A stretch of DNA of 64,000 nucleotides from Polyangium fumosum. Its GTDB lineage: Bacteria; Myxococcota_A; Polyangia; Polyangiales; Polyangiaceae. Below are positions 1 to 64,000 of this stretch, piece by piece (the first letter of the stretch is position 1; each line of letters opens with the position of its first letter). Location of the stretch: assembly GCF_005144585.1 (NCBI RefSeq), contig NZ_SSMQ01000004.1:186001-250000 (forward strand), given 5' to 3'. The notes beneath the pieces were generated by a model that saw only the letters and a list, made by a program, of their open reading frames with translations, did not search any database and was not told the DNA's origin. The position numbers and the translations under genes were made by a program.

Positions 1-3000
1 GACGTGGAACGTCACCTGCGGTTTGTCGCCGCCGCCGCTCGGCCACAGGGCCTCGGTGATCTCGTGCGCCTTGTGCAGGCAGGGATAAAGCATCGCGTTG
101 AAGGGCGTGAACGGCTTCGCCGGCTTCGGACGACCTTCGAGGCCGCCCTTCGGGATGAAGTCGTGGCCCACGCGGATGTGGAAGTCGTTGAGGTGCTGCT
201 CGTAGAAGCCCCAGAGGATGCCCTCCTTCGGCTTCAAGAAGGCGACCACGTCCTCGAACGAAGCGTCACGCGACGCCGCGAGATCAAACGGATACCGATC
301 CTTGATGTTCTCGCGGAAGGGCGGCCAGACGACGACCTCCCAAAGCCCGCTCGCGGACCCGCCGGCGCTGCGCATGACGGCCTTGTAGGCCTGGCGGAGA
401 GGGTTCATGAGCAGCGGCGTCATGAGCTCCTGGCCCGTCTCGTCCATCTTGAGCAGGAGCTTCTCGGTCTCGCGCACGGCCTCGCCGAACTTTTCGCGCG
501 CGCCCTGCGTGCTCGCGCCGGGCGGAGCGTCCTCGATGCCGCCCATCTCGGCCGCGAGCTGCTCGAGGTGGCCGATGTACTTCGAGAGCTCGGCCGGCTT
601 CGGAGGCGGCGGAGCCACGCCCTCCGCCGTCTGCTTGGGCTGCTCGGGCACGCCGAAGCGCACCATCGAGCGGAACTTGTCCGGGATCGGATCGTAGATG
701 CCCGGCGCGCCGCCGCCGCCGAAGTTCACGAGCTGCGAGAGGCGGCCGCTCGTGCCGGTGCGCGTGCTGAACGACGAGTCGATCCGGCGCTTCACGCGCT
801 CCTTGACCTGATCGAGCACGCCGCCGTCCGCCATGACCTGCTGCTCGGCCTGGTTCTCGAGGACGTCGAACTGCGTGTTGTCCTCGAGCGCGCGGAGCAG
901 GCGCTGGTAGGGCCAGTCCGGCGTGGAGAGGACACGGAACTCCTCGATCGCCTCTTTGTTGTTCGGCGGGATCTCGACGAGGATGTCCCGGAAGAACTCG
1001 AGCCACTCGCGGATGTACTGCGCGTCGTAGTCCTGCCGCACGCGCGCGAGGGCCTGCGCGATCTTGTCGCCCTGGCGCTCTTCTTCCTGCGTCAGCGGCA
1101 CGACCCAGCGCTCGCGATCGAGGACCTTGATGCCCTCTTCGAGGCTCGCGACGACCTGCGCGTGGCCCTTCGCCGTGTACGGACCACGGACGACGAACCA
1201 CTTGCTCGTGCGCTCCTTCTGCGCGCTCCGCACCTTGCTCAGCACCTCGGGGCGATCCGAGAAGAGATCGTCGAGCGAGAGGGGCGGGTACTTCAGGTTC
1301 TCGCGCGTGTTCGGGCCGTTCTCGTCGTACTTCTCGTCGATGAGCGCGGTGACGAACCGGTCGTAGTAACGCTGCGTGGGGCCGACGCGGGCGAGGATGT
1401 CGCGCGTGCGCTCCACGGTGCGCTTGTCGAGCTCCTCGCCCCGGATCGCGCCGCGGCGGAGGAGGTCGACGTAGTACTTCACATGCGGCGCGAGCTTCGC
1501 CTTGAGGTCCGCCTCGGGGATGTCCGTCGTCGGGCGGAGGATGTCGGTCCAGAGCTGCAGGAGCTTGCCCGTCTCCCACGCCGTCTCGGACTCGGGGAGC
1601 AGGTGGATCCGGTGCTCGTCGGCGAGCAGGAGGTACGTCTTGAGGTCGTTGTACTCCTCGAGGTACTTGCCGCCGGTCGCCGCGTTGAGGCGCTCTTCGA
1701 GGCGCGCGCGCACAGGCTTGACGAAGCCCTCGCGCAAGGACGCGATGTACTGGTCCTTCGTCGGCTCGAAGAGTTTGTCGCCCTGATACATCCCCCAGCG
1801 GTAGCTCACGGGCGCGCCCTCCTCGCGGTACTGATCGAGGAGCTGGGCGTGCGCGCGGAGGTTGTCGAGCTTGTCGACCTTCTCCAGCGGCGAGCTGCCG
1901 TCGGTCCACTTCACGCCCGCCGCCTCGCCCGAGATCCGCGAGGTCTCGGCCACGAGCGCGCGGTTGTTCGCGAACGACATCACGGACGGGATGAGCAGGA
2001 CGACCGCGAGCGCCGCCGCCGCGAACGCCGCCGCGAAGCGCTGGAACCGCTGCCTCCGGACCTCGGCCGCGGTGCGCGCCGCGATGTCCTGGTCCGGGAA
2101 GATGACGTTCATGAAGACGTCGCGGAGGAAGTAGCTCTTCGCCTCCGTGGCGCCCGCCGTCGACGACTCGTCCGCGATCGCCGGACGCAGGCCGAACGCG
2201 CTCATCATCGTGCCGAGGACACGATCGAGGGGTTTGCCCTCCTGCACGCCGCTCGTCATGTAGAAGCCGCGCATGATCGGCGTCGCCAACCCCGCCGTCT
2301 TCGAGGGCTGGAACGCGACGTTCAGGAAGTGCGAGAGGTTGCTCTTGATCGCCGCGAACTCGAGCGGGAACTGGAAGACCTTCTCCTTCGTCCCGCGGTT
2401 GCGCTCGGTGACCATGCGGCGGAGCGCGCGGTCGTGCATGCGCTCGACGAGCGTGTCGAACTCGGCGTCGAAGAGCTTGCCGGGCTCGCTCTTGTTCGCG
2501 TCGAGCTTGACGGTCGCGCCGAAGCCCTGGCCACGCTCGCTCTTCTTGAGATCGCCGAAGAACTCGACGAACCCGGAGATGAGGTCCACCTTCGTGAACA
2601 TCACGTAGACGGGCAGGACCATCTTGAGCGTCGACTGCATCTCGTCGATGCGCGCGCGGACCTTCTTCGCGATCGACTCGACCTGCTCCTCCGTCGCGTC
2701 GACGAGCTCCGAGATGCTCACCGCGCAGACGACGCCGTTCACGGGCTTGTCCGGGCGATACTTGAGGAGCTGCTCGAGGAAGGCCATCCACTCGTCGTGG
2801 TCATCGGCCTCGGTCGTGTAACGGCCGGCGGTGTCGAGGAGGATCGCCTCGTTCGTGAACCACCAGTCGCAGTTGCGCGTGCCGCCGACGCCGCGAACAC
2901 CGCCGCCCGCGGGATCGAGGTACGGGAACACGAGGCCCGAGTGGCGCAGCGCGGTCGTCTTGCCCGCGCCGGGCGGGCCGACCATCACGTACCAGGGCAA

Positions 3001-3354
3001 CGAGTACAGCGCGTTCGTGCCGCCCCCGAGCTTCGAGGACTTGAGCGCGTTGATGCCCTCCTGGAGCTGGCGATGCAGCTCCTGGATCTCGGCACGCCGC
3101 TCGGGCTTCGCGTTGAGCGCTTGCTCCTGGGCCTGCTGCGCGATCGCCTTCTCCAGCGCGCGCGCCGCACGCGCCGCGCGGATCCGTCGATACACGACGA
3201 GACCCACGAGCCCGAGGACCACGGCCGCCGTGATGGCGATCGGGATCCACGTCGGGAACACTTCGGCGCTCGGCCCAGGCCCTGTGGGTCTCAGGATGAA
3301 CCACACGCCCCAGACCAGGGCGAGGAACAGGGCGCTCAGGATCCACAGCCACAT
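1..3354 (-). CDS. tssM: Type VI secretion membrane-complex subunit TssM (IcmF family), 3' end cut by window edge
   Basis: This inner-membrane protein joins TssJ and TssL in the T6SS trans-envelope complex. The minus-strand frame is open from the ATG at 3352-3354 to the window edge, so 1,118 residues are visible and the C-terminus is missing. TssM proteins are usually about 1,100-1,300 residues. Two N-terminal hydrophobic segments (about residues 2-21 and 36-56) are followed by a cytoplasmic NTPase-like domain with a Walker A motif GPPGAGKT near residue 126 and a DTAGRY motif near 175. A third hydrophobic segment lies near 439-458, then a long periplasmic region. The intact Walker A is notable because some TssM proteins lack it. 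The gene starts 39 bp after tssL in the same leftward operon. The call is secure from family features and neighbours. Confidence 0.95.
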   Translation of the reverse strand, partial: MWLWILSALFLALVWGVWFILRPTGPGPSAEVFPTWIPIAITAAVVLGLVGLVVYRRIRAARAARALEKAIAQQAQEQALNAKPERRAEIQELHRQLQEGINALKSSKLGGGTNALYSLPWYVMVGPPGAGKTTALRHSGLVFPYLDPAGGGVRGVGGTRNCDWWFTNEAILLDTAGRYTTEADDHDEWMAFLEQLLKYRPDKPVNGVVCAVSISELVDATEEQVESIAKKVRARIDEMQSTLKMVLPVYVMFTKVDLISGFVEFFGDLKKSERGQGFGATVKLDANKSEPGKLFDAEFDTLVERMHDRALRRMVTERNRGTKEKVFQFPLEFAAIKSNLSHFLNVAFQPSKTAGLATPIMRGFYMTSGVQEGKPLDRVLGTMMSAFGLRPAIADESSTAGATEAKSYFLRDVFMNVIFPDQDIAARTAAEVRRQRFQRFAAAFAAAALAVVLLIPSVMSFANNRALVAETSRISGEAAGVKWTDGSSPLEKVDKLDNLRAHAQLLDQYREEGAPVSYRWGMYQGDKLFEPTKDQYIASLREGFVKPVRARLEERLNAATGGKYLEEYNDLKTYLLLADEHRIHLLPESETAWETGKLLQLWTDILRPTTDIPEADLKAKLAPHVKYYVDLLRRGAIRGEELDKRTVERTRDILARVGPTQRYYDRFVTALIDEKYDENGPNTRENLKYPPLSLDDLFSDRPEVLSKVRSAQKERTSKWFVVRGPYTAKGHAQVVASLEEGIKVLDRERWVVPLTQEEERQGDKIAQALARVRQDYDAQYIREWLEFFRDILVEIPPNNKEAIEEFRVLSTPDWPYQRLLRALEDNTQFDVLENQAEQQVMADGGVLDQVKERVKRRIDSSFSTRTGTSGRLSQLVNFGGGGAPGIYDPIPDKFRSMVRFGVPEQPKQTAEGVAPPPPKPAELSKYIGHLEQLAAEMGGIEDAPPGASTQGAREKFGEAVRETEKLLLKMDETGQELMTPLLMNPLRQAYKAVMRSAGGSASGLWEVVVWPPFRENIKDRYPFDLAASRDASFEDVVAFLKPKEGILWGFYEQHLNDFHIRVGHDFIPKGGLEGRPKPAKPFTPFNAMLYPCLHKAHEITEALWPSGGGDKPQVTFHV

Positions 3355-3393
3355 GCAACGTCTCCCTCGGTCCGGAGCTTCTTCCCCGGGACT

Positions 3394-4071
3394 CTACTTG
3401 CCGCCGCCGAGCAGTCTCTTGATGGCTTCGGCAGTCGAGTCGGCGTTCGAGCCGATGATGAGCCAAAGGATGAAGATCACGATCAGCGCCAGGATGAGGA
3501 ACCCGATCGCGATGAAGAGATACGGCAGCTCGCGACGAACGGCGCCACCGCCGCCGTCCTTGCGCTCCGCGTTCGGCGAGAGCTGATCTCCCCCGCCTTC
3601 CGCCAGCGCCACGTAGTTGCCGAGTCCCTCCACCACCGCCTGGAGCCCCTCCTGGTGTCGCAAACGATATTTCCCCTGAAAGCCAAGGGCCAAACAGAGG
3701 AAGTAGATTTGTGCGACATGCGAGCGGTTGCGCTGGCCGTGCAGGTTGTCCAGGTTCACGAAGAACTGGTCGCCGGCCGTGTTGAGCTGGAAGAACTGGA
3801 GCTGCAGCGGGTTACTGAGCCACTGCGTCTTGCCCGGCCAGCTCGAGTGGTAGATGACCTCGTCGGCGAAGGCCGCGAGCGCGAACTTCGCGTCGATCAT
3901 GTCCTGCTCGGGGATCCGAGCCTCGCGACCGTTCTGCATCATCGTGTCGAAGAGCTGCAGGACGCGGCGCTGAAGGATGTCCGGCGCAGGCAGATCTCGA
4001 GAGTTCCTGAGCTGCAGGATCAGCGACAGGACATCCGAGCAGACCCAATACATCGACTGCGACAGGCTCAT
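3394..4071 (-). CDS. tssL: Type VI secretion membrane-complex subunit TssL (DotU/IcmH family)
   Basis: This is a 225-residue inner-membrane protein that links the TssJM complex to the baseplate. The N-terminal cytoplasmic helical domain carries the typical DotU pattern, including the AAFADEVI segment near residues 66-73 and the SWPGKTQWLSNPLQ stretch near 77-90. A single C-terminal transmembrane helix spans about 183-206, with only about 19 residues after it. There is no peptidoglycan-binding OmpA-like extension of the kind some TssL proteins carry, so wall anchoring would need another protein. The gene lies between tssK (35 bp upstream) and tssM (39 bp downstream) in one operon. Confidence 0.95.
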   Translation of the reverse strand: MSLSQSMYWVCSDVLSLILQLRNSRDLPAPDILQRRVLQLFDTMMQNGREARIPEQDMIDAKFALAAFADEVIYHSSWPGKTQWLSNPLQLQFFQLNTAGDQFFVNLDNLHGQRNRSHVAQIYFLCLALGFQGKYRLRHQEGLQAVVEGLGNYVALAEGGGDQLSPNAERKDGGGGAVRRELPYLFIAIGFLILALIVIFILWLIIGSNADSTAEAIKRLLGGGK

Positions 4072-4106
4072 GCGCTCCCCATGATCTCAAAAGCCGCGCG
4101 CTTCAT

Positions 4107-5465
4107 TCACTTGCCGCCCTGGACCGCGATCAGCCGCAGATCGACCTTCTGCGGGTCGATCGGCTGGTAGATGGCGATCGTGCCAGAGCCGAGGATATCG
4201 TTCCAGTAATCGCCAGCCTGGTCGACGCGGAGGTAGATGACGCCCGGCTTGACCGGGATCGCGCCCGGGGGCCGGTACTCGACCGCGACACGAACGCCCG
4301 GCATGGCTGCGTTCAGGATGTAACCGATCTGCGTCCACGACCCCATCTTGAGGAGCCGCGGCAAACGCTCGCGCAACGTCGCTTCGTCCGCGCCCTTCGC
4401 TTCGAGGAAGAGCTCGTGCGTGCGCGGGAGCTTCGGATCCTCGAACTTGCCGAGGTACATGCCGTCCTCGCGCTTCTCGAGCGGCACGACGGTGTAGTTC
4501 TCCGCGAGCACGCTCGCGACGAGCGTGAGCGCGCGATCGAAGACCGGCTCGAACACGCCCTCGAGATCGAGGTAGTTGAACTTCGGGATCGACGTCGGAT
4601 CACCGTCCGCCGCGAACGTGCAGAGCTCGCCGATCAGCGACGCGATGAGGACGTAGCAATCCTCGGGGTGCGCGTTGCCGTGATCGACCATGTGCGAGAC
4701 GGCGGGGATGAACGCGTTCAGCGTGTGGAGCATCCAGAACTTCGCCGTGTCGGAGAACTGGAAGTCGACCGACGCCGCCGTGCGAAGCCTGCGCCCCTCG
4801 GCGAGCGACTTCTGCTTGCCCACCATCGCCGAGAGAATGCGCCGCATCCCCGACATGATGTGGTCGGAGCTGCCGATGTGCGGGATCGGCGGGATGAAGC
4901 TCTTCTTGAGGACGATCGCGCCCGTCCTATCCCGCACGAGCTGCCCGATCCGCACGGTCTGGTACGCGTCGCGCGGCTCGGTGCCGAAGAGGATACGGAG
5001 GTTGTAACGCGCCCACACGACCGAGGTGTCGTTGCGGCCCGTCGTCAAATCAGGGACCGTCGTCGACGACGCGACGAACCGGATCGCCGGGTTCGCCTTC
5101 GCCGGATCGAGCGCGACGTTCGGGTGCGTATCGCGCACGTTCGGGATCGCCACGAAGACGTCGAGCGCTTCGAGCGCCGCCGGGAACACGCCCTCGAGCG
5201 GCCTCGCCTCGACCACGTCCTCGCCGCGATCCCCAACGAAGAACGGCGTGCCGTCGGGGAAGAAGCCGTGACACTTGACGAGCTTGAGTTGTCCCGCGGC
5301 GAGGGCGCGCTCGTCGAACTGCACGCCCATCACGCCCCACGGATAACTCAAAAGCGCGTTGGTCCGCGCTTGGAGCAGCGCCTCGTGGTACTGGTCCCCT
5401 TGCTGAAGATGCTGAGGGGTCATGAAGAGCCCCTCGGTCCAGACGGGCTTGCGCGGGTGGATCAT
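4107..5465 (-). CDS. tssK: Type VI secretion baseplate subunit TssK
   Basis: This 452-residue protein matches the usual TssK length. It bears the family's N-terminal signature PVWTEGLFMTPQHLQQ near residues 7-22 (known in TssK/ImpJ/VasE proteins as the W-x-E-G-x-x-x-x-P-Q-H-x-Q pattern). TssK trimers connect the TssEFG wedge to the cytoplasmic part of TssL/TssM. No membrane segment is visible, as expected for a baseplate component. The gene lies 38 bp downstream of tssJ and 35 bp upstream of tssL on the same strand, so co-transcription is very likely. Confidence 0.95.
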   Translation of the reverse strand: MIHPRKPVWTEGLFMTPQHLQQGDQYHEALLQARTNALLSYPWGVMGVQFDERALAAGQLKLVKCHGFFPDGTPFFVGDRGEDVVEARPLEGVFPAALEALDVFVAIPNVRDTHPNVALDPAKANPAIRFVASSTTVPDLTTGRNDTSVVWARYNLRILFGTEPRDAYQTVRIGQLVRDRTGAIVLKKSFIPPIPHIGSSDHIMSGMRRILSAMVGKQKSLAEGRRLRTAASVDFQFSDTAKFWMLHTLNAFIPAVSHMVDHGNAHPEDCYVLIASLIGELCTFAADGDPTSIPKFNYLDLEGVFEPVFDRALTLVASVLAENYTVVPLEKREDGMYLGKFEDPKLPRTHELFLEAKGADEATLRERLPRLLKMGSWTQIGYILNAAMPGVRVAVEYRPPGAIPVKPGVIYLRVDQAGDYWNDILGSGTIAIYQPIDPQKVDLRLIAVQGGK

Positions 5466-5503
5466 ATCGCCCGGTCAGTCTTATCAGAACTCGCCGCGCG
5501 GCC

Positions 5504-6193
5504 CTAGGGGGCCGGGGCGGCGGCCTTCGGCGGAGCGTTGCCGCCCGACGCCTTGGGGAGGTTGACCCTGCGGACCGATGTCGCGTTCGGGAACATCGAT
5601 TCGTCGAATTCGCTGCCGTTGTCGATCTTCGTGGACTCGACGAAGAAGGCAGTCTTGGGGTCGGCCTGCGCACCGGCGTCGCTCTCGCGGCCGCCGCACT
5701 GGGCCTCGCCTGGCATCAAAGGAAACGCGTAGAACGTCTTCCAGCTCTGCCCCTTGGGGCTGTGGAAGAGCGCGACGCCTCCGAGCGTGCTCGCCTCCTT
5801 CGCACGCTCGAACTTCACCTCCACGAGATCGTTCGGGAAAACGCTGACTTCGTCCATCTTGACGATGTCGTCGGCGAGGACCTCCTTGTCGGAGAGGAGG
5901 ACCTCGTCGTACGTCGCGTTCTGCATCCGCATCTCGTCCTTGAGCTGATACAGCCGGATGACGACGGGGCGCGGGTTCTGGTTCTCGTTCGGGTTGATGT
6001 TGTCCGCGGCGTAGATGCGAAGCGTGACGATCTGGACGTCACACGGCTTCGGCGCGGCAGGTGGCGGCGCGGATCCGCAGCCGATCGCAAACGAGGAGAG
6101 CACGCCAAGCCCGAGCCCGAGGAAGGAGAGAGAGGCAAGGGCCAGGGCCGCGCGCTTGCGTTTCCAGGAGGTGGTGGACGCTGAGGCCGCCAT
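5504..6193 (-). CDS. tssJ: Type VI secretion outer-membrane lipoprotein TssJ
   Basis: This 229-residue lipoprotein anchors the T6SS membrane complex to the outer membrane. A basic N-terminus and a hydrophobic stretch lead to a lipobox (FAIGCGS) with the lipidated Cys at residue 39. The mature part begins with Ala/Pro-rich linker residues and then the TssJ/VasD beta-sandwich pattern (VTLRIYAADNINPN, PVVIRLYQLK and a later VFPNDLVEVKFERAKEA segment). It is the first gene of the tssJKLM transcription group. A strong terminator lies between it and tssH at 6265-6297, so it may have its own promoter in the roughly 70 bp before the start. Confidence 0.93.
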   Translation of the reverse strand: MAASASTTSWKRKRAALALASLSFLGLGLGVLSSFAIGCGSAPPPAAPKPCDVQIVTLRIYAADNINPNENQNPRPVVIRLYQLKDEMRMQNATYDEVLLSDKEVLADDIVKMDEVSVFPNDLVEVKFERAKEASTLGGVALFHSPKGQSWKTFYAFPLMPGEAQCGGRESDAGAQADPKTAFFVESTKIDNGSEFDESMFPNATSVRRVNLPKASGGNAPPKAAAPAP

Positions 6194-6264
6194 GGCCCTC
6201 CTTTTTATCGGAAGGTGCGGCGAGTGGCCTAGCTTTTTGCCGAAAGCGTCGGCCCAAAAACCAA

Positions 6265-6297
6265 AAGGCCCCCCTCGCCAAGCGCGAGGGGGGCCTT
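6265..6297 (-). terminator. Rho-independent terminator after tssH
   Basis: A perfect 14-bp GC-rich stem (6265-6278 pairs with 6284-6297) encloses a 5-nt loop. Read on the minus strand, it is followed at once by TTTTGG and TTTTT runs. It lies about 24 bp after the tssH stop and before tssJ, so it should end or attenuate the transglycosylase-tssH transcript. Confidence 0.85.
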
Positions 6298-6320
6298 GAC
6301 CCCGAGCGGGTCTTCCCCGG

Positions 6321-8993
6321 TCACTCCGGGAACGTCGCCGTGAAGTTCTTCTGATCGTCGATGTCGATGACGAGCTTCTTGGGCATCACGCCCTCGGCCA
6401 TCCTCGTGAGGATCTCCTGCGACAACATCGGCAGGAGCGTCGCGCGCAGGATGTGGTCGATATTGCGGGCGCCCGTGTCGACCTCGGTGCACCGGCTCGC
6501 GATGAGATCGACCATGCGGTCCGTGTACGTCGCCTCGATGCGCTGGCTCTTTTTCAAGCGATCGACGAGCGCGTTCAGCTTGAGGCGCGTGATCTCGCCG
6601 AGGGCCGAGGGCGAGATCGGCACGTACGGCACGACGGTCATACGCGCGAGCAGCGCGGGCTTGAAGTGCGCGGACAGGGTCGGCTTGATCTCCTCGTAGA
6701 TCTCGCGGATCACCGGCTCGCGTTTCTCTTCCCACGCGCTGACCACGTGGTTCGTGATCTTGTCCGTGGCGAGGTTGCTCGTCATGATGATGACCGTGTT
6801 CTTGAAGTCGACGAGCAGGCCCGTACCGTCCGTGAGCGCGCCCTTGTCGAACACCTGGTAGAACAGGTTCATCACGTCCGGATCCGCCTTCTCGCACTCG
6901 TCGAGGAGGACGACCGTGTACGGCCTCTGGCGCACGCCCTCGGTCAGCATGCCGCCCTCGCCGTAGCCGACGTAGCCGGGCGGCGAGCCGATGAGCCGGG
7001 AGGTCGTGTGTTTCTCCTGGAACTCGGACATGTTGATCGTGACCATCATGCGCTCGCCGCCGAAGAGCATGTCGGCGAGGGCGAGGGCCGTCTCCGTCTT
7101 GCCGACGCCGGACGGGCCGACGAAGAGGAAGACGCCCATCGGCGTGCTTTGCGGCTTGAGACCCGCGCGCGCGGCTCGGAGCTCCTTCGCCACCGTCTCG
7201 AGGGCGTAGCCCTGGCCCTTGATGCGCGCGTTGAGGCGCGACTCCATCTCGACGAGCGCCCGGACGCTGTCCCCGACCATCTTGCCGACGGGGATGCCCG
7301 TCCAGGCGCTGACGACGGCCGCGACCATCGCCTCGTCGACGTCGGGCCGGATCAGCGGCACCTCGCCCTGGCTCTTGTGCAGCTCGTCGATGGCCGCCAC
7401 GACCTCCTTGCGGATGGCGTCACGTTCCTCGTCCGACTTCGCCTCGTTCATGCGCTTGCGCGCCTCGAGCACCTTCTTCGCGCCCGCGGACTCGTTGTCG
7501 TAGGCGACGCGCGTGTTCTCGAGCTCCACCTTCGACTTCGCGATCTTCTCCGTGAGCTGCTCGATCCGCTCCTCCTCCTGGAGGCGGATGCCGGCGGCGC
7601 GATCACGCGTCAGCGCGGCGAGCTCCGACGAAAGCGTCTCGATGCGGACCTCGATGTCCTCGACCTGCGCGGGCTTCTGCTGGAGTGCGATTTTCACGCG
7701 CGCCGAACACGTATCGAGGAGATCGACCGCCTTGTCCGGCAGCAGGCGGCCCGAAATGTAGCGGGCCGAGAGCTTCACGGCCGCCACGACCGCCTCGTCC
7801 GAGACGATGACGTTGTGCGCCTCCTCGAACTTGGGGCGCAGGCCGCGGAGCATCGTGATCGCCACGGCCTCGCTCGGCTCGTCCACCTTCACGGGCTGGA
7901 AACGCCGCGCGAGCGCCGCGTCCTTCTCGAAGTACTTCTTGTACTCGGCCCAGGTCGTGGCCGCGATCGTGCGCAGCTCGCCGCGCGCGAGGGCAGGCTT
8001 CAGGAGGTTCGCCGCGTCGCCCGCGCCCTGCTGGTTGCCGGCGCCGATGATCGTGTGCGCCTCGTCGATGAAGAGGATGATCGGCTTCGGCGAGCCCTTG
8101 ATCTCCGAGATGACCTGCTTCATCCGGTTCTCGAACTCGCCCTTCACGCCCGCGCCGGCCTGGAGGAGGCCGAGATCGAGGCCCATGATCTCGACGCCCT
8201 GCATGAGCGGCGGGACCTGGTTGTTCACGATCATGAGCGCCATGCCCTCGACGAGGGCCGTCTTGCCGACGCCGCTGTCGCCGACGATGATCGGGTTGTT
8301 CTTCCGGCGACGACCGAGGATGTCGATCATCTGCCGGATCTCGCCCTCACGGCCGAAAATCGGGTCGATCTGGCCGGCGCGCGCGCGACCCGTGTAGTCC
8401 ACGCAGTACTTCGCCAGCGCCGAATCCGCCGACGCGCTCGCCGCGCCCTGCGGCAGCCCGCCGGGGCCCGCCGCACCGCCCGTCGCACCCGCGCCGCCGC
8501 CCGGGGCCGTCTCCGCGTCTTCCTTCGAACCCGAGATGATCTTGGGGAGGTTGTTCTTGACGTCCTCGCGGGAGATGCCTTCGAGCAGCGAGCCGATGCC
8601 GCTCATCGAGTAGCGCGTCGGCTGGTTGACGAGCCGCGCGAAGAGCGCGCCGCTGCGCACCTTCGTGTAGCCGTACTCCATCGACCCGACGACGAACGCG
8701 TCCTGCATCCACTCGAGCATCGTCGGGGAGAAGACAGGCTTGCCGGCGTTGCCCGTGCGCAAATCCGAGAGGCTCCTCTGCAGGGCCTGCCGCAGACGCG
8801 CGGGATCCAGGTCGTAGTGCATCACGATGAACGCGATGTCGGAGTTCGCGTCGTCGAGGAGCGAGAGCAGCAAGTGCTCGACCGTCACCTCGTAATGCCT
8901 GGCATTGACGCATTGGACGACCGCCGCCTCGAGCGCAGCGGTGCAGACTTTGGTGAGCCGCTTGATGATGGATTTGGCTTCGACGAGCATCAT
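6321..8993 (-). CDS. tssH: Type VI secretion AAA+ ATPase TssH (ClpV)
   Basis: This 890-residue ClpB/ClpV-type double AAA+ unfoldase takes contracted T6SS sheaths apart for re-use. An N-terminal Clp-N repeat region (about 1-150) is followed by a Gly/Ala-rich linker (about 160-190). The first AAA domain has Walker A GDSGVGKT at 238-245 and Walker B LFIDEAH near 307-313. A short coiled middle domain lies near 445-545. The second AAA domain has Walker A GPSGVGKT at 626-633. The short middle domain and the T6SS neighbours favour ClpV over the heat-shock disaggregase ClpB. It starts 35 bp after the transglycosylase gene. Confidence 0.94.
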   Translation of the reverse strand: MMLVEAKSIIKRLTKVCTAALEAAVVQCVNARHYEVTVEHLLLSLLDDANSDIAFIVMHYDLDPARLRQALQRSLSDLRTGNAGKPVFSPTMLEWMQDAFVVGSMEYGYTKVRSGALFARLVNQPTRYSMSGIGSLLEGISREDVKNNLPKIISGSKEDAETAPGGGAGATGGAAGPGGLPQGAASASADSALAKYCVDYTGRARAGQIDPIFGREGEIRQMIDILGRRRKNNPIIVGDSGVGKTALVEGMALMIVNNQVPPLMQGVEIMGLDLGLLQAGAGVKGEFENRMKQVISEIKGSPKPIILFIDEAHTIIGAGNQQGAGDAANLLKPALARGELRTIAATTWAEYKKYFEKDAALARRFQPVKVDEPSEAVAITMLRGLRPKFEEAHNVIVSDEAVVAAVKLSARYISGRLLPDKAVDLLDTCSARVKIALQQKPAQVEDIEVRIETLSSELAALTRDRAAGIRLQEEERIEQLTEKIAKSKVELENTRVAYDNESAGAKKVLEARKRMNEAKSDEERDAIRKEVVAAIDELHKSQGEVPLIRPDVDEAMVAAVVSAWTGIPVGKMVGDSVRALVEMESRLNARIKGQGYALETVAKELRAARAGLKPQSTPMGVFLFVGPSGVGKTETALALADMLFGGERMMVTINMSEFQEKHTTSRLIGSPPGYVGYGEGGMLTEGVRQRPYTVVLLDECEKADPDVMNLFYQVFDKGALTDGTGLLVDFKNTVIIMTSNLATDKITNHVVSAWEEKREPVIREIYEEIKPTLSAHFKPALLARMTVVPYVPISPSALGEITRLKLNALVDRLKKSQRIEATYTDRMVDLIASRCTEVDTGARNIDHILRATLLPMLSQEILTRMAEGVMPKKLVIDIDDQKNFTATFPE

Positions 8994-9028
8994 GGCCCGG
9001 GCATCCTACAAGGACCCCGGGCCCGACG

Positions 9029-10879
9029 TCACCCGCGCGATCGGCTCCGGGAGCCTTTCTTTCCTTCGCTGCGACCCTTTTGCGCGTCCGTCTTCTCGGT
9101 ACCGCGCGCTGCGTCGGAAGGACCCTTGTCCTTATCCTTGGTCGCGCTCGCGTTCGCGTGGGTCCCGGGATCGATGATGCGACGCTGCACCTCCTCGGCC
9201 TTGGCGCCCGCCTCACCTCCCTCGGCTGCGCCGAGATCGAGCGCACCGAGCACGCCGGGCTTGACGCGGAGCCTCAAAATGGATCCTGCGCGGAGTTTGT
9301 CCTCTTCGCCGAGGCGGTTTTCCCGCGCCACGTCTTCCACATCCATCGCGAATTGGCGCGCGACGCCGATGAGCGTGTCGCCCGGACCGACCTTGTAAAG
9401 CAACGTCTTGCGACCCTCGCGCTTCTTGCGCGGCCGGAACGGCTCCTCGTCGCCCTCGTCGTCGTCCGCCGCGGAGCCGACGCCCGCCTGCGCCGCCAGC
9501 TCCTCGACCGGATCCCGCAGCGCGCGCCGCTTCTTGTACGAAGGCAGGAGCGAGAGCAGGCTGTCGTTGTCGCGCGTCGCCGCGCGACGCCGCACGAAAT
9601 CACGGCCGCCGATGAGATCGACCGGATCGAGCACGGCCGCATCCTCGGTCACGATGGGCTCGGTCTGCAGGAGGATGGGCAGCATCGTGTGCGCGCGCGA
9701 CAGCGACTCGGGCGGCACGTTCACGAGGAAATCGCCCCGCCCCGGCGGCAGCCTGTCGCCGAGCAGATCCGGATTGAGCTGCCGCACCGTCTTCAGCGGC
9801 ACGCCCGCGGCCTTCGCCAGGGTCTTGAGCGACAAACCGGGCGGCGCCGCGATCTCGGCGGCGTCGACGGGACGCACGAGCTCGACCTGATCGAACCCGA
9901 ACCGCTCGAGGTTGTTCGCGACGAGCGCCGCTGCGGCGATCTTCGGGACGTACGACGCCGTCTCACTCGGCAGCGCTTCTTGCCGCGCGAGCTCGTTGAA
10001 GTCGGCCGTGCCGTACCGATCGATCCGATCGAGGAGCTGCTCGTAGCCCATGTTGTAGGCCGCGAGCGCGAGATCCCAGTTGCCGAAGCGCATGTAGAGG
10101 TCGCGCAGGTGGTGCGCGGCCGCGCGCGTCGCGAGCCTCGGGTTTTTCCTCTGGTCGACGTGCTTGTTCTGCTCGAGCCCGTATACCGCGCCCGTCGCCG
10201 GCATGAACTGCCAGAGACCCATCGCGCCCGCCGGCGACTTCACCCGCGCGTCGAACCCGCTCTCGATCATCGCGACCCAGATCAGATCCTCGGGCAAACG
10301 CCACTCGCGGAGCTCGCCCTGGATGAGGTCCTGATACCGGCCGCTGCGCTTCAGCCAGGTCTCGAACATCCCGCGGCCCCGATCGGTCCGCGTGAAGAAG
10401 CGGACGTACTTCAACGTGCGCCGCGTGATCGCCACCTTCAGATCCGGGAGCTGCATCCGCGACAGCGCTTCGGTGCCCGCCATGTCGAGATCGTCGACCT
10501 CGGCCCCCTCCCCCGCCGCCGCGTCCGAGTTGAGCCGCGGCGGCCGCGAGTACATCGGCCGATCGAGCGAGGACTGCTCGCCTCGCATCGCCTCCCGCAT
10601 CTCGACCTCGCGCAGCCTGCCGAGCTGCGAAGACTCCGGTCCGCCCATCCGCGCCGCCGTGACGCCGCCCCGCAGAGGCTCCCCTCGCAGAGGCGCCCGC
10701 GAAGGATCCACGACGAGCGGCGCCGTTGCGGCCTCGAGACGAGGCGCCCCCGACGTCGGCGCGACCGCCACCACGGCAGCCTGGACCGGCGCGAGCGCCG
10801 CGTCCGGCGCGCTCATCCCCACGCCGTACCCAAACGCAAGGGCCGAAACGAGGGGCGGAATCTTGTGGAGGAGACTCAT
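9029..10879 (-). CDS. MltD-like lytic transglycosylase with SLT and LysM domains, T6SS-linked
   Basis: This 616-residue protein is predicted to cut peptidoglycan between MurNAc and GlcNAc. A hydrophobic N-terminal segment (about 8-30) looks like a signal peptide or anchor. The SLT domain spans about 195-325, with the catalytic Glu206 in the AMIESGFD motif, the GAMGLWQFMP motif at 218-227 and an AAYNMGYE motif near 273-280. One LysM domain lies near 494-540 (YKVGPGDTLIGVARQF), then a disordered charged tail. The gene is the first of the leftward T6SS block and ends 35 bp before tssH. The inference is that it opens the cell wall for the TssJLM complex, as dedicated wall hydrolases do in other T6SSs. 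Confidence 0.9.
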   Translation of the reverse strand: MSLLHKIPPLVSALAFGYGVGMSAPDAALAPVQAAVVAVAPTSGAPRLEAATAPLVVDPSRAPLRGEPLRGGVTAARMGGPESSQLGRLREVEMREAMRGEQSSLDRPMYSRPPRLNSDAAAGEGAEVDDLDMAGTEALSRMQLPDLKVAITRRTLKYVRFFTRTDRGRGMFETWLKRSGRYQDLIQGELREWRLPEDLIWVAMIESGFDARVKSPAGAMGLWQFMPATGAVYGLEQNKHVDQRKNPRLATRAAAHHLRDLYMRFGNWDLALAAYNMGYEQLLDRIDRYGTADFNELARQEALPSETASYVPKIAAAALVANNLERFGFDQVELVRPVDAAEIAAPPGLSLKTLAKAAGVPLKTVRQLNPDLLGDRLPPGRGDFLVNVPPESLSRAHTMLPILLQTEPIVTEDAAVLDPVDLIGGRDFVRRRAATRDNDSLLSLLPSYKKRRALRDPVEELAAQAGVGSAADDDEGDEEPFRPRKKREGRKTLLYKVGPGDTLIGVARQFAMDVEDVARENRLGEEDKLRAGSILRLRVKPGVLGALDLGAAEGGEAGAKAEEVQRRIIDPGTHANASATKDKDKGPSDAARGTEKTDAQKGRSEGKKGSRSRSRG

Positions 10880-11057
10880 GTCGGTCAGGGTCGCATGATG
10901 TAGGCAAAGGTGTCAAAAAACCGGTTCGCCGCCCCGGGAGGCCCGCGAACGGCGCGACGCACCCGGCGGAGAGGGCGCCCGCGGGATCGGAAGAGGCTTC
11001 GTGGGATCGTCGCCCGCTACTTCTGGTCCCGGGACACTGTCTGCTAGTCTCGCACCC

Positions 11058-12368
11058 ATGCCGCTGGCGCTCGTGGCCCGGGTCATCGATACCCAGGCCA
11101 ATCAAAGCTTCGACGTTACATTCGAGCGCTTCCCCATCCGCATCGGCAGAAACCAGCTCAACGACCTGCACATCGATCGGCCGTACGTCTCGCAGTTCCA
11201 CCTGGCCATCGACGTCCGCGACCGGCAGATCATCGTCAAGGATCTCGGCTCGACGAACGGCACCGTCTTCGCGGGCCGGCGCCTCACGCGCGACACGCCG
11301 ACGGACGTCACGAGCACGCCGGAGCTGACGATCGGCCCGATCGTGATGCGGATGCAGCTCATCGACGCGGCGCCGAAGAAACGTGAAGCCCCGAAAGACG
11401 GGACCGTCCTCGACTTCGCCCAGGAGCAATCCGGCAACGCCGCCGCGTCGTGGAGGCAGCAGCAGAAGCCGATCACGCCCGGCGCCGAGGACGGCTACGT
11501 GCGGCAGGTCCAGCCCTACGTGGAGGCCTACCGCGCGGCCTGGGGCGGCGTCTACCGCGTGATCTACGATCACCTCCCGCGGCTCTCGCCCGAGGTGCGC
11601 CAGAACTACCTGAAGCGCATCGCGATGGAGCAGCCGACGATCGCGGCCGAACAGGACTTCCAGAAGCTCTCGCAGTACTACGGCGTCGATCCGCGCATGC
11701 TCGGCGAGCCGAGCCCCGCGCAGGCCGCGCACGCCGCGATGATCGAGCTCTCGCGCACGCTCGCGCCGGGCTCGAAGCCGATCGAGGACGTCGAGAGCGT
11801 GCTGACGTTCGGCCGCAAGCTCCGCGACGCGATGGAGGTCTTCCTCAAGTGCTTCGTGAGCCTGCGGAACGGCTACCAGGAGTTCGAGGCCGAGATGCTC
11901 GCGCGCGAGGTCACGCCGGACGAGAACGACCGCGTGGCCTCCGCGAAGGACGAGAAGGAGCTCGGCAACGTGCTGCTCGGCCCGCAGAGCGGCCCGGACG
12001 CGCCGCGGCAGCTCCAGGACATCTTCGTCGACGTGATGAGCCACCAGGTCGCGCTCATCAACGGCGTGATGGAAGGCGTGCGCTCGCTCCTCACAAAGCT
12101 CTCCCCGAAAACGATCGAGGAGGAGCTCGAGCGACGCGGCAAGCGGGGCGGGTTATTCTCGAACAAATTCGAAGCTCTCTGGAAGCTCTACGAGGTCGTC
12201 CACGGCGACTACGCTGGAGAACAGAAAGAGACCTTCCTGATTATTTTTGGCCCGCAGTTCTCGCGCGCGTACGCTGCGACCGCCGGGGATGACGAGAAAA
12301 CCACCGGTGACGCGGGTGCGAAGAACCGTAGCCGCTTCACCCTCTCGGCGAACCAGATCAAACGATGA
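11058..12368 (+). CDS. T6SS-associated FHA-domain protein (TagH/Fha-like)
   Basis: An N-terminal forkhead-associated domain (about residues 1-100) carries the phosphothreonine-binding pattern IGRNQLNDL near 29-37, the S-x-x-H segment SQFH, and STNGT. The C-terminal half is helical and ends with a segment (KLYEVVHGDYAG...FLIIFGPQFSRAYAA) that resembles the C-terminus of TagH-type T6SS FHA proteins. Such proteins switch T6SS assembly on when a Ser/Thr kinase phosphorylates a target. I chose the ATG at 11058 because it begins directly before the FHA fold; an in-frame start at 11001 would add 19 unlikely residues. The gene is divergent from the transglycosylase gene. No kinase or phosphatase gene is adjacent; the nearest kinase is at 34,416. 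Confidence 0.82.
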   Translation: MPLALVARVIDTQANQSFDVTFERFPIRIGRNQLNDLHIDRPYVSQFHLAIDVRDRQIIVKDLGSTNGTVFAGRRLTRDTPTDVTSTPELTIGPIVMRMQLIDAAPKKREAPKDGTVLDFAQEQSGNAAASWRQQQKPITPGAEDGYVRQVQPYVEAYRAAWGGVYRVIYDHLPRLSPEVRQNYLKRIAMEQPTIAAEQDFQKLSQYYGVDPRMLGEPSPAQAAHAAMIELSRTLAPGSKPIEDVESVLTFGRKLRDAMEVFLKCFVSLRNGYQEFEAEMLAREVTPDENDRVASAKDEKELGNVLLGPQSGPDAPRQLQDIFVDVMSHQVALINGVMEGVRSLLTKLSPKTIEEELERRGKRGGLFSNKFEALWKLYEVVHGDYAGEQKETFLIIFGPQFSRAYAATAGDDEKTTGDAGAKNRSRFTLSANQIKR

Positions 12369-12415
12369 GCCGCGCCCGCCACGGGCGGCGCGCGGATGAC
12401 GGAAGGCTCATCCGA

Positions 12416-13135
12416 ATGCGTATCAGGGAGATCGTTCTGGCCACGTTGGGCCTCGTCTCAGCCTCCTTCGCCTACTCCACGGAGGCATCCGCCCAGACCG
12501 TCCCGGCCATCGCCCCTCGCGATGAGACGTGGGGCACGGTGAGCCACGTCATGCTTGGCGTCGGCGCTGGCACGGTCTTTCTCATGCCGCGCGTGTACTA
12601 CAGCGACCCGGAGTCGACGGTCGGCTGGAAGGGACGCTGGCACTTCTCGATGTTTGCCCCGGCGATGACGATGGCCGCCGCGACGTTCCTCGTCGACGGC
12701 CCCATCCGCAACGCCCTCCAGTATCCGCGCCCCGGCTGCACCGTGGATCAGACGCTCGTCGCGAACACGGACTCGGGCTGCGAGACGTTCGGCGGGCCCT
12801 CGACGCACGCCTTCGCCTCGTGGGGCGCGACGGGCGTGGGCACGGGCATCTTCCTCGTGGACACGATCAAGTTCTCGAAGGGCCGCTTCAACGCGGGCTC
12901 GTTCATCGGGAACATCGGCGTCCCGCTCGTGGCCTCGATCCTCACCTCGGTCGGCCGCGGCGTCGAGTCGCCCGCCGTCGACGAGTTCGGCACGCAGACC
13001 CTGCCCTACGAGACCTCGAACCAGATCATCGCCGGCACGTTCGCGGGCTTCTTCACCGGCCTGCTCGTCGGTGGCGCGTACGCGCTCCTCCAGCGCCCCT
13101 CCTGCGGCTACGGCAACGCGATCTTCTGCTGGTGA
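12416..13135 (+). CDS. PAP2-like exported or membrane protein, degenerate third motif
   Basis: This protein of about 239 residues has a Sec signal peptide (MRIREIVLATLG to a cut near ASAQ) and several hydrophobic segments. It keeps two of the three PAP2 phosphatase motifs: R-x6-R-P at residues 98-106 and PSTH at 128-131 (usually PSGH). The third motif S-R-x5-H-x3-D is not intact; the expected His position near 187 is Ala. It may therefore be an inactive relative or act differently. An earlier in-frame ATG at 12365 overlaps the stop of the FHA gene as ATGA, which suggests translational coupling. I prefer the internal ATG at 12416 because the signal peptide begins there. A link to the T6SS envelope steps is inference. 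Confidence 0.6.
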   Translation: MRIREIVLATLGLVSASFAYSTEASAQTVPAIAPRDETWGTVSHVMLGVGAGTVFLMPRVYYSDPESTVGWKGRWHFSMFAPAMTMAAATFLVDGPIRNALQYPRPGCTVDQTLVANTDSGCETFGGPSTHAFASWGATGVGTGIFLVDTIKFSKGRFNAGSFIGNIGVPLVASILTSVGRGVESPAVDEFGTQTLPYETSNQIIAGTFAGFFTGLLVGGAYALLQRPSCGYGNAIFCW

Positions 13136-13142
13136 AAGAAGC

Positions 13143-13181
13143 AGGACGTTGGTGCTCCAACCTTCGGAGCACCAACGTCCT
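13143..13181 (+). terminator. Strong hairpin after the PAP2-like gene
   Basis: A perfect 16-bp stem (13143-13158 with 13166-13181) encloses a 7-nt loop, 8 bp after the stop codon. No T-run follows, so it is either a terminator working through the hairpin alone or an mRNA 3'-end stabiliser. Confidence 0.7.
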
Positions 13182-13264
13182 CGGCTTCGCCGCTACCCGA
13201 CCCAGCGAACCAGCGGCACCTACGCCGGGTAGTCCCGAACGAAGTGAAGCGGAGTGAGGGACGT

Positions 13265-13292
13265 AGGGTGCGGCCCATCGAGGCCGCACCCT
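13265..13292 (-). terminator. Hairpin after the lipoprotein gene at 13298
   Basis: A perfect 11-bp GC-rich stem (13265-13275 with 13282-13292) and a 6-nt loop lie 6 bp after the stop of the leftward lipoprotein gene, between converging genes. Confidence 0.6.
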
Positions 13293-13297
13293 CTTGA

Positions 13298-14245
13298 TCA
13301 GTCCTGGCCGACGACGCGCTCCCAGAGCGGATCGTTCGAGGAGAAGAGCGCGTCGCGCTCCACCTTGAGGAAACGCGAGAACTCGACCTTGCGGAGCGCG
13401 CGGTCGCTGTCCCGGTTCGGATCCTCGTAGTGGATGATGCTCACCTTCACCTGCTCGAGGAGCTGGATCCCGTTCGGCTTGTAGCTGACGTCCGTTCGAA
13501 GCTGATACCGCGCGTAGAGCCCGCGCTCGGTGACCGACGGGAGCACCTGCACGCGCTCGATGTCGACCTTCGCCGCCTCGATCAAACGACCGCGGCGCGC
13601 GAGGAACATGTGCGCTTGTTTGCGACAGTCGTCCGGATCGGGGCAACGCTTCGCCTCCGCCACGACGAGGTTGTCGTCGCCGAGACGAACCGGCGAGATC
13701 TGCGACTTCGCCGGCCCGCGGAAGCTGCCGATCGCGTAGATCTCGGCGCGATCGTCGACCGCGCGCGCAAGAAGGATCGGCCCGCCTTCGTCGCCGTTTT
13801 CGAACTTGAGCACGCGGTACCAGAGCGTGCGCAGGCCGTTCGGGCCGGAGCGGACGTCGACCTCCTCCACGTCGAGCTTGCGCGGCCAGCCCTTCTCCGA
13901 GATGCCCCCGCGGAGCGACTCGTTCGCGAAGGCGTAGTGGCCCGTGCAGTCGACGTCCGTCGGGTTCAACCCCTTGTCCGCGTTGAACCCGGGGAACGCG
14001 ATCTCGGCCCACTGATCGGGCTCGAGCGTGCGCACCACGGCCTTGCCGCGGCCCCCGCGCAGCGGGGAGAGCTTCTGCGTGCAAACCGCGATCGGCGTCT
14101 GCTCGCGGGTCCTGGCCTCGAGGTGCGGCTGCTCGGGCGCGGCGCCGCAGCCCATCGTGGAGGCGAGACCGATCGCCAGGGCGGCGAGGCTCCCGCGACG
14201 TGCCGTTTTCGCTTGGTTCCGGCGGTCTTGAAGAGACGGCTTCAC
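13298..14245 (-). CDS. Putative lipoprotein of unknown function inside the T6SS locus
   Basis: I do not recognise a family. The 315-residue product has a basic N-terminus, a hydrophobic stretch and a lipobox (LASTMGCGA) with Cys33, so lipidation in the periplasm or outer membrane is likely. The mature region is soluble and mixed alpha/beta, with several Cys residues (near 55, 100 and 201-208) that could form disulfides. It stands alone on the minus strand between the FHA/PAP2 pair and tssEFG, with its own hairpin terminator. Its position suggests a T6SS accessory role, but nothing in the sequence proves this. Confidence 0.75.
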   Translation of the reverse strand: MKPSLQDRRNQAKTARRGSLAALAIGLASTMGCGAAPEQPHLEARTREQTPIAVCTQKLSPLRGGRGKAVVRTLEPDQWAEIAFPGFNADKGLNPTDVDCTGHYAFANESLRGGISEKGWPRKLDVEEVDVRSGPNGLRTLWYRVLKFENGDEGGPILLARAVDDRAEIYAIGSFRGPAKSQISPVRLGDDNLVVAEAKRCPDPDDCRKQAHMFLARRGRLIEAAKVDIERVQVLPSVTERGLYARYQLRTDVSYKPNGIQLLEQVKVSIIHYEDPNRDSDRALRKVEFSRFLKVERDALFSSNDPLWERVVGQD

Positions 14246-14453
14246 GCCTCATTTCGTATCACGCAAGGCGCCTGCCACGAAAATTCCCTGTGGCCCTCCC
14301 TCGCACGATCCGTCGCCCCGAACTCCGACAACGCCCCCGCATGCGGACGACGGGTGACCTTTGATACAATGCGGGCGATCCCCTGCGAGACGGGAGAGCG
14401 CGGCCGGGGTTTGGGGGCTTCTGGTCGAGCGGGGCGAGGGGTAGAATGCTCCC

Positions 14454-14870
14454 ATGGCTGCCTCCCTGCTCACGCGCATCGCCCATGCGGCCAACCCGCA
14501 CTCGATGGAGAGGCATACGTGGAAGGATCAGGATCTCGAGCAGGCGGTGATCACGCACCTCGCGCGGATGCTGAACACGCGGCAGGGCAGCTCGCTCACC
14601 TGCCCCGATTATGGGCTGATCGAGGTGTCGGAGATGCTGCACGATTTCCCCGACGCGGTCGGGATTGTGCAGCGCGCCATCAAGAACAGCATTCAGCAGT
14701 ACGAGCCGCGCCTGAAGAACGTGCAGGTCCGGCACATCAAGAACGAGGTCATGGGGACCATGTACCTCGAGTTCGAGATCACGGGGCAGCTCCATTACCC
14801 GGACGGACGCCGTTCGGGGCTGCGGTTCAGCACCTCGGTGGATCAGAGCGGCAACGTCAAGGTCGGTTGA
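14454..14870 (+). CDS. tssE: Type VI secretion baseplate subunit TssE
   Basis: This 138-residue protein belongs to the gp25-like family that starts sheath polymerisation on the baseplate. It shows the family pattern of an early leader, a segment LARMLNTRQGSSLTCPDYGL near 36-55, and the conserved YEPRLKNV motif near 83-90. Its size fits TssE (about 130-170 residues). It opens the rightward tssEFG block and is followed by tssF after 80 bp. A purine-rich GAGGGG stretch precedes the ATG. Confidence 0.93.
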   Translation: MAASLLTRIAHAANPHSMERHTWKDQDLEQAVITHLARMLNTRQGSSLTCPDYGLIEVSEMLHDFPDAVGIVQRAIKNSIQQYEPRLKNVQVRHIKNEVMGTMYLEFEITGQLHYPDGRRSGLRFSTSVDQSGNVKVG

Positions 14871-14950
14871 TCGGTTCGCGGAAGCGCGGACCTCTTCACG
14901 ATCGTTGACACTGCCTCTCTGGAACGGTCGACTGTTCGGCGTCGGGCCTC

Positions 14951-16720
14951 ATGTTCAACAAGTACTACCAGGACGAGCTTTCCTACCTGCGCGAGCTCGG
15001 GCGCGAGTTCGCGCAGGCGTACCCCGCGATCGCGCCGATGCTCGCGGAGCGCGGGGCAGATCCGGACGTCGAGCGGCTGCTCGAAGGCGTCGCGTTCCTC
15101 ACGGGGAAGATCCGGCAAAAGCTCGATGATGAGCTGCCCGAGGTCATCCACTCGGTCGCGTCGCTGCTCTTCCCGCACTACCTGCGGCAGATCCCGGCGA
15201 CGTCGATCGTGGAGTTCACGCCGCTGCCGAACGTGGTGCGCGAGAAGCTCATCGTCGCGCGGCACGCCGAGGTCGGCTCGGTGCCCGTCGACGGCGTTTC
15301 GTGCCGGTTCCGCACCACGCAAGACGTGGAGCTCTTGCCGCTCACGGTGGAGGACGTGCGCGTCGAGACCGGCGCGCAGCTCGCGCAGTCGCTCCGGATC
15401 GAGGTGAAGGTGACGGGCGGCGCGGCGCTCGCGGCGCTCGCGCTCTCGAAGATCCGCTTCTACATCCACGGCGAGCGGAGGCTCCAGGACGACGTCCGCG
15501 TCTGGCTCGGCGCGCACGTCGACTCCATCGCGCTCTGCGCGGTCGACGGCGCGGGCCGCGACACGACGCTCGCGACCTTGCCCGCGCGCAACGTAAAACT
15601 CGTCGGGTTCGAAGAGGACGAGGCGCTGATCCCCTACCCGCCCACGGTCTACGGGGGCTTCCGGCTCTTGCAGGAGTACTTCACGCTCCCGCAGAAGTTC
15701 GCGTTCTTCGAGATCCAGGGACTCGAAGCGATGCCGGCGGACAAACTCTCCGACCGGTTCGCGATCCTGATCCAGTTCAAGGACGGGTTGCCCGCGGGGA
15801 CACGCCTCTCGAAAGAGAACTTCCGGCTCTTCTGCTCGCCGGTCGTGAACCTCTTCGAGCACTCGAGTGATCCCATCAAGCCCGATCCAAGCAAGTACGA
15901 GTACCTCGCGCGCCCCGCCGGCTCGACGCCCGTCGCGTACGAGCTCTACAGCATCGAGAGCGTGATCGGCATCGCGCGGCGCACGAGCCAGCGCGTGAAG
16001 ATCCCGCCGTTCTTCTCGTTCGAGCACGAGCTCGATCCGGAAGCATCGGCGCGCGGCGTCTTCTACCAGACGCACATCAAGCCCGCGTCGATCGGCGACG
16101 GCGTCGACATCTACGTCTCGTTCGGCTCGGCGCAGGATGGCGCGTCGATCCCGGAGTTCGACGTCATCAGCATCGAGGCGACGTGCACGAACCGGCGTTT
16201 GCCCGCGCAGCTCAAGGTCGGCGATCTGCGTGTGCCGACGGCGACGTCGCCCGCGGTCGCGAGCTTCACGAACGTCACGGGCGTGACCGCGCCCTTGCCT
16301 CCGCCGATGGGCCGCGAGCTGCAGTGGCGCGTGCTCTCGCACATGGCGATGAGTTATCGATCGATCACGGAGCTCGACGTGTTGCGATCGGTCCTCGAAA
16401 TCTACAACTTCCCCGCGCTCATCGATCGTCAGGCGGCGCGGGCAAACCAGCTCCGCATGCAGGCGATCAAGTCGATCCGCGTCCGCCCCACGGATCGGCT
16501 TTACCGCGGCGCGCCCGTGCGCGGCGTGGCGACGGAGGTCGAGCTCGACGAAGGGGGCTTCGCGGGTGAAGGCGAGATGTATCTCTTCGCGAGCATCCTG
16601 AACGAGATGCTCGCGGCGTACGTCTCGCTCAACTCCTTCACGCAGCTCAGCGTCACCGGCACCAATACGCGCGTGGTTTATCGATGGGAGCCGAAGAGCG
16701 GCAGCCTCAACCTGATCTGA
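14951..16720 (+). CDS. tssF: Type VI secretion baseplate subunit TssF
   Basis: This 589-residue protein fits TssF/VasA/ImpG in length. It begins with the typical FNKYYQDELSYLRELGREFA leader, then a PAIAPMLAERGADPDVERLL stretch that is highly characteristic of the family. A segment LLFPHYLRQIPA lies near residues 72-83. TssF, with two copies of TssG, forms the wedge that surrounds the VgrG hub. Its end overlaps the start of tssG by 37 bp, so the two are translated together. Confidence 0.95.
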   Translation: MFNKYYQDELSYLRELGREFAQAYPAIAPMLAERGADPDVERLLEGVAFLTGKIRQKLDDELPEVIHSVASLLFPHYLRQIPATSIVEFTPLPNVVREKLIVARHAEVGSVPVDGVSCRFRTTQDVELLPLTVEDVRVETGAQLAQSLRIEVKVTGGAALAALALSKIRFYIHGERRLQDDVRVWLGAHVDSIALCAVDGAGRDTTLATLPARNVKLVGFEEDEALIPYPPTVYGGFRLLQEYFTLPQKFAFFEIQGLEAMPADKLSDRFAILIQFKDGLPAGTRLSKENFRLFCSPVVNLFEHSSDPIKPDPSKYEYLARPAGSTPVAYELYSIESVIGIARRTSQRVKIPPFFSFEHELDPEASARGVFYQTHIKPASIGDGVDIYVSFGSAQDGASIPEFDVISIEATCTNRRLPAQLKVGDLRVPTATSPAVASFTNVTGVTAPLPPPMGRELQWRVLSHMAMSYRSITELDVLRSVLEIYNFPALIDRQAARANQLRMQAIKSIRVRPTDRLYRGAPVRGVATEVELDEGGFAGEGEMYLFASILNEMLAAYVSLNSFTQLSVTGTNTRVVYRWEPKSGSLNLI

Positions 16721-17853
16721 GCGGCGGGCCGAACCCCGACGCCGCGTTCGCGCCGTCGCTCGATCCCGAGCGGCAGGCGAAGGCGATGATCTCGGCCAAG
16801 ATGGCCGAACTCGAGCACAGCGCGCGGCGCTACTCGTTTTTCCGGCTCGTCTACATCCTCGAGCGCCTCTTCCCGGGCAGCGCGCCCGTCGGCCAGCTCG
16901 GGCCCGTGGCGACGGAGCGCATCCGCCTGCGCGGGGACACGAGCCTGATCTTCGCTTCGACGGACGTGAGCGAGCTCAAGTCCACGAAGTACCCCGACGA
17001 GATCGATCGCGCGCGCATCACGGCGGGCTTCATGGGCCTCTACGGCTCGGTCTCGCCGCTGCCGACGTACTACGTCGAGGAGCTCGCGCAGGACGACTAC
17101 CAGGGCGGTCCGCAGCCGAAGCGCGAGTTCCTCGACGTCTTCAACCATCGCCTGCTCTCGCTGTTTTACCGGGCGTTCACGAAGTACCGGCACTCGGTCG
17201 GCTACCGGAAGAAGGGCGACGATCCCTTCACGCGGCGCCTGCTCTGCGCGGCGGGCATCGATGGATTCCGCGAGCACAAGAGCCCGCTGCACCGGTTCCT
17301 CTACCTGCGTTACGCGCCCCTGCTCGCGACGAAGTCCCGAAGCGCGCGCGGGCTCGAGGTCGTGCTGAAGGACATCTTCGGCAGCATGGGCGTGGACATC
17401 GAGCAGTTCGTCGGACACTGGACGCTGCTCGAGAAGCCGCTGCGCAACAAGATGGGCGTGGCGAACCATCAGCTCGGCGAGAGCCTGACCATCGGCCGAT
17501 GGGTCTACGACGGGACGGGGCGCTTCAAGATCAAGCTCGGGCCGCTGAAGTACGACGAGTACATCTCGTTCTTGCCGGGCGGCTCGAACCGCGCGGTGCT
17601 CAAGGCGGCGGTCGACACGCTGACGCGCGGCGCGTGTGACGCGATGCTGGAGCTGCACGTGGCGACGGAGGACGCGCCGCGCTTCCAGCTCGCGTCCCCG
17701 CGCGCATCCACGCTCGCGCGCACGACGTGGCTCGGCGGCCCCGTGGGGCAGAACTTCGTGATCGAAGTCCCCCTCAACGACAAACCGCAGCGCACGGGCC
17801 AGGGCGACGAAGAAGAAGAAGAGCGTCTCGACCCGCCGCCTCTTCCCTACTAG
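16684..17853 (+). CDS. tssG: Type VI secretion baseplate subunit TssG
   Basis: This 389-residue baseplate wedge protein shows the TssG/ImpH pattern YSFFRLVYILERLFPG near residues 50-65. Further family signs are a GFMGLYGSVSPLPTYYVEE segment near 116-134, FLDVFNHRLLSLFYRA near 151-166 and a central QFVGHWTLLE region. A proline/acidic tail ends the protein. It overlaps tssF by 37 bp and is followed directly by a hairpin terminator that includes its stop codon. Confidence 0.94.
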   Translation: MGAEERQPQPDLSGGPNPDAAFAPSLDPERQAKAMISAKMAELEHSARRYSFFRLVYILERLFPGSAPVGQLGPVATERIRLRGDTSLIFASTDVSELKSTKYPDEIDRARITAGFMGLYGSVSPLPTYYVEELAQDDYQGGPQPKREFLDVFNHRLLSLFYRAFTKYRHSVGYRKKGDDPFTRRLLCAAGIDGFREHKSPLHRFLYLRYAPLLATKSRSARGLEVVLKDIFGSMGVDIEQFVGHWTLLEKPLRNKMGVANHQLGESLTIGRWVYDGTGRFKIKLGPLKYDEYISFLPGGSNRAVLKAAVDTLTRGACDAMLELHVATEDAPRFQLASPRASTLARTTWLGGPVGQNFVIEVPLNDKPQRTGQGDEEEEERLDPPPLPY

Positions 17854-17899
17854 GGGGGCTCCGGTCGGACTGCTTCGCAGTCCTTCCTCTGCCCCCCTA
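17851..17899 (+). terminator. Nested hairpin terminator after tssG
   Basis: An outer stem TAGGGGGGC / GCCCCCCTA encloses an inner 7-bp hairpin GGACTGC-TTC-GCAGTCC (17867-17883). The structure starts at the tssG stop codon and should end the tssEFG transcript. Confidence 0.65.
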
Positions 17900-18056
17900 A
17901 CCCCCCGCTGGGTTCGGCATGAAAGCTTCGAGCCCGAACCCCCCGCTGGGTTCGGGCGGAAAGCTCTTCCGGATCGGCGCTCTTGCCCCCTCTCCCGCGA
18001 GGGAACGCGGAAAGCTTCGAGCGCTCCTGCCCCCTCCCGCGAGGGAGAGGGGGATG
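17899..18056. repeat. Short direct repeats and C-rich inverted repeats between converging genes
   Basis: The motif CCCCCCGCTGGGTTCGG occurs twice (from about 17900 and 17939), each followed by a GAAAGCT-like segment. The motif CCC(T)CCCGCGAGGG then occurs twice, at about 17990 and 18034. The region holds no gene that I can support. Confidence 0.55.
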
Positions 18057-18072
18057 GGGGTGAGGGCGTCTC

Positions 18073-18744
18073 TCAGTACACGAGCATGCTGCGCAGCGCG
18101 GTCGCCATCTCGTCGGCGACCGACTCGATGTTCTCGCCGTGAACGACCTGCACGAGCAGGAGGCGATGGTCGCTGCGGATCAAAACTTCGTGCGCGTACG
18201 AATGGTACGCCGGCTTCGCGGGCACCTTCGTCTTCACGATGTAGCTTCGTGCTTGCGCGTTCGCCGTCGCCACCGGCATGCGGCCGGCGAGGATCTGCGC
18301 GCCTTGGTCCTCGCAGTCGCGCTCGTAGCGCTTCATCACGTCGGGCCAGGTGTCCTCGGGGTGATCGATCCGCTCGTAGATCGAGAAGAGGAACTGCCGC
18401 GGCGATTGGTACGAGATGAAGCGCTGACCCGGCGAGTAGTCCGCGTCGCGCACGTACCAGTCGATCGGGCGCGCGAGCCGCACGTCCCCGTCGAGCACGC
18501 CGACGCCGACACGGCGCGGGAGGCGCTCGTTCTCGTCGGCGTTGAGCTTCGGGAAGTAGACTTCGTAGCTCTGGTTCTTGTCGATGACCCCGCTGCCGTG
18601 CAGGTAGAACACGTCGTCTCGCTGGGGCGCTGTGGGCGAGCCACCGCAGCCGAGCGAGACGATAGGCAGCGTCATCGCGCCCAGCACGAAGGCCAGGCGG
18701 CGAACAGAGCGGAGGGCGGGCAAAGAGAGGTCGACGGGCCTCAT
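18073..18744 (-). CDS. Putative lipoprotein, possibly DcrB/PsbP-like fold
   Basis: This is a 223-residue lipoprotein with a lipobox (VSLGCGG), Cys33 counted from the ATG at 18744. An in-frame ATG at 18792 would add 16 residues before a normal signal peptide, so I prefer the later start. The end of the protein (a hydrophobic strand RLLLVQVVHG, then ESVADEMATALRSML) has the shape of DcrB/PsbP-like periplasmic proteins, but this is only a resemblance. It converges with tssG, from which it is separated by the nested hairpin. Function unknown. Confidence 0.7.
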   Translation of the reverse strand: MRPVDLSLPALRSVRRLAFVLGAMTLPIVSLGCGGSPTAPQRDDVFYLHGSGVIDKNQSYEVYFPKLNADENERLPRRVGVGVLDGDVRLARPIDWYVRDADYSPGQRFISYQSPRQFLFSIYERIDHPEDTWPDVMKRYERDCEDQGAQILAGRMPVATANAQARSYIVKTKVPAKPAYHSYAHEVLIRSDHRLLLVQVVHGENIESVADEMATALRSMLVY

Positions 18745-18893
18745 CACGGTTAACTTAGGATACCCTGGTCGCGGGGCCAAATGATCGCTCATGAGTTTGG
18801 CCTTCTCGCCGAGACCGTTGAATGATCGGGGCGGCTGTGGACAATGCTGATGCCAGGTCCGACGTCGCTCGCGCGACGCCTGGGGAGTGCACC

Positions 18894-19502
18894 GTGACGT
18901 ATCTCGCAGAACGTAGCGTCCTTCTATCCCTCGCCCTCGCGCTCGGCGGCTTCGGCTGCGTCGGGCTCGAGGCTGGCATCGACTATCCGAGCGATTTGCC
19001 TTCGCCGGACGAGCATGTGACGACGCCGGAGGGCGAGGCGGACCCCAGCATTTCGCTGAACGGCTTCGTCATCAAGGACGAGGTCTGCAAGGAAGTCGAC
19101 ACCCACCCGGTCACGCAGCGGCTCGGGCCGGAGGACTTCGCGCGGTTCCTGGAGACCCAGGGCCTCAAGATCGAGCCGAAAAAGGCGCGCGACAACCTCT
19201 ACTGGTTCGACTTCCCCACGGGCGAGAAGAAGGAGGGGGAGCCGCAGCAGTTCCTCCGGCTCCGCCTCGCCGTCCTCGACGACCACTTCGCGGCCACGCG
19301 GGATCTGCAGGAGTCGCTGCTCGATCACGGCCCGGGCTGGTGGGGGGTGCGCCGCTCGAACCTCGCGGTCCTCGCGCCGAAGACGGGCCTCTCCGAGTCC
19401 GTCGCCTTCGCGCTCAAGCACAAGCTCGTTTGCTGGGGCATGTTCGCGTACTCGGGCACCGACGACGTGTACGGCGTCCCGGGCCCGTACACCGAGCTCT
19501 GA
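18894..19502 (+). CDS. Putative lipoprotein of unknown function
   Basis: The product of about 202 residues has a hydrophobic leader and a lipobox (LGGFGCVG) with Cys22 when read from the GTG at 18894. That GTG is preceded by GGGGAG at a 7-nt spacing. An ATG at 18822 would add 24 residues before the leader and is less likely. Two further Cys residues (in DEVCKEVD and LVCWGMF) could pair. No family is recognised. It diverges from the lipoprotein gene at 18073-18744, and the pair may share a promoter region. Confidence 0.68.
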   Translation: MTYLAERSVLLSLALALGGFGCVGLEAGIDYPSDLPSPDEHVTTPEGEADPSISLNGFVIKDEVCKEVDTHPVTQRLGPEDFARFLETQGLKIEPKKARDNLYWFDFPTGEKKEGEPQQFLRLRLAVLDDHFAATRDLQESLLDHGPGWWGVRRSNLAVLAPKTGLSESVAFALKHKLVCWGMFAYSGTDDVYGVPGPYTEL

Positions 19503-19594
19503 TCGAACCGCCCTCCCCCCGCGCAAAGAGCGCGAGACGGGAAGGACGCGCGCGGATGTAGTCCGGACGCGTGTCGTTCACGTAAACTCGGCGC

Positions 19595-20854
19595 ATGCGC
19601 TTCCGGCTCGCCTTCGCCCTCACCGCCATCCCGACCGCCATCGGCGCGTACCTCGCCGCCTGCAGCCCCCCCGACAACCTCGACGATCTCTGCGGCTGGC
19701 TCGGAGACCCGAACAACTGCTACCGCAAGTTCGCCCAGGAGGTGACGGACCAGTGTGGTGCGGTCATCACCGACCTGAACATCCCGCCCAACGATCCGGC
19801 GCAGCCCTCTCCGCGCCGCGGCAGCTTCCTCAAGCGCGACAAACTCGACCTCTGCGTGTTCGATAGCCCGGCCGGCGGACAGGTCATCTTCGATCCGCCG
19901 CTCGACGTCGCCGAGTTCCCCGTCACGACCACCTCGTTTGCGATCGTCAACGGCAACGCGACGTTGTGCGGCGCGGGCGCTGTTGGCGCGGATGGGGCGT
20001 TCGCGATCTCGATCGAGTCGGATCCTTCCCTCCCCGACGGCGGCACGGGCGACGCGGGCGCCGTGGATTGCTCCTCGGAGCAGCAGCTCTGCGGCGGTTC
20101 CTTCTCGGTCAAGGCCATCACGGAGCGCGAGCTCATCGATACGAAGTGCCCGAGCGGCGAGACACATCGCTTCAACCGGCTGCAGCTCGCCAAGTGCGAC
20201 GGCGATCAGGCGATCGAGCAGGACTACGACCAGCTCATGCCGCGCGCCGAGCTCCTCTCGAACGCGGGCAGCGTCGGCGTGAACGGCTTCGTGCGGTTCC
20301 GCGTGTTTTACCCGCCGAGCACGACCGAGATGCCGACCGACGAGAAGACGCCGCTGAGCGGCGCGCAGCCGGTCGTGGTCGAGTACTTCGAGTGCGCTGT
20401 TCCCGGTGCGTCTGCAACGTGCTCGAACGGCATGCAAGATCCCGATGAACCCTCGCTCGACTGCGGCGCGATCTGCGGCATCGGTTGTGCGGAGGGCCAG
20501 CGGTGCGTGGTGAACGCCGACTGCGCCTCCCGGAACTGCGCCAAGGACGCCACGGGGATCCTCAAGTGCGAGAAGAACCCCCTGTGCGCCAACGGGAAGA
20601 AGGACGCGATCGAGGGCGACGTCGACTGCGGCGTCGTCTGCGGCGCCCTCTGCGGCGAATGCCAGACCTGCCTCGTCAACGCGGACTGCGCCGTCGGACT
20701 CTGCGTCACCGATGCGATGGGCGAGAAGCGGTGCCGAACCGACGCCGATGCGGGTTCGTGCACGATGCCTGACGCGGGCCCGGACGGCGCCGGTGGCGCG
20801 GGCGGCGCGGGCGGTGCCGGTGGCGCAGGCGGCGCAGGCGGCGGCAATCCCTGA
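19595..20854 (+). CDS. Cys-rich lipoprotein with two myxobacterial-type Cys repeats and a Gly-Ala tail
   Basis: This 419-residue lipoprotein has a lipobox (YLAACSP) with Cys23. After a unique N-terminal domain of about 260 residues, two Cys-rich repeats follow, near 273-330 and 331-390. Each has the pattern C-x-N-G-x-x-D-x-x-E...DCG...C...C...C...N-x-D-C. Such repeats resemble the Cys-rich modules in many myxobacterial surface proteins. The C-terminus is a GGAGGAGGAG run that probably acts as a flexible spacer or ends near the surface. Function unknown; surface or outer-membrane location is inferred. Confidence 0.75.
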   Translation: MRFRLAFALTAIPTAIGAYLAACSPPDNLDDLCGWLGDPNNCYRKFAQEVTDQCGAVITDLNIPPNDPAQPSPRRGSFLKRDKLDLCVFDSPAGGQVIFDPPLDVAEFPVTTTSFAIVNGNATLCGAGAVGADGAFAISIESDPSLPDGGTGDAGAVDCSSEQQLCGGSFSVKAITERELIDTKCPSGETHRFNRLQLAKCDGDQAIEQDYDQLMPRAELLSNAGSVGVNGFVRFRVFYPPSTTEMPTDEKTPLSGAQPVVVEYFECAVPGASATCSNGMQDPDEPSLDCGAICGIGCAEGQRCVVNADCASRNCAKDATGILKCEKNPLCANGKKDAIEGDVDCGVVCGALCGECQTCLVNADCAVGLCVTDAMGEKRCRTDADAGSCTMPDAGPDGAGGAGGAGGAGGAGGAGGGNP

Positions 20855-20914
20855 AACGCAACACCACGCGCGTGGAGCACGTTCGCCCCACGCGCGCGGC
20901 CCCCTCGATTCTCT

Positions 20915-22168
20915 TCAGGACACCAAGAGCTTGACGACAAACGTCGTGCTGCCGAGGCGCAGCCGATCGTTGTCGCGGAGCTGGCGGCGATCGCCGGGCA
21001 CGAGCTTCTGCTCGTTCAAGAACGTCCCGTTGCGCGAGTTGTCGTCCTCGACAAACGCCTGCCCCGTCGCGGGATCCGCGTGGATCGTGGCGTGGCGCGA
21101 CGACGTGCTCCCGTCCGAGACCGCGATGTCCACGCCGCTGTCCCCGCCGCTCCGGCCGAGCTGCGTGCGGCCGCTGTGGATCGCCCAGAAGCTCCCGCCC
21201 GGATCGTTCTGGAACGTCACGAGGAAGCCGACGAGCACGCGTTGCCCCGACGGCGCCACCGCTGCCGGCGGCGCGCCCGCGGGCCCCGATAGCGAGCCCG
21301 GCGAGACCATCTGCGGCGCGACCATCGGCGGCTGCCCGAGCCCGCCTCCCAGCCCGCCCGGAGACATCATCGGCGGCGGCGCCACCATCGGCGGCGGCGC
21401 GACCCCGCCGAGCTGACCCGGCCCCGTCAGGCGCGGCGGCGCCGCGGGCATCGCGCCCATGCCGCCTTGCGGGACCATCGGCGGCACGGCCATCTGCGGC
21501 GCCATTTGCGGCGCCATCTGCGGCGCCATCTGCGGCGCCATCTGCGGCGCCATCTGCGGCACCGCCATCGGCGGCGCGGACATGCCTGGATTGCCGAACG
21601 AAGGCGCGGGCTGCCCCATCGGCTGCCCCATCGGTTGCCCCATCGGCTGTCCCATCGGCGGTTGTCCGAACGATGGCGCGCCGGGCATCTGCGGCGCCCC
21701 CATCGGCGGCGCGCCGAGCGGCGCCTGGCCGAAGGGCATTGCCCCGGGCGCCGGCGCGGGCGGCGCGCCGAACTGCGGCGCCGCGGGCATCCCGGGCGGC
21801 GCGCCCATCGGCTGCTGCGGCGCGGGCTTCGGCGCCTCACGCGCCCAGGGCGAGCGCATCGGGCTATCGTCGACCTCGGCCGACGAGAACGCGCTCGCGG
21901 CCGGCATCCCGCCGCCGGCCATCGGCGGCGGCGGATACGCGCCGGGCGCGACGGGCGACGGCGGCGACATCCCGCCTGCGTTGATCTTCGGCGGGGGCGC
22001 CGGGTAACCGCCGCCCATCCCTGGGGGTCCCGGAGGCGCGTAGGCCCCCGCTCCACCCATCGGGGGCGGCGCCGGTGCTCCCGCGCCTCCTCCCACGGAC
22101 GCTCCGCACATGTTGCAGACCGTGTCCGTGTCCTTGAGCATCCACTGACAACTGGGACAGGGCTTCAT
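20915..22168 (-). CDS. Zinc-ribbon / low-complexity / FHA-domain protein
   Basis: This 417-residue protein has three parts. A tiny zinc ribbon with C-x2-C and C-x2-C (Cys4, 7, 18, 21) opens it. A Pro/Gly/Met/Ala/Gln-rich middle (about 22-320) includes four QPMG and about six PQMA repeats. A C-terminal FHA domain (about 325-415) carries LGRSGGDSGVDI, SSRHA and NSRNGTFLN. It likely binds phosphothreonine partners made by the cell's many Ser/Thr kinases. No signal peptide is seen, so it is cytoplasmic. It is 143 bp downstream of lon, but a terminator separates them. Confidence 0.85.
   Translation of the reverse strand: MKPCPSCQWMLKDTDTVCNMCGASVGGGAGAPAPPPMGGAGAYAPPGPPGMGGGYPAPPPKINAGGMSPPSPVAPGAYPPPPMAGGGMPAASAFSSAEVDDSPMRSPWAREAPKPAPQQPMGAPPGMPAAPQFGAPPAPAPGAMPFGQAPLGAPPMGAPQMPGAPSFGQPPMGQPMGQPMGQPMGQPAPSFGNPGMSAPPMAVPQMAPQMAPQMAPQMAPQMAPQMAVPPMVPQGGMGAMPAAPPRLTGPGQLGGVAPPPMVAPPPMMSPGGLGGGLGQPPMVAPQMVSPGSLSGPAGAPPAAVAPSGQRVLVGFLVTFQNDPGGSFWAIHSGRTQLGRSGGDSGVDIAVSDGSTSSRHATIHADPATGQAFVEDDNSRNGTFLNEQKLVPGDRRQLRDNDRLRLGSTTFVVKLLVS
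21490..21564. repeat. 12-bp tandem repeat coding for PQMA units
   Basis: About six copies of CTGCGGCGCCAT lie within the FHA gene. A second 12-bp array (CTGCCCCATCGG, four copies, about 21611-21658) lies nearby and codes for the QPMG units. Copy number may vary between strains. Confidence 0.85.
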
Positions 22169-22256
22169 CCGCCCGCCACACTAACATTTTTGGCCCCCCG
22201 CGGGTCTCCCGCTCCGCGAACGTCCGGCGAGCCTGGGAAAGGCGCCACAAAAGACA

Positions 22257-22287
22257 TCGGGGGCGGCGCGCGAAGCACCACCCCCGA
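22257..22287 (-). terminator. Terminator after lon
   Basis: A GC-rich inverted repeat on the minus strand (12-13 bp, with two G-U pairs) is followed by GTCTTTTG. It lies 23 bp after the lon stop. Confidence 0.65.
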
Positions 22288-22310
22288 GGTTCATTTCGGA
22301 CAAACCCGCG

Positions 22311-24761
<2,451 letters not shown>

Positions 24762-25173
24762 GAGACGATCTCCTCTGCGAAGCTACCCGGGACGGGAGCA
24801 GCTCCGACCGGCATCGGCGGCACTTGCTGGACCCTACAGAGGCCAGCTCACGAATAGCGTCAATCGGTTTGATGTGTCCTCCCGAGGCCCGTGGAGCAAG
24901 CAGCGCCCGAACGGGGTCTCGGAGGCGGCGGTCAACGTAGACACGACGCACGCGCCATGCCAGGCCTCTGCGGGAGATTTCATCCGCTCTCGGGGGCCGG
25001 GGGGGTGCCGTAGGGCCTTCTCCGAGGTTTTGAAGAGCCCGCCACGGCTAGCGCCCACGTCCCGGGCAGGTACCATGCGCCCGGGCGCAGGCTGCTCCTC
25101 CGCTCGGCCGCCTCGACGAAACGACACGGGCGGGCGGGCGCGGGCAGCCTTTTCCTTAGCTGGAGGCCGCTGC
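24762..25173. promoter_or_regulatory. 412-bp intergenic region between divergent lon and FGE-like genes, with a possible lon promoter
   Basis: No gene is supported here; an open plus-strand frame is an upstream extension of the FGE-like gene. On the minus strand a TTGACG hexamer (24858-24863) with a weak TCTGTA-like hexamer 17 nt later (24835-24840) could be a lon promoter. The match is partial and should be seen as a guess. Confidence 0.3.
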
Positions 25174-26040
25174 TTGCTCGATCCGGTCGTCGCGACGTTG
25201 TCCCTCGCTGCCTTCCTGCTGCACGTCCCCGCAGCGCCTTCGCTCGATCCAGGCCCGACCCCCGCGTGCCCGAGCGACATGCGCCTCGTCACGGGTACGC
25301 ACGCCGACGAGGTCCAGCACCTCTGCACCGACCCTCGCAAGGACGCGAAGACGACGCATTGTTTTGCGTATTTCGAGGGCCTGACGGGCGAAGAAGGGGC
25401 GCGGACGGACGTCCGCGTCTGCATGGATCAATTCGAGGCGCCGAACCGGCGCGGCGCGCGCCCGCTCGTGATGCAGTCGTTCCGCATGGCCGAGCGCTGG
25501 TGCGGCCAGCGGGGCAAGCGCGTGTGCAGCGAGCAGGAATGGGAGCTCGCGTGTGAGGGCGGCGAGCGCAGGCCCCTCGCGTACGGCTGGCAGGTGAACC
25601 GGACGCAATGCAACAGCGACAAGGCCTGGCGCCCGTTCGACGCGCGGGCGCTCGCGGCCGGCGGCGAGGACGAAAAGAAGGAGCTCGAAAAGCTCTGGCA
25701 AGGGTCGACGAGCGGCTCGTACCTGAGCTGCGTCTCGCCCTTCGGCATCTACGACATGATGGGCAACGTCGAGGAGTGGGTGGCGACGCGGCCCGGACGC
25801 AAATTCCCGGGCGCGCTCATGGGCGGGTTCTGGGCGAAGCCGTGGACGGGTTGTCGCGGGACGAACGACGCGCACGAGCCCACGTTCACGTTCTACGAGA
25901 CGGGCTTCCGCTGCTGCGCGGACCCCGGCAAGCTCTCCGACACGACGAAGGCCCAGGACGGCGGCGACACCGCGAAGGACGAGAGCGGCGAGGCGAAGCC
26001 CAAGCCGGCGAAGAAGAAGCGCAAGAAGCGCGCGGGGTAG
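25174..26040 (+). CDS. Exported formylglycine-generating-enzyme-like (SUMF1/FGE-sulfatase) domain protein
   Basis: The domain spans most of the 289-residue protein and shows the family signs ACPSDMRLV, RPLVMQSFRMAERWCGQ, CSEQEWELAC, YDMMGNVEEWV and a closing TGFRCC. The key CxxxxC copper-binding pair of true aerobic FGE enzymes is not evident, so it is more likely a binding or structural member than a sulfatase activator. I chose the TTG at 25174: GGAGG lies 7 nt before it and it gives a short signal peptide (LDPVVATLSLAAFLLHVPAAP). The frame is open far upstream, but those residues look non-coding. The tail is Lys-rich. It converges with fmt. Confidence 0.72.
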   Translation: MLDPVVATLSLAAFLLHVPAAPSLDPGPTPACPSDMRLVTGTHADEVQHLCTDPRKDAKTTHCFAYFEGLTGEEGARTDVRVCMDQFEAPNRRGARPLVMQSFRMAERWCGQRGKRVCSEQEWELACEGGERRPLAYGWQVNRTQCNSDKAWRPFDARALAAGGEDEKKELEKLWQGSTSGSYLSCVSPFGIYDMMGNVEEWVATRPGRKFPGALMGGFWAKPWTGCRGTNDAHEPTFTFYETGFRCCADPGKLSDTTKAQDGGDTAKDESGEAKPKPAKKKRKKRAG

Positions 26041-26046
26041 AGAGGA

Positions 26047-26979
26047 TCAAGCGCCGAGGATCATGCCCTTCGTGAGGGCACGACCGGCGACGAGCTCCTG
26101 CGCGGACAGAGGCTTCCGTCCTTCGAGTTGCCCGCGCACGAGCGTGATCGAGCCTGCGCCGCACGCGACCTCCACGCCCCCTTTGTCTGCGGCCGTGACG
26201 GTGCCGGGCGCGCCGCGCACACCTTGTTCGAGGGCCACGCGCGTGGCGAGCACCTTCAGCCCTTTGCCTGCGCACGTCGTGAACGCGCCGGGCCACGAGG
26301 TCATGCCGCGGACGTGATCGTGCACGGCGCGTGCGGGCTTCGACCAATCGATGCGGCCGTGCTCCTTCTCCAGCATCGGCGCCATCGTGGCCGCCGCGTG
26401 ATCCTGCGGCGCCGCGACGAGGTCCCCGGAGACCGCGCGCAAAAGATCTTCGCGCACGACCTGCGCCGCGAGCGCGCCGAGCTCGACGTACAGCTCGTCG
26501 GCGGTCGTGTCCTCGCCGATCGGGATCCGGTGCGTGGTGTACACGGGGCCCGTATCCATGCCCTCGTCCATCTGCATGAGGCAGACGCCCGTCTCGCGCT
26601 CGCCGTTCACGATGGCCCAGGTGATCGGGGCTGCGCCGCGGTACTTGGGCAGGATCGAGGCGTGCAGGTTCATGCAGCCGCGGCGAGGCGCGTCGAGTAC
26701 GGCCTTCGGCAAGATGCGGCCGTACGCGATGACGAGCGCGACGTCGGCGTTCGTTTCGGCGATGAGGCGCGCGAAGTCCGGTGTCTTGACCTTGAGTGGT
26801 TGCTCGACGCGCAGGCCGAGCTCGAGGGCGCGCTGCTTGACGGGCGGCGCGCGCAGCTCGAGGCCGCGGCCGGCCGGGCGATCGGGCTGGCAAACGACGA
26901 GCGGGATCTCAGCGATCGCGTGGAGCGCATCGAGCGCAGGGACGGAGATGGCGGGGGTGCCGAAGAAGAGGGCGCGCAC
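26047..26979 (-). CDS. fmt: Methionyl-tRNA formyltransferase
   Basis: The enzyme formylates Met-tRNA(fMet) with 10-formyl-tetrahydrofolate to start translation. The 310-residue protein has the N-terminal FGTPAIS motif, the catalytic residues Asn104, His106 (NLHASILPKYRG segment) and Asp142 (MDTGP), and a C-terminal tRNA-binding domain. The GTG at 26977-26979 gives the usual family start RALFFGTP; an upstream in-frame ATG would overlap the Toprim gene by about 200 bp. The gene usually sits next to def (peptide deformylase). Here def is absent and the gene follows the ATPase-Toprim pair with a 17-bp gap. Confidence 0.96.
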   Translation of the reverse strand: MRALFFGTPAISVPALDALHAIAEIPLVVCQPDRPAGRGLELRAPPVKQRALELGLRVEQPLKVKTPDFARLIAETNADVALVIAYGRILPKAVLDAPRRGCMNLHASILPKYRGAAPITWAIVNGERETGVCLMQMDEGMDTGPVYTTHRIPIGEDTTADELYVELGALAAQVVREDLLRAVSGDLVAAPQDHAAATMAPMLEKEHGRIDWSKPARAVHDHVRGMTSWPGAFTTCAGKGLKVLATRVALEQGVRGAPGTVTAADKGGVEVACGAGSITLVRGQLEGRKPLSAQELVAGRALTKGMILGA

Positions 26980-26996
26980 GGGCGGGGTGTAGCGCT

Positions 26997-27623
26997 TCAG
27001 AGGCGGCGGAGGAAGTCGATGAGGGGGTGGAACTCGGGACGGGAGAAATCGAACACGCGATCCCTCGCTCCAGGGCCCAGGCGAGGATCCTCGTCGCTGA
27101 GTACGGAAAGGAGCGCACCGATGCGTCCCTTGTCGGGACTCTTTGCCCGATGACCTTGGCCGTCCATGCAGGCGAGGTACGTCTCGACGCACCGCCTGGG
27201 CCCCGCATTCTCAGGGTCGTTCGCCCACGCTCGCCAGACGAGGGACTCGGCCTCGCCGGTGCTGCCGTCGCCCGAGACGACGAAGAGCCCGATGCGGGGT
27301 GGTCCTGCGGTCCACTGACCGTGACGGACGTCCTGCTTCGTGATCTTGTTCAGCGCCGTTTCGAGCGACTTGCATGTCCCAGAGAACGTCTCATCTGCAT
27401 CGACGACCACGCCGATGGATGCTTTCGCGGCGAGAAAATCCGGACGAAGGTACGTCTCAAGCTTGGCGATCACATCGCGCTTGCCGTTCATGGGCTTGAT
27501 GAAGGCCCAGTCGATGGGCCTTCCAATCCACTCGAGAACCTCGGCGTAGAACGGAAGATCACCCTTACCCTCGACGATCAGCACTCGGCTCGCCTTATTC
27601 TCGTCATGCATGTGATTGGCCAT
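26997..27623 (-). CDS. Small Toprim-like protein (DUF3226/DUF4435-like), partner of the ATPase
   Basis: This protein of about 208 residues has the Toprim core signs: a strand ending VLIVEGKGD with Glu18, and GVVVDADE with Asp75 and Asp77. This layout is known in DUF3226 and DUF4435 proteins, which bind metal and often cut nucleic acid. I chose the ATG at 27623 because the Toprim fold begins soon after it; the frame is open 24 residues further up, inside the ATPase gene. It starts 7 bp after the ATPase stop, so the two are one operon. A role in phage defence is inference from similar pairs (PARIS-like, OLD-like). Confidence 0.75.
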   Translation of the reverse strand: MANHMHDENKASRVLIVEGKGDLPFYAEVLEWIGRPIDWAFIKPMNGKRDVIAKLETYLRPDFLAAKASIGVVVDADETFSGTCKSLETALNKITKQDVRHGQWTAGPPRIGLFVVSGDGSTGEAESLVWRAWANDPENAGPRRCVETYLACMDGQGHRAKSPDKGRIGALLSVLSDEDPRLGPGARDRVFDFSRPEFHPLIDFLRRL

Positions 27624-27630
27624 CACGATC

Positions 27631-28581
27631 TCAACGAAGCTCGATCTCTGCGGCGATGGCCGCTTCGATGTGCTTGCGGTCGAGTGTGCGTCCATCGGCC
27701 ACGTCGCCCAGGCGATAGAGCTGGATCACGCGAAAGTCGTAGCTATCCCGCGCGGCGAAGCACTCGTGCGCAGCGACGAGACACTCGCGGGAGTGGGTCG
27801 TCGCGAAGACCTGGATGCCGAGGCGTTCGGAGACCTCGGCGATACCCTTCCAGACCGTGGGGAGCGCGGTGTAGTGGATGCCGTTCTCGATCTCGTCGAT
27901 GAAGCAGATGTCCGGCTTGCGACCGAGCAACTCGGAGAAGATCGCGACGAGGCGATAGATGCCCTGGCCAGCCTGCGAGAGGGGAATGCGCTCACGCAGG
28001 CCGACATCGACGACGATGAACGGCTTGGCAGCGACAGCATCGAGGCGCACCGAGCGAATACGCGAGTCCACAGCGCCGAGGAGGGATTCGAGCTGTTGCT
28101 CGTCTTCCGGTGCTCGTACAGCCTCGGCGAAGGCATCGACCATCGCATCGGGCACACGATGCTGGACGGAAACAGCGTGCACGCGAAGACGAAGAACCCC
28201 CGCCGTGCACCAACCGTACAGGGAATTGCCCCGGTAGAAGGAGTCGAGTTTGTCCCCTTCGCTGGACAAAAGCCGGTCCTTCCTTGCCACGAAGACACGC
28301 CTTCGCTTTTGTCCGGGCGACGTCACCCGGAGCACCGTCTCCACGTCAGCGCCATGCTTCGGGAGCCAATGGTAAAAGCGAGCGTCCGGTACTCCGCCCC
28401 CCGTTCGGAAGAGTCCGTGCAGATCCCCCATCGTGGCAGGGTCGGCGAGCACAGTGATCGCCTCCAGCAGCGACGTCTTCCCCGTGTTGTTCTTCCCGAC
28501 GACGAGGTTCACGCGGCCGAGATCGCTCAAGGCGAGCCGGGAGAACCCGCGAAACTGTTCGATCTCGATGGACTGGAACAT
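27631..28581 (-). CDS. SMC/OLD-type AAA ATPase (AAA_15/AAA_21-like)
   Basis: This 316-residue ABC/SMC-type ATPase has the RecF-like N-terminus FQSIEIEQFRGF, Walker A GKNNTGKT at 29-36, a degenerate signature LSQAGQG near 201-207, Walker B ICFIDEIENG at 225-234 and a His in TTHS at 261-264. The coil region between the lobes is short. Such ATPases act as sensors in OLD, Gabija and PARIS defence systems. The start is the ATG at 28579-28581; upstream frames are non-coding repeats. The next gene is the Toprim protein, 7 bp away. Confidence 0.85.
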   Translation of the reverse strand: MFQSIEIEQFRGFSRLALSDLGRVNLVVGKNNTGKTSLLEAITVLADPATMGDLHGLFRTGGGVPDARFYHWLPKHGADVETVLRVTSPGQKRRRVFVARKDRLLSSEGDKLDSFYRGNSLYGWCTAGVLRLRVHAVSVQHRVPDAMVDAFAEAVRAPEDEQQLESLLGAVDSRIRSVRLDAVAAKPFIVVDVGLRERIPLSQAGQGIYRLVAIFSELLGRKPDICFIDEIENGIHYTALPTVWKGIAEVSERLGIQVFATTHSRECLVAAHECFAARDSYDFRVIQLYRLGDVADGRTLDRKHIEAAIAAEIELR

Positions 28582-29169
28582 GCGCCTCGTCGTTCCTTGC
28601 CCGTTCACCCGCCCAGCGGCAAGCCCCGCGCCTGCCGAGCGCAACAAACGTCCTGACGAGCCTCCGCCCTCGTCGGACAAGAGCCGCGGAACACCCCTGC
28701 AAAACGCAGCGTACCGGCGCCCGACCGAGGGATCCCCGATGCAAACCCCCACGCGCCTCTGCAAGGTGTGTCTTGCACGCGTTGCAATCGAGGCTCCCCG
28801 CTCCGCAGACCACGTCTGCACGTGTGCAAACCGGTCCTCGCGGCTGCAAGGGGTCGGTTGCACGCGATGCAACCGGCATCCGCACACGACACGGAGGCGT
28901 TTGCACGCGCGTGAGCGCGGCCCATCGGTGTGCAAGGGGGTGCTTGCACGCGTTGAAACACGCGGTTCGAACGTCGCTGGCTGCTTTTCAACGCGTGCAA
29001 GCACCCCCTTGCACGTGGCTTCGGTCGATTTCCACGCACGCAGGCCCCCCCTCGCGCGCGGTTCCTTCGCTTTGCGTTCGGCGCAAGCGTGGCCGCGTCT
29101 CGGTCACGCGGCCGGGATCACGTGTGCAAACGGGAGTTGTGCAGGGGGAAAAAGAGAGGACGGCGTCGG
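28582..29169. other. 588-bp intergenic region with palindromic TGCAAG repeats
   Basis: No gene is supported. Reading frames on both strands show repeated CxxxQ-rich peptides that come from the DNA repeats, not from protein selection. The part near the ATPase (28582-28755) is plain. The part 28760-29014 holds the repeats listed separately. The rest, next to the aldehyde dehydrogenase stop, shows no further clear structure. Confidence 0.7.
28760..29014. repeat. 28-nt palindromic repeats at 85-86-nt spacing, last copy inverted
   Basis: Three direct copies of TGCAAG-N6-(C/G)TTGCACGCG-N-TG-N-AA start at 28760, 28845 and 28931. A fourth, inverted copy covers 28986-29013. Each copy holds its own TGCAAG...CTTGCA palindrome. 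Copies three and four form a perfect 29-bp inverted repeat (28930-28958 with 28986-29014) around a 27-nt loop. Confidence 0.85.
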
Positions 29170-30120
29170 CTACACGCCCGAGGGATGCCAGATCGTCTTC
29201 ATCTCGACGAAGCGCTCGATCCAGCGCGGGCTCGTCGCGCTGTCCGCGTCGAACCAGGCCGCCTCGTCGATCGATCGCGTCCGCACGCGCTTCACGTTCC
29301 CGATGGCCGCCTCCTCCGCCTTGCGCGCGAGCTCCGGCGCCACCTCGTGCAGATCGAGCGCCGCCACCTCCATGTGCTTCGCGAGGTGCGGGAGCAGCTC
29401 GGCCGCGCGGCCCGTCAGCACGTTGATCACGCCGCCCGGCAGATCACTCGTCGCGAGCGCCTCCCCGAGCACGAGCGCCGTGCGGGGATCCGCCTCGCTC
29501 GCGAGCACGATCACCGTGTTGCCCGCGGTGATGATCGGCAACACCGCGCCGAGCAGCCCGAGCAGCGCCGGCCGCGCAGGGGCCACGACGCCGACCACGC
29601 CCATCGACTCGGGCACCGTGAAGTTGAAGTGCGGCCCCGCGACCGGGTTCAGGCTCGAAAACAAGCTCTGGTACTTGTCCGCCCAACCCGCGTACGAGAC
29701 CACGCGATCGATCGCGGCCGCCGTCTCCGCCGCCGCGCGCGACGCTTCGAGGCCGCCACGTTCGAGCGCGCGCGCGAGCTCGCCCTGCCGCGCTTCGAGC
29801 ATCTCCGCGAGCCGGTAGAGGATCTGCCCGCGGTTGTACGCCGTGCGTCCGGCCCAGCCGTCCCACGCGCCGCGCGCCACGACGACCGCGTCGCGCACGT
29901 CCTTGCGGGACGCCCACGGCACGTTTTCTTTCGTCCCTCCGAGGCTCATCGGATCCGCCACCTGCATGTACCTGCCCGACTCCGAGCGGATGAACTGCCC
30001 ACCCACGAGCATCTTGTACGCCTTGCGTACCGACAAACGGGCGGGCGGGACGAACCCGTTCTCGCGCTCGTCTGCACGGGCAGGCGCCCCCGCCGTCTCC
30101 TTGTCCTTCGCGCGCGCCAT
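29170..30120 (-). CDS. Short aldehyde dehydrogenase-family protein lacking the catalytic Cys domain
   Basis: The 316-residue product aligns in pattern with the N-terminal coenzyme-binding half of aldehyde dehydrogenases (LVGGQFIRSESGRYM, VVGVVAPARPALLGLLGAVLP, AGNTVIVLASE, LPGGVINVLTG). It stops before the catalytic Cys region and has no E-L-G-G-K motif. The normal full-length size is about 480-510 residues. The end, after a bridge sequence, is clean and not frameshifted within the visible frame. Its start overlaps the stop of the full-length enzyme as TGATG, so they are translated together. It may be a regulatory or structural partner. Confidence 0.8.
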   Translation of the reverse strand: MARAKDKETAGAPARADERENGFVPPARLSVRKAYKMLVGGQFIRSESGRYMQVADPMSLGGTKENVPWASRKDVRDAVVVARGAWDGWAGRTAYNRGQILYRLAEMLEARQGELARALERGGLEASRAAAETAAAIDRVVSYAGWADKYQSLFSSLNPVAGPHFNFTVPESMGVVGVVAPARPALLGLLGAVLPIITAGNTVIVLASEADPRTALVLGEALATSDLPGGVINVLTGRAAELLPHLAKHMEVAALDLHEVAPELARKAEEAAIGNVKRVRTRSIDEAAWFDADSATSPRWIERFVEMKTIWHPSGV

Positions 30121-31658
30121 CAGTCCACCTCGAGATACGGCAAGAGCCCTTGCCGGCCGCCCTCGCGGCCGAAGCCGCTCTCCTTGTAACCGCCGAACGG
30201 AGAGCTCGGATCGAACTTGTTGTACGTGTTCGCCCAGACGACCCCCGCGCGCAGCTTCTGCGAGACCCAGAAGCTCTTCGAGCCCTTGTCCGTCCAGACG
30301 CCCGCGCTGAGGCCGTACATCGTGTTGTTCGCCTTCTCGACCGCCTCGTCGGGCGTGCGGAAGGTCATCACGGCGAGCACCGGCCCGAAGATCTCCTCGC
30401 GCGCGATGCGGTGCGACTGCGACACGCCCGTGAAGAGCGTCGGCGCGAACCAGTAGCCCCGCGCCGGCAGCTCACACGGCGTCGAGAAGCGCGTCGCGCC
30501 CTCGCGCTCGCCCGCGTCGACGAGCTCGCGGATCTTGTCGAGCTGCATCTTCGAGTTGATCGCGCCGACGTCCGTGTTCTTGTCGAGCGGATCCCCCACG
30601 CGCAGCGTCTGCATGCGATCACGGAGCCTTCGCAGGAGCGGCTCGAACGCGCCCTCCTCCACGAGCAGGCGCGAGCCCGCGCAGCAGACGTGCCCCTGGT
30701 TGAAGAAGATGCCCGAGATGATCCCCTCGACCGCCTGATCGAGCGGCGCGTCCGCGAACACGATGTTCGCCGCTTTGCCGCCGAGCTCGAGCGTGAGCTT
30801 CTTCTTCGTGCCCGAGAGCGCCTTCTGGATGCGCTTGCCGACGTCCGTGGATCCCGTGAACGCGACCTTGTCCACGTCCGGATGCGCGACGAGCGCCGCG
30901 CCCGTCGCGCCCGCGCCCGTCACGATGTTCACCACGCCCGGCGGCAGATCACACTCCTCGAGGATCTTCGCGAGCAAGAGCGCCGTGAGCGGCGTCGTCT
31001 CCGCGGGCTTGAGCACGCACGTGTTGCCCGCCGCGAGCGCGGGCGCGAGCTTCCACGCGGCCATGAGCAGCGGGAAGTTCCAGGGGATCACCTGCCCCGC
31101 CACGCCGAGCGGGCGCGGCGAGCGACCCGGGAACGCGTACGCGAGCTTGTCGGCCCAGCCGGCGTAATAAAAGAAGTGCGCCGCCACGAGCGGCAGATCG
31201 ACGTCGCGCGACTCCTTGATCGGCTTGCCGCCGTCCATCGTCTCGACGATGGCGAGCTCGCGCGCCTTCTCCTGGATCACCCGCGCGATGCGGTAGATGT
31301 ACTTGCCGCGCTCGATCCCGGAGAGCTTCGACCAGTATTTTTCGTACGCGACGCGCGCCGCCTTCACGGCGAGATCCACATCGCGCTCATTTCCCTCCGC
31401 GACCTCGGCGAGCTTCTGCTCGGTCGAAGGGCTCACGGTGTCGAAGTACTTGCCCGACGACGGCGCGACCCACTTGCCGCCGATGAAGAGCTCGTAACGC
31501 GGGTCGATCCGGACGTGATCCGCGGCCTCGGGCGCGGGCGCATAGGTCCACGCTTTGCCGAACTCGAGCGCGGCGCCGTGCGCTGGGCGAGCCGGCGACG
31601 ACGGGGCCGCGTGGGTCTCGCCGTTCGTCGCAGGGGCGATCGTTTCCTTGGCGGTCAT
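30120..31658 (-). CDS. NAD(P)-dependent aldehyde dehydrogenase
   Basis: This 512-residue enzyme oxidises an aldehyde to its acid. It has the IPWNFP motif at 191-196, the cofactor segment FTGSTDVG near 267-274, the general base Glu291 in ELGGK and the nucleophile Cys325 (or Cys326) in GHVCCAGSR. The C-terminal PFGGYKESGFGREGG motif is also present. The gene lies 12 bp after deoC, so acetaldehyde made by DeoC is the likely substrate (inference). GAGGAG lies 5 nt before the ATG. Confidence 0.93.
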   Translation of the reverse strand: MTAKETIAPATNGETHAAPSSPARPAHGAALEFGKAWTYAPAPEAADHVRIDPRYELFIGGKWVAPSSGKYFDTVSPSTEQKLAEVAEGNERDVDLAVKAARVAYEKYWSKLSGIERGKYIYRIARVIQEKARELAIVETMDGGKPIKESRDVDLPLVAAHFFYYAGWADKLAYAFPGRSPRPLGVAGQVIPWNFPLLMAAWKLAPALAAGNTCVLKPAETTPLTALLLAKILEECDLPPGVVNIVTGAGATGAALVAHPDVDKVAFTGSTDVGKRIQKALSGTKKKLTLELGGKAANIVFADAPLDQAVEGIISGIFFNQGHVCCAGSRLLVEEGAFEPLLRRLRDRMQTLRVGDPLDKNTDVGAINSKMQLDKIRELVDAGEREGATRFSTPCELPARGYWFAPTLFTGVSQSHRIAREEIFGPVLAVMTFRTPDEAVEKANNTMYGLSAGVWTDKGSKSFWVSQKLRAGVVWANTYNKFDPSSPFGGYKESGFGREGGRQGLLPYLEVD

Positions 31659-31670
31659 CGTGTCTCCTCT

Positions 31671-32615
31671 TCAGTCCTTGCTGAAGGAATCGCCTGACTG
31701 GTAGGCGCCCGTGCGCTCTTTTTCGAGCTGCATGAGCACGTCGTTGAGCAACGTGGATGCGCCGAGGCGGAAGAGATCCGGCGTGAGCCAGGCGTCCCCG
31801 AGCGTCTCCTTCACGAGCACCAGGTAATGCAGCGCCTGCTTGGCCGTGCGGATGCCGCCCGCCGGCTTCATGCCGATGCGCTTGCCCGTCGCGTAGAAGA
31901 AATCGCGGATCGCCTCCAGCATCACGAGCGTCACCGCGGGCGTCGCGGCCGGCGTGACCTTGCCCGTCGACGTCTTGATGAAGTCCGCGCCCGCGAGCAT
32001 CGCGATCTGGCTCGCCTCGCGCACGAGGTCATACGTGCCGAGCTCGCCCGTCTCCAGGATCACCTTGAGGTGCGCTTGTCCACACGCCTCTTTCGTCGCG
32101 GCGATCTCGTCGAAGATGCGCGTCTTTTCGCCCGCGAGCAGCGCGCCGCGATCGATGACCATGTCGATCTCGTCCGCGCCCCACGCGACCGCGCGCCGCA
32201 CGTCCTCGAGCTTCACGTCGAGCGCCGAGAGCCCGCTCGGGAACGCCGTCGCCACGCTCGCGACCTTCACGCTCGATCCGGCGAGCGCATGCTTCGCCAC
32301 GGGGACGAGCTTCGGGTACACGCAGATCGCAGCACACGGCGGCACCTCGGGCGAGGCGTGGGGCCGCATCGCCTTCTGGCAGAGCTGCGTGACCTTGCCC
32401 GGCGAGTCCTTCCCTTCGAGGGTCGTGAGATCCATCATCGCGATGGAGAGCAAGAGCCCCGCGACCTTCGTCTCCTTCTTGATGCTGCGCTTGCCGAGGG
32501 CCGCCGCGCGCTCCTCGACCATCACCTTGTCCACGGTGGGCGCCGAAAAGTCGGGGTACGTCCGCGCCCCGCTCGGCCCCGCCGCGCCCTTGCCATTGCC
32601 GCCTTCTGCAGCCAT
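31671..32615 (-). CDS. deoC: Deoxyribose-phosphate aldolase
   Basis: The enzyme splits 2-deoxyribose-5-phosphate into glyceraldehyde-3-phosphate and acetaldehyde. The 314-residue class I aldolase has the Schiff-base Lys214 in FIKTSTGK, the second catalytic Lys250 in KPAGGIR and Asp151 in EIDMVID. It is about 50-90 residues longer than many bacterial DeoC because of an N-terminal extension. The ATG at 32613-32615 is preceded by GGAGG at 7-8 nt; the frame stays open far upstream, but that region overlaps the divergent hydrolase gene. It is first in the deoC-aldehyde dehydrogenase operon. Confidence 0.95.
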   Translation of the reverse strand: MAAEGGNGKGAAGPSGARTYPDFSAPTVDKVMVEERAAALGKRSIKKETKVAGLLLSIAMMDLTTLEGKDSPGKVTQLCQKAMRPHASPEVPPCAAICVYPKLVPVAKHALAGSSVKVASVATAFPSGLSALDVKLEDVRRAVAWGADEIDMVIDRGALLAGEKTRIFDEIAATKEACGQAHLKVILETGELGTYDLVREASQIAMLAGADFIKTSTGKVTPAATPAVTLVMLEAIRDFFYATGKRIGMKPAGGIRTAKQALHYLVLVKETLGDAWLTPDLFRLGASTLLNDVLMQLEKERTGAYQSGDSFSKD

Positions 32616-32741
32616 CGACCGGCCTCCGGGGATTGGATGCGGGGGCAAGGCCCGGCTTGTCCGGGCGAGCCCCCTCTGCCTGCTTTCGCGGGACGCTAGC
32701 AGAACTATCCGCGCCGCGGCATCCCTGCTAAGGGTGGCAAG

Positions 32742-33635
32742 GTGCAGAGCGGGTCGGGCCTCGTCTTCGTCAATGGAATCCGCCTCTACATCCACCGCTT
32801 CCAGCCCGCCAGCGCCCGCCCGAGCGGCCTGACGGTCCTGCTCCTCCACGGATACCTGGACTCCGGCGCCACGTGGGATCTCGTGGCCGAGCCCCTCGCG
32901 CGCGCGGGGCACGACGTCCTCGCCCCCGACCTGCGCGGGTTCGGCGAGAGCGACTCCGTCGGCGCCGGTGGCTACTACCATTTCCCCGATTACGTCAGCG
33001 ATCTCTCGTCGCTGCTCGACATCCTCGCGCCGAAGCGCCTCGCCCTCGTGGGCCACTCGATGGGCGGCACGATCGCGGCGCTCTTCGCCGGCGCGAGGCC
33101 CCAGCGCGTCGACCAGCTCGTCCTGCTCGAAGGCCTCGGCGCGCCCGCCTCCGAGCCGAGCACGGCCGTCGATCGCATGCGCACGTGGCTCGACGACATG
33201 CGCTCGCTCGATCGCACCCCGCGCCCCGTCGGCTCCTTCGACGAGGCCCTCGATCGCCTCGCGCGCAGGCACCCGCAGGTCTCCCGCGCGATCCTCGAGA
33301 GCCGCGCGCGCCTGCTCACGCGCACCCACTCGGGCCGTTTGTCGTGGGCTTACGACTCGATGCACCGTACGACGGCGCCGGTCCCCTTCCACCTCGAGTC
33401 CTTCAAGTGCTTCCTCCGCCGCATCACGGCGCCCACGCTCTACGTGAGCGGCGGCGTGAACGGCCTGCGCTTGCCCGACGAGGCCGAGCGGCTCGCCTGC
33501 ATCCCGAGCACGCTGCACATCGACCTCGCCGACGCCGGCCACATGATGCACTGGACCGCGCCCGAGACCCTCGCCGAACGCCTGCTGCGCTTCTTCGCCA
33601 CGCAGCCTGAGGGCCGGCCCGCCTCGCCGCGTTGA
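32742..33635 (+). CDS. Alpha/beta hydrolase
   Basis: The 297-residue protein has an HGYLDSG oxyanion-hole segment near 36-42, the nucleophile elbow GHSMGG with Ser106, and a catalytic-His candidate in DAGHMMHW near 267. It fits the general esterase/lactonase/haloalkane-dehalogenase-like group; the substrate cannot be read from sequence. The start is GTG. No signal peptide is seen. It is divergent from deoC with a 126-bp gap, so they may be co-regulated. Confidence 0.88.
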   Translation: MQSGSGLVFVNGIRLYIHRFQPASARPSGLTVLLLHGYLDSGATWDLVAEPLARAGHDVLAPDLRGFGESDSVGAGGYYHFPDYVSDLSSLLDILAPKRLALVGHSMGGTIAALFAGARPQRVDQLVLLEGLGAPASEPSTAVDRMRTWLDDMRSLDRTPRPVGSFDEALDRLARRHPQVSRAILESRARLLTRTHSGRLSWAYDSMHRTTAPVPFHLESFKCFLRRITAPTLYVSGGVNGLRLPDEAERLACIPSTLHIDLADAGHMMHWTAPETLAERLLRFFATQPEGRPASPR

Positions 33636-33686
33636 CCCGCGCCTCCCCCGATTGAATTTTCGAGCGCGAAGCGCCACGCTGAACGC

Positions 33687-34349
33687 ATGCGAAAGCCGAG
33701 CTTCTTTTCTTTTTCTTCGCGGACGTTCCCCTTCCTCTCGCTCACGCTCGCGACCGGCTTGCTCCTCACGGTGTCGAGCTCCGGATGCGGGAGCGATCGC
33801 GCCTGCTTCTACTGGACCGAGCTCGAAGGCGCGTGCCCCTCGCAGGGTGAAGCGTTCGACTTCTTCCAGGGCGATTTCTGCTCGACCAACATCACCGCGG
33901 TCAACAGCGAGGGCGCGTTCGAGGGCGACACCTGCTGTTACGACGTGACCGAGGACAGCTCGGGCTTCGGAAGCTGCGCCCCCGAGCCGGGCCCGTTCCC
34001 ACCCGGGACCTCGATCGCGGTGGGCGTCGGCGGCGGCGGCGTCGGCGGCGCAGCGGGCGCCGGCGGCGCGGCCGGATCCGGCGGCGTGGGAGGCTCCGGC
34101 GGCGGCTCGACGTGCGCGTCGTGCAAGCAGTTCATGCTCGAAGACATGCCGCCCGAGCTCTGCCCCGCGTCCGTCCCGCTCTACGAAGCCTTCACCGACT
34201 GCAAGTGCCTCGGCACCTGCACGTCCGTGTGCGGCGAGGCGTGTATGTCGAGCCAGGTCCCCGCATCCGCGTGCGAGAGCTGCCTGCTCGACACGTCATC
34301 GAACGGCTGCGGCGCGCAGTTCTTCGCCTGCTCGAACGACGGCAACTGA
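33687..34349 (+). CDS. Cys-rich lipoprotein with Gly-Ala spacer
   Basis: The 220-residue product has a hydrophobic leader and a lipobox (VSSSGCGS) with Cys34. Two Cys-rich domains (about 35-100, and 140-220) are joined by a GVGGGGVGGAAGAGG spacer. The second domain starts with CASCKQFM and has a dense C-x-C-x3-C-x3-C pattern (CKCLGTCTSVCGEAC). Such layout is common in myxobacterial outer-membrane or surface lipoproteins. Function unknown. Confidence 0.75.
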   Translation: MRKPSFFSFSSRTFPFLSLTLATGLLLTVSSSGCGSDRACFYWTELEGACPSQGEAFDFFQGDFCSTNITAVNSEGAFEGDTCCYDVTEDSSGFGSCAPEPGPFPPGTSIAVGVGGGGVGGAAGAGGAAGSGGVGGSGGGSTCASCKQFMLEDMPPELCPASVPLYEAFTDCKCLGTCTSVCGEACMSSQVPASACESCLLDTSSNGCGAQFFACSNDGN

Positions 34350-34369
34350 TCGAGGCGCCCTCTCCGGTC

Positions 34370-34392
34370 CCTCTCCACGCCGTGGAGAGGGG
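34370..34392. terminator. Hairpin between converging lipoprotein and kinase genes
   Basis: A perfect 10-bp stem (34370-34379 with 34383-34392) with a 3-nt loop lies between the two stop codons and could end transcripts from both sides. Confidence 0.6.
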
Positions 34393-34415
34393 CCCCGGTG
34401 GAGCGGACAAACCTC

Positions 34416-35945
34416 TCAGAATTGGATCTTGCTGACGTTCGGCGCCGTGCCCGTCGCAGGCGCCTTCGTGCTGCCCGCGCCGAACGGCTTCGCGGAAGAC
34501 GCGCCACCGCCGAGCGTCCCGGCAGGCTTCTGGCTCGGCGTCGGCTGCGGCGTGGTCGCGGCGGGCTCGACCTCGAGGCCGTCGCCGCCTTCGCCCGACT
34601 TCGACGCCGCCGCGGACGGCGCCGGCGCGACCACGCTCGGCGTCGGCGCAGGGGCCGCGCTCGGCGCGGGCGCTTGCGGCGTCGCAGCGGACGTTTTGTT
34701 CGGCGGCTCGGAGGGCCGCGCGTTCAGAAAAAAGAACGCCGCTCCGCCCACGCCCGCCGCGAGCGCGAGGAACACGAGGCCCACGACGGCCGCGGGGGAC
34801 ATGCCGCGGCGCGGAGCCACCATGGGGAGGGAGATCGGCGCGGAGGTCGCGCTCGGCCTCGACGTCGGCCCGCCCGGGAGCGAGGGCCGATCCTGCGCCG
34901 GCATCATCGCGGACTGCGCCTGCGCGGGCTGCTGCGGCTGCGCATACGGCATGGGCGTCTGCGTCGCGGCGTAGCCCGGATACGACGTCTGCGAGGGCCG
35001 GGGGTTCGCGACGCTCGCGGGCGCGATGAGGTGCCTCGCCGCGCTTTGTTCGAAGGCCATCGCGCGCACCGCGTCCTGCAGCGCGCGCAGCTCGTTCAGC
35101 ATGTCCTCGGCCTTCTGGTAACGCGTCTGCGGGCGGCGCTGGACCGCGCGCATCACCACATTGACGAACCCTTGCGAGATCCGATCGTTCCGGCCCGTCT
35201 GCAGCGCCGGCGCGTCCGTCATCAACTTGGCGCGCGCGAGCTCGGCGTCCTGCGCGTCGCCGAAGATGTGGCGCCCCGCGATCGCGCGGTAGAGCATCGC
35301 GCCGACGGCGTAGAGATCGGAAGCCGCCGTGACGTCGCGTGAGTTCAGGATCTGCTCGGGCGCCATGTACTCGAGCGTCCCGAGCGCCATGTCCGCGCGC
35401 GTCAAGTTCGTCTGCTCGAGATCCTCGCCCGCGCCCGACTCGATGCGGCCCATGCCGAAGTCGACGATGATCGCGCGCGATTTCCCGTTCGGCGTCGGCT
35501 CCATCATGATGTTGCCGGGCTTCATGTCGCGATGGATGACGTGCGCGCGGTGCAGATCGCCGAGCGCATCCACCACGTCGCATCCGACGTCGATCGCCTC
35601 CTCGACGGAGAGCCTTCGCTGGTGCAGCACCTTCGAGAGCGGCTGGCCCTCGATGTACTCCATGACGAGCACGAGCCCGACGGTCGGGTCCTCGACGAAG
35701 TCCACGACACGCGCGACGTGATCACTCCGGATGCGGCCGAGCAGGTTCGCCTCGCGCCGAAAACGTGCGACCACCTCGCGATCGTAGGCAGCAGCAGCGA
35801 GCAGCGTCTTGATCGCCACTTTCATGCCGATCGCGAGGTGCTCACCGGCCCACACCTCGCCCATGCCGCCCGCGCCGACACGCGCGTCGACCCGGTACCG
35901 TCCCGCGATGATTGAGCCCGGAGCCAAATCCATACGATCGACCAT
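34416..35945 (-). CDS. Transmembrane Ser/Thr protein kinase (PknB-like)
   Basis: The 509-residue protein begins with a Hanks-type kinase domain (about 17-290): glycine loop GAGGMGEV at 24-31, Lys46 in VAIK, the catalytic HRDMKPGN loop with Asp140, DFG with Asp162 and the APEQ motif near 195-198. A Pro/Gln-rich linker leads to one transmembrane helix at about 384-407. The outer part is short, Pro/Ala/Ser-rich and low in complexity, so no ligand domain is seen. It is not near a phosphatase gene. It could act on the FHA proteins of this window, but that is inference. Confidence 0.93.
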   Translation of the reverse strand: MVDRMDLAPGSIIAGRYRVDARVGAGGMGEVWAGEHLAIGMKVAIKTLLAAAAYDREVVARFRREANLLGRIRSDHVARVVDFVEDPTVGLVLVMEYIEGQPLSKVLHQRRLSVEEAIDVGCDVVDALGDLHRAHVIHRDMKPGNIMMEPTPNGKSRAIIVDFGMGRIESGAGEDLEQTNLTRADMALGTLEYMAPEQILNSRDVTAASDLYAVGAMLYRAIAGRHIFGDAQDAELARAKLMTDAPALQTGRNDRISQGFVNVVMRAVQRRPQTRYQKAEDMLNELRALQDAVRAMAFEQSAARHLIAPASVANPRPSQTSYPGYAATQTPMPYAQPQQPAQAQSAMMPAQDRPSLPGGPTSRPSATSAPISLPMVAPRRGMSPAAVVGLVFLALAAGVGGAAFFFLNARPSEPPNKTSAATPQAPAPSAAPAPTPSVVAPAPSAAASKSGEGGDGLEVEPAATTPQPTPSQKPAGTLGGGASSAKPFGAGSTKAPATGTAPNVSKIQF

Positions 35946-36109
35946 GCTAACGGAAACCGACGGCGAACCGGCAAAAGGTTACGCCTCCTCCGCGAACTCG
36001 GTCGGCCGAGGTACGGAAAAGCCTGTATCTTTTTCCACACACGGCAGGCGCACGCCCGCCCCCGTCCTCGACACGTGCGCCCGCGCCACGACGGCGGTAA
36101 CGGTCCCCG

Positions 36110-37012
36110 GTGCACATCGTCTTCTGCGGCACGGGCTGGTTCCCCATCGTCGACGCCATCCGCGCGCGGCTGCCCCCCGGCATCACGCTGCGCATCTGGG
36201 ACCCGCGCCTGCCCCTCGCCGGCCAAGTCGAGGACGCCGACATCCTCCTGCCGTCCAACGCACACCTCGACGCCGCCGTCATCGCCGCGCCGCGCCACCT
36301 CCGCCTCATCCAGCAACCCGCCGTCGGGACGGAGGGCATCGACCTCGCCGCCGCGCGCGCCCGAGGCGTCCCCGTATGCAACGCCCCCGGCACGAACGGG
36401 CAATCCGTCGCCGAAGCCGCGCTCTTCTTGATCCTCGCCCTCGCGCGCCGCTTCCCCCGCGCGCGCCGCGCCTTCGCCGAACGCTCCATCGGCGCGCCCC
36501 TCGGCATCGAGCTCGCCGGCCGCACCCTCGGCATCCTCGGCCTCGGCCGCTCCGGCACAGCCCTCGCCCGGATCGCCGAGGCCCTCGGCATGCGCATCCT
36601 CGCGGCGCGCAGCGCCACGTCCCAAGAAGACATGCTCGATCTCGCCGCCCGCGCCGACGTGATCAGCATCCATTGCCCGCTCACGCCAAAGACACGGGGC
36701 CTCGTCGGCGAAGCCTTTCTCGCGCGCATGAAGCCCGGGGCCCTGCTGGTCAACGTCGCGCGGGGCCCGATCGTGGATCGAGGCGCCCTCCTCCACGCCC
36801 TGGAGGCAGGCAAGCTCGGCGGCGCCGGGCTCGACGTGTTCTGGGAAGAGCCGTGGGACCCCAACGACCCGCTCTACCGTCGCGACGACGTCGTCGTCCT
36901 CCCTCATGTCGCCGGCTCCACCGAAGAGGCCTTCGCCCGAATCGCCGACATCGTCGCCGGCAACGTGAAGCGGTTGCGGGAGGGGGAGCCATTGATGCAT
37001 CGCATTGCGTGA
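36110..37012 (+). CDS. D-2-hydroxyacid dehydrogenase (NAD-binding)
   Basis: The 300-residue enzyme has the NAD motif GLGRSG at 144-149 and the catalytic residues Arg218 (VARGP), Glu247 (EEP) and His266 (LPHVAGS). This set is shared by phosphoglycerate, glyoxylate and lactate dehydrogenases of the family; the substrate is not clear. No ACT domain is present, so it is not a typical SerA. It starts with GTG and is divergent from the kinase gene. Confidence 0.9.
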   Translation: MHIVFCGTGWFPIVDAIRARLPPGITLRIWDPRLPLAGQVEDADILLPSNAHLDAAVIAAPRHLRLIQQPAVGTEGIDLAAARARGVPVCNAPGTNGQSVAEAALFLILALARRFPRARRAFAERSIGAPLGIELAGRTLGILGLGRSGTALARIAEALGMRILAARSATSQEDMLDLAARADVISIHCPLTPKTRGLVGEAFLARMKPGALLVNVARGPIVDRGALLHALEAGKLGGAGLDVFWEEPWDPNDPLYRRDDVVVLPHVAGSTEEAFARIADIVAGNVKRLREGEPLMHRIA

Positions 37013-37019
37013 GGGGGTT

Positions 37020-37141
37020 GGCTGCGTAGCGCCGGGGTTTCACCCCGGACCCGACCAGGGGTTGTCCACCCCTGGACCCGGACCAGCCAGGGGCTGGACC
37101 CAAGCTCGATGAACGGCGCGATGCGCAGTTCATCGAACAGA
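37020..37141 (-). repeat. Nested-palindrome repeat, copy A-reverse
   Basis: The element is a row of short stem-loops: GCCGGGG/CCCCGG, AGGGG/CCCCT and GGACCAG/CTGGACC types. It ends in a 14-bp hairpin (37106-37119 with 37123-37136, one mismatch, loop GAT). Confidence 0.75.
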
Positions 37142-37283
37142 CCCCATGGGCCAACTGGCCCGCCCCCTCGCATGAAACTCGGGCCCGATTTTCATGGCAG
37201 GCCCGGTCAAGACCAGCAACGGCGTTGCGCGACCGAGACAGCCGCGCTGCGGCTCCTACTGGCAACCTGGATTCTTCGTCAAG

Positions 37284-37400
37284 CTGTTTGAAAACCTGCG
37301 CACCGCGCAGGTTTTCGAACCTCGGTCCGGGCTGTGCCTGGTCCGGGTCGAGGGGCGGCGAAGGGGTCCGACCCCGGACATACAAGGTCCGCCCAGCTCG
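37284..37400 (+). repeat. Nested-palindrome repeat, copy A-forward
   Basis: A 16-bp hairpin (37286-37301 with 37305-37320, one G-T pair, loop ACC) is followed by the same row of GGTCC.../CCTGGTCC and GGGGTCC/GACCCCGG palindromes seen in the other copies. The far end is shorter than in copies B and C. Confidence 0.75.
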
Positions 37401-37471
37401 TGATTTGTCTTGCAGGACCCATTTGTCCTCCGGATAGATAGGCCACAGCTCATCACAGGAGGGGCCTTCCA

Positions 37472-38932
37472 ATGAGACGAGGAGATTGTCTCGTCGCGGC
37501 GCTCGTCGTCGCGGCATCGGGCGTCGTGTTGCCTGGGTGTTTGTGGTCGTTTGGGGAGGATGAAGGGAAGGGGCGTTTTTGCGCGGCGCTGCTGCGGTTC
37601 TTTCGGCTTGGGCTTCTGGTGCTCGGCGCTTTTTGCGTCTCGGCATTGCTTCTCGGGTGCGGCGCGACGCCTGCGCATACGCAGACGTGGGCGCAGGCGA
37701 CGCCGAGCGGAAAGCGCTTGTTCCGTATATGCCGGCGCCATCCCCAGGTCGATCCGAATGCGCGTTATTGGTACGATCGCGGGGACGGAACACCTCGAAC
37801 GACGTCCCTGCCGCTCGACGCGCTTTTGGAGAGCCGCGAGGCCAAGGCCATCTTCATTCTTGATGCCAGCGCGCCGCCCGAGAGCCGAAGGCTTTTAGGG
37901 ATTGCATTCCAGGATCTACCCTGCGACAAACCACCGCCGCCGCCACCCGCGCCGGAGAAGCTCGCGGCAAAGGAGAAGGAGGGCGAAACAAAGGAGGACG
38001 AGGCCCGGAAGGACGAGGCCCGGAAGGACGAGCCGCCGAAACCGTTGCCGCGACCGAATCCGCGCGGCGCGTCCGCGGTGGAGAGGCGCGTCGAGGTGCG
38101 TCGCTGCACGGCGTACGTAGAGCCGGGCCGGACGCCAATGCGTCGCAAAACCGCCGGGCGGACCTGCTCGAGGCTCCTCATCCACCGGGGCCGGGGCGAC
38201 ACGAAGCCCATCGTCGCGGAGAACCAGCCGCGCCCGGTCGAGGCGCCCGTGCCCGCCGAGCCGAGGGAGGTGCCCCGAGGTGAAGTCTGGCGATATGACG
38301 ACTGGAGCTTGCCCCCGGAGGAGATGGCTCAGCTCGAACGAGCCTACGAGTGCCTCCAGGGAGTTTGCCATAAGAGGCACAAGAACTTTCAGGACGGGAA
38401 GACCAAGCCCGCCGGGACGCACAACGGGCAATCGTTGTCCACGGGGAGCGGTGGGGGAGCGAGCCCGCCGCAGCCCGCGCCGAAGACGAAGGTCCGGACC
38501 AAGACGCGGCCCTTCGGGAAACCAAACGGCGGGAAGCCAAACGGCGGGAAGCCAAATGGCGCGGCGGCGGGAGAGGCGTCACCGGCGAATGCGGGCGCGG
38601 CGGCGAATGAGAGGCGCGTGCCGAATCCGAATGGTAGGAAGGGCGGGGAGGCGCATCAGGACAAGGTCAAGGAGGTCACGAAGGATGTCGAGAAGCGGGG
38701 GCTCGAAGCGGACACGGAACATCACGTCAAAACCCCGGGCGGCCACAAGGAAAACCGCTACGTGGACGTCGCTGGGCTTGACAAGAAAACGGGGCAGCCC
38801 GTGGAATACCACCAGGTCGGGAAGCAAAGGAAGGACGGGCAGCCCGTGGAGCGTGAACGAAAGGCGCTTGACGACGTGGAACGCGCGAAGAGGCGGCGGC
38901 CAATGTTCCACCCCTACAACAAGAACAAGTGA
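37472..38932 (+). CDS. Lipoprotein polymorphic toxin with C-terminal nuclease-like domain (SitA-like candidate)
   Basis: The 486-residue protein has a strong start (AGGAGG before ATG). Two hydrophobic leader segments follow, each ending in a lipobox-like Cys (Cys23 in LPGC, Cys63 in LLGC). Next come a globular region (about 65-140), a Lys/Glu/Pro-rich linker with KDEA repeats, a Cys-containing domain, a KPNGG repeat stretch, and a C-terminal domain of about 103 residues (384-486). That domain carries RYVDVAGLD, EYHQVGKQ, RERKALDD and FHPYN motifs, which I know from C-terminal toxin domains of Rhs-type and other polymorphic toxins. A lipoprotein leader with a swappable toxin tip and a downstream immunity gene is the layout of the myxobacterial SitA toxins passed by outer-membrane exchange. 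Confidence 0.72.
   Translation: MRRGDCLVAALVVAASGVVLPGCLWSFGEDEGKGRFCAALLRFFRLGLLVLGAFCVSALLLGCGATPAHTQTWAQATPSGKRLFRICRRHPQVDPNARYWYDRGDGTPRTTSLPLDALLESREAKAIFILDASAPPESRRLLGIAFQDLPCDKPPPPPPAPEKLAAKEKEGETKEDEARKDEARKDEPPKPLPRPNPRGASAVERRVEVRRCTAYVEPGRTPMRRKTAGRTCSRLLIHRGRGDTKPIVAENQPRPVEAPVPAEPREVPRGEVWRYDDWSLPPEEMAQLERAYECLQGVCHKRHKNFQDGKTKPAGTHNGQSLSTGSGGGASPPQPAPKTKVRTKTRPFGKPNGGKPNGGKPNGAAAGEASPANAGAAANERRVPNPNGRKGGEAHQDKVKEVTKDVEKRGLEADTEHHVKTPGGHKENRYVDVAGLDKKTGQPVEYHQVGKQRKDGQPVERERKALDDVERAKRRRPMFHPYNKNK
38517..38561. repeat. 15-bp tandem repeat in the toxin linker
   Basis: Three near-identical copies of AAACCAAACGGCGGG-like units code for KPNGG just before the C-terminal toxin domain. 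Such a site could help recombine toxin tips. Confidence 0.75.
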
Positions 38933-38940
38933 GGAGCATC

Positions 38941-39447
38941 ATGGGACATCAGTCAGCCTTCTACCTCACGCCCAAGGACAAGGCGGAGCTTGAGCAGCGG
39001 CTTCGGGAGAAGATGGACTTCATCATCCTCCTCCGGGAATCGCCTTCGGCGTCGCCACGCGTCGTGGACTCGCTGAACTTCTCCGAGCCCGACAACCCGT
39101 GGTTGAGCAAATACCTCGCGCGGCCCGAGGACCTCAACGAGATCGTGATGCACCACGTTCCCGAGCAGGGGTATTGGACCCCGGACGACCTATTTTCGCC
39201 CGTGGTCAAGTGCAGCGGCTGCTACTTCGACGGGAAGATCCTGCGCAGAGGGCGCGTGTATTACGTCGACGGGTTTTATGGTCCGGACGGCGGGTGGGTG
39301 GAGAAGAGCGAGGCGTTCCGGAAGTGGGCGAGGATGGTGCATACGACCCTCAAGAAATCGTTGAAGCGGCGTGATTCGAAGTATGTCGAGTACATCGGCG
39401 CGGACGCGCAGGCGTGGGTCGATGCAGGTGGGCAGCTCGTCGACTGA
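38941..39447 (+). CDS. Candidate immunity protein for the lipoprotein toxin
   Basis: The 168-residue product has no signal peptide and no family that I recognise. It holds a C-x2-C pair (KCSGCYFDG), aromatic strands (RGRVYYVDGFYGPDGGW) and a helical Lys/Arg-rich region. It begins 8 bp after the toxin stop, with GAGGAG 4 nt before the ATG; a GTG that overlaps the toxin stop is also in frame. The tight spacing and small soluble form fit an immunity protein that stays in the cytoplasm and binds the toxin domain. The role is inference from context. Confidence 0.65.
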   Translation: MGHQSAFYLTPKDKAELEQRLREKMDFIILLRESPSASPRVVDSLNFSEPDNPWLSKYLARPEDLNEIVMHHVPEQGYWTPDDLFSPVVKCSGCYFDGKILRRGRVYYVDGFYGPDGGWVEKSEAFRKWARMVHTTLKKSLKRRDSKYVEYIGADAQAWVDAGGQLVD

Positions 39448-39549
39448 AGTGGGCAACGCGTAACGGGTAGCGGACGGCCTGTAGATCTGAGCCCGGCGTA
39501 TCCTCGGGCCCGAGCGTCGCGCAGGTCGTCCGCTGCGCCCATCGCAACG

Positions 39550-40821
39550 GTGGCGAAAGAACCTCCACGACCGCCGCCGCAGCAACGTTTGCAGGAGCCG
39601 CGCTTCCCGCTCGCGGGTGGCACGGGCGGCCGGGTTTTCGCCGGACGATCCGTGGGAGGATTCGCTGACGTCGTCCGAGGTGCCGTGGGTGGTGCGTGGC
39701 GATCGAATACCGCGGCGATCGAGAAGGCGCTGGCCACGCGGGTGAGTGTTTCGCAGGCGGAGACGAGCGCATTTCTGGCCGCGCAGATCCGCGTCACGGA
39801 GTACGTGCGGCAGTTCATGGATGCGTCGGATTGGTTTCTGGATTCGCCGATCCCGCCGGATGTCCGGGCGCAGGTGGATGGGGTCCTGAAGAATGCTTTT
39901 GCCGATATGGCGGAGCAGATGAAGGAAAGCCTCAACGTGTGGGAGGCGATCGTGCTCGGGCCGGAGAAGGGCTCCTTCCTGGAGACGGTGCGGGCGTTTG
40001 CCGGGGCGATGTCGACGGTCGGGGAGGGGGCGGCTGCGTATGCGGAGGTGATGCAGACGCTGGTGCATGCGTCGTCGCGGATTGCGATCGGATTCGTGCC
40101 GTATGCGGGGCCGGCGCTCGATCTGTGTGAGGCGGTGACGGGGAAGCTCTTGTGTTTGCCCGGGGGGAAAGATCTGACCACGGAGGAGCGGGTCGGCTCG
40201 GCGGTAGGGTTCGGGTTCGGGCAGATCACGAAGGCTTGGGCGGGGATCAAGGCGGCCGGGGTCAAGCCGGGGGCGAAGATTGTCGCGGCTGGCGTGCTGA
40301 ACCTCGGGGAGGAGTTTACCCAGGCACTCCGGGCCAGTAGGATCGAGCAGTGGAAGGGCTTGCGCCATGCCGTGACGAAGCTGCCGATGGATGACTTCGA
40401 GAAGCAGGCGGGGCTCTACTTGATGAAGAACGAAGGGCGGCGGATGATCGGGGTGGGCGATGACGGGGTGCGGTCGGCGATCGGGATCCCGAAGGGAGGA
40501 AACGGAGTCCCCAAGGATGTCGCCAAGGCACCGGACTTCCTCACGGTGACGAAGGAGAACCTGCTGGTGGTGAGCGAGGCGAAGGGCGGCGGCGTGAAGG
40601 GCCACGAGGTGGTCAATCAACTGGCCAATGCCATGAAGAAGCTGAAGGAGCTGAACCTCGACGGCGATGTTACGCGCCTCGAGCTCATCATGAAGAAGGG
40701 AGCGGAGATGAAGAATCGGAACTATGGGGTCGTCGATGACGTCCTCGTAAGCTACTTGGACGACGCAGCCGGCAAGCCGAAGCTCATCGAAGGGCACATC
40801 ATCCGGGTGATCCAGCTATGA
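39550..40821 (+). CDS. Polymorphic toxin with pre-toxin TG-like segment and nuclease-like C-terminus
   Basis: The 423-residue protein lacks a signal peptide. After a Pro/Arg-rich start and a helical region, residues 180-199 (GFVPYAGPALDLCEAVTGK) match the pre-toxin TG pattern found just before toxin domains. The C-terminal part (about 325-423) has D329-x13-E343-x-K345 (SEAK), typical of PD-(D/E)xK nucleases. The frame is open back to the stop of the preceding immunity gene, but the first usual start is the GTG at 39550. It may be an orphan toxin cassette left by tip exchange with the upstream lipoprotein toxin. Its stop overlaps the next gene as ATGA. Confidence 0.7.
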   Translation: MAKEPPRPPPQQRLQEPRFPLAGGTGGRVFAGRSVGGFADVVRGAVGGAWRSNTAAIEKALATRVSVSQAETSAFLAAQIRVTEYVRQFMDASDWFLDSPIPPDVRAQVDGVLKNAFADMAEQMKESLNVWEAIVLGPEKGSFLETVRAFAGAMSTVGEGAAAYAEVMQTLVHASSRIAIGFVPYAGPALDLCEAVTGKLLCLPGGKDLTTEERVGSAVGFGFGQITKAWAGIKAAGVKPGAKIVAAGVLNLGEEFTQALRASRIEQWKGLRHAVTKLPMDDFEKQAGLYLMKNEGRRMIGVGDDGVRSAIGIPKGGNGVPKDVAKAPDFLTVTKENLLVVSEAKGGGVKGHEVVNQLANAMKKLKELNLDGDVTRLELIMKKGAEMKNRNYGVVDDVLVSYLDDAAGKPKLIEGHIIRVIQL

Positions 40822-41978
40822 GCTGCGACGGCCCGCACTTCTTTGCGTGGTGCGACCCAACGGCCAGGGCCGACGCCTTCGTGGCGGCCCTGGCCGCGCT
40901 CGGCGGCGCCCCACTCTACGTGTATCTGAGAGCGCCCGGTGTGGATGACACACACGAGAATCTTTCGCTCGAGGAGGCGCAAAGGCTCGTGCGGGCCCAC
41001 CTCAGCAACGACATGGCGGAGGCGGCGTTTTATGTGGGCACGCCGTTCCGTGTAGGGCGGTGGACCTGCAACCTGAGCGTCGAGAGTCGCGGGGAGGCGT
41101 ATAAGCTCTCCGTGTACCACATCCCGATGAGCATATGGGGGGACGATCGCGATGAATTCTTTCTGCGTCGCGAGCCGCACCGCCTCGGAATGGGGCCGCG
41201 TTCCACGTCCGTCGAGGCGGCGGCCATGGCGATCGACACGGAAGGCGACGTGGAGGATCTCCTCCTCGGCCTCTGCGCGCCGGACGCAGGGCTCGTGACG
41301 TTCGGCGCGTGCGCCGATTGGTGGCCGTGGCGTGCGCCGCTGGAGAGCAACGCGACGTATCACGCCCATGCGGCAGCCGTCGCGCGCGACCTCGCCCTCT
41401 CGTGGGTCCACGTCCACGACGGGTACAAGATGGGGTCTATCGCGGAGCTCTCCCTCGACGAGCTCGCCGCGCGTGCCTTCGCCGCCCCCGAAGGCGCGCG
41501 CATCGGGATCGCGACCTTGGTCGACGGCGTGCGGATGCACGGCAAGGAGGATAGTGAAGCGAGCTTGGACGACCCCAGGCGCCGCTACTTCTCCCCACTG
41601 GCACGCAAGGGTGCGCGACCCATCGGACCCGGTGATGCGGTGCTGACCCGCGAGCAGGTCTTGCGCGCCCTTGCGACGCCGCCGGGTGTCCTCTTCGAGG
41701 CCCTCGAAGCGTCCGCGGCGGCCTTGCGCGATGACGAATGGCGCGCGGCCGAGCCGCTGGCCCGCCAGGCCATCCATGCGAGGACGGAGGGAGCGCCCAC
41801 GCGGGAGATCGCGGTCACCGAGAGACACGAGCGCTTCATCGAGCAGCACGCCCCCTACCACGTCCGCAGGCTCCCGAACGGAGGCGTCCTCCTCGCGACG
41901 CATCCCTTCCGCACGCTCTGGCCCCTCTGGTCGAATGCGCTCGCGCTCCTTGGAATTCGGCCGAGAGACGGGGGCTGA
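40818..41978 (+). CDS. Candidate immunity protein paired with the second toxin
   Basis: The 386-residue cytoplasmic-looking product is not in a family that I recognise. It has an acidic surface pattern, an ESRGEAYKLSVYHIPMS stretch near 90-106 and no catalytic motif that I can name. Its ATG overlaps the toxin stop (ATGA), which is the usual toxin-immunity arrangement. It is large for an immunity protein, so it could also combine a chaperone or adaptor role. Role inferred from context only. Confidence 0.6.
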   Translation: MSCDGPHFFAWCDPTARADAFVAALAALGGAPLYVYLRAPGVDDTHENLSLEEAQRLVRAHLSNDMAEAAFYVGTPFRVGRWTCNLSVESRGEAYKLSVYHIPMSIWGDDRDEFFLRREPHRLGMGPRSTSVEAAAMAIDTEGDVEDLLLGLCAPDAGLVTFGACADWWPWRAPLESNATYHAHAAAVARDLALSWVHVHDGYKMGSIAELSLDELAARAFAAPEGARIGIATLVDGVRMHGKEDSEASLDDPRRRYFSPLARKGARPIGPGDAVLTREQVLRALATPPGVLFEALEASAAALRDDEWRAAEPLARQAIHARTEGAPTREIAVTERHERFIEQHAPYHVRRLPNGGVLLATHPFRTLWPLWSNALALLGIRPRDGG

Positions 41979-42045
41979 GACCCTTCAGCGAAGACGACGG
42001 GGCTGACCGTTCAACGGGCAACGTACCCGTCGCCAGCTTGAAACC

Positions 42046-42205
42046 CCCTCCCTGGTCTTGCCACGGACCCGTTGGAAGAACTGCGCGATGCGCAGTTCTT
42101 CCACCTTCGGTCCAGGCCGTGCCTGGTCCGGGGTGAAGGGGGCGGACAGCCCCCTTCCGGGGTCCGGGGCAGCGCCCCGGCGCGGGCGGCTTCTCCAGGG
42201 GCTTG
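42046..42205 (+). repeat. Nested-palindrome repeat, copy B-forward
   Basis: A perfect 14-bp hairpin (42073-42086 with 42090-42103, loop GAT) is followed by GGTCCAGG/CCTGGTCC, GGGGGC/GCCCCC and GGGGC/GCCCC palindromes, then by GCGGGCGGCTTC. Confidence 0.8.
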
Positions 42206-42360
42206 ACCGGTGATGACCCTGCCTACCAATAACCGCAGCGCTGACAGGTCGGCGGGCAACGCCGGCTCCGTCCCTCCCCGCGATGGGGCCGTAGGCCTTC
42301 AGCGATGAACTGCGTGATCATTTCGGAATTGCCGACAGCAGGAGCGAAAATGCACGCGTG

Positions 42361-42389
42361 TTGACATCGTCGGAGGCGGGAGCGACCAT
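42361..42389 (+). promoter_or_regulatory. Possible sigma70-type promoter before the STAS-like gene
   Basis: TTGACA (42361-42366) is a perfect -35 hexamer. The -10 after a 17-nt spacer, GACCAT (42384-42389), matches only three of six consensus bases. It lies about 90 bp before the gene at 42479. Confidence 0.3.
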
Positions 42390-42478
42390 CGCGCCGCCCT
42401 GATGCAACCAACGCCCCTGTTCGACCGCTCCCTGGCCCCGTTCCACCCGAACGACCCTCCTTCCCAGGCGTCTGGCGC

Positions 42479-42922
42479 ATGAAAACCCATGACATCGGGA
42501 GACACACGCTCGTCTACGGCGACGACGACGTCTCCGTCATGACCTACCGCGGCCGCGTCACGTACAACGAGATGCGCGAGATCCTCGCGACGGAGGATCT
42601 CGCGAACGTGCCCGCGGCCGTGCTCCTCATCTGCGACATCCGCGCGTTCGAGGGGATGGACGGCGAGACGCGGCGCCTCGGCGCGACGAACCCCAAGCCC
42701 GCAAAGCGGTATTTCACGGCCTACCTCGGCGCCGGCTTCAGCCTGCGGGTCTTCGTGAACATGTGGAATCGGGCCACGAACTTCATCCACGGCGCGAAGT
42801 ACGTCTCCGGCTTTTTCGAGGACGAAGCGGCCGCGCGGGCGTGGCTCCTAGAGCAACGAGAAGCGTTCGAGCGCGAGGAGATGCGCAGAACGACCGGGAG
42901 CGAAAGCGAAATTCTCGGTTGA
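42479..42922 (+). CDS. Small STAS/SpoIIAA-like protein
   Basis: The 147-residue protein has the alternating strand-helix pattern of SpoIIAA/STAS-like folds. A central VLLICDIRAFEGMD strand-loop (about 48-61) is followed by an Arg-rich switch loop and a second strand LRVFVNMW. The end is a helix with AARAWL, as in myxobacterial STAS-like proteins that often occur alone. No enzyme residues are seen. It may bind nucleotides or act in a regulatory partner switch; no partner gene is adjacent. Confidence 0.55.
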   Translation: MKTHDIGRHTLVYGDDDVSVMTYRGRVTYNEMREILATEDLANVPAAVLLICDIRAFEGMDGETRRLGATNPKPAKRYFTAYLGAGFSLRVFVNMWNRATNFIHGAKYVSGFFEDEAAARAWLLEQREAFEREEMRRTTGSESEILG

Positions 42923-42952
42923 AATTCCCGAGGCAGCCGAGGGGGGATCGGC

Positions 42953-45900
42953 TCAGGCCGTGGGCTGCGAGCGCCGCGCGCCGCCCGCGCGCCGCTTGAC
43001 CGACAAGAGGACCCCGAGCGCGCCCAGGAAAAGCAGCGACGAAGAGGGCGCTCGTTCTGCATCCTCTACGCTGTAGCTGCATCCACCGCCGCCAGGGATG
43101 GGCCCACCACCCGGACCCGCATCGAAGCCGGTCCCCGCGTCGAACGGCTCACCGCCGCCCGCTCCCGCGTCAAACGGCTCACCGCCGCCCGTCCCAGCAT
43201 CGAGCAGCTCGCCGCCGTCCATTCCCGCATCGAGCAGCTCGCCGCCGTCCATTCCCGCATCGACCGGCTCGCCGCCGTCCATTCCCGCATCGACCGGCTC
43301 GCCGCCGTCCGTCCCAGCGTCCTGCGGCTCGACCGGCTCCATGCAGGTCCCCGCCGAGCACACGTTCGTCCCATCGCCGCACGTCGTGCCGTCGAGCGGA
43401 GCGCACACCCCATCGGCCGGCGCGCCGGCCGCCACGCTGCACGCCATACAGTCGGTCGTATCGCCGCCGCCGCATGCCGTGTCGCAGCAGACGCCGTCCG
43501 AGCAAAAGCCGCTCGGGCAAACGCCGCAGGTCGTGATACGCGAGAGCCGCACGCGAACCGATTCGTAGGGGGCGCCCTCCACGAACCGCGAGAAGGCCGC
43601 CATCGTCTCCCCATTGCCGCGCGAGGCAAGCTCGACGGGCTTGAGGATGCCGGGCTCGGTCGAGATATCGAACGGCGCGCTGACCGTCCCATCCGGAGCG
43701 ACGGTCACGCCCCGAAGAATGTCATGCCGCGGAGAAGCCCCCGGCGCGAACCGCGCGACGACGAACAGGCTCCCGTCGAACGCCACGGAAGGACGTTGCT
43801 CCCAATGGCTGTAGCGACATCCATTGTACCCGTTCGGGTCCGGGTGCTCGTCGAGAAAGACCCCCTGCGCATCGAGGACCACGCCAGCCGGCGTGATACG
43901 CGCCGCGCGCTCGCGGGTGACCTTCGTCGCGAGATCAAAGGCCCTCCAGGCGATCAGGTAGACGCCCCCGCCGAACGCGACGTCGAACCCACAAAGCAGC
44001 TCGTTCTGGTTCGCGACCGTGAGGCCCCCCGGATCGAGCATCACCCCGTTCGTGTCGAGGCGCGAGGCGCGCAGGATCGTCGGATTGCCGGATCCTGAGC
44101 CATTCGGGTCCGCGCCCCACACGTACAAGGCGTTCGTGCCGTCGGAAGCGAGCGCGCCGCTGGAACCATAGGGCAGCGCCGCGAGCTCGGTGACGTTCCC
44201 TTGCGCGTCGAGGCGGAAGGGAATCCGGGCGCCGTAGAGGTAGCCGCCCGCATACTGAAGGACGAGCAACGTGTCGGCCGCGACCGCCGTCGCCGCGACG
44301 ACCCTGTACTCCCCGAGTTGAAGGGGCGGGTTGTCGAGCAGCATCCCTTGGTCATCCACGCGCGAAGCACGGAGCGAGTTTTGCTCCTCCAATGCCCCCG
44401 CCGGGAGGTCGTACGCGGACCACAGGAGCAGGGTCGACGGCCCGCCTGTGATCACGTGTGGATCATTCTGGTGGAGCGGGCCGATGGCCATCGGCAGCCC
44501 CGACGTGTCGAGCGCCTGCCCCGCGGGAGAGACGCGCGTCGCGAGGATGTCCCCGGAGCCCGACGCGTCGTTGCGATCGTCTTCCCAGGCGACGAGGTAA
44601 TTCTGCCCATCCCAGGCGAGCGATACATCCGTCTGGCTGTTCGCGCTCCCCGAGATGAGGACCGGCGTCGTATCGATCTGCGTTCCATCCATCGCGAAGC
44701 GCGCCCCCACGATGTCGGCGGTGTTGGGCGCGCTAAAATCGTTCGACGCGAACGCGGACCAGGCGACAAACGCGTTCGTCCCATCAGACGTGATGGCCAC
44801 GTCCCGGCCCGACGTCGTGACGACGCTCGGCGCCGGATCCAAAAAGCCTCCCTGCGCGTCCAGCCGCAGGAGCCGCAGCGTCCCGCCCGATTCGACGAGC
44901 TCGATCTCCCACCGGTTGCTCGACGTCATGAGGAACCCAGCGCTGGTCTCGACGAGCCCGACACGGATCAACTCGTCGTTGATCGGATCCGTGATGGCGA
45001 GCGTGTTCGGCGCGCCGAGCGGCACGGCCGCGGCCGACACGCGGACCGTATGAAACGCCCTCTCGGTCCAGGCCGTCTCCCACGCAACGAGATGGTTCGT
45101 CCCATCAAAGACCACGGCAGGCGCGCTGATGAACTCGTCGCCCGTGTAGCCAGCGAGCGTGGGCGCGAGGTCGACGCCGCTCGGGTCGAGCACGGCCCCC
45201 TGGGCGTCGATACGCGCGCCCCGGAGCATGCCGTTCGAATGCCAGACCATCAGCGTGTCCGCGCCCGAGGAAGCGAGCCCGAGGCCGCTGAAGGACCAAT
45301 ACGGGCCCGCGATGGAAGCGACGCCGCCCGGATCGAGGACGGCGCCGGCCGTCGTGATGCGCGCGTGGCGCAGGCCCGCCGGGGCATTGGAGCTCGACCA
45401 CGCCACGACGAACTGCCCCGCCGCGTAGGCGACGTTGAATCCCGAGCCCGCGACGCCGGTGGCGCCAATCGTGATCGGGGTCGGGTCGAGCACGGCGCCA
45501 CTCGGATCCACGCGCACGGCCTGGAGCTCCGTGCCGCTCAGGAACGCGACGAGAAACACGCCTCCGCCCACGGCGACGCGGGGCTCGCCCCCCGACGCGA
45601 GACCAAGCCCGTACGGATCGAGGACGCTCCCGTCGGGCAGGATGCGCGCGCCGTAAATCGTCGCCGGCGCGCCGCGGCCGTCGCACCAGACGGCGAGGTG
45701 CTGCGTGCCGTCGAAGGCCACCGAGGTCGAATGCTGGGCAAAGCCGGCCGGGCCAAAGATGGGATCATCCGTGCCCGTCTCGGGGGAAATGAGCGGATCG
45801 AGCACGGCCGGATAAGCGGACGTCTCCACGAGGTTCGCGGCGACGCGCATTTCGAGGCCCCCGGGGACGGCGCGCACGGGCACGTCGGCGCGGGCGCCGC

Positions 45901-46519
45901 GGGCGTCGATCCACGTCGCATGCCCGACACGGGCGCCGAGCCCGGTGGCGTGATCCGCGAAGTGATGCCCTGCCGCGCCTGCGCCTGCATACGCCTGGCC
46001 GGAGACCCGAAGGCGAACGGTGACGTCGCCATCGCCCTCGGGGCGCGCGGGGAACGTGTAACTCAGCTCCACACCTTCCGGCGTGGGACGCAGGTGTTGC
46101 GCGACCTCTCCTCGGTCGAGGATCAGCTCGCCGCCCGCGTCGACGGCCGGCTTTGCGGCAGACGCGGCATGGCCGAGCGAACGGCTGCCGCGCGTGACGT
46201 CCGTCGTTTCGATCCGGAGCGGCGACGGGCGCGCATCGGGGTTTTTGCCTTTTCCGTCGGCGAGGGGCGCGAGCTCGAATGCCTCCGCGGAGGCGCGCAC
46301 GGCATAACGGTCCCCTCCGGCGGTCCATACCCCCTCGCCACCGCGGAACGCAGGCAGGAGCGGCCCCGGCGACCCCGCCGCGGCAGGCGAAGGCGCGCGC
46401 GCCCCCGTCGCCGCGACGACGGAGGCAGCGGCGGCGCCGAGGAGAAGCAACGTGAGTCCCGCGAGCCGTGGGGCGCGCAGAGGCCTCGTCGGCCCATGTA
46501 TCCCAGAGCGATCGTCCAT
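42953..46519 (-). CDS. Large secreted beta-propeller-like surface protein with MYXO-CTERM-like end
   Basis: The product of about 1,188 residues has a signal peptide (hydrophobic AGLTLLLLGAAAASVVAA) from the ATG at 46517-46519, supported by an AAGGAAG site. About ten repeats with the pattern VAFDGTxHLVAWE and ARxxPxGxxLDPxG suggest beta-propeller blades. A Cys-rich module (CGVCPSGFCSDGVCCDTACGG) precedes a 10-residue repeat array (EPVDAGMDGG type). The end has GGGGC, a hydrophobic helix and KRRAGG, which fits the MYXO-CTERM surface-anchor layout. A frame opening further upstream lies in repeat DNA and is not used. Function unknown; surface display likely. Confidence 0.82.
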   Translation of the reverse strand: MDDRSGIHGPTRPLRAPRLAGLTLLLLGAAAASVVAATGARAPSPAAAGSPGPLLPAFRGGEGVWTAGGDRYAVRASAEAFELAPLADGKGKNPDARPSPLRIETTDVTRGSRSLGHAASAAKPAVDAGGELILDRGEVAQHLRPTPEGVELSYTFPARPEGDGDVTVRLRVSGQAYAGAGAAGHHFADHATGLGARVGHATWIDARGARADVPVRAVPGGLEMRVAANLVETSAYPAVLDPLISPETGTDDPIFGPAGFAQHSTSVAFDGTQHLAVWCDGRGAPATIYGARILPDGSVLDPYGLGLASGGEPRVAVGGGVFLVAFLSGTELQAVRVDPSGAVLDPTPITIGATGVAGSGFNVAYAAGQFVVAWSSSNAPAGLRHARITTAGAVLDPGGVASIAGPYWSFSGLGLASSGADTLMVWHSNGMLRGARIDAQGAVLDPSGVDLAPTLAGYTGDEFISAPAVVFDGTNHLVAWETAWTERAFHTVRVSAAAVPLGAPNTLAITDPINDELIRVGLVETSAGFLMTSSNRWEIELVESGGTLRLLRLDAQGGFLDPAPSVVTTSGRDVAITSDGTNAFVAWSAFASNDFSAPNTADIVGARFAMDGTQIDTTPVLISGSANSQTDVSLAWDGQNYLVAWEDDRNDASGSGDILATRVSPAGQALDTSGLPMAIGPLHQNDPHVITGGPSTLLLWSAYDLPAGALEEQNSLRASRVDDQGMLLDNPPLQLGEYRVVAATAVAADTLLVLQYAGGYLYGARIPFRLDAQGNVTELAALPYGSSGALASDGTNALYVWGADPNGSGSGNPTILRASRLDTNGVMLDPGGLTVANQNELLCGFDVAFGGGVYLIAWRAFDLATKVTRERAARITPAGVVLDAQGVFLDEHPDPNGYNGCRYSHWEQRPSVAFDGSLFVVARFAPGASPRHDILRGVTVAPDGTVSAPFDISTEPGILKPVELASRGNGETMAAFSRFVEGAPYESVRVRLSRITTCGVCPSGFCSDGVCCDTACGGGDTTDCMACSVAAGAPADGVCAPLDGTTCGDGTNVCSAGTCMEPVEPQDAGTDGGEPVDAGMDGGEPVDAGMDGGELLDAGMDGGELLDAGTGGGEPFDAGAGGGEPFDAGTGFDAGPGGGPIPGGGGCSYSVEDAERAPSSSLLFLGALGVLLSVKRRAGGARRSQPTA
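43138..43322. repeat. 30-bp tandem repeats coding for DAG-rich units
   Basis: About six copies of a 30-bp unit (minus-strand peptide EPVDAGMDGG / ELLDAGMDGG) lie near the C-terminus of the surface protein. Neighbouring copies differ by only a few bases, so the array is recent or kept uniform. Confidence 0.85.
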
Positions 46520-47118
46520 CAAGGCGTCTTCCTTTCTCGTCGAGCGCACGGCCCGTCGGGCGTGTCCACTGCTCGACGGTCGGATTTGCAAGGAAATGGC
46601 CGTGACGCGACCGAGCGCATCACGGCCAGCTTCCACGATGCTACACGCCGGTGCGGACGAGGACCATCGTGCTCCCGCGCGGAGCAGGATCGGGACGTGC
46701 TCTTGGAGGTGGGACAGACAGGTCCTGAGCATGGGTCTCATCGGGAAGCCGCTGCGCTGGGGCTTTGCCCCAGACCCCACCGGGGCTATCCGCCCCTGGA
46801 CCTGGACCAGCGAGGCGCTGGACCCAGGACGATGAACTGCGCGATGCGCAGTTCATCGAACAGCCGGTGGCAAGACCTGCGACGATTTCGCCCAAGGCCA
46901 AGGCCGCAGCGCTGACGGCTCCGCTGGCAACGCCCCGTTGCCAGGAGAGACGCGCGTCCGTGGTCTTGCCATCGGCCCTTGGAAGAACTGCGCGGAGCGC
47001 AGTTCTTCCACGAAAGGTCCAGGGCTGGCCCTGGTTCGGGTCGAGGGGCGAACAGCCCCCGCGGGGCTCGGGGCAGCGCCCCGGCGCGGCGGCTTCCCGA
47101 TGAGACCGATGCGCAGGC
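46520..47118. other. 599-bp intergenic region with the longest composite palindromic repeat
   Basis: The part 46520-46719 holds the upstream region of the surface-protein gene with no clear structure. The part 46720-47118 is the composite inverted-repeat element. No gene is supported. Confidence 0.7.
46720..47118. repeat. Composite element with inverted terminal repeats (MITE-like candidate)
   Basis: A reverse copy (46720-46862) and a forward copy (46965-47118) of the nested-palindrome repeat face each other. The outer ends match as inverted repeats over about 37 bp with four mismatches (GGTCTCATCGGGAAGCCGC then GCGC-GGGGC). Similarity extends to a CCTGAGC motif on both sides. The core hairpins are 46830-46842 with 46846-46858, and 46980-46993 with 46997-47010. 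There is no coding capacity for a transposase. The right end touches the stop codon of the next gene. Confidence 0.75.
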
Positions 47119-47832
47119 TCAGGTCCCGGGCGTATCGGTCCCGGCGGGCGGGTCGGCCTCGGCCTTGCTCGGCCTCGACTCGTTCACCTGGAGATCCTTG
47201 AAGAAGAGCTTGAGCTCGTCTTTGCGACCGAGCGAGACGAGGAGCCCGAGGACGATTCGCTTGGCGACGCCATTGTAGGCGACGAGGAAGGTCTCCCGCG
47301 CTGCGACGAGCGCCGTGGTGCCCTGGATGGCGTGCCCCGACGAGGTTCCTTTCCCCGCCAGCGCCCCGACGAGGGCGCCTTGTGTCCCTTCGATGCGCGC
47401 CCTCCACTTCGCGGCCTCGGGGAGGTCCTTGTTGGCGTTCGCGGAGAAGCCGCGGAGGATCTCCCCCGCCTTCTGCGCGAGATCGGCCGGCTTCAAGGCT
47501 GCGAGGCTGCCCTGGTTTCCGCCCGGGAAAAATGCATCGGCGTCGTGCGCGACGTCCTCGTCGAGCGAGCCGAGGTAATGGTAAAACTTCTCGACGTCCT
47601 TGCGGAGCGCGAGCGACCTCGCTTCGACTTCCTTGCGGTCGACGCGGACGGTGCTGCGCTTGATCCCCTGCTTCTCCAGCTCGGCCGCGACGCCTATCAT
47701 GGCGCCCGCGACGTGGTCGTGGAGTTTTACGATGTCGACGAGCGCCGAGGCGCCCGCGAGCTTCTGGACCTCGTTCAGGAAAAAATCACCGTATTCGAGG
47801 CACTCGAGATAATCGATGTAGGTGTCGGCCAC
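47119..47832 (-). CDS. Hypothetical helical cytoplasmic protein
   Basis: The product of about 237 residues is mostly helical, with no signal peptide or membrane helix and no family that I recognise. It begins VADTYIDYLECLEYGDFF and has a segment GSLDEDVAHDADAFFPGGNQG near the middle. I chose the GTG at 47830-47832 (GGAG about 8 nt before it) because the protein-like region begins there; an upstream ATG would add 36 Arg/Cys-rich residues. The end runs into the composite repeat element. Confidence 0.62.
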   Translation of the reverse strand: MADTYIDYLECLEYGDFFLNEVQKLAGASALVDIVKLHDHVAGAMIGVAAELEKQGIKRSTVRVDRKEVEARSLALRKDVEKFYHYLGSLDEDVAHDADAFFPGGNQGSLAALKPADLAQKAGEILRGFSANANKDLPEAAKWRARIEGTQGALVGALAGKGTSSGHAIQGTTALVAARETFLVAYNGVAKRIVLGLLVSLGRKDELKLFFKDLQVNESRPSKAEADPPAGTDTPGT

Positions 47833-48213
47833 GCCGTCCGCTCCTCGCGCCCTTCGCCTGCGCCCGTAAAGATGTAAGGCCTCTATCACGCTCCAACGTT
47901 GGAGGGAAGCGCGTTCGGGACAACGAGGTGGGCATCCCACCGTGATCGGTCGGGCGCCTGGGCAGCCGAGAGGGGGTGGGACCGTCGTCGGAGGGCCTTC
48001 GGGGGGGCCGAGGGACGGGGCAACGCTCGGAGGAAGCGGCGCCTGGGCGAAGGAGGTGGCGGCCGGAGCGCGGTTGGAAGGACGGGGGGGCGGGAAGGTG
48101 TGAGGGGGATCGCGATGGGAGGGTCGCCTCGGCGGCCGAGGCGAGGATCCGATCGTGGTGGGAGGGTCACCTCGGCGGCCGAGGTGAAGGTCGGATCGTG
48201 CAGCGCGCCAGGT
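47833..48213. other. 381-bp G-rich intergenic region
   Basis: The plus strand has many G-runs (GGGGGGG near 48003 and 48085). Two tandem 43-bp units with perfect palindromes lie near the kelch gene stop. No gene is supported. Confidence 0.6.
48124..48187 (-). terminator. Two tandem hairpins with compensatory changes after the kelch gene
   Basis: Palindromes at 48124-48144 and 48167-48187, 43 bp apart, each form a 10-bp stem around a single base. They differ at one pair: C-G in one copy is replaced by T-A or A-T in the other, so pairing is kept. They lie just after the stop of the leftward kelch gene and probably end its transcript. Confidence 0.6.
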
Positions 48214-50976
48214 TCACCCTTTCTTTCGGCGCAAGGGGAGGAGCAAAAGCGCGAGCACCCACCACGCGCCGTGCGAGCCCCCGCCGACCTGACGGCAGCC
48301 GCAGCTCCCCTCCTCCGTCACGAGATCGCCGCCGGAGCCGCCCGAGCCCGATCCGGTCGAGGACGAGGACGACGCGCCGCCTGCACCACCTGCGCCGCCT
48401 GCGCCCATGCCGCCATTGCCGCCATTGCCGCCCGCGCCGCCTGCTCCGCCCGCGCCGCCATTGCCGCCCGCGCCGCCGGCTCCACCCGCACCGCCATGGC
48501 CTCCCGCGCCGCCGGCTCCACCCGCGCCGCCATTGCCGCCCGCGCCGCCATGGCCGCCCGCGCCGCCATTGCCGCCCGCGCCGCCGGAGCCGCCCGCGCC
48601 GCCATTGCCGCCCGCGCCGCTCGGATCCATCGCGCACGCCCCGTCGACGCACACGCCACCCGGGCACGGCGTGCCGTCGGGCTTCGCGGGGTTCGAGCAC
48701 ATGCCGCTCACCTCATTGCAGGTGCCGGCCTCATGGCATGCGTCGAGCGGCGTGCACTCGACCGGGGCCATGCCCGTGCACACGCCGGCCGCGCATTGAT
48801 CCGTCTTCGTGCACGCGTCGCCGTCGTTGCACGCGCTGCCGTCCGCTTTCTCGGGATTCGAGCACACGCCGGTCGCGGGATTGCACATGCCCGCGACGTG
48901 GCATGCGTCGAGGGGCACGCACACGACCGGGGTCATGCCCATGCACACGCCGCCCGCGCATTGATCGATCTGCGTGCATGCATTGCCATCGTTGCAGCCC
49001 GTGCCGTTCGGCAACGCGGCATCCACGGGGCAGGTCGTCGCGACGCCATTGCACGTCTCGGGCGCGTCGCACGCAGACGCGGCCGCTCGGCACGTCGTGC
49101 CCGCGGCGATCGGGGTGCAGAGGCCCTGCGCCCCCGGGACGTTGCACGCCTGGCAGTCGTTCGCGGCGCCCCCACCACACGCGGAGTCGCAGCAATATCC
49201 GTCGACGCAGAGCCCGTTCGTGCAGTCCGCCGCGCCATTGCATGCGATCGGGGTCGTCGAGGTATAGATCTCGGCGTTCGCCGTGTAGAGCACGTTCGGC
49301 GGATCGCCGCCCGCGACGAGCACCGAGCCATTTTGCAGCAGGGTCGCCGTGTGGTAGCCGCGGGCGAGGCCGAGCGATGCGGTCGTGGACCACGCGCCGG
49401 TGCTCGGATCGTAGAGCTCGGCGCTCGTCAGGGACGAGGGGCCGACGCCGCCCGCGACGAGCACCTTGCCCGTGGGCAGGAGCGTCATGCTGTGCGCGTA
49501 GCGGCCTTTGACCAGGGAGCCGGTGAGCATCCACGCGTTCGTGGCAGGATCGTAAAGCTCGCAGAAGGCCTGGGAATCGGTGTTGCCGCAGGTGAGCGCC
49601 TTGCCATTGCCGAGGAGCACCGCCGTATTGTAGGCATGCGCCACGTCGAGCGGGCCCGTGAGGCTCCAGGCGTTCGTCGCCGGATCGTAGGCCTCCGCGG
49701 TCGACGAGGCGCCCGAGAGGCCCGCGCCGCCGATCGCCAGCACCTTTCCGCTCGCCAGCGTGACGAGCGCGTGCGCCTCGCGCGGATAGTTCATCGCGGG
49801 GCCGGCCGTCCAGCCATTCGTGGCCGGATCGTACAGCTCGGTCGAGGCGTTGGCGCCGCCCGTGACGAGCACGCGGCCATTGGCGAGGAGCGCGGCGCGA
49901 TGCGAGTAACGCGTGATCGACATGACGCCCGCCGGGGTGAACGTGCCCGTCGCGGGATCAAAGGTCTCGGCGGCCGCGAGGCTCCCGAAGATGCTGCTCA
50001 GGCCACCCGTGACGAGCACCCGGCCATCGGCGAGCCGCGTCGACGAATGGGCGTACCGCGCATCCTGCATGGAGCCCGTGAAGCTCCACAGGTTCGTCGC
50101 CGGGTCGTAAAGCTCGGCGAATTTCGTGGCCACGTCGCCGACCGAAAAACCGCCGGTCACGAGGACCTTGCCATTCACGAGCAGCGAGGCCGCGTGGCTC
50201 TCGCGCGGCGTGTTCATCGGCGCGATCGTGGTCCACGCGGGATCAACGAGCAGCGCCGCGCCGGGCGGCGGCGCCTCTTCGAGGTAGAGCTTGATCGTCG
50301 CGCCGTCGAGCGCGAGGCGCACGCCGATCGGATGACCGCCCTCCGAAAAGGCGCGCGGCGCGGTGACGTGGAGGCGCGCCCGGCCGGCCGGATCGAAGAA
50401 ATGAATGCCCGAAGCGTCGTTTCGCGCCTCGGCCCCGTCCACGCGCCACGCGCCGATCGCCTCGCCCGCCGCGGCGTGATCGGCCTCGATCACGAGCCAC
50501 TCCTCGACGCCGCCCGCGCCGGCGACCCAGAGGGCCGTGCCGCCCCGGCGCGGATATGCGACGGCATCATCGACCGTGAATGCACGTCCGCTCGTGCCTT
50601 CTTCACGCACCAGAATCTCGAAGCCGTCGGGGGCCCGAAAGCGTACGGCGCCCTCGCCCTCCCGCGGGAGCGCGACGCTCAGCTCGTCCCCTGCGCCGGC
50701 CCCCCGGGGCAGGCGCCGACGATAACCGGCCTCGTCGGCTTCGAAGGGAGACGACCGAAGCACCTCCCCGACCTGCCCGGGAAACTGCGCTCGAAGGTTC
50801 GCGCGGAGCGGCTCGGCGGCCGCATCCTCCGGCTCGGGGAGGGACGCGCCGGGTTTCTCCGTGGCCTCGTTGCCTTCGCAAGCCCCGAGCGCGACGAGCG
50901 CCATTACAAACGATGAGAATCCCCACCAGCGTGCATACGATCGTTTCCTCTCCCCTCGAACCTTCGCTTCGTGCAT
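48214..50976 (-). CDS. Kelch-repeat lipoprotein with Cys-rich domain, Gly-Ala spacer and MYXO-CTERM-like end
   Basis: The product of about 920 residues has a lipobox (LVALGACEG), Cys33 from the ATG at 50974-50976. After a head domain (about 35-240), six to seven kelch-type blades with ELYDPATNxW and GKVLVTGG motifs form a beta-propeller. A Cys-rich region with repeated CNDGDACTKTDQCxxGVC units follows, then a long GGAGGNGGAGGHGG spacer. The C-terminus GSCGCRQ, a hydrophobic helix WWVLALLLLPL and RRKKG match the MYXO-CTERM layout. It thus has both an N-terminal lipid site and a C-terminal surface-sorting tail. It may bind polysaccharide or other cells (inference). Confidence 0.85.
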   Translation of the reverse strand: MHEAKVRGERKRSYARWWGFSSFVMALVALGACEGNEATEKPGASLPEPEDAAAEPLRANLRAQFPGQVGEVLRSSPFEADEAGYRRRLPRGAGAGDELSVALPREGEGAVRFRAPDGFEILVREEGTSGRAFTVDDAVAYPRRGGTALWVAGAGGVEEWLVIEADHAAAGEAIGAWRVDGAEARNDASGIHFFDPAGRARLHVTAPRAFSEGGHPIGVRLALDGATIKLYLEEAPPPGAALLVDPAWTTIAPMNTPRESHAASLLVNGKVLVTGGFSVGDVATKFAELYDPATNLWSFTGSMQDARYAHSSTRLADGRVLVTGGLSSIFGSLAAAETFDPATGTFTPAGVMSITRYSHRAALLANGRVLVTGGANASTELYDPATNGWTAGPAMNYPREAHALVTLASGKVLAIGGAGLSGASSTAEAYDPATNAWSLTGPLDVAHAYNTAVLLGNGKALTCGNTDSQAFCELYDPATNAWMLTGSLVKGRYAHSMTLLPTGKVLVAGGVGPSSLTSAELYDPSTGAWSTTASLGLARGYHTATLLQNGSVLVAGGDPPNVLYTANAEIYTSTTPIACNGAADCTNGLCVDGYCCDSACGGGAANDCQACNVPGAQGLCTPIAAGTTCRAAASACDAPETCNGVATTCPVDAALPNGTGCNDGNACTQIDQCAGGVCMGMTPVVCVPLDACHVAGMCNPATGVCSNPEKADGSACNDGDACTKTDQCAAGVCTGMAPVECTPLDACHEAGTCNEVSGMCSNPAKPDGTPCPGGVCVDGACAMDPSGAGGNGGAGGSGGAGGNGGAGGHGGAGGNGGAGGAGGAGGHGGAGGAGGAGGNGGAGGAGGAGGNGGNGGMGAGGAGGAGGASSSSSTGSGSGGSGGDLVTEEGSCGCRQVGGGSHGAWWVLALLLLPLRRKKG
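48404..48620. repeat. Low-complexity Gly-Ala-Gly coding repeat
   Basis: A run of GCCGCC(A/C)/TTGCCGCCC-type units codes for the GGAGGNGG spacer of the kelch protein. Similar spacers end or interrupt the genes at 19,595, 33,687 and 51,961. Confidence 0.8.
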
Positions 50977-51169
50977 GGCGCGGACCCTACCCACCGGCGG
51001 CGATCTCGTCAATGAAGGTCGCCCGAGCGAGCGCGAAGCCACGGCGTTTGCAGTCACTTTTTGGTCATGATCGCCCCAGCAACACGTGACCGTTTGCGCC
51101 TTGCCTACACGATCCCATCCACGTTAGCGTAGGTGAGCGCGTCGTCGCTGCCCCTGAGAAGGCCCCCGC

Positions 51170-51850
51170 ATGAACAACGATTTGCTTGCATCGCCTGCGA
51201 ACGGCGGTGAACCGAATTCCGAGAAGCCCCGGCTCCGGGGCGTCATCCACCAGTGGGCCGCGGTGGTCGCGCTCGTCGCGGGCGTGGCGCTCGTGTGCAT
51301 CACCGCCGAGATCCGCCATTCGGTGGCCGCCGCGGTCTACAGCCTGAGCCTGCTCATCCTCTTTTCGGTCAGCGCGACGTACCACCGAATCAACTGGGGT
51401 CCGAGGGCGCGCCTGCGGATGCGTCGCCTCGACCACGCGGCCATCTTCGTCCTCATTGCGGGTACGTACACGCCCGTCGCCCTGATCGCCCTGGGGCCCG
51501 GAGATGGGACGAGGCTTTGCACATTGGCGTGGGCGTGTGCCGCCGTCGGCATCCTCAAATCGATCTTCTGGTCCGGATCACCGAAATGGGTGACCGCTGC
51601 CATCGCCGTCGCCGCCGGCTGGTGCATCGTGCCGTTTCTGAGCGCCGTGGGGCGCGCGCTCGATACCACGCAGCTCTTCCTGCTCTTCGGCGGCGGCATC
51701 GTCTACACCGCCGGCGCCCTGGCCTACGCATCGAGGCGCCCGAACCCCGTCGTCGGCGTCTTCGGCTACCACGAGGTCTTCCACGCCTGCACCGTCATTG
51801 CCGCCGCGATGCACTTCGCCGCCGTCGTGAAGATCGTTCGCGGGGCCTGA
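51170..51850 (+). CDS. Hemolysin III / PAQR-family membrane protein (TrhA-like)
   Basis: The 226-residue protein has seven predicted membrane helices. It bears the family signs SATYHRINW near 68-76 with the conserved His, LDHAAIFVLIAGTYTP near 87-102, and GYHEVFHACTVIAA near 198-211 with the paired His residues that bind zinc in PAQR proteins. In bacteria TrhA affects membrane lipid balance; haemolysis is not certain. It stands alone, divergent from the kelch gene. Confidence 0.92.
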   Translation: MNNDLLASPANGGEPNSEKPRLRGVIHQWAAVVALVAGVALVCITAEIRHSVAAAVYSLSLLILFSVSATYHRINWGPRARLRMRRLDHAAIFVLIAGTYTPVALIALGPGDGTRLCTLAWACAAVGILKSIFWSGSPKWVTAAIAVAAGWCIVPFLSAVGRALDTTQLFLLFGGGIVYTAGALAYASRRPNPVVGVFGYHEVFHACTVIAAAMHFAAVVKIVRGA

Positions 51851-51960
51851 CGATCCTGTCAGAGGGTTGACGGATCGCCGCTCCCCTCCCCTCTTTCGCA
51901 GCGCGGGCACCCGCTCTATCCTCGTCGATTCTTCCCCTTTCGTCACAGGAGGAGCTCGCC

Positions 51961-54900
51961 ATGCGTTTCCGCGCGAAAAGCCGACTCTCGATTGCGTTCC
52001 TGATCAGCCTCCCGCTCGCCGCCTTCGCGACGGGCTGCTCCGACGGCTCGTCGACGACCTCCGGCACGACAAACCCCGCGGGCAGCGGCGGTGCGGGCGG
52101 CAACGGCGGAATCGGCGGCAACGGCGGCAACGGAGGCATGGGCGGCGGCGGCATGGGCGGCGCCGGCGGCTCCGGTGGACAGGAAGAGATGCGCGGGCCG
52201 GTCTCGTTCACCACGATGCCGGTGCTCGTCGCGCGCATCGGGGACCCGTACGTGTACGCGTCGCAGGCCGTTCAGGAAAACGCCCTTCCCGGCGACACGA
52301 TCACCTACACGCTCGCGACCAAGCCCGACGGCATGCAGGTCGACCCCGCGACAGGCGCAGTCACGTGGACGCCCGCCGCCGGCCAGGAAGGGCCACAACC
52401 CGTCTCGCTCGTGGCCACGGGCCCCGACGGGCAAAACGCGAAGCAGGACTACACGATCGAGGTCGAGCCGGCCGTCAACATCCTCGGCATGCAACCGGCC
52501 GCCGGCAGCGCCGCGGGCGGCGAGCTCGTCACGATCAGCGGATATGGCTTCGTCGGCACCATCGGCGTCCTCTTCGGCAATGTCCCGGCCGCCGACGTGA
52601 TGGTCCTCGACGACGGCACGCTCAGCGTCACCACCCCCGCCGCCGTCGCTCGCACCCGCGTCGTCACGGTCACGATCAACGGGCAACCCCAAGCCACCTT
52701 CTCCCCAGGCTTCACGCACCTGCCCGTCGCCGCGTCGACCGACGTCACGCAGGCCAAGCTCTCCTCCACGCTGAAGGTCCAGGGCCTCGGCTTCGATCCG
52801 GCGTCCGTCGAGGCAAACCAGCTCGCGATCCCGGGCCGCAGCGGCACGCGCCGCAAGATCGTCACGAACCAGGCGGCCTCCGGCGATCTCGCCTTCGCGC
52901 TCGGCGTCGGCAACTCCGAGTCCACGCTCGCGACCGGCGCCGTCGCGATCGAGATCAACGGCCTGCGCTCGAACTGGCTCCCCCTCACGATCACCGACGC
53001 GTCAATCCCCGCCGAGCTCGCGGTCACGGGCTTCGACGCGGCCCACGCGCCCGGCGAGAGCCTCACCCTCACCGGCGCCGGCTTCGTCGGCCTGCAGCCC
53101 GCCGACCTCGCCGTCACCTTCTCCGGCGCCGCCGCGCCCGCGACCGTCACCTCGATCAACGCGGCCGGCACGCAGGTCGTCGTGACCGTCCCCGCGGACG
53201 CCGTCACCGGCCCGATTGAGCTCGCCGCTCCGGGCCGCCAGCCCGCGCGGAGCTACGTCGCCGCCACGATCACGGGCAGCACGCCCGTGCTCTCCGTGCT
53301 CGACACGACCCCGGCCGGCGGCGCGCCCGGCAGCGCGCTCGTCCTCCGCGGCACGGGCTTCGCCGCGGGCGCCGCGATGAACAAGGTCACCTTCGACGGC
53401 GTGGAGGCCGTCGTCCTCTCGGCCGAGCCGAATCGGCTCGTCGTCGAGGTCCCGACGGTCGACTTCGGCCCGGCCGAGATCGTGATCGATTCGGCCGGAC
53501 AAACCACGAACGCCGGCGTCTTCGGCGTCACGGGGGAGTACACGATCCTCGCCGGCGGCGGCCCCGAGGAGACCGAGATCGGCGACGGCGGGGATCCCTT
53601 GCTCGCCTCGCTCGAAGGCGAGTTCGTCACGACGGACGCGGCCAACAACTATTACATCGCCGATCGCAAGCGCGTCCGCGTCCTCAACAACGGCGCCGCG
53701 CCCGTCACGATGTTCGGCAAGACGATCCAGCCGAAGACCCTCCAGACCGTCGCGCAGGCGCCCGAGGGCGTCGCCGCCGTCGTGATCCACCCCGTCACGC
53801 AGGACGCGTATTTCGCCACGGGCTTCCGCATCTTCCGCGCCAAGCGCACCGACGGCACCATCACGGACTACGCCGGCACCGCGTCGAGCGGCAACGGCGG
53901 CAACGGCGGCAACCGCCTGAGCGCGAGCTTCAACGGCATCAGCGACCTCGCCTTCACGGCCGACGGCTCCATCCTGCTCGTCGCGGACAACAACAACGGC
54001 ACGATCCGCGCGATCAACACCACGGGCACGGCCACGACGGCCTGGGGCGTCACGATCGCGGCCGACGCGGTTGATCAGATCGCGAACCCCGGCGTCGTCA
54101 ACCCGCTCACCGTGACGCTCGACGCCGAGGGCAACATCTACACGACGACGTCGCTCCAGGTCCGCAAGATCCCTGCGACTCGACCGCCGGTGGGCGACCC
54201 GATGTACGTCGAGAGCGTGCACCTCGCGGGCGGCGGCAACAATTCGAGCCTGCCGGCCGAGGGCTGCCCTGCGATCACCACGTCGCTCGGCATCAACCGC
54301 GGCGCCGTCGTCGATCCCGTCCGCGGCGACCTGCTCCTCGGCAGCCGCCACGGCCTCGTGCGCCGCGTTCGCCCTGCCGGCGGCAGCCAAGCGACGGCGC
54401 TCGACGAGAGCGACTGCGTCGATTTCGTCGCCGGGAGCTGGACCGCCGGCAAGGCCATCCCGAACGCCGGATACGCGGGCGACGGCGGCCCCGCCAAGAG
54501 CGCCGCGTTCGCGCTCTTCTCGCGCCCCTTCGTCGATCGGAACGGCTCGCTGCTCGTCCTCACCGAGGGCCGCCTGCGCCGCGTCCTCTTCGACGCCGCG
54601 GGCAATCCCGGCCTCGTCGAGGCCGTCGCCGGCATCGGCCCGAGCAAGGTCGACAATCTCCCCGGGCTCTCGCTCCGCGCGCTGAACAGCCTGAGCTCCA
54701 TCCGCGTCGACGAGGCGAACAACCGTTACGTCTACACCTCGGATGCGCGCGTCGTGGCGCACGATCGCACGACGAACCTGCTCACGCCCCTCGCGGGCAC
54801 GGGCTACACCGGCAACACCATCGGCCCGAACGGCATGGCCACGGCCTCCGATCTCGCCACCCTGCGCGGCGTCGAGGTCGCGGGCGGCGCGCTTTATCTG

Positions 54901-55653
54901 CTCGAAGCGAGCTTGCCGCGCGTCGCGAAGGTCGACCTCACGACGGGCCTGCTCTCCGTCGTCGCGGGCGACGGCCGCGCCGCCACGACGGCCGAACAGC
55001 AGGCCGCGGGCGTCGCCGCGACCTCGCGCGTCGCCATCAACACCGGCGCGGGCAAGGCCGTCGTCGGCCCGAGCGGCGCGCTCTACTTCGCCGATTCGAA
55101 CTACCTCCGCATCATCAACATCACGAACCAGCCCCTCACCACCTTCGGCGTCACGCTCCAGCCCGGCTACATCGACGATGTCCCGCTCAGCCTCGGCCCG
55201 AACATCAGCGGCGTCGCCTTCGCGCCGAACGGCGATCTCTACGTCGCCTCGTACGATTCGAACGCCGTGCGCCGCATCCCCGCCGCGGGCCCCTTCACGG
55301 CGGAGAACGTCATCGTCGGCGACAGCCAGCGGTATGGCGTCGCCAAGCCCGGCGCCCTCGCCGACCTGCGCCTCAACCGCCCGAGCGACCTCACCTTCCT
55401 GCCCACGGGCGAGCTCGTCATCGCGAACGATTTCGGCCACACGCTCGTCGTCGTCGAGCCCGACGCGAATGGCGCGATCGGGCCTTCGAGCCTCTTCGCG
55501 TACGTCTTCGGCAGCGGCGCGCCGGGCCGCCTCGCGAGCGAGGGCGCGCCGCCCCTCTCCGTCGCGCCGCGTGGCGTCCGCGCCGTCACCGTCGACGGAA
55601 AAGACCTCGTCCTCATCGCTGGTGAGCGCGTGGTCCGACTGGCGACGCCTTGA
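51961..55653 (+). CDS. Large lipoprotein with Ig-like, IPT/TIG and NHL-type propeller repeats
   Basis: The 1,230-residue protein has a lipobox (FATGCSD) with Cys26, then a GGAGGNGG spacer (about 40-75). One putative Ig domain (DGMQVDPATGAVTWTP near 120-135) follows, then about four IPT/TIG domains (repeated GAxGSALVLRGTGF and ISGYGF patterns, about 175-520). The rest holds NHL/SMP-type propeller repeats (DAANNYYIAD, ADGSILLVADNNNGTIR, LAGTGYTGNT). It is probably exposed on the outer membrane. Its 3' end overlaps the convergent beta-helix gene by 41 bp. Confidence 0.85.
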   Translation: MRFRAKSRLSIAFLISLPLAAFATGCSDGSSTTSGTTNPAGSGGAGGNGGIGGNGGNGGMGGGGMGGAGGSGGQEEMRGPVSFTTMPVLVARIGDPYVYASQAVQENALPGDTITYTLATKPDGMQVDPATGAVTWTPAAGQEGPQPVSLVATGPDGQNAKQDYTIEVEPAVNILGMQPAAGSAAGGELVTISGYGFVGTIGVLFGNVPAADVMVLDDGTLSVTTPAAVARTRVVTVTINGQPQATFSPGFTHLPVAASTDVTQAKLSSTLKVQGLGFDPASVEANQLAIPGRSGTRRKIVTNQAASGDLAFALGVGNSESTLATGAVAIEINGLRSNWLPLTITDASIPAELAVTGFDAAHAPGESLTLTGAGFVGLQPADLAVTFSGAAAPATVTSINAAGTQVVVTVPADAVTGPIELAAPGRQPARSYVAATITGSTPVLSVLDTTPAGGAPGSALVLRGTGFAAGAAMNKVTFDGVEAVVLSAEPNRLVVEVPTVDFGPAEIVIDSAGQTTNAGVFGVTGEYTILAGGGPEETEIGDGGDPLLASLEGEFVTTDAANNYYIADRKRVRVLNNGAAPVTMFGKTIQPKTLQTVAQAPEGVAAVVIHPVTQDAYFATGFRIFRAKRTDGTITDYAGTASSGNGGNGGNRLSASFNGISDLAFTADGSILLVADNNNGTIRAINTTGTATTAWGVTIAADAVDQIANPGVVNPLTVTLDAEGNIYTTTSLQVRKIPATRPPVGDPMYVESVHLAGGGNNSSLPAEGCPAITTSLGINRGAVVDPVRGDLLLGSRHGLVRRVRPAGGSQATALDESDCVDFVAGSWTAGKAIPNAGYAGDGGPAKSAAFALFSRPFVDRNGSLLVLTEGRLRRVLFDAAGNPGLVEAVAGIGPSKVDNLPGLSLRALNSLSSIRVDEANNRYVYTSDARVVAHDRTTNLLTPLAGTGYTGNTIGPNGMATASDLATLRGVEVAGGALYLLEASLPRVAKVDLTTGLLSVVAGDGRAATTAEQQAAGVAATSRVAINTGAGKAVVGPSGALYFADSNYLRIINITNQPLTTFGVTLQPGYIDDVPLSLGPNISGVAFAPNGDLYVASYDSNAVRRIPAAGPFTAENVIVGDSQRYGVAKPGALADLRLNRPSDLTFLPTGELVIANDFGHTLVVVEPDANGAIGPSSLFAYVFGSGAPGRLASEGAPPLSVAPRGVRAVTVDGKDLVLIAGERVVRLATP

Positions 55654-57145
55654 TCTCCGGGGCCTCCGAGGGCGCCACCTCGCAGGCCCCGATGCTGTGC
55701 CCCTTCTCCCGCCGCATGCGTGATTTCCCCATGAAATCCCGGTGGTCGTCCACCGGATCCGCCGTCGCGGCCCGCGCCGCCGGCGACGCGGGCAAGAGCG
55801 TGTAATCGCCCCGCGACGGATCCACGAAGAGGCGCGCGAGCGGCAGGGAGAGCGAATGCCCGTCCTTGCCGAGCTGCTTTCGCCAATCGGAGAGCGACCG
55901 CACCTGTTCCCCGATGGCCACCCGATCGAGGACATTTCCGTCGCTCTCCACGAGCTTCGCGTCCTTCTCCGTCACGAGCTCGAGCCCCGCGCGGCGGGCG
56001 TCGCGGTGGAACAGGATGTTGTTCCGCACCACGTTCGGCCCCGTGCTCAATCGGAGCTGCAGCGCGTTTCGCGCCCCCTCGGGCATCACCACCGTGTTGT
56101 GCACGATCGAGAGCCCCTTCGGACCGGCGCGCCCGTCCCCGTCTTCCTCCGCGTCCTGCTCCATTCCGTCGGCGTCGCCGAACGCCACGATGCCCGACGC
56201 TGCATTGTCGTAGAGCACGTTCCCCTGCACGATCGAGTCCTGCACGCCGTCGAGGTTGATCCCCGCGCCTTTCCGCTTCTTGTTGTTCGCGAGCGCGCCC
56301 CCGCCGTTGCCGAAGATCAGGTTCCGCTCGATCGCGGCGCCGGTCACGAGCCCGTCGGCCACGCCATCGTAAAAACTCTTGCCGTACTTGTCCGTCTCGG
56401 GCCGCTCGCGCATGTCGGCGTTGATCTGGACGCCGCAGCCGTCGTTTTCGCGCAGCACGTTCGCGCGGATCGCGGGCCTGTCGCCGCTGTTCGACAGATA
56501 GATCCCGTGCTCGCGTCGGCTCCGCCGGATCTCGTTGTTCTCGACCGTCATGTCGTCCACGAACGACGAAAAGATCCCCCACCGCCCGTTGTCGAGGAAC
56601 GTCCCGTTCCGGATCGTCACGTTCGTCCCGTAAAACACGGCCACCGCGGCGCGCGGCGCGCCGGACGACGAGAGCCCGTCGACGACGACGTGGTGGGATT
56701 TCCGAAGAATGATGTTGTCGCGACAAGCATTCTGGTTCTTGCAATTCGGGTCCGGGCGGACGACCGCGCGCCTGCCGACCGCGAAGATCGTGATGGGCCG
56801 GCCCGGCTCGCCTCGCAGCCCGTCCACGGTGAAGCGCGCGTATTCCCCGTCTTCCACGAGCAGCACGTCGCCCGGCGCCGTCGCGAGGGAAATGCCTCGC
56901 TGGATCTCCCGGCACGGATTGCGCTCCGAGCAATCGTTCGTGTCTTTCCCCGACGGCGACACACGGAATCGTCGCCCGCCCGGGGGCGGGGCCGGCCTCG
57001 TCTTCACGGGCCCGACGGACGCGAGGCTCTGCATTCGAGGCGGCCCGGACAGCGCCTCGGCCGACGTGCCGCGATCCTCGGGCGAAGCCGGGCGCGAGCA
57101 CGCAAGCAGCAAGACAAGCGGAGCGGCGCCCAAGAAAACCCGCAT
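55613..57145 (-). CDS. Right-handed beta-helix lipoprotein (pectate-lyase-like fold)
   Basis: The 510-residue product has a lipobox (VLLLACSR) with Cys16 from the ATG at 57143-57145, preceded by GGAGG at 7-8 nt; a GTG three codons earlier is possible. The core has the N-x-I/V and G-I-x-x-x repeated strands of parallel beta-helix proteins (VTIRNGTFLDNGRWGIF, MTVENNEI, IVQGNVLYDNAASGIVAFG, VVRNNILFH). The opening FRVSPSGKDTNDCSERNPCREIQ is common to such carbohydrate-binding or lyase proteins. No lyase active site can be named. Confidence 0.85.
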   Translation of the reverse strand: MRVFLGAAPLVLLLACSRPASPEDRGTSAEALSGPPRMQSLASVGPVKTRPAPPPGGRRFRVSPSGKDTNDCSERNPCREIQRGISLATAPGDVLLVEDGEYARFTVDGLRGEPGRPITIFAVGRRAVVRPDPNCKNQNACRDNIILRKSHHVVVDGLSSSGAPRAAVAVFYGTNVTIRNGTFLDNGRWGIFSSFVDDMTVENNEIRRSRREHGIYLSNSGDRPAIRANVLRENDGCGVQINADMRERPETDKYGKSFYDGVADGLVTGAAIERNLIFGNGGGALANNKKRKGAGINLDGVQDSIVQGNVLYDNAASGIVAFGDADGMEQDAEEDGDGRAGPKGLSIVHNTVVMPEGARNALQLRLSTGPNVVRNNILFHRDARRAGLELVTEKDAKLVESDGNVLDRVAIGEQVRSLSDWRKQLGKDGHSLSLPLARLFVDPSRGDYTLLPASPAARAATADPVDDHRDFMGKSRMRREKGHSIGACEVAPSEAPEIKASPVGPRAHQR

Positions 57146-57474
57146 GAACAGCACCTCCGCGTGAGTTCACGAAAGGTAGCGCCCGCATTCGACCCCGCCA
57201 CGGCGAATTGAGAGACTACACACATTCCTGGCCGCTCCGGACACGCGGGAGACCGCCCCGAGCGGGATGGGTTCGTCCCGAGCGGGGTTTGGGGGCGCAG
57301 CTCGGCTTGTCCCAGCGTGGCCCCACGCGTTGAATGCGTGGTCATGCTCACGTCGCCTGCCTGGACGAACTCCCCTCGGACCCCCTCGACCTGGGCCTTC
57401 GATGCGCCTAGACTCGCGCCGCCTCGTCAGAGGACGCGGCATCCAACCAATTCCAATTCTCCCTGGAGTCAGCC
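57146..57474. other. 329-bp intergenic region with two small inverted repeats
   Basis: The region holds an inverted repeat (57256-57267 with 57276-57287, two central mismatches) and a small hairpin CCACGC-N7-GCGTGG (57323-57341). It lies between divergent genes and should contain both promoters. I could not pick them out. No gene is supported. Confidence 0.5.
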
Positions 57475-57888
57475 GTGGCCACCGGACGAACGCGCGTTCA
57501 ATACGATTGCAACAAGTGCGTGGCATTTTGCTGCTCCATCTACGAGCGCGTCGAGGTGACGGCCCGGGACGTCAAGCGGCTCGCCTCCCATTTCGGCCTC
57601 ACCCGCGAGGCCGCCGAGAAGCGCTTCACGGTGCACCGCTTCGGCGGCCGCATCCTCCGCCGCAAGAAAGATCCTTTCTTCGGCAAGGCCTGCAAATTCC
57701 TCCACCCCGACACGCGCGGCTGCACCATCTACGAAGGCCGCCCGCAGGCCTGCCGCGAATACCCCGGCCAGAGCCGCTGCGGGTACCACGACGTCCTCCA
57801 ATTCGAACGCGAAATCCAGAACGACCCCACCATCGTCCCCATCGTCCGCCTCACCTTCAAAAAACAGCTCCGCGACGCGGCCCGCTGA
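57475..57888 (+). CDS. YkgJ-family Cys-cluster protein
   Basis: The 137-residue protein has the CNKCVAFCC motif (C-x2-C-x4-CC, near 12-20) and further Cys residues in ACKFL, GCTIY and ACREYPG, RCGYHD. This set of eight or so Cys ligands is known in the YkgJ family, which binds zinc or an iron-sulfur cluster. The start is GTG. It is monocistronic, and the role is unknown. Confidence 0.88.
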   Translation: MATGRTRVQYDCNKCVAFCCSIYERVEVTARDVKRLASHFGLTREAAEKRFTVHRFGGRILRRKKDPFFGKACKFLHPDTRGCTIYEGRPQACREYPGQSRCGYHDVLQFEREIQNDPTIVPIVRLTFKKQLRDAAR

Positions 57889-58085
57889 TCCAGCCGATCC
57901 CTTTGCCGCCTCGGCATGCGGGACCACGGCCTCCGCGTGAGGGCGGGCCCGGCCACGCCCACCTACACCACCGGCAGCATTTTTCACGGCAAGCGCCTTC
58001 CACCGGCATGACGCGGGGTGTCGATATGCCTTTGCGTGGCCCGGCCCTCTTGCATGTCTCGCCCGCCTTTTCGTAGGCTGGGCCA

Positions 58086-59930
58086 ATGGCGATCCTCGAT
58101 CTCTCCTTCGAGTCCGGCGAGCAGAGCCTCTCGGTGCGGCACTTCTCGGTGCACGAGGGCATCTCGACGCTCTTCAGCGCCAACGTCGTCGCGCGCTCGC
58201 CGAAGGAGGACATCGACCTCGAATCGCTCGTCGGCAAGGCCGGCGGCCTGCTCGCGATTGGCAACTTGAACGTGCCGCGCGGCTGGACCGGCGTCGTCAG
58301 CCACGCCGAGCAGATCGACGTCGAGCCGCCGACGGGCACCTCGCTCGGGCTCTCCACCTATCTCGTCCGGATCGTGCCCACGATGTGGCTGCTCACGCAG
58401 CGCAAGGGCAACCGCATCTTCCAGAAGATGTCGATCCCCGACATCGTGAAGAAGGTCCTCGGCGAGTACGGCATCGAGCCGAAGGAGAAGCTCACCGAGC
58501 CGCACCCCGTGCACGAGTACCGCGTCCAATACGGCGAGACCGATTTCGCCTTCGTGAGCCGCCTGCTCGAAGAAGAAGGCATCTCGTACTGGTTCGGCCA
58601 GGTCCTGAAGGGCAACAACGTCGCGAGCGAGCTCCACCTCGCCGACGCGCCCACGCGCGGCGAAGCGCGCAAGCCGATCCGCCACGCGGAGAACCCGAAC
58701 CAGCCGGGCAACAACGAGTGGATCTGCCGCGTCCACCTCGCGCACCAGGTCCGCCCCGGCGCCGCGATGATCCGCGACTACGACTTCGAAAAACCCAAGT
58801 TCCTCCTCCGCGGCGAGGCCGAGAAGGCCAAGAAGGAGGACTTCTACGAGCAATACGTCTACGAGCACGGCGCCTTCACCGACGACAAGGAGGGCAAGCG
58901 CCGCGCGGACATCCTGCTCGAAGCCGAGCGCCGCACGAAGCGCGTCGTGTCGTACGAGGCGAACGCCTTCGATCTCGCGCCGGGCATCATCTTCAGCATC
59001 GACAACCACCCGCGCGAGGACCTCGATCCCGGCAAGAAGCTGCTCGTCCTCGAAGCGATCCACGAAGGCACGCCCGACGGCGAGTGGACGCTCTCCGGCG
59101 AGGCCACGTTCATCGACGTGCCGCATCGCCCCGCGCAGCGCACGCCGCGCCCCAAGATCAACGGCCTGCAAAGCGCGTTCGTCGTCGGCCCGAAGGGCGA
59201 GGAGATCTACACCGACGAGTACGGCCGCGTGCGCGTGCAGTTCCACTGGGATCGCGACGGCAAGTACGACGAGACCGCGACCTGCTGGATCCGCGTGAGC
59301 CAGGGCTGGGCCGGCGCCGCGTACGGCATGATGACGATCCCGCGCATCGGCCAGGAGGTCCTCGTCGGCTTCTGGGAGGGCAACCCCGACGAACCCGTCA
59401 TCGTCGGCCGCCTCTACAACGGCAAGAACCGCGTCCCCTACAAACTGCCCGACGAGAAGACGAAGAGCACCTGGAAGACGAACAGCTCGCCGACGACGGG
59501 CGGCTTCAACGAGATCATGTTCGAGGACAAGGCGGGCAAGGAGCTCTTCTTCGTCCAGGCGCAGCGTGATCTCTCGAAGCTCGTCAAGCGCAACGAGACC
59601 GAACGCACCGGCGCGAACCGCACGATGGTCGTCGGGGCGAACCGATCGAGCGTCATCGGCGCCGTCGACACCACGCTCGTCGGATCGAAGTACACGCTCG
59701 TCATGGCCAAACCCAAGGATCTCAAGGTCGAGGCCATGGGCAGCCCCGACGTCGAGAAGCAGGAGACCATGATCGAGATGGTCGACGGCAAGATCACGCT
59801 GACGACGGGCAAGGCCACCATCGTGCTCGACGGAGCCACGATCACGCTCAAGGCCGACGGGGACATCAACCTCAAGGCCGGCGGCGAAGTCGTCATCCAC
59901 GGCGGCCCGTTCGTGAAGATCAACTGCTAG
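58086..59930 (+). CDS. vgrG: Type VI secretion spike protein VgrG (TssI)
   Basis: The 614-residue trimeric spike caps the Hcp tube. The gp27-like region covers about 1-350 with VQYGETDFAFVSRLLEEEGISYWF near 147-170. The gp5 OB-fold lies near 370-445 with RVRVQFHWDRDG, WIRVSQGWAG and GFWEGNPDEPVIVGRLYN. The C-terminal beta-prism (about 480-614) shows repeats such as GKITLTTGKATIVLDGATITLKADGDINLKAGG in pattern. There is no effector extension after the prism. It leads a rightward group with PAAR, DUF4123 and effector genes. Confidence 0.96.
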   Translation: MAILDLSFESGEQSLSVRHFSVHEGISTLFSANVVARSPKEDIDLESLVGKAGGLLAIGNLNVPRGWTGVVSHAEQIDVEPPTGTSLGLSTYLVRIVPTMWLLTQRKGNRIFQKMSIPDIVKKVLGEYGIEPKEKLTEPHPVHEYRVQYGETDFAFVSRLLEEEGISYWFGQVLKGNNVASELHLADAPTRGEARKPIRHAENPNQPGNNEWICRVHLAHQVRPGAAMIRDYDFEKPKFLLRGEAEKAKKEDFYEQYVYEHGAFTDDKEGKRRADILLEAERRTKRVVSYEANAFDLAPGIIFSIDNHPREDLDPGKKLLVLEAIHEGTPDGEWTLSGEATFIDVPHRPAQRTPRPKINGLQSAFVVGPKGEEIYTDEYGRVRVQFHWDRDGKYDETATCWIRVSQGWAGAAYGMMTIPRIGQEVLVGFWEGNPDEPVIVGRLYNGKNRVPYKLPDEKTKSTWKTNSSPTTGGFNEIMFEDKAGKELFFVQAQRDLSKLVKRNETERTGANRTMVVGANRSSVIGAVDTTLVGSKYTLVMAKPKDLKVEAMGSPDVEKQETMIEMVDGKITLTTGKATIVLDGATITLKADGDINLKAGGEVVIHGGPFVKINC

Positions 59931-59939
59931 GAGCTCGCC

Positions 59940-61229
59940 ATGCCGCAAGCCGCACGCAAAGGTGATCTGACGGTGCACGGCGGCGTGATCGCCGAAGGTT
60001 CGCCCGATGTCACCATCGGCGGGATGGCCGCCGCTCGCCTGCTCGACAAACACGTCTGCCCGCTGCACGGCCCTGGGCCCGTCACGCAGACCTCGCTTAC
60101 GGTCTACATCAACAAGGTCGGCGCTGCGCGCGTGGGCGACGCGTGCACCTGCATGATCCCCTCCACCGCCGTGGGCGGCGGCAGCGGGGACAAACCCGAC
60201 CAGGCGAAGTGGACCTTCAAAGCGGACGGCGCGTACGCGAAGGAGAACAAGTACGCGACCGACGGCGAGGACTACAGCGAGAAGTCGCTGCGCGACGCCT
60301 GGGACAAGGCGAACAACAAGGCCGGCGACAAGGCCATCGACCAGGTCGTGAACGGTCGCGATCCGAAGGACCAGGCGTGGAAGCCCAAGGTCGCGGTCGG
60401 CGCCAACAAGGAGCTCTGGAGCGCGAGCACGGTCCCGAAGGGCCCCGACGGCAAACCCGTCGACAACTACGCGCAGTTCTTCTCGGGCTCGACGAAGGGT
60501 TCGTACGGGGCAAACGCCGAGTTCGAAGGCGTTCGCAACATGAAGGCGAACGCCGGCGGCAAGGCCGAGGTCGAAGGCTCGCTCTTCGCGGCCTCGGGCA
60601 AGGCCGGCGACGCGAAGGGCTGGGGCGAGGTCTCCGGCGAAGCGAAGGTCCTCACGGCGAAGGCCGACGCCACCGCGGGCATCCAGGCCGAGGTCAAGGA
60701 CGGCAAGCTCGAGTCGTTTTACGGCGAGGCGGCCGCGGGCGCGGGCGCGTCCGTCGTCGAGGGCAAGGTCGCGGGCAAGAAGACCTTCACGATCCCGCTC
60801 GTGAACCTCGACGTCAGCATCGGCGGCGAGGCTTCGGGTGCGCTGCTCACGGCGGAGGCGCGCGCGAGCGCGTTCGCGGGTTACCGCGACGGCAAGCTCC
60901 GCATGGGGTTCGGCGCGAAGGTCGGCGCGCTGCTCGCGGGCCTCGGCTTCAAGTTCAACATCGAGATCGGCCCGGCCGAACAGAAGAAGGAGCCCCCGAA
61001 GGCGCCCGGCGTCCCCGGCGTCGCGGGCATCGATCCGATCGCGATCGGCTGCATGACCGTGCTCATCGGCGGTGTCCCGCCGCCGTACATCCCTGGCGCG
61101 CCTCCGCCCGATCAACCGCCGGGGGTCGTCGTCGACGCGGTCGGCATCCGCAACAAATCCCAGGCGCTGACGCTCAAGGCTGCGAAACGCGCGGCTGCGC
61201 CGTTCACGCCCATCAAGTGCGATTTCTGA
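59940..61229 (+). CDS. PAAR-domain protein with a long C-terminal extension
   Basis: The 429-residue protein begins with a PAAR-type domain (about 1-90: ARKGDLTVHGGVI, SPDVTIGGMAAARLLD, CPLHG, VYINKVGAARVGDACTC) that tips the VgrG spike. The rest (about 95-330) is a repetitive Gly/Ala/Lys-rich beta-like region. A second short PAAR-like motif (GCMTVLIGGVPPPYIPG) lies near 360-376. Whether the extension is an effector or a cargo-binding domain is not clear; no toxin motif is seen. It starts 9 bp after vgrG, with AGGAG overlapping the vgrG stop. Confidence 0.82.
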   Translation: MPQAARKGDLTVHGGVIAEGSPDVTIGGMAAARLLDKHVCPLHGPGPVTQTSLTVYINKVGAARVGDACTCMIPSTAVGGGSGDKPDQAKWTFKADGAYAKENKYATDGEDYSEKSLRDAWDKANNKAGDKAIDQVVNGRDPKDQAWKPKVAVGANKELWSASTVPKGPDGKPVDNYAQFFSGSTKGSYGANAEFEGVRNMKANAGGKAEVEGSLFAASGKAGDAKGWGEVSGEAKVLTAKADATAGIQAEVKDGKLESFYGEAAAGAGASVVEGKVAGKKTFTIPLVNLDVSIGGEASGALLTAEARASAFAGYRDGKLRMGFGAKVGALLAGLGFKFNIEIGPAEQKKEPPKAPGVPGVAGIDPIAIGCMTVLIGGVPPPYIPGAPPPDQPPGVVVDAVGIRNKSQALTLKAAKRAAAPFTPIKCDF

Positions 61230-61245
61230 GGGGGAGCGAGGCGCG

Positions 61246-62160
61246 ATGGACACCGGCATGAACGAGCACGAGTCCCTCCTCGTCACGACCGCGGCCTTCA
61301 CCGACGACATCGAGCGCCTCGCGCGCGCGGGCCGTCTGTTTGCCGCGGTCGACGCGGCGGACGCGCCGTTCGTCGCGGAAAAGGCGGCGCAAGCCGGCCC
61401 CCACGCTGCGGTCTGTCTCTACAAACCCAAGGACGCGAGCGAGTGGGCCGACGCCGCGCCGTACCTCTTCCAGGTGGATCTCTCGACCTGGAGCTGGCTG
61501 CGCGAGGGCCTCGCCGAAGATCCGAGCCTCTGCATCTTCGCGATCGCCGACACGAACCTCGAAGGCGTGCGGCGGCATTTCCGCCGCTACCTCCTGGTGC
61601 AGTCGCCGGCGGGCACGAAGATGAACTTCCGCTTCTACGATCCGCGCGTGCTCGTCACGTGGCTCGACTGCTGCACCCCGCCCGAGCTCGACGATTTCTA
61701 CGGCCCGGTGAGCGAGTACGGCATCCCCACGGAAGACGGCCTCGGCGCGCTCTTCTGGAAGCGCCGCGTCGAGGGCGCGCCGCGCAGGCGTGAGGATCTC
61801 CTCTACAAACTGCGGCCTGGGCAGATGCGCGCCTTCGCGAAGGCCTCGGAGGAGCGCTTCACGGATCGCACGGTGAACTTCCTCCAAGCGCAGTTTCCGG
61901 ACGCGCGGGAGGAGCCGAGGCCTTCGCTCAAGTACTTCGTCGCCGATCAGATCGATCGCGCGCGCACGCTGCACGGCTTCACGACGGAGCTCGAGCTCGT
62001 GACGTACGTGATCACGGCCTGGGCGCTCGGCGGGGATTTCGACACGGCGATGCCGGCCGTGGCGGAGACGCTCGCGGCCAAGCACCTCTCGTCCGGTGAC
62101 AAGGCCGCGTGGATCTCGGACTTCACGCGCAAGCTTCTTCGTACGCTCGAGGAGACCTGA
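61246..62160 (+). CDS. DUF4123 effector adaptor (Tap/Tec-like)
   Basis: The 304-residue protein matches DUF4123 adaptors that load an effector on VgrG. The N-terminal LFAAVDAADAPFV strand, the YLFQVD segment, and the FRFYDPRVLVTWLDCCTPPELDDFYGPV region near 127-154 are typical. The C-terminal half is helical. The gene is 16 bp after the PAAR gene and 3 bp before the effector gene, so the next gene is most likely its cargo. GAGG lies close before the first ATG; an ATG four codons later is possible. Confidence 0.88.
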   Translation: MDTGMNEHESLLVTTAAFTDDIERLARAGRLFAAVDAADAPFVAEKAAQAGPHAAVCLYKPKDASEWADAAPYLFQVDLSTWSWLREGLAEDPSLCIFAIADTNLEGVRRHFRRYLLVQSPAGTKMNFRFYDPRVLVTWLDCCTPPELDDFYGPVSEYGIPTEDGLGALFWKRRVEGAPRRREDLLYKLRPGQMRAFAKASEERFTDRTVNFLQAQFPDAREEPRPSLKYFVADQIDRARTLHGFTTELELVTYVITAWALGGDFDTAMPAVAETLAAKHLSSGDKAAWISDFTRKLLRTLEET

Positions 62161-62163
62161 GTC

Positions 62164-63555
62164 ATGCCTGGTGGCGGTCTATTGCAGAGAGCTTGGGGTG
62201 CGGCCTCGAACGCGGCCCAGAAGACGGCCGGCGCCATCACGGGTGGCGCCAAGATGGTCGGCGACGGGATCGTCAGCGGCGCGAAGGCCGCCGGCAACGC
62301 GGTCGTCACCGGCGCGAAGACTGTCGGAAACGCGGCCGTCACTGGCGCGAAGGCCGTCGGAAACGCGGCCGTCACCGGCGCGAAGGCCGTCGGCAATGCG
62401 GCGGTCGCGGTCAAGGACGGCGTCAAGGAAGGGGTCCGCGGCGCGACGCGGGCCGTGGCCGACGCCGGCTACAACGCGGTCGGCGCGGGCAAAGACGCGC
62501 TCGACTCCGGCGCCAAGCGCGTCAGCGACGCGTATGGGAAGGCCAAGGAGTATTTCACGGGCAAACCCCCTGCCCAGCCTTGCATTGCGTGCACCGGCAA
62601 GGACGTCGACCACGACGGCGCGATCTTCGGCTACGTGAACGGCAAATGCGTGCCGCTCACGCAGAAGGGCCAGGAGGTCACGCGGGCCGATATCGAAAAC
62701 GCGAAAAAGAGCGGCTACAACCCAAGTTCGCCGACGCATTCGGCCTACGACCCCGATCGGCCCGACGATCCGACGCGGAACACCTCGCAGGCGACGAAGG
62801 ATTGCTGCGCGAAATGCACCGAGGGCAAACCTCCGCGCACGATCTTCTACGTCAACGGCATCAATACCACGCGCACCACGCATTGCGAGACGCTGAAGCA
62901 GCTCGGCGACATGACGTGCGCCACGGTCGTCGGCGTGTACAACGCGACCGAGGGCTTTGCGAAGGACGCGCAGCAGACCTCGAAGGATCGGCGCCTCATC
63001 CGCGAGGCGGCGGCGGGCAAGAAGGACCTCACGACGGACGGCCGAAACCCCGCCGTGAATACGTTGAGCGACCTCGTCGTGGCCGAGCGTGAATCGGGCC
63101 GCCCCGTCGAGATCTTCGCGCACAGCCAGGGCGGCGCCGTCACGAGCCTCGCGCTCTACGACGCGAACAACACGCTGAAGGCGGGCTCGCCCTCGCCGAA
63201 CGCGGGCCTCGACGAGAACGTCAAGGTCACGAGCTTCGGCTCCGCGGCGCCGCAATGGGTCAGCGGGCCGAAGTACACGCATTACGTGCACGTGAACGAC
63301 GCGACGCCGATGGTGTTCGGCCTCGGCGACAACCCGCAGAACCACGCGAAGTACGCGGGCGGCGGCAACGTCGTCACGTTCTCGGGCGAGCGCGGCCAGG
63401 CGGCCGATTTCGAGACGAACGGCAAGAACCTCGACAAGCACTGGCTGCCGGGGATGACCGAATACCACGGCATCGACGACGATCTTTATTTCAAGGCCTA
63501 CCAGCAGCAGAACCGGAACACCGGCGACACCTGCGGCTGCGGCAAGAACAAGTAA
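62164..63555 (+). CDS. Predicted T6SS lipase-type effector with N-terminal Gly-Ala repeats
   Basis: The 463-residue protein has a Gly/Ala-rich N-terminus (about 10-115), with four 11-residue repeats (GAKAVGNAAVT type, 39-82) that look like a glycine-zipper membrane segment. A Cys-rich insert follows (CIAC, DCCAKC; near 140-220). The alpha/beta hydrolase domain starts near 226 (RTIFYVNGINTT). It has the nucleophile elbow AHSQGG with Ser321, Asp379 in HVNDATPM and a His near 426 or 435. The A-H-S-Q-G elbow lacks the first Gly of the G-x-S-x-G pattern. A phospholipase effector (Tle-like) is the best guess; the last residues have a CGCG motif. Confidence 0.75.
   Translation: MPGGGLLQRAWGAASNAAQKTAGAITGGAKMVGDGIVSGAKAAGNAVVTGAKTVGNAAVTGAKAVGNAAVTGAKAVGNAAVAVKDGVKEGVRGATRAVADAGYNAVGAGKDALDSGAKRVSDAYGKAKEYFTGKPPAQPCIACTGKDVDHDGAIFGYVNGKCVPLTQKGQEVTRADIENAKKSGYNPSSPTHSAYDPDRPDDPTRNTSQATKDCCAKCTEGKPPRTIFYVNGINTTRTTHCETLKQLGDMTCATVVGVYNATEGFAKDAQQTSKDRRLIREAAAGKKDLTTDGRNPAVNTLSDLVVAERESGRPVEIFAHSQGGAVTSLALYDANNTLKAGSPSPNAGLDENVKVTSFGSAAPQWVSGPKYTHYVHVNDATPMVFGLGDNPQNHAKYAGGGNVVTFSGERGQAADFETNGKNLDKHWLPGMTEYHGIDDDLYFKAYQQQNRNTGDTCGCGKNK
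62270..62410. repeat. 33-bp tandem repeats in the effector N-terminus
   Basis: Four copies of a 33-bp unit (GGCGCGAAGGCCGTCGGAAA then CGCGGCCGTCACC) encode the 11-residue Gly-Ala repeats. Copies are over 85 percent alike by eye, so copy number may vary. Confidence 0.85.
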
Positions 63556-63585
63556 GACGCCGAGGCGGAAGGCAAAGGGACGACG

Positions 63586-64000
63586 ATGGCGACGAACAGC
63601 GCGATGCCGCCGGGGCGGGACAGGGCCGAGGCCCTCATGCAGTTCTACGCGCGCAAGGAGAACCGCTACGACGCGGAGCTCGACGCGAACGGGGACATTT
63701 CGTTCGGCGAATTCGGCTTCCGGCACGAGCCTGAGAAGGACGCGCTCGTGGCGCGCGCCTTCGTGGCGAAGGCGTGGCGCGACGGCGCGCCCGAGGCGCA
63801 GATCGACGCGTTCATGAAGGTCGGCCGCGCGCTCAACGATCCGGCGATCGGCGGGCTCTTCGACCAGGGCGGAGGGTATTTCCACCTCGACCCGGACAAA
63901 CGCATCTATTTCCTGAAAAAAGACTTCCCGCTCGCCACGACGACGCGGGAGATGCTCGACGAGGGCGTGGAAAAACTCCGGGATCTCGCCGCCACGTGGA
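63586..64000 (+). CDS. Partial gene, candidate immunity or accessory protein of the lipase effector
   Basis: Only the first 138 residues are in the window; the frame is still open at the edge. The product has no signal peptide and starts MATNSAMPPGRDRAEALMQF, with an acidic calcium-loop-like DANGDISFGEFGF segment near 33-45 (an EF-hand-like look, not proven). It lies 30 bp after the effector stop. Its place after the effector is where an immunity gene would be, but a lipase immunity protein is usually exported. The role is unsure. Confidence 0.6.
   Translation, partial: MATNSAMPPGRDRAEALMQFYARKENRYDAELDANGDISFGEFGFRHEPEKDALVARAFVAKAWRDGAPEAQIDAFMKVGRALNDPAIGGLFDQGGGYFHLDPDKRIYFLKKDFPLATTTREMLDEGVEKLRDLAATW

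Follow-up and report, generated by a model that had tools for sequence, protein, structure and literature searches.

A candidate defence module in Polyangium that pairs an ABC-type ATPase with a DUF3226 Toprim protein

In the PARIS system, AriA forms an ABC ATPase hexamer that keeps AriB sequestered and, on sensing a phage protein, allows it to cleave tRNA (PMC12409363, PMC9122126). AbiLii is the toxic effector of AbiL, and pairs of AAA and TOPRIM_OLD proteins behave as toxin-antitoxin systems in neutralisation assays (PMC10440598). Beyond these described systems, PADLOC-DB 2.0 contains putative defence candidates (PDCs), which come from a guilt-by-embedding approach and are mostly without validation (PMC12988326). 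Here we analyse a gene pair that resembles several of these systems and was found in a 64,000-nucleotide stretch, referred to as the window, of a 13-Mb Polyangium genome.

On the minus strand, the gene for an ATPase is followed after 7 bp by a gene for a Toprim protein and, after a further 17 bp, by fmt (start 26979) (Table 1). A sequence-only reading of the same DNA had given both open reading frames, their strand, the 7-bp spacing and sizes of 316 and about 208 residues; these proved exact to the base, the frames encoding 316 and 208 amino acids. The intact Glu and D-x-D that it had reported in the Toprim protein are likewise present (E18 and D75-A-D77), and alignment of 55 relatives added D22, E126 and K165, which it had not mentioned, to the conserved residues. 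An alternative in-frame ATPase start lies further upstream at 29004; the start used in relatives corresponds to MFQSIEI. Considering that the proteins of other Polyangium genomes are 70-72% (ATPase) and 74% (Toprim) identical to those of the window, and that dN/dS in the Polyangium comparison is 0.2-0.3 for both genes, the pair is not a chance prediction of open reading frames.

Table 1. Features of the ATPase-Toprim pair and its downstream neighbour (window coordinates; fractions refer to 55 aligned members unless stated otherwise)
Feature	Position	Strand	Description
ATPase gene	27631..28581	-	316 aa; AAA_15/AAA_21; SMC/Rad50-type ABC head; relative of AbiLi and PDC-M38A
Walker A, GKNNTGKTS, residues 29-37	28471..28497	-	G29, N31, G34 and K35 invariant
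Walker B, ICFIDE, residues 225-230	27892..27909	-	D229 and E230 in 54/55; acidic in 55/55
H-loop histidine H263, within FATTHS	27793..27795	-	55/55
ATPase C-terminal tail E-L-R	27634..27642	-	[ED]-hydrophobic-R tail of the family
Gap from ATPase stop to Toprim start	27624..27630	-	7 bp
Toprim gene	26997..27623	-	Predicted nuclease; 208 aa; DUF3226 (PF11536); relative of PDC-M38B
Toprim motif 1 glutamate E18	27570..27572	-	E in 53/55
Toprim motif 2, D75-A-D77	27393..27401	-	D75 in 55/55; D77 acidic in 47/55
E126, GxxE motif	27246..27248	-	E in 54/55; candidate second-metal ligand, by comparison with OLD Toprims
Conserved lysine K165	27129..27131	-	K in 53/55; putative functional residue
fmt	26047..26979	-	Co-directional neighbour outside the module; present in 6/6 Polyangium genomes with or without the module

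The ATPase matches the Pfam families AAA_15 (72.7 bits) and AAA_21 (63.9 bits). Its structural model, which like that of the Toprim protein was built from a shallow alignment (4 and 5 sequences, comprising the window proteins and proteins from related loci), is a compact SMC/Rad50-type head with Z scores of 16-18 to SMC, Rad50 and PtuA heads (VIA-align). The short coil that had been attributed to this protein did not hold up, as the model predicts no real coiled coil and the middle part (about residues 48-135) is short and modelled with low confidence. Among PADLOC models, AbiLi matched the ATPase best (156.4 bits), followed by PDC-M38A (146.8 bits) and AriA in third place (77.5 bits), and a profile of the ATPase family matched solved structures of PtuA, retron PtuA, OLD, AriA and GajA. 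Walker A, Walker B and the H-loop are all kept across the 55 relatives, as is a C-terminal tail of the form [ED]-hydrophobic-Arg, in which the arginine aligns in 55/55 proteins and is the final residue in 48/55. We speculate that this tail might dock the Toprim protein.

For the Toprim protein, the sole Pfam match is DUF3226 (59.0 bits against a cut-off of 27), which covers residues 13-208 of 208. Hence, of the profiles that had been put forward for checking (AAA_15/AAA_21, DUF3226 and DUF4435), the first two types match and DUF4435 gives no Pfam match; the PADLOC model for AriB scored just 13 bits (E 0.02), and no model for AbiLii (RloB type) was among the PADLOC matches. Residues E18, D22, D75, D77, E126 and K165 are kept in an alignment of 55 pairs, as one would expect if the protein were a Toprim nuclease of the two-metal type; roles in metal binding are predicted on this basis.

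To describe the association of the two genes, we collected 59 DUF3226 matches with fetched genomic context. Two of these (L140 and L159) had appeared to be ATPase-DUF3226 fusions and were excluded, being single chains of OLD/GajA type that cross-match DUF3226 weakly, which left 57 loci. In 52 of them a complete Walker-A ATPase gene lies directly upstream on the same strand, mostly overlapping or a few bases apart. At four further loci (L121, L122, L132 and L155) the neighbour, truncated by the end of its contig or divergent and overlooked by the simple rule, still matches the ATPase profile, and the one remaining locus (L070) sits at the edge of a contig. The identities of the ATPases, compared pairwise across 55 pairs, correlate strongly with those of the Toprim proteins (Mantel r 0.75; reached in 0 of 2000 permutations, the highest permuted value being 0.11), so the partners have not been exchanged. 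These data indicate that DUF3226 and its upstream ATPase form a fixed, obligate pair. One locus (L058, 7987-11622) carries two different ATPase-DUF3226 pairs in tandem on one strand.

We also examined the neighbourhoods of the pair for defence genes, as the sequence-only reading had proposed, and found relatives that adjoin restriction-modification, Septu and TIR genes. At six of the 57 loci, all chromosomal, the pair lies within or beside restriction-modification genes; the other 51 have no restriction gene near it. The first of the six (L066, 2351-12346) has, on one strand, HsdM, HsdS, a CAP12-type TIR protein, an unknown 249-aa gene, the ATPase, DUF3226 and HsdR. The second (L063) runs from an AAA_13 protein through the ATPase, DUF3226 and two more genes to HsdR, and at the third (L062) the pair is flanked by a type IIG enzyme (18 bp) and Septu PtuA (16 bp). 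A close relative of the window copy (L149, identical to L032) has a type IIG enzyme 8 bp upstream, the fifth locus (L147) has an N6 methylase (N6_Mtase) gene directly upstream, and the last (L157) has HsdR_N 0.7 kb downstream. HsdR_N was observed four times in the fetched contexts against 0.38 expected (P 6e-4) when L159 was included, and three times against about 0.37 (P about 0.006) when it was left out; without L159, N6_Mtase gave a weaker excess (three against 0.79). The HsdR and methylase neighbours of L159 were left out of the linkage count. The 104 directly adjacent proteins matched PADLOC models for type I restriction enzyme, specificity and methylase, type IIG, Septu and HEC-02A; in a small set of 100 distant proteins a single type II enzyme matched and type I models were absent. 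Both tallies cover the 25 most frequent families, so that the counts are lower bounds. The link to restriction is therefore real and statistically significant but modest and confined to a minority of loci, as for RloC, of which 8 of 73 were in type I or III loci (PMC2610378).

The pair is patchily distributed. DUF3226 was present in 19 of 282 genomes of the window's own phylum, in 14 of 296 of the phylum of a Parabacteroides genome (G361) and in 17 of 288 of the phylum of a Verrucomicrobia genome (G360), or roughly 5-7% of the genomes sampled in every one of the three phyla. The nearest relatives outside Polyangium are verrucomicrobial (ATPase 55 and 47%, Toprim 41 and 37% identity), while other members from the window's own phylum in the same relatedness ranking reach 31% identity or less, a pattern that points to movement of the pair between phyla. 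The pair was found in 132 plasmid records, 126 of them from Klebsiella. Apart from the ATPase and DUF3226, a 4,119-bp Klebsiella plasmid encodes nothing but Rop and a helix-turn-helix protein; on a Salmonella plasmid of 3,793 bp the pair is accompanied by MobA and Rop, and 4,693-bp E. coli plasmids also bear it. The pair is thus almost the only cargo of 3.8- to 4.7-kb plasmids of Enterobacteriaceae, and on the 3.8- and 4.1-kb Col plasmids it is the sole cargo besides replication and mobilisation genes. No phage-borne copies turned up, either in 50,697 phage records or by a viral-contig scan. Matches of the Toprim profile to TAL effectors were an artefact of summed sub-threshold repeats. The scan of genomic DNA used the ATPase, the Toprim alignment having no stretch that was conserved enough.

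Paired inheritance, patchy spread, carriage on tiny plasmids and placement in restriction-enzyme operons make phage-triggered self-shutdown the most likely role. We put at roughly 70% the probability that the pair serves as an accessory abortive-infection module against phages, with the ATPase restraining and then triggering a two-metal Toprim nuclease; in its way of working it would resemble PARIS and AbiL while being a member of neither. With PARIS taken as the template, the AbiLi-like ATPase and the DUF3226 Toprim protein would fill the roles of AriA and AriB. The ATPase, an ABC head without a coiled coil, would form an ATP-bound oligomer that keeps the Toprim protein silent and senses infection, and on sensing would release or activate it. 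The Toprim protein would then act as a two-metal-ion nuclease through E18, D75/D77, E126 and K165 and cut nucleic acid of the host; RNA is the likeliest target, for example tRNA, which AriB cleaves, and DNA the second choice. Cleavage would arrest growth ahead of phage spread. The position of relatives within or next to restriction-modification operons hints at a possible trigger, namely some signal that restriction has been evaded or inactivated. A more specific version is possible but doubtful: that the pair is a third restriction-guard family beside PrrC and PARIS, in which the ABC ATPase silences the Toprim protein, the C-terminal tail docks it, the system fires when a phage blocks restriction, and Col-type plasmids spread it in Enterobacteriaceae.

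The Polyangium genomes provide a series of losses at a single site. The pair is intact in two of six genomes (G000 and G286), and the other four carry deletions. One (G284) keeps the ATPase intact and has an internal Toprim deletion (corresponding to window 27288-27568) that takes only the catalytic half of the protein, including the D-x-D. In two others (G282 and G285) just the last part of the Toprim gene remains (up to window positions 27044 and 27072, respectively), joined near 28730, and in the fourth (G283) the pair and the intergenic region are lost cleanly. The shared fmt site and the distinct deletion patterns indicate that the pair was probably present here in the ancestor and was lost in at least three separate events. 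These losses bear in both directions on an unlikely reading, that of toxin-antitoxin addiction, in which the Toprim protein would act as toxin and the ATPase as antitoxin, and the pair would secure the upkeep of its carrier DNA rather than defend against phage. In favour of addiction, one Polyangium relative lacks the catalytic half of the Toprim protein but retains the ATPase, the very small Col plasmids carry almost nothing else, and similar AAA and TOPRIM_OLD pairs are toxin-antitoxin systems in neutralisation assays (PMC10440598). However, the whole pair was deleted in at least three Polyangium genomes with no trouble for the lineage, deletion of either gene is non-toxic in PARIS (PMC9122126), and the restriction and Septu neighbours favour defence. 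Addiction and abortive infection also overlap, since Abi systems can be toxin-antitoxin systems.

Slightly less probable still is defence against plasmids or other mobile elements, or direct cutting of invading DNA in the manner of Gabija and OLD, instead of an abortive RNase. The AlphaFold model of the Toprim protein (pLDDT 82, pTM 0.80) is closest by structural alignment to PH0156 of Pyrococcus (Z 12.4), followed by the C-terminal regions of Burkholderia and Xanthomonas OLD (Z 9.4-10.0) and by TsOLD (Z 8.9). Besides PH0156, then, the closest solved Toprims are DNA-cutting OLD nucleases, in a comparison whose rows contained no AriB structure, and the ATPase resembles Rad50/SMC heads, which handle DNA ends. 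Against this, the Toprim protein is encoded separately, like the tRNA-cutting AriB of PARIS (PMC12409363), and a function directed at plasmids sits poorly with a pair that is itself plasmid-borne.

The surroundings of the window copy consist of lon, fmt and two aldehyde dehydrogenase frames, with type VI secretion genes further out, and no defence island was seen within the window. Another Polyangium strain, sp. 6x1 (L030), has an ATPase 72% identical to that of the window beside the same fmt. The G+C content of the module (62-63%) is below that of fmt (71%) and of the window as a whole (68%), consistent with a foreign origin. All six genomes contain fmt at 92-97% identity. Synonymous divergence between the window and G286 is 0.74 for the ATPase and 0.84 for the Toprim gene, while fmt and the flanking dehydrogenases show 0.19-0.28, about one third as much; the difference points to replacement of alleles, or to a quicker turnover while purifying selection acts. 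The sequence-only reading had held that a pair conserved beside fmt in all relatives and free of links to defence genes would argue against defence. The site is indeed shared within Polyangium, but the pair is eroded or deleted in four of the six genomes, and although the window copy lies outside any defence island, defence genes adjoin the pair outside the genus. The outcome is thus mixed and does not refute defence, and the proposal of a candidate defence module is partly supported: it is backed by the relatedness to AbiLi, AriA, PtuA and OLD and by the defence neighbours of relatives, but not by the immediate setting of the window copy. A housekeeping DNA-repair or cell-cycle factor tied to fmt, a role of the kind proposed for the archaeal OLD protein Cran1, which shows that OLD-type proteins need not serve defence (PMC12796447), would fit the single site within Polyangium but is very improbable and already largely refuted by the absent or broken pairs in four of six genomes, the 5-7% occurrence per phylum, the carriage on plasmids and the lack of an fmt neighbour at the loci inspected outside the genus.

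Other features of the window were also recorded. The interval between the ATPase and the dehydrogenase (28740-29014) holds degenerate repeats at about 43-nt spacing with the core TGCAAG-N6-CTTGCACGCGTTG and includes a perfect 29-nt inverted pair; elsewhere in the genome a single further array of this type was detected (C120:61712-61822), and the G282 and G285 deletion junctions coincide with the edge of the window array. The type VI secretion genes (1-17853 and 58086-62160) include IcmF/TssM, TssK (VasE), TssF and TssG, with a VgrG-PAAR-DUF4123 cassette at the opposite end of the window from the others. Directly after this cassette, in the position of type VI cargo, 62164-63555 encodes a 463-aa protein without a Pfam match.

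The family is common, being present in about 5-7% of the genomes sampled per phylum for three phyla, and it occurs on 3.8- to 4.7-kb plasmids of Klebsiella, E. coli and Salmonella. In the literature searched, we found no phage assay of the ATPase-DUF3226 family, no published test of PDC-M38 and no paper naming DUF3226 or PDC-M38. Through the pairing, the catalytic residues, the ATPase tail and the restriction linkage, what was a database entry now yields specific predictions that can be tested: which residues are needed for activity, which part binds and which triggers to try. The Polyangium series adds a probable defence module lost stepwise at one site.

Compared with known systems, the pair shares with PrrC and RloC the principle of an ATPase-regulated nuclease that may sit inside type I restriction loci (PMC2610378), but those nucleases are of another kind and fused to the ATPase, whereas here a separate Toprim protein is encoded. 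With OLD and GajA it shares an OLD-type Toprim fold with a helical C-terminal part (Z about 10), an ABC ATPase partner and, for OLD, the conserved E and DxD (Z 8.9-10 to OLD structures). Unlike OLD of classes 1-3, which is one chain, it consists of two frames separated by a stop and 7 bp, and unlike Gabija it has neither a GajB UvrD-like helicase nor any third module gene, its neighbours being fmt and aldehyde dehydrogenase. The likeness to AbiL lies in the ATPase, which is closest to AbiLi, and in the two-gene Abi design with a Toprim-type partner; AbiLii, however, is an RloB-type Toprim. As in PARIS, the ABC ATPase and the Toprim protein have separate genes (AriA and AriB there), and an anti-restriction link, known for PARIS, whose trigger is an anti-restriction protein such as Ocr, is suggested here by neighbouring genes. 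The difference from classic PARIS that had been anticipated was borne out: AriB carries DUF4435, and the ATPase has 316 residues compared with 464 for the solved AriA chain. Because the partner is DUF3226, we rejected membership of PARIS despite the AriA match (77.5 bits) and membership of AbiL despite the AbiLi-type ATPase. The pair is not new as a combination, since PADLOC already models an ATPase with DUF3226 as the putative candidate PDC-M38 (M38A and M38B), in which both components occur in the order seen here. Scores of 206-258 bits for standard DUF3226 proteins against M38B identify PDC-M38 with the ATPase-DUF3226 family. The adjacent Toprim protein of the window gives a weak match to M38B as judged by score and E-value (24.9 bits, E 3.6e-6), which makes the window copy a divergent representative of the kind already listed as PDC-M38.
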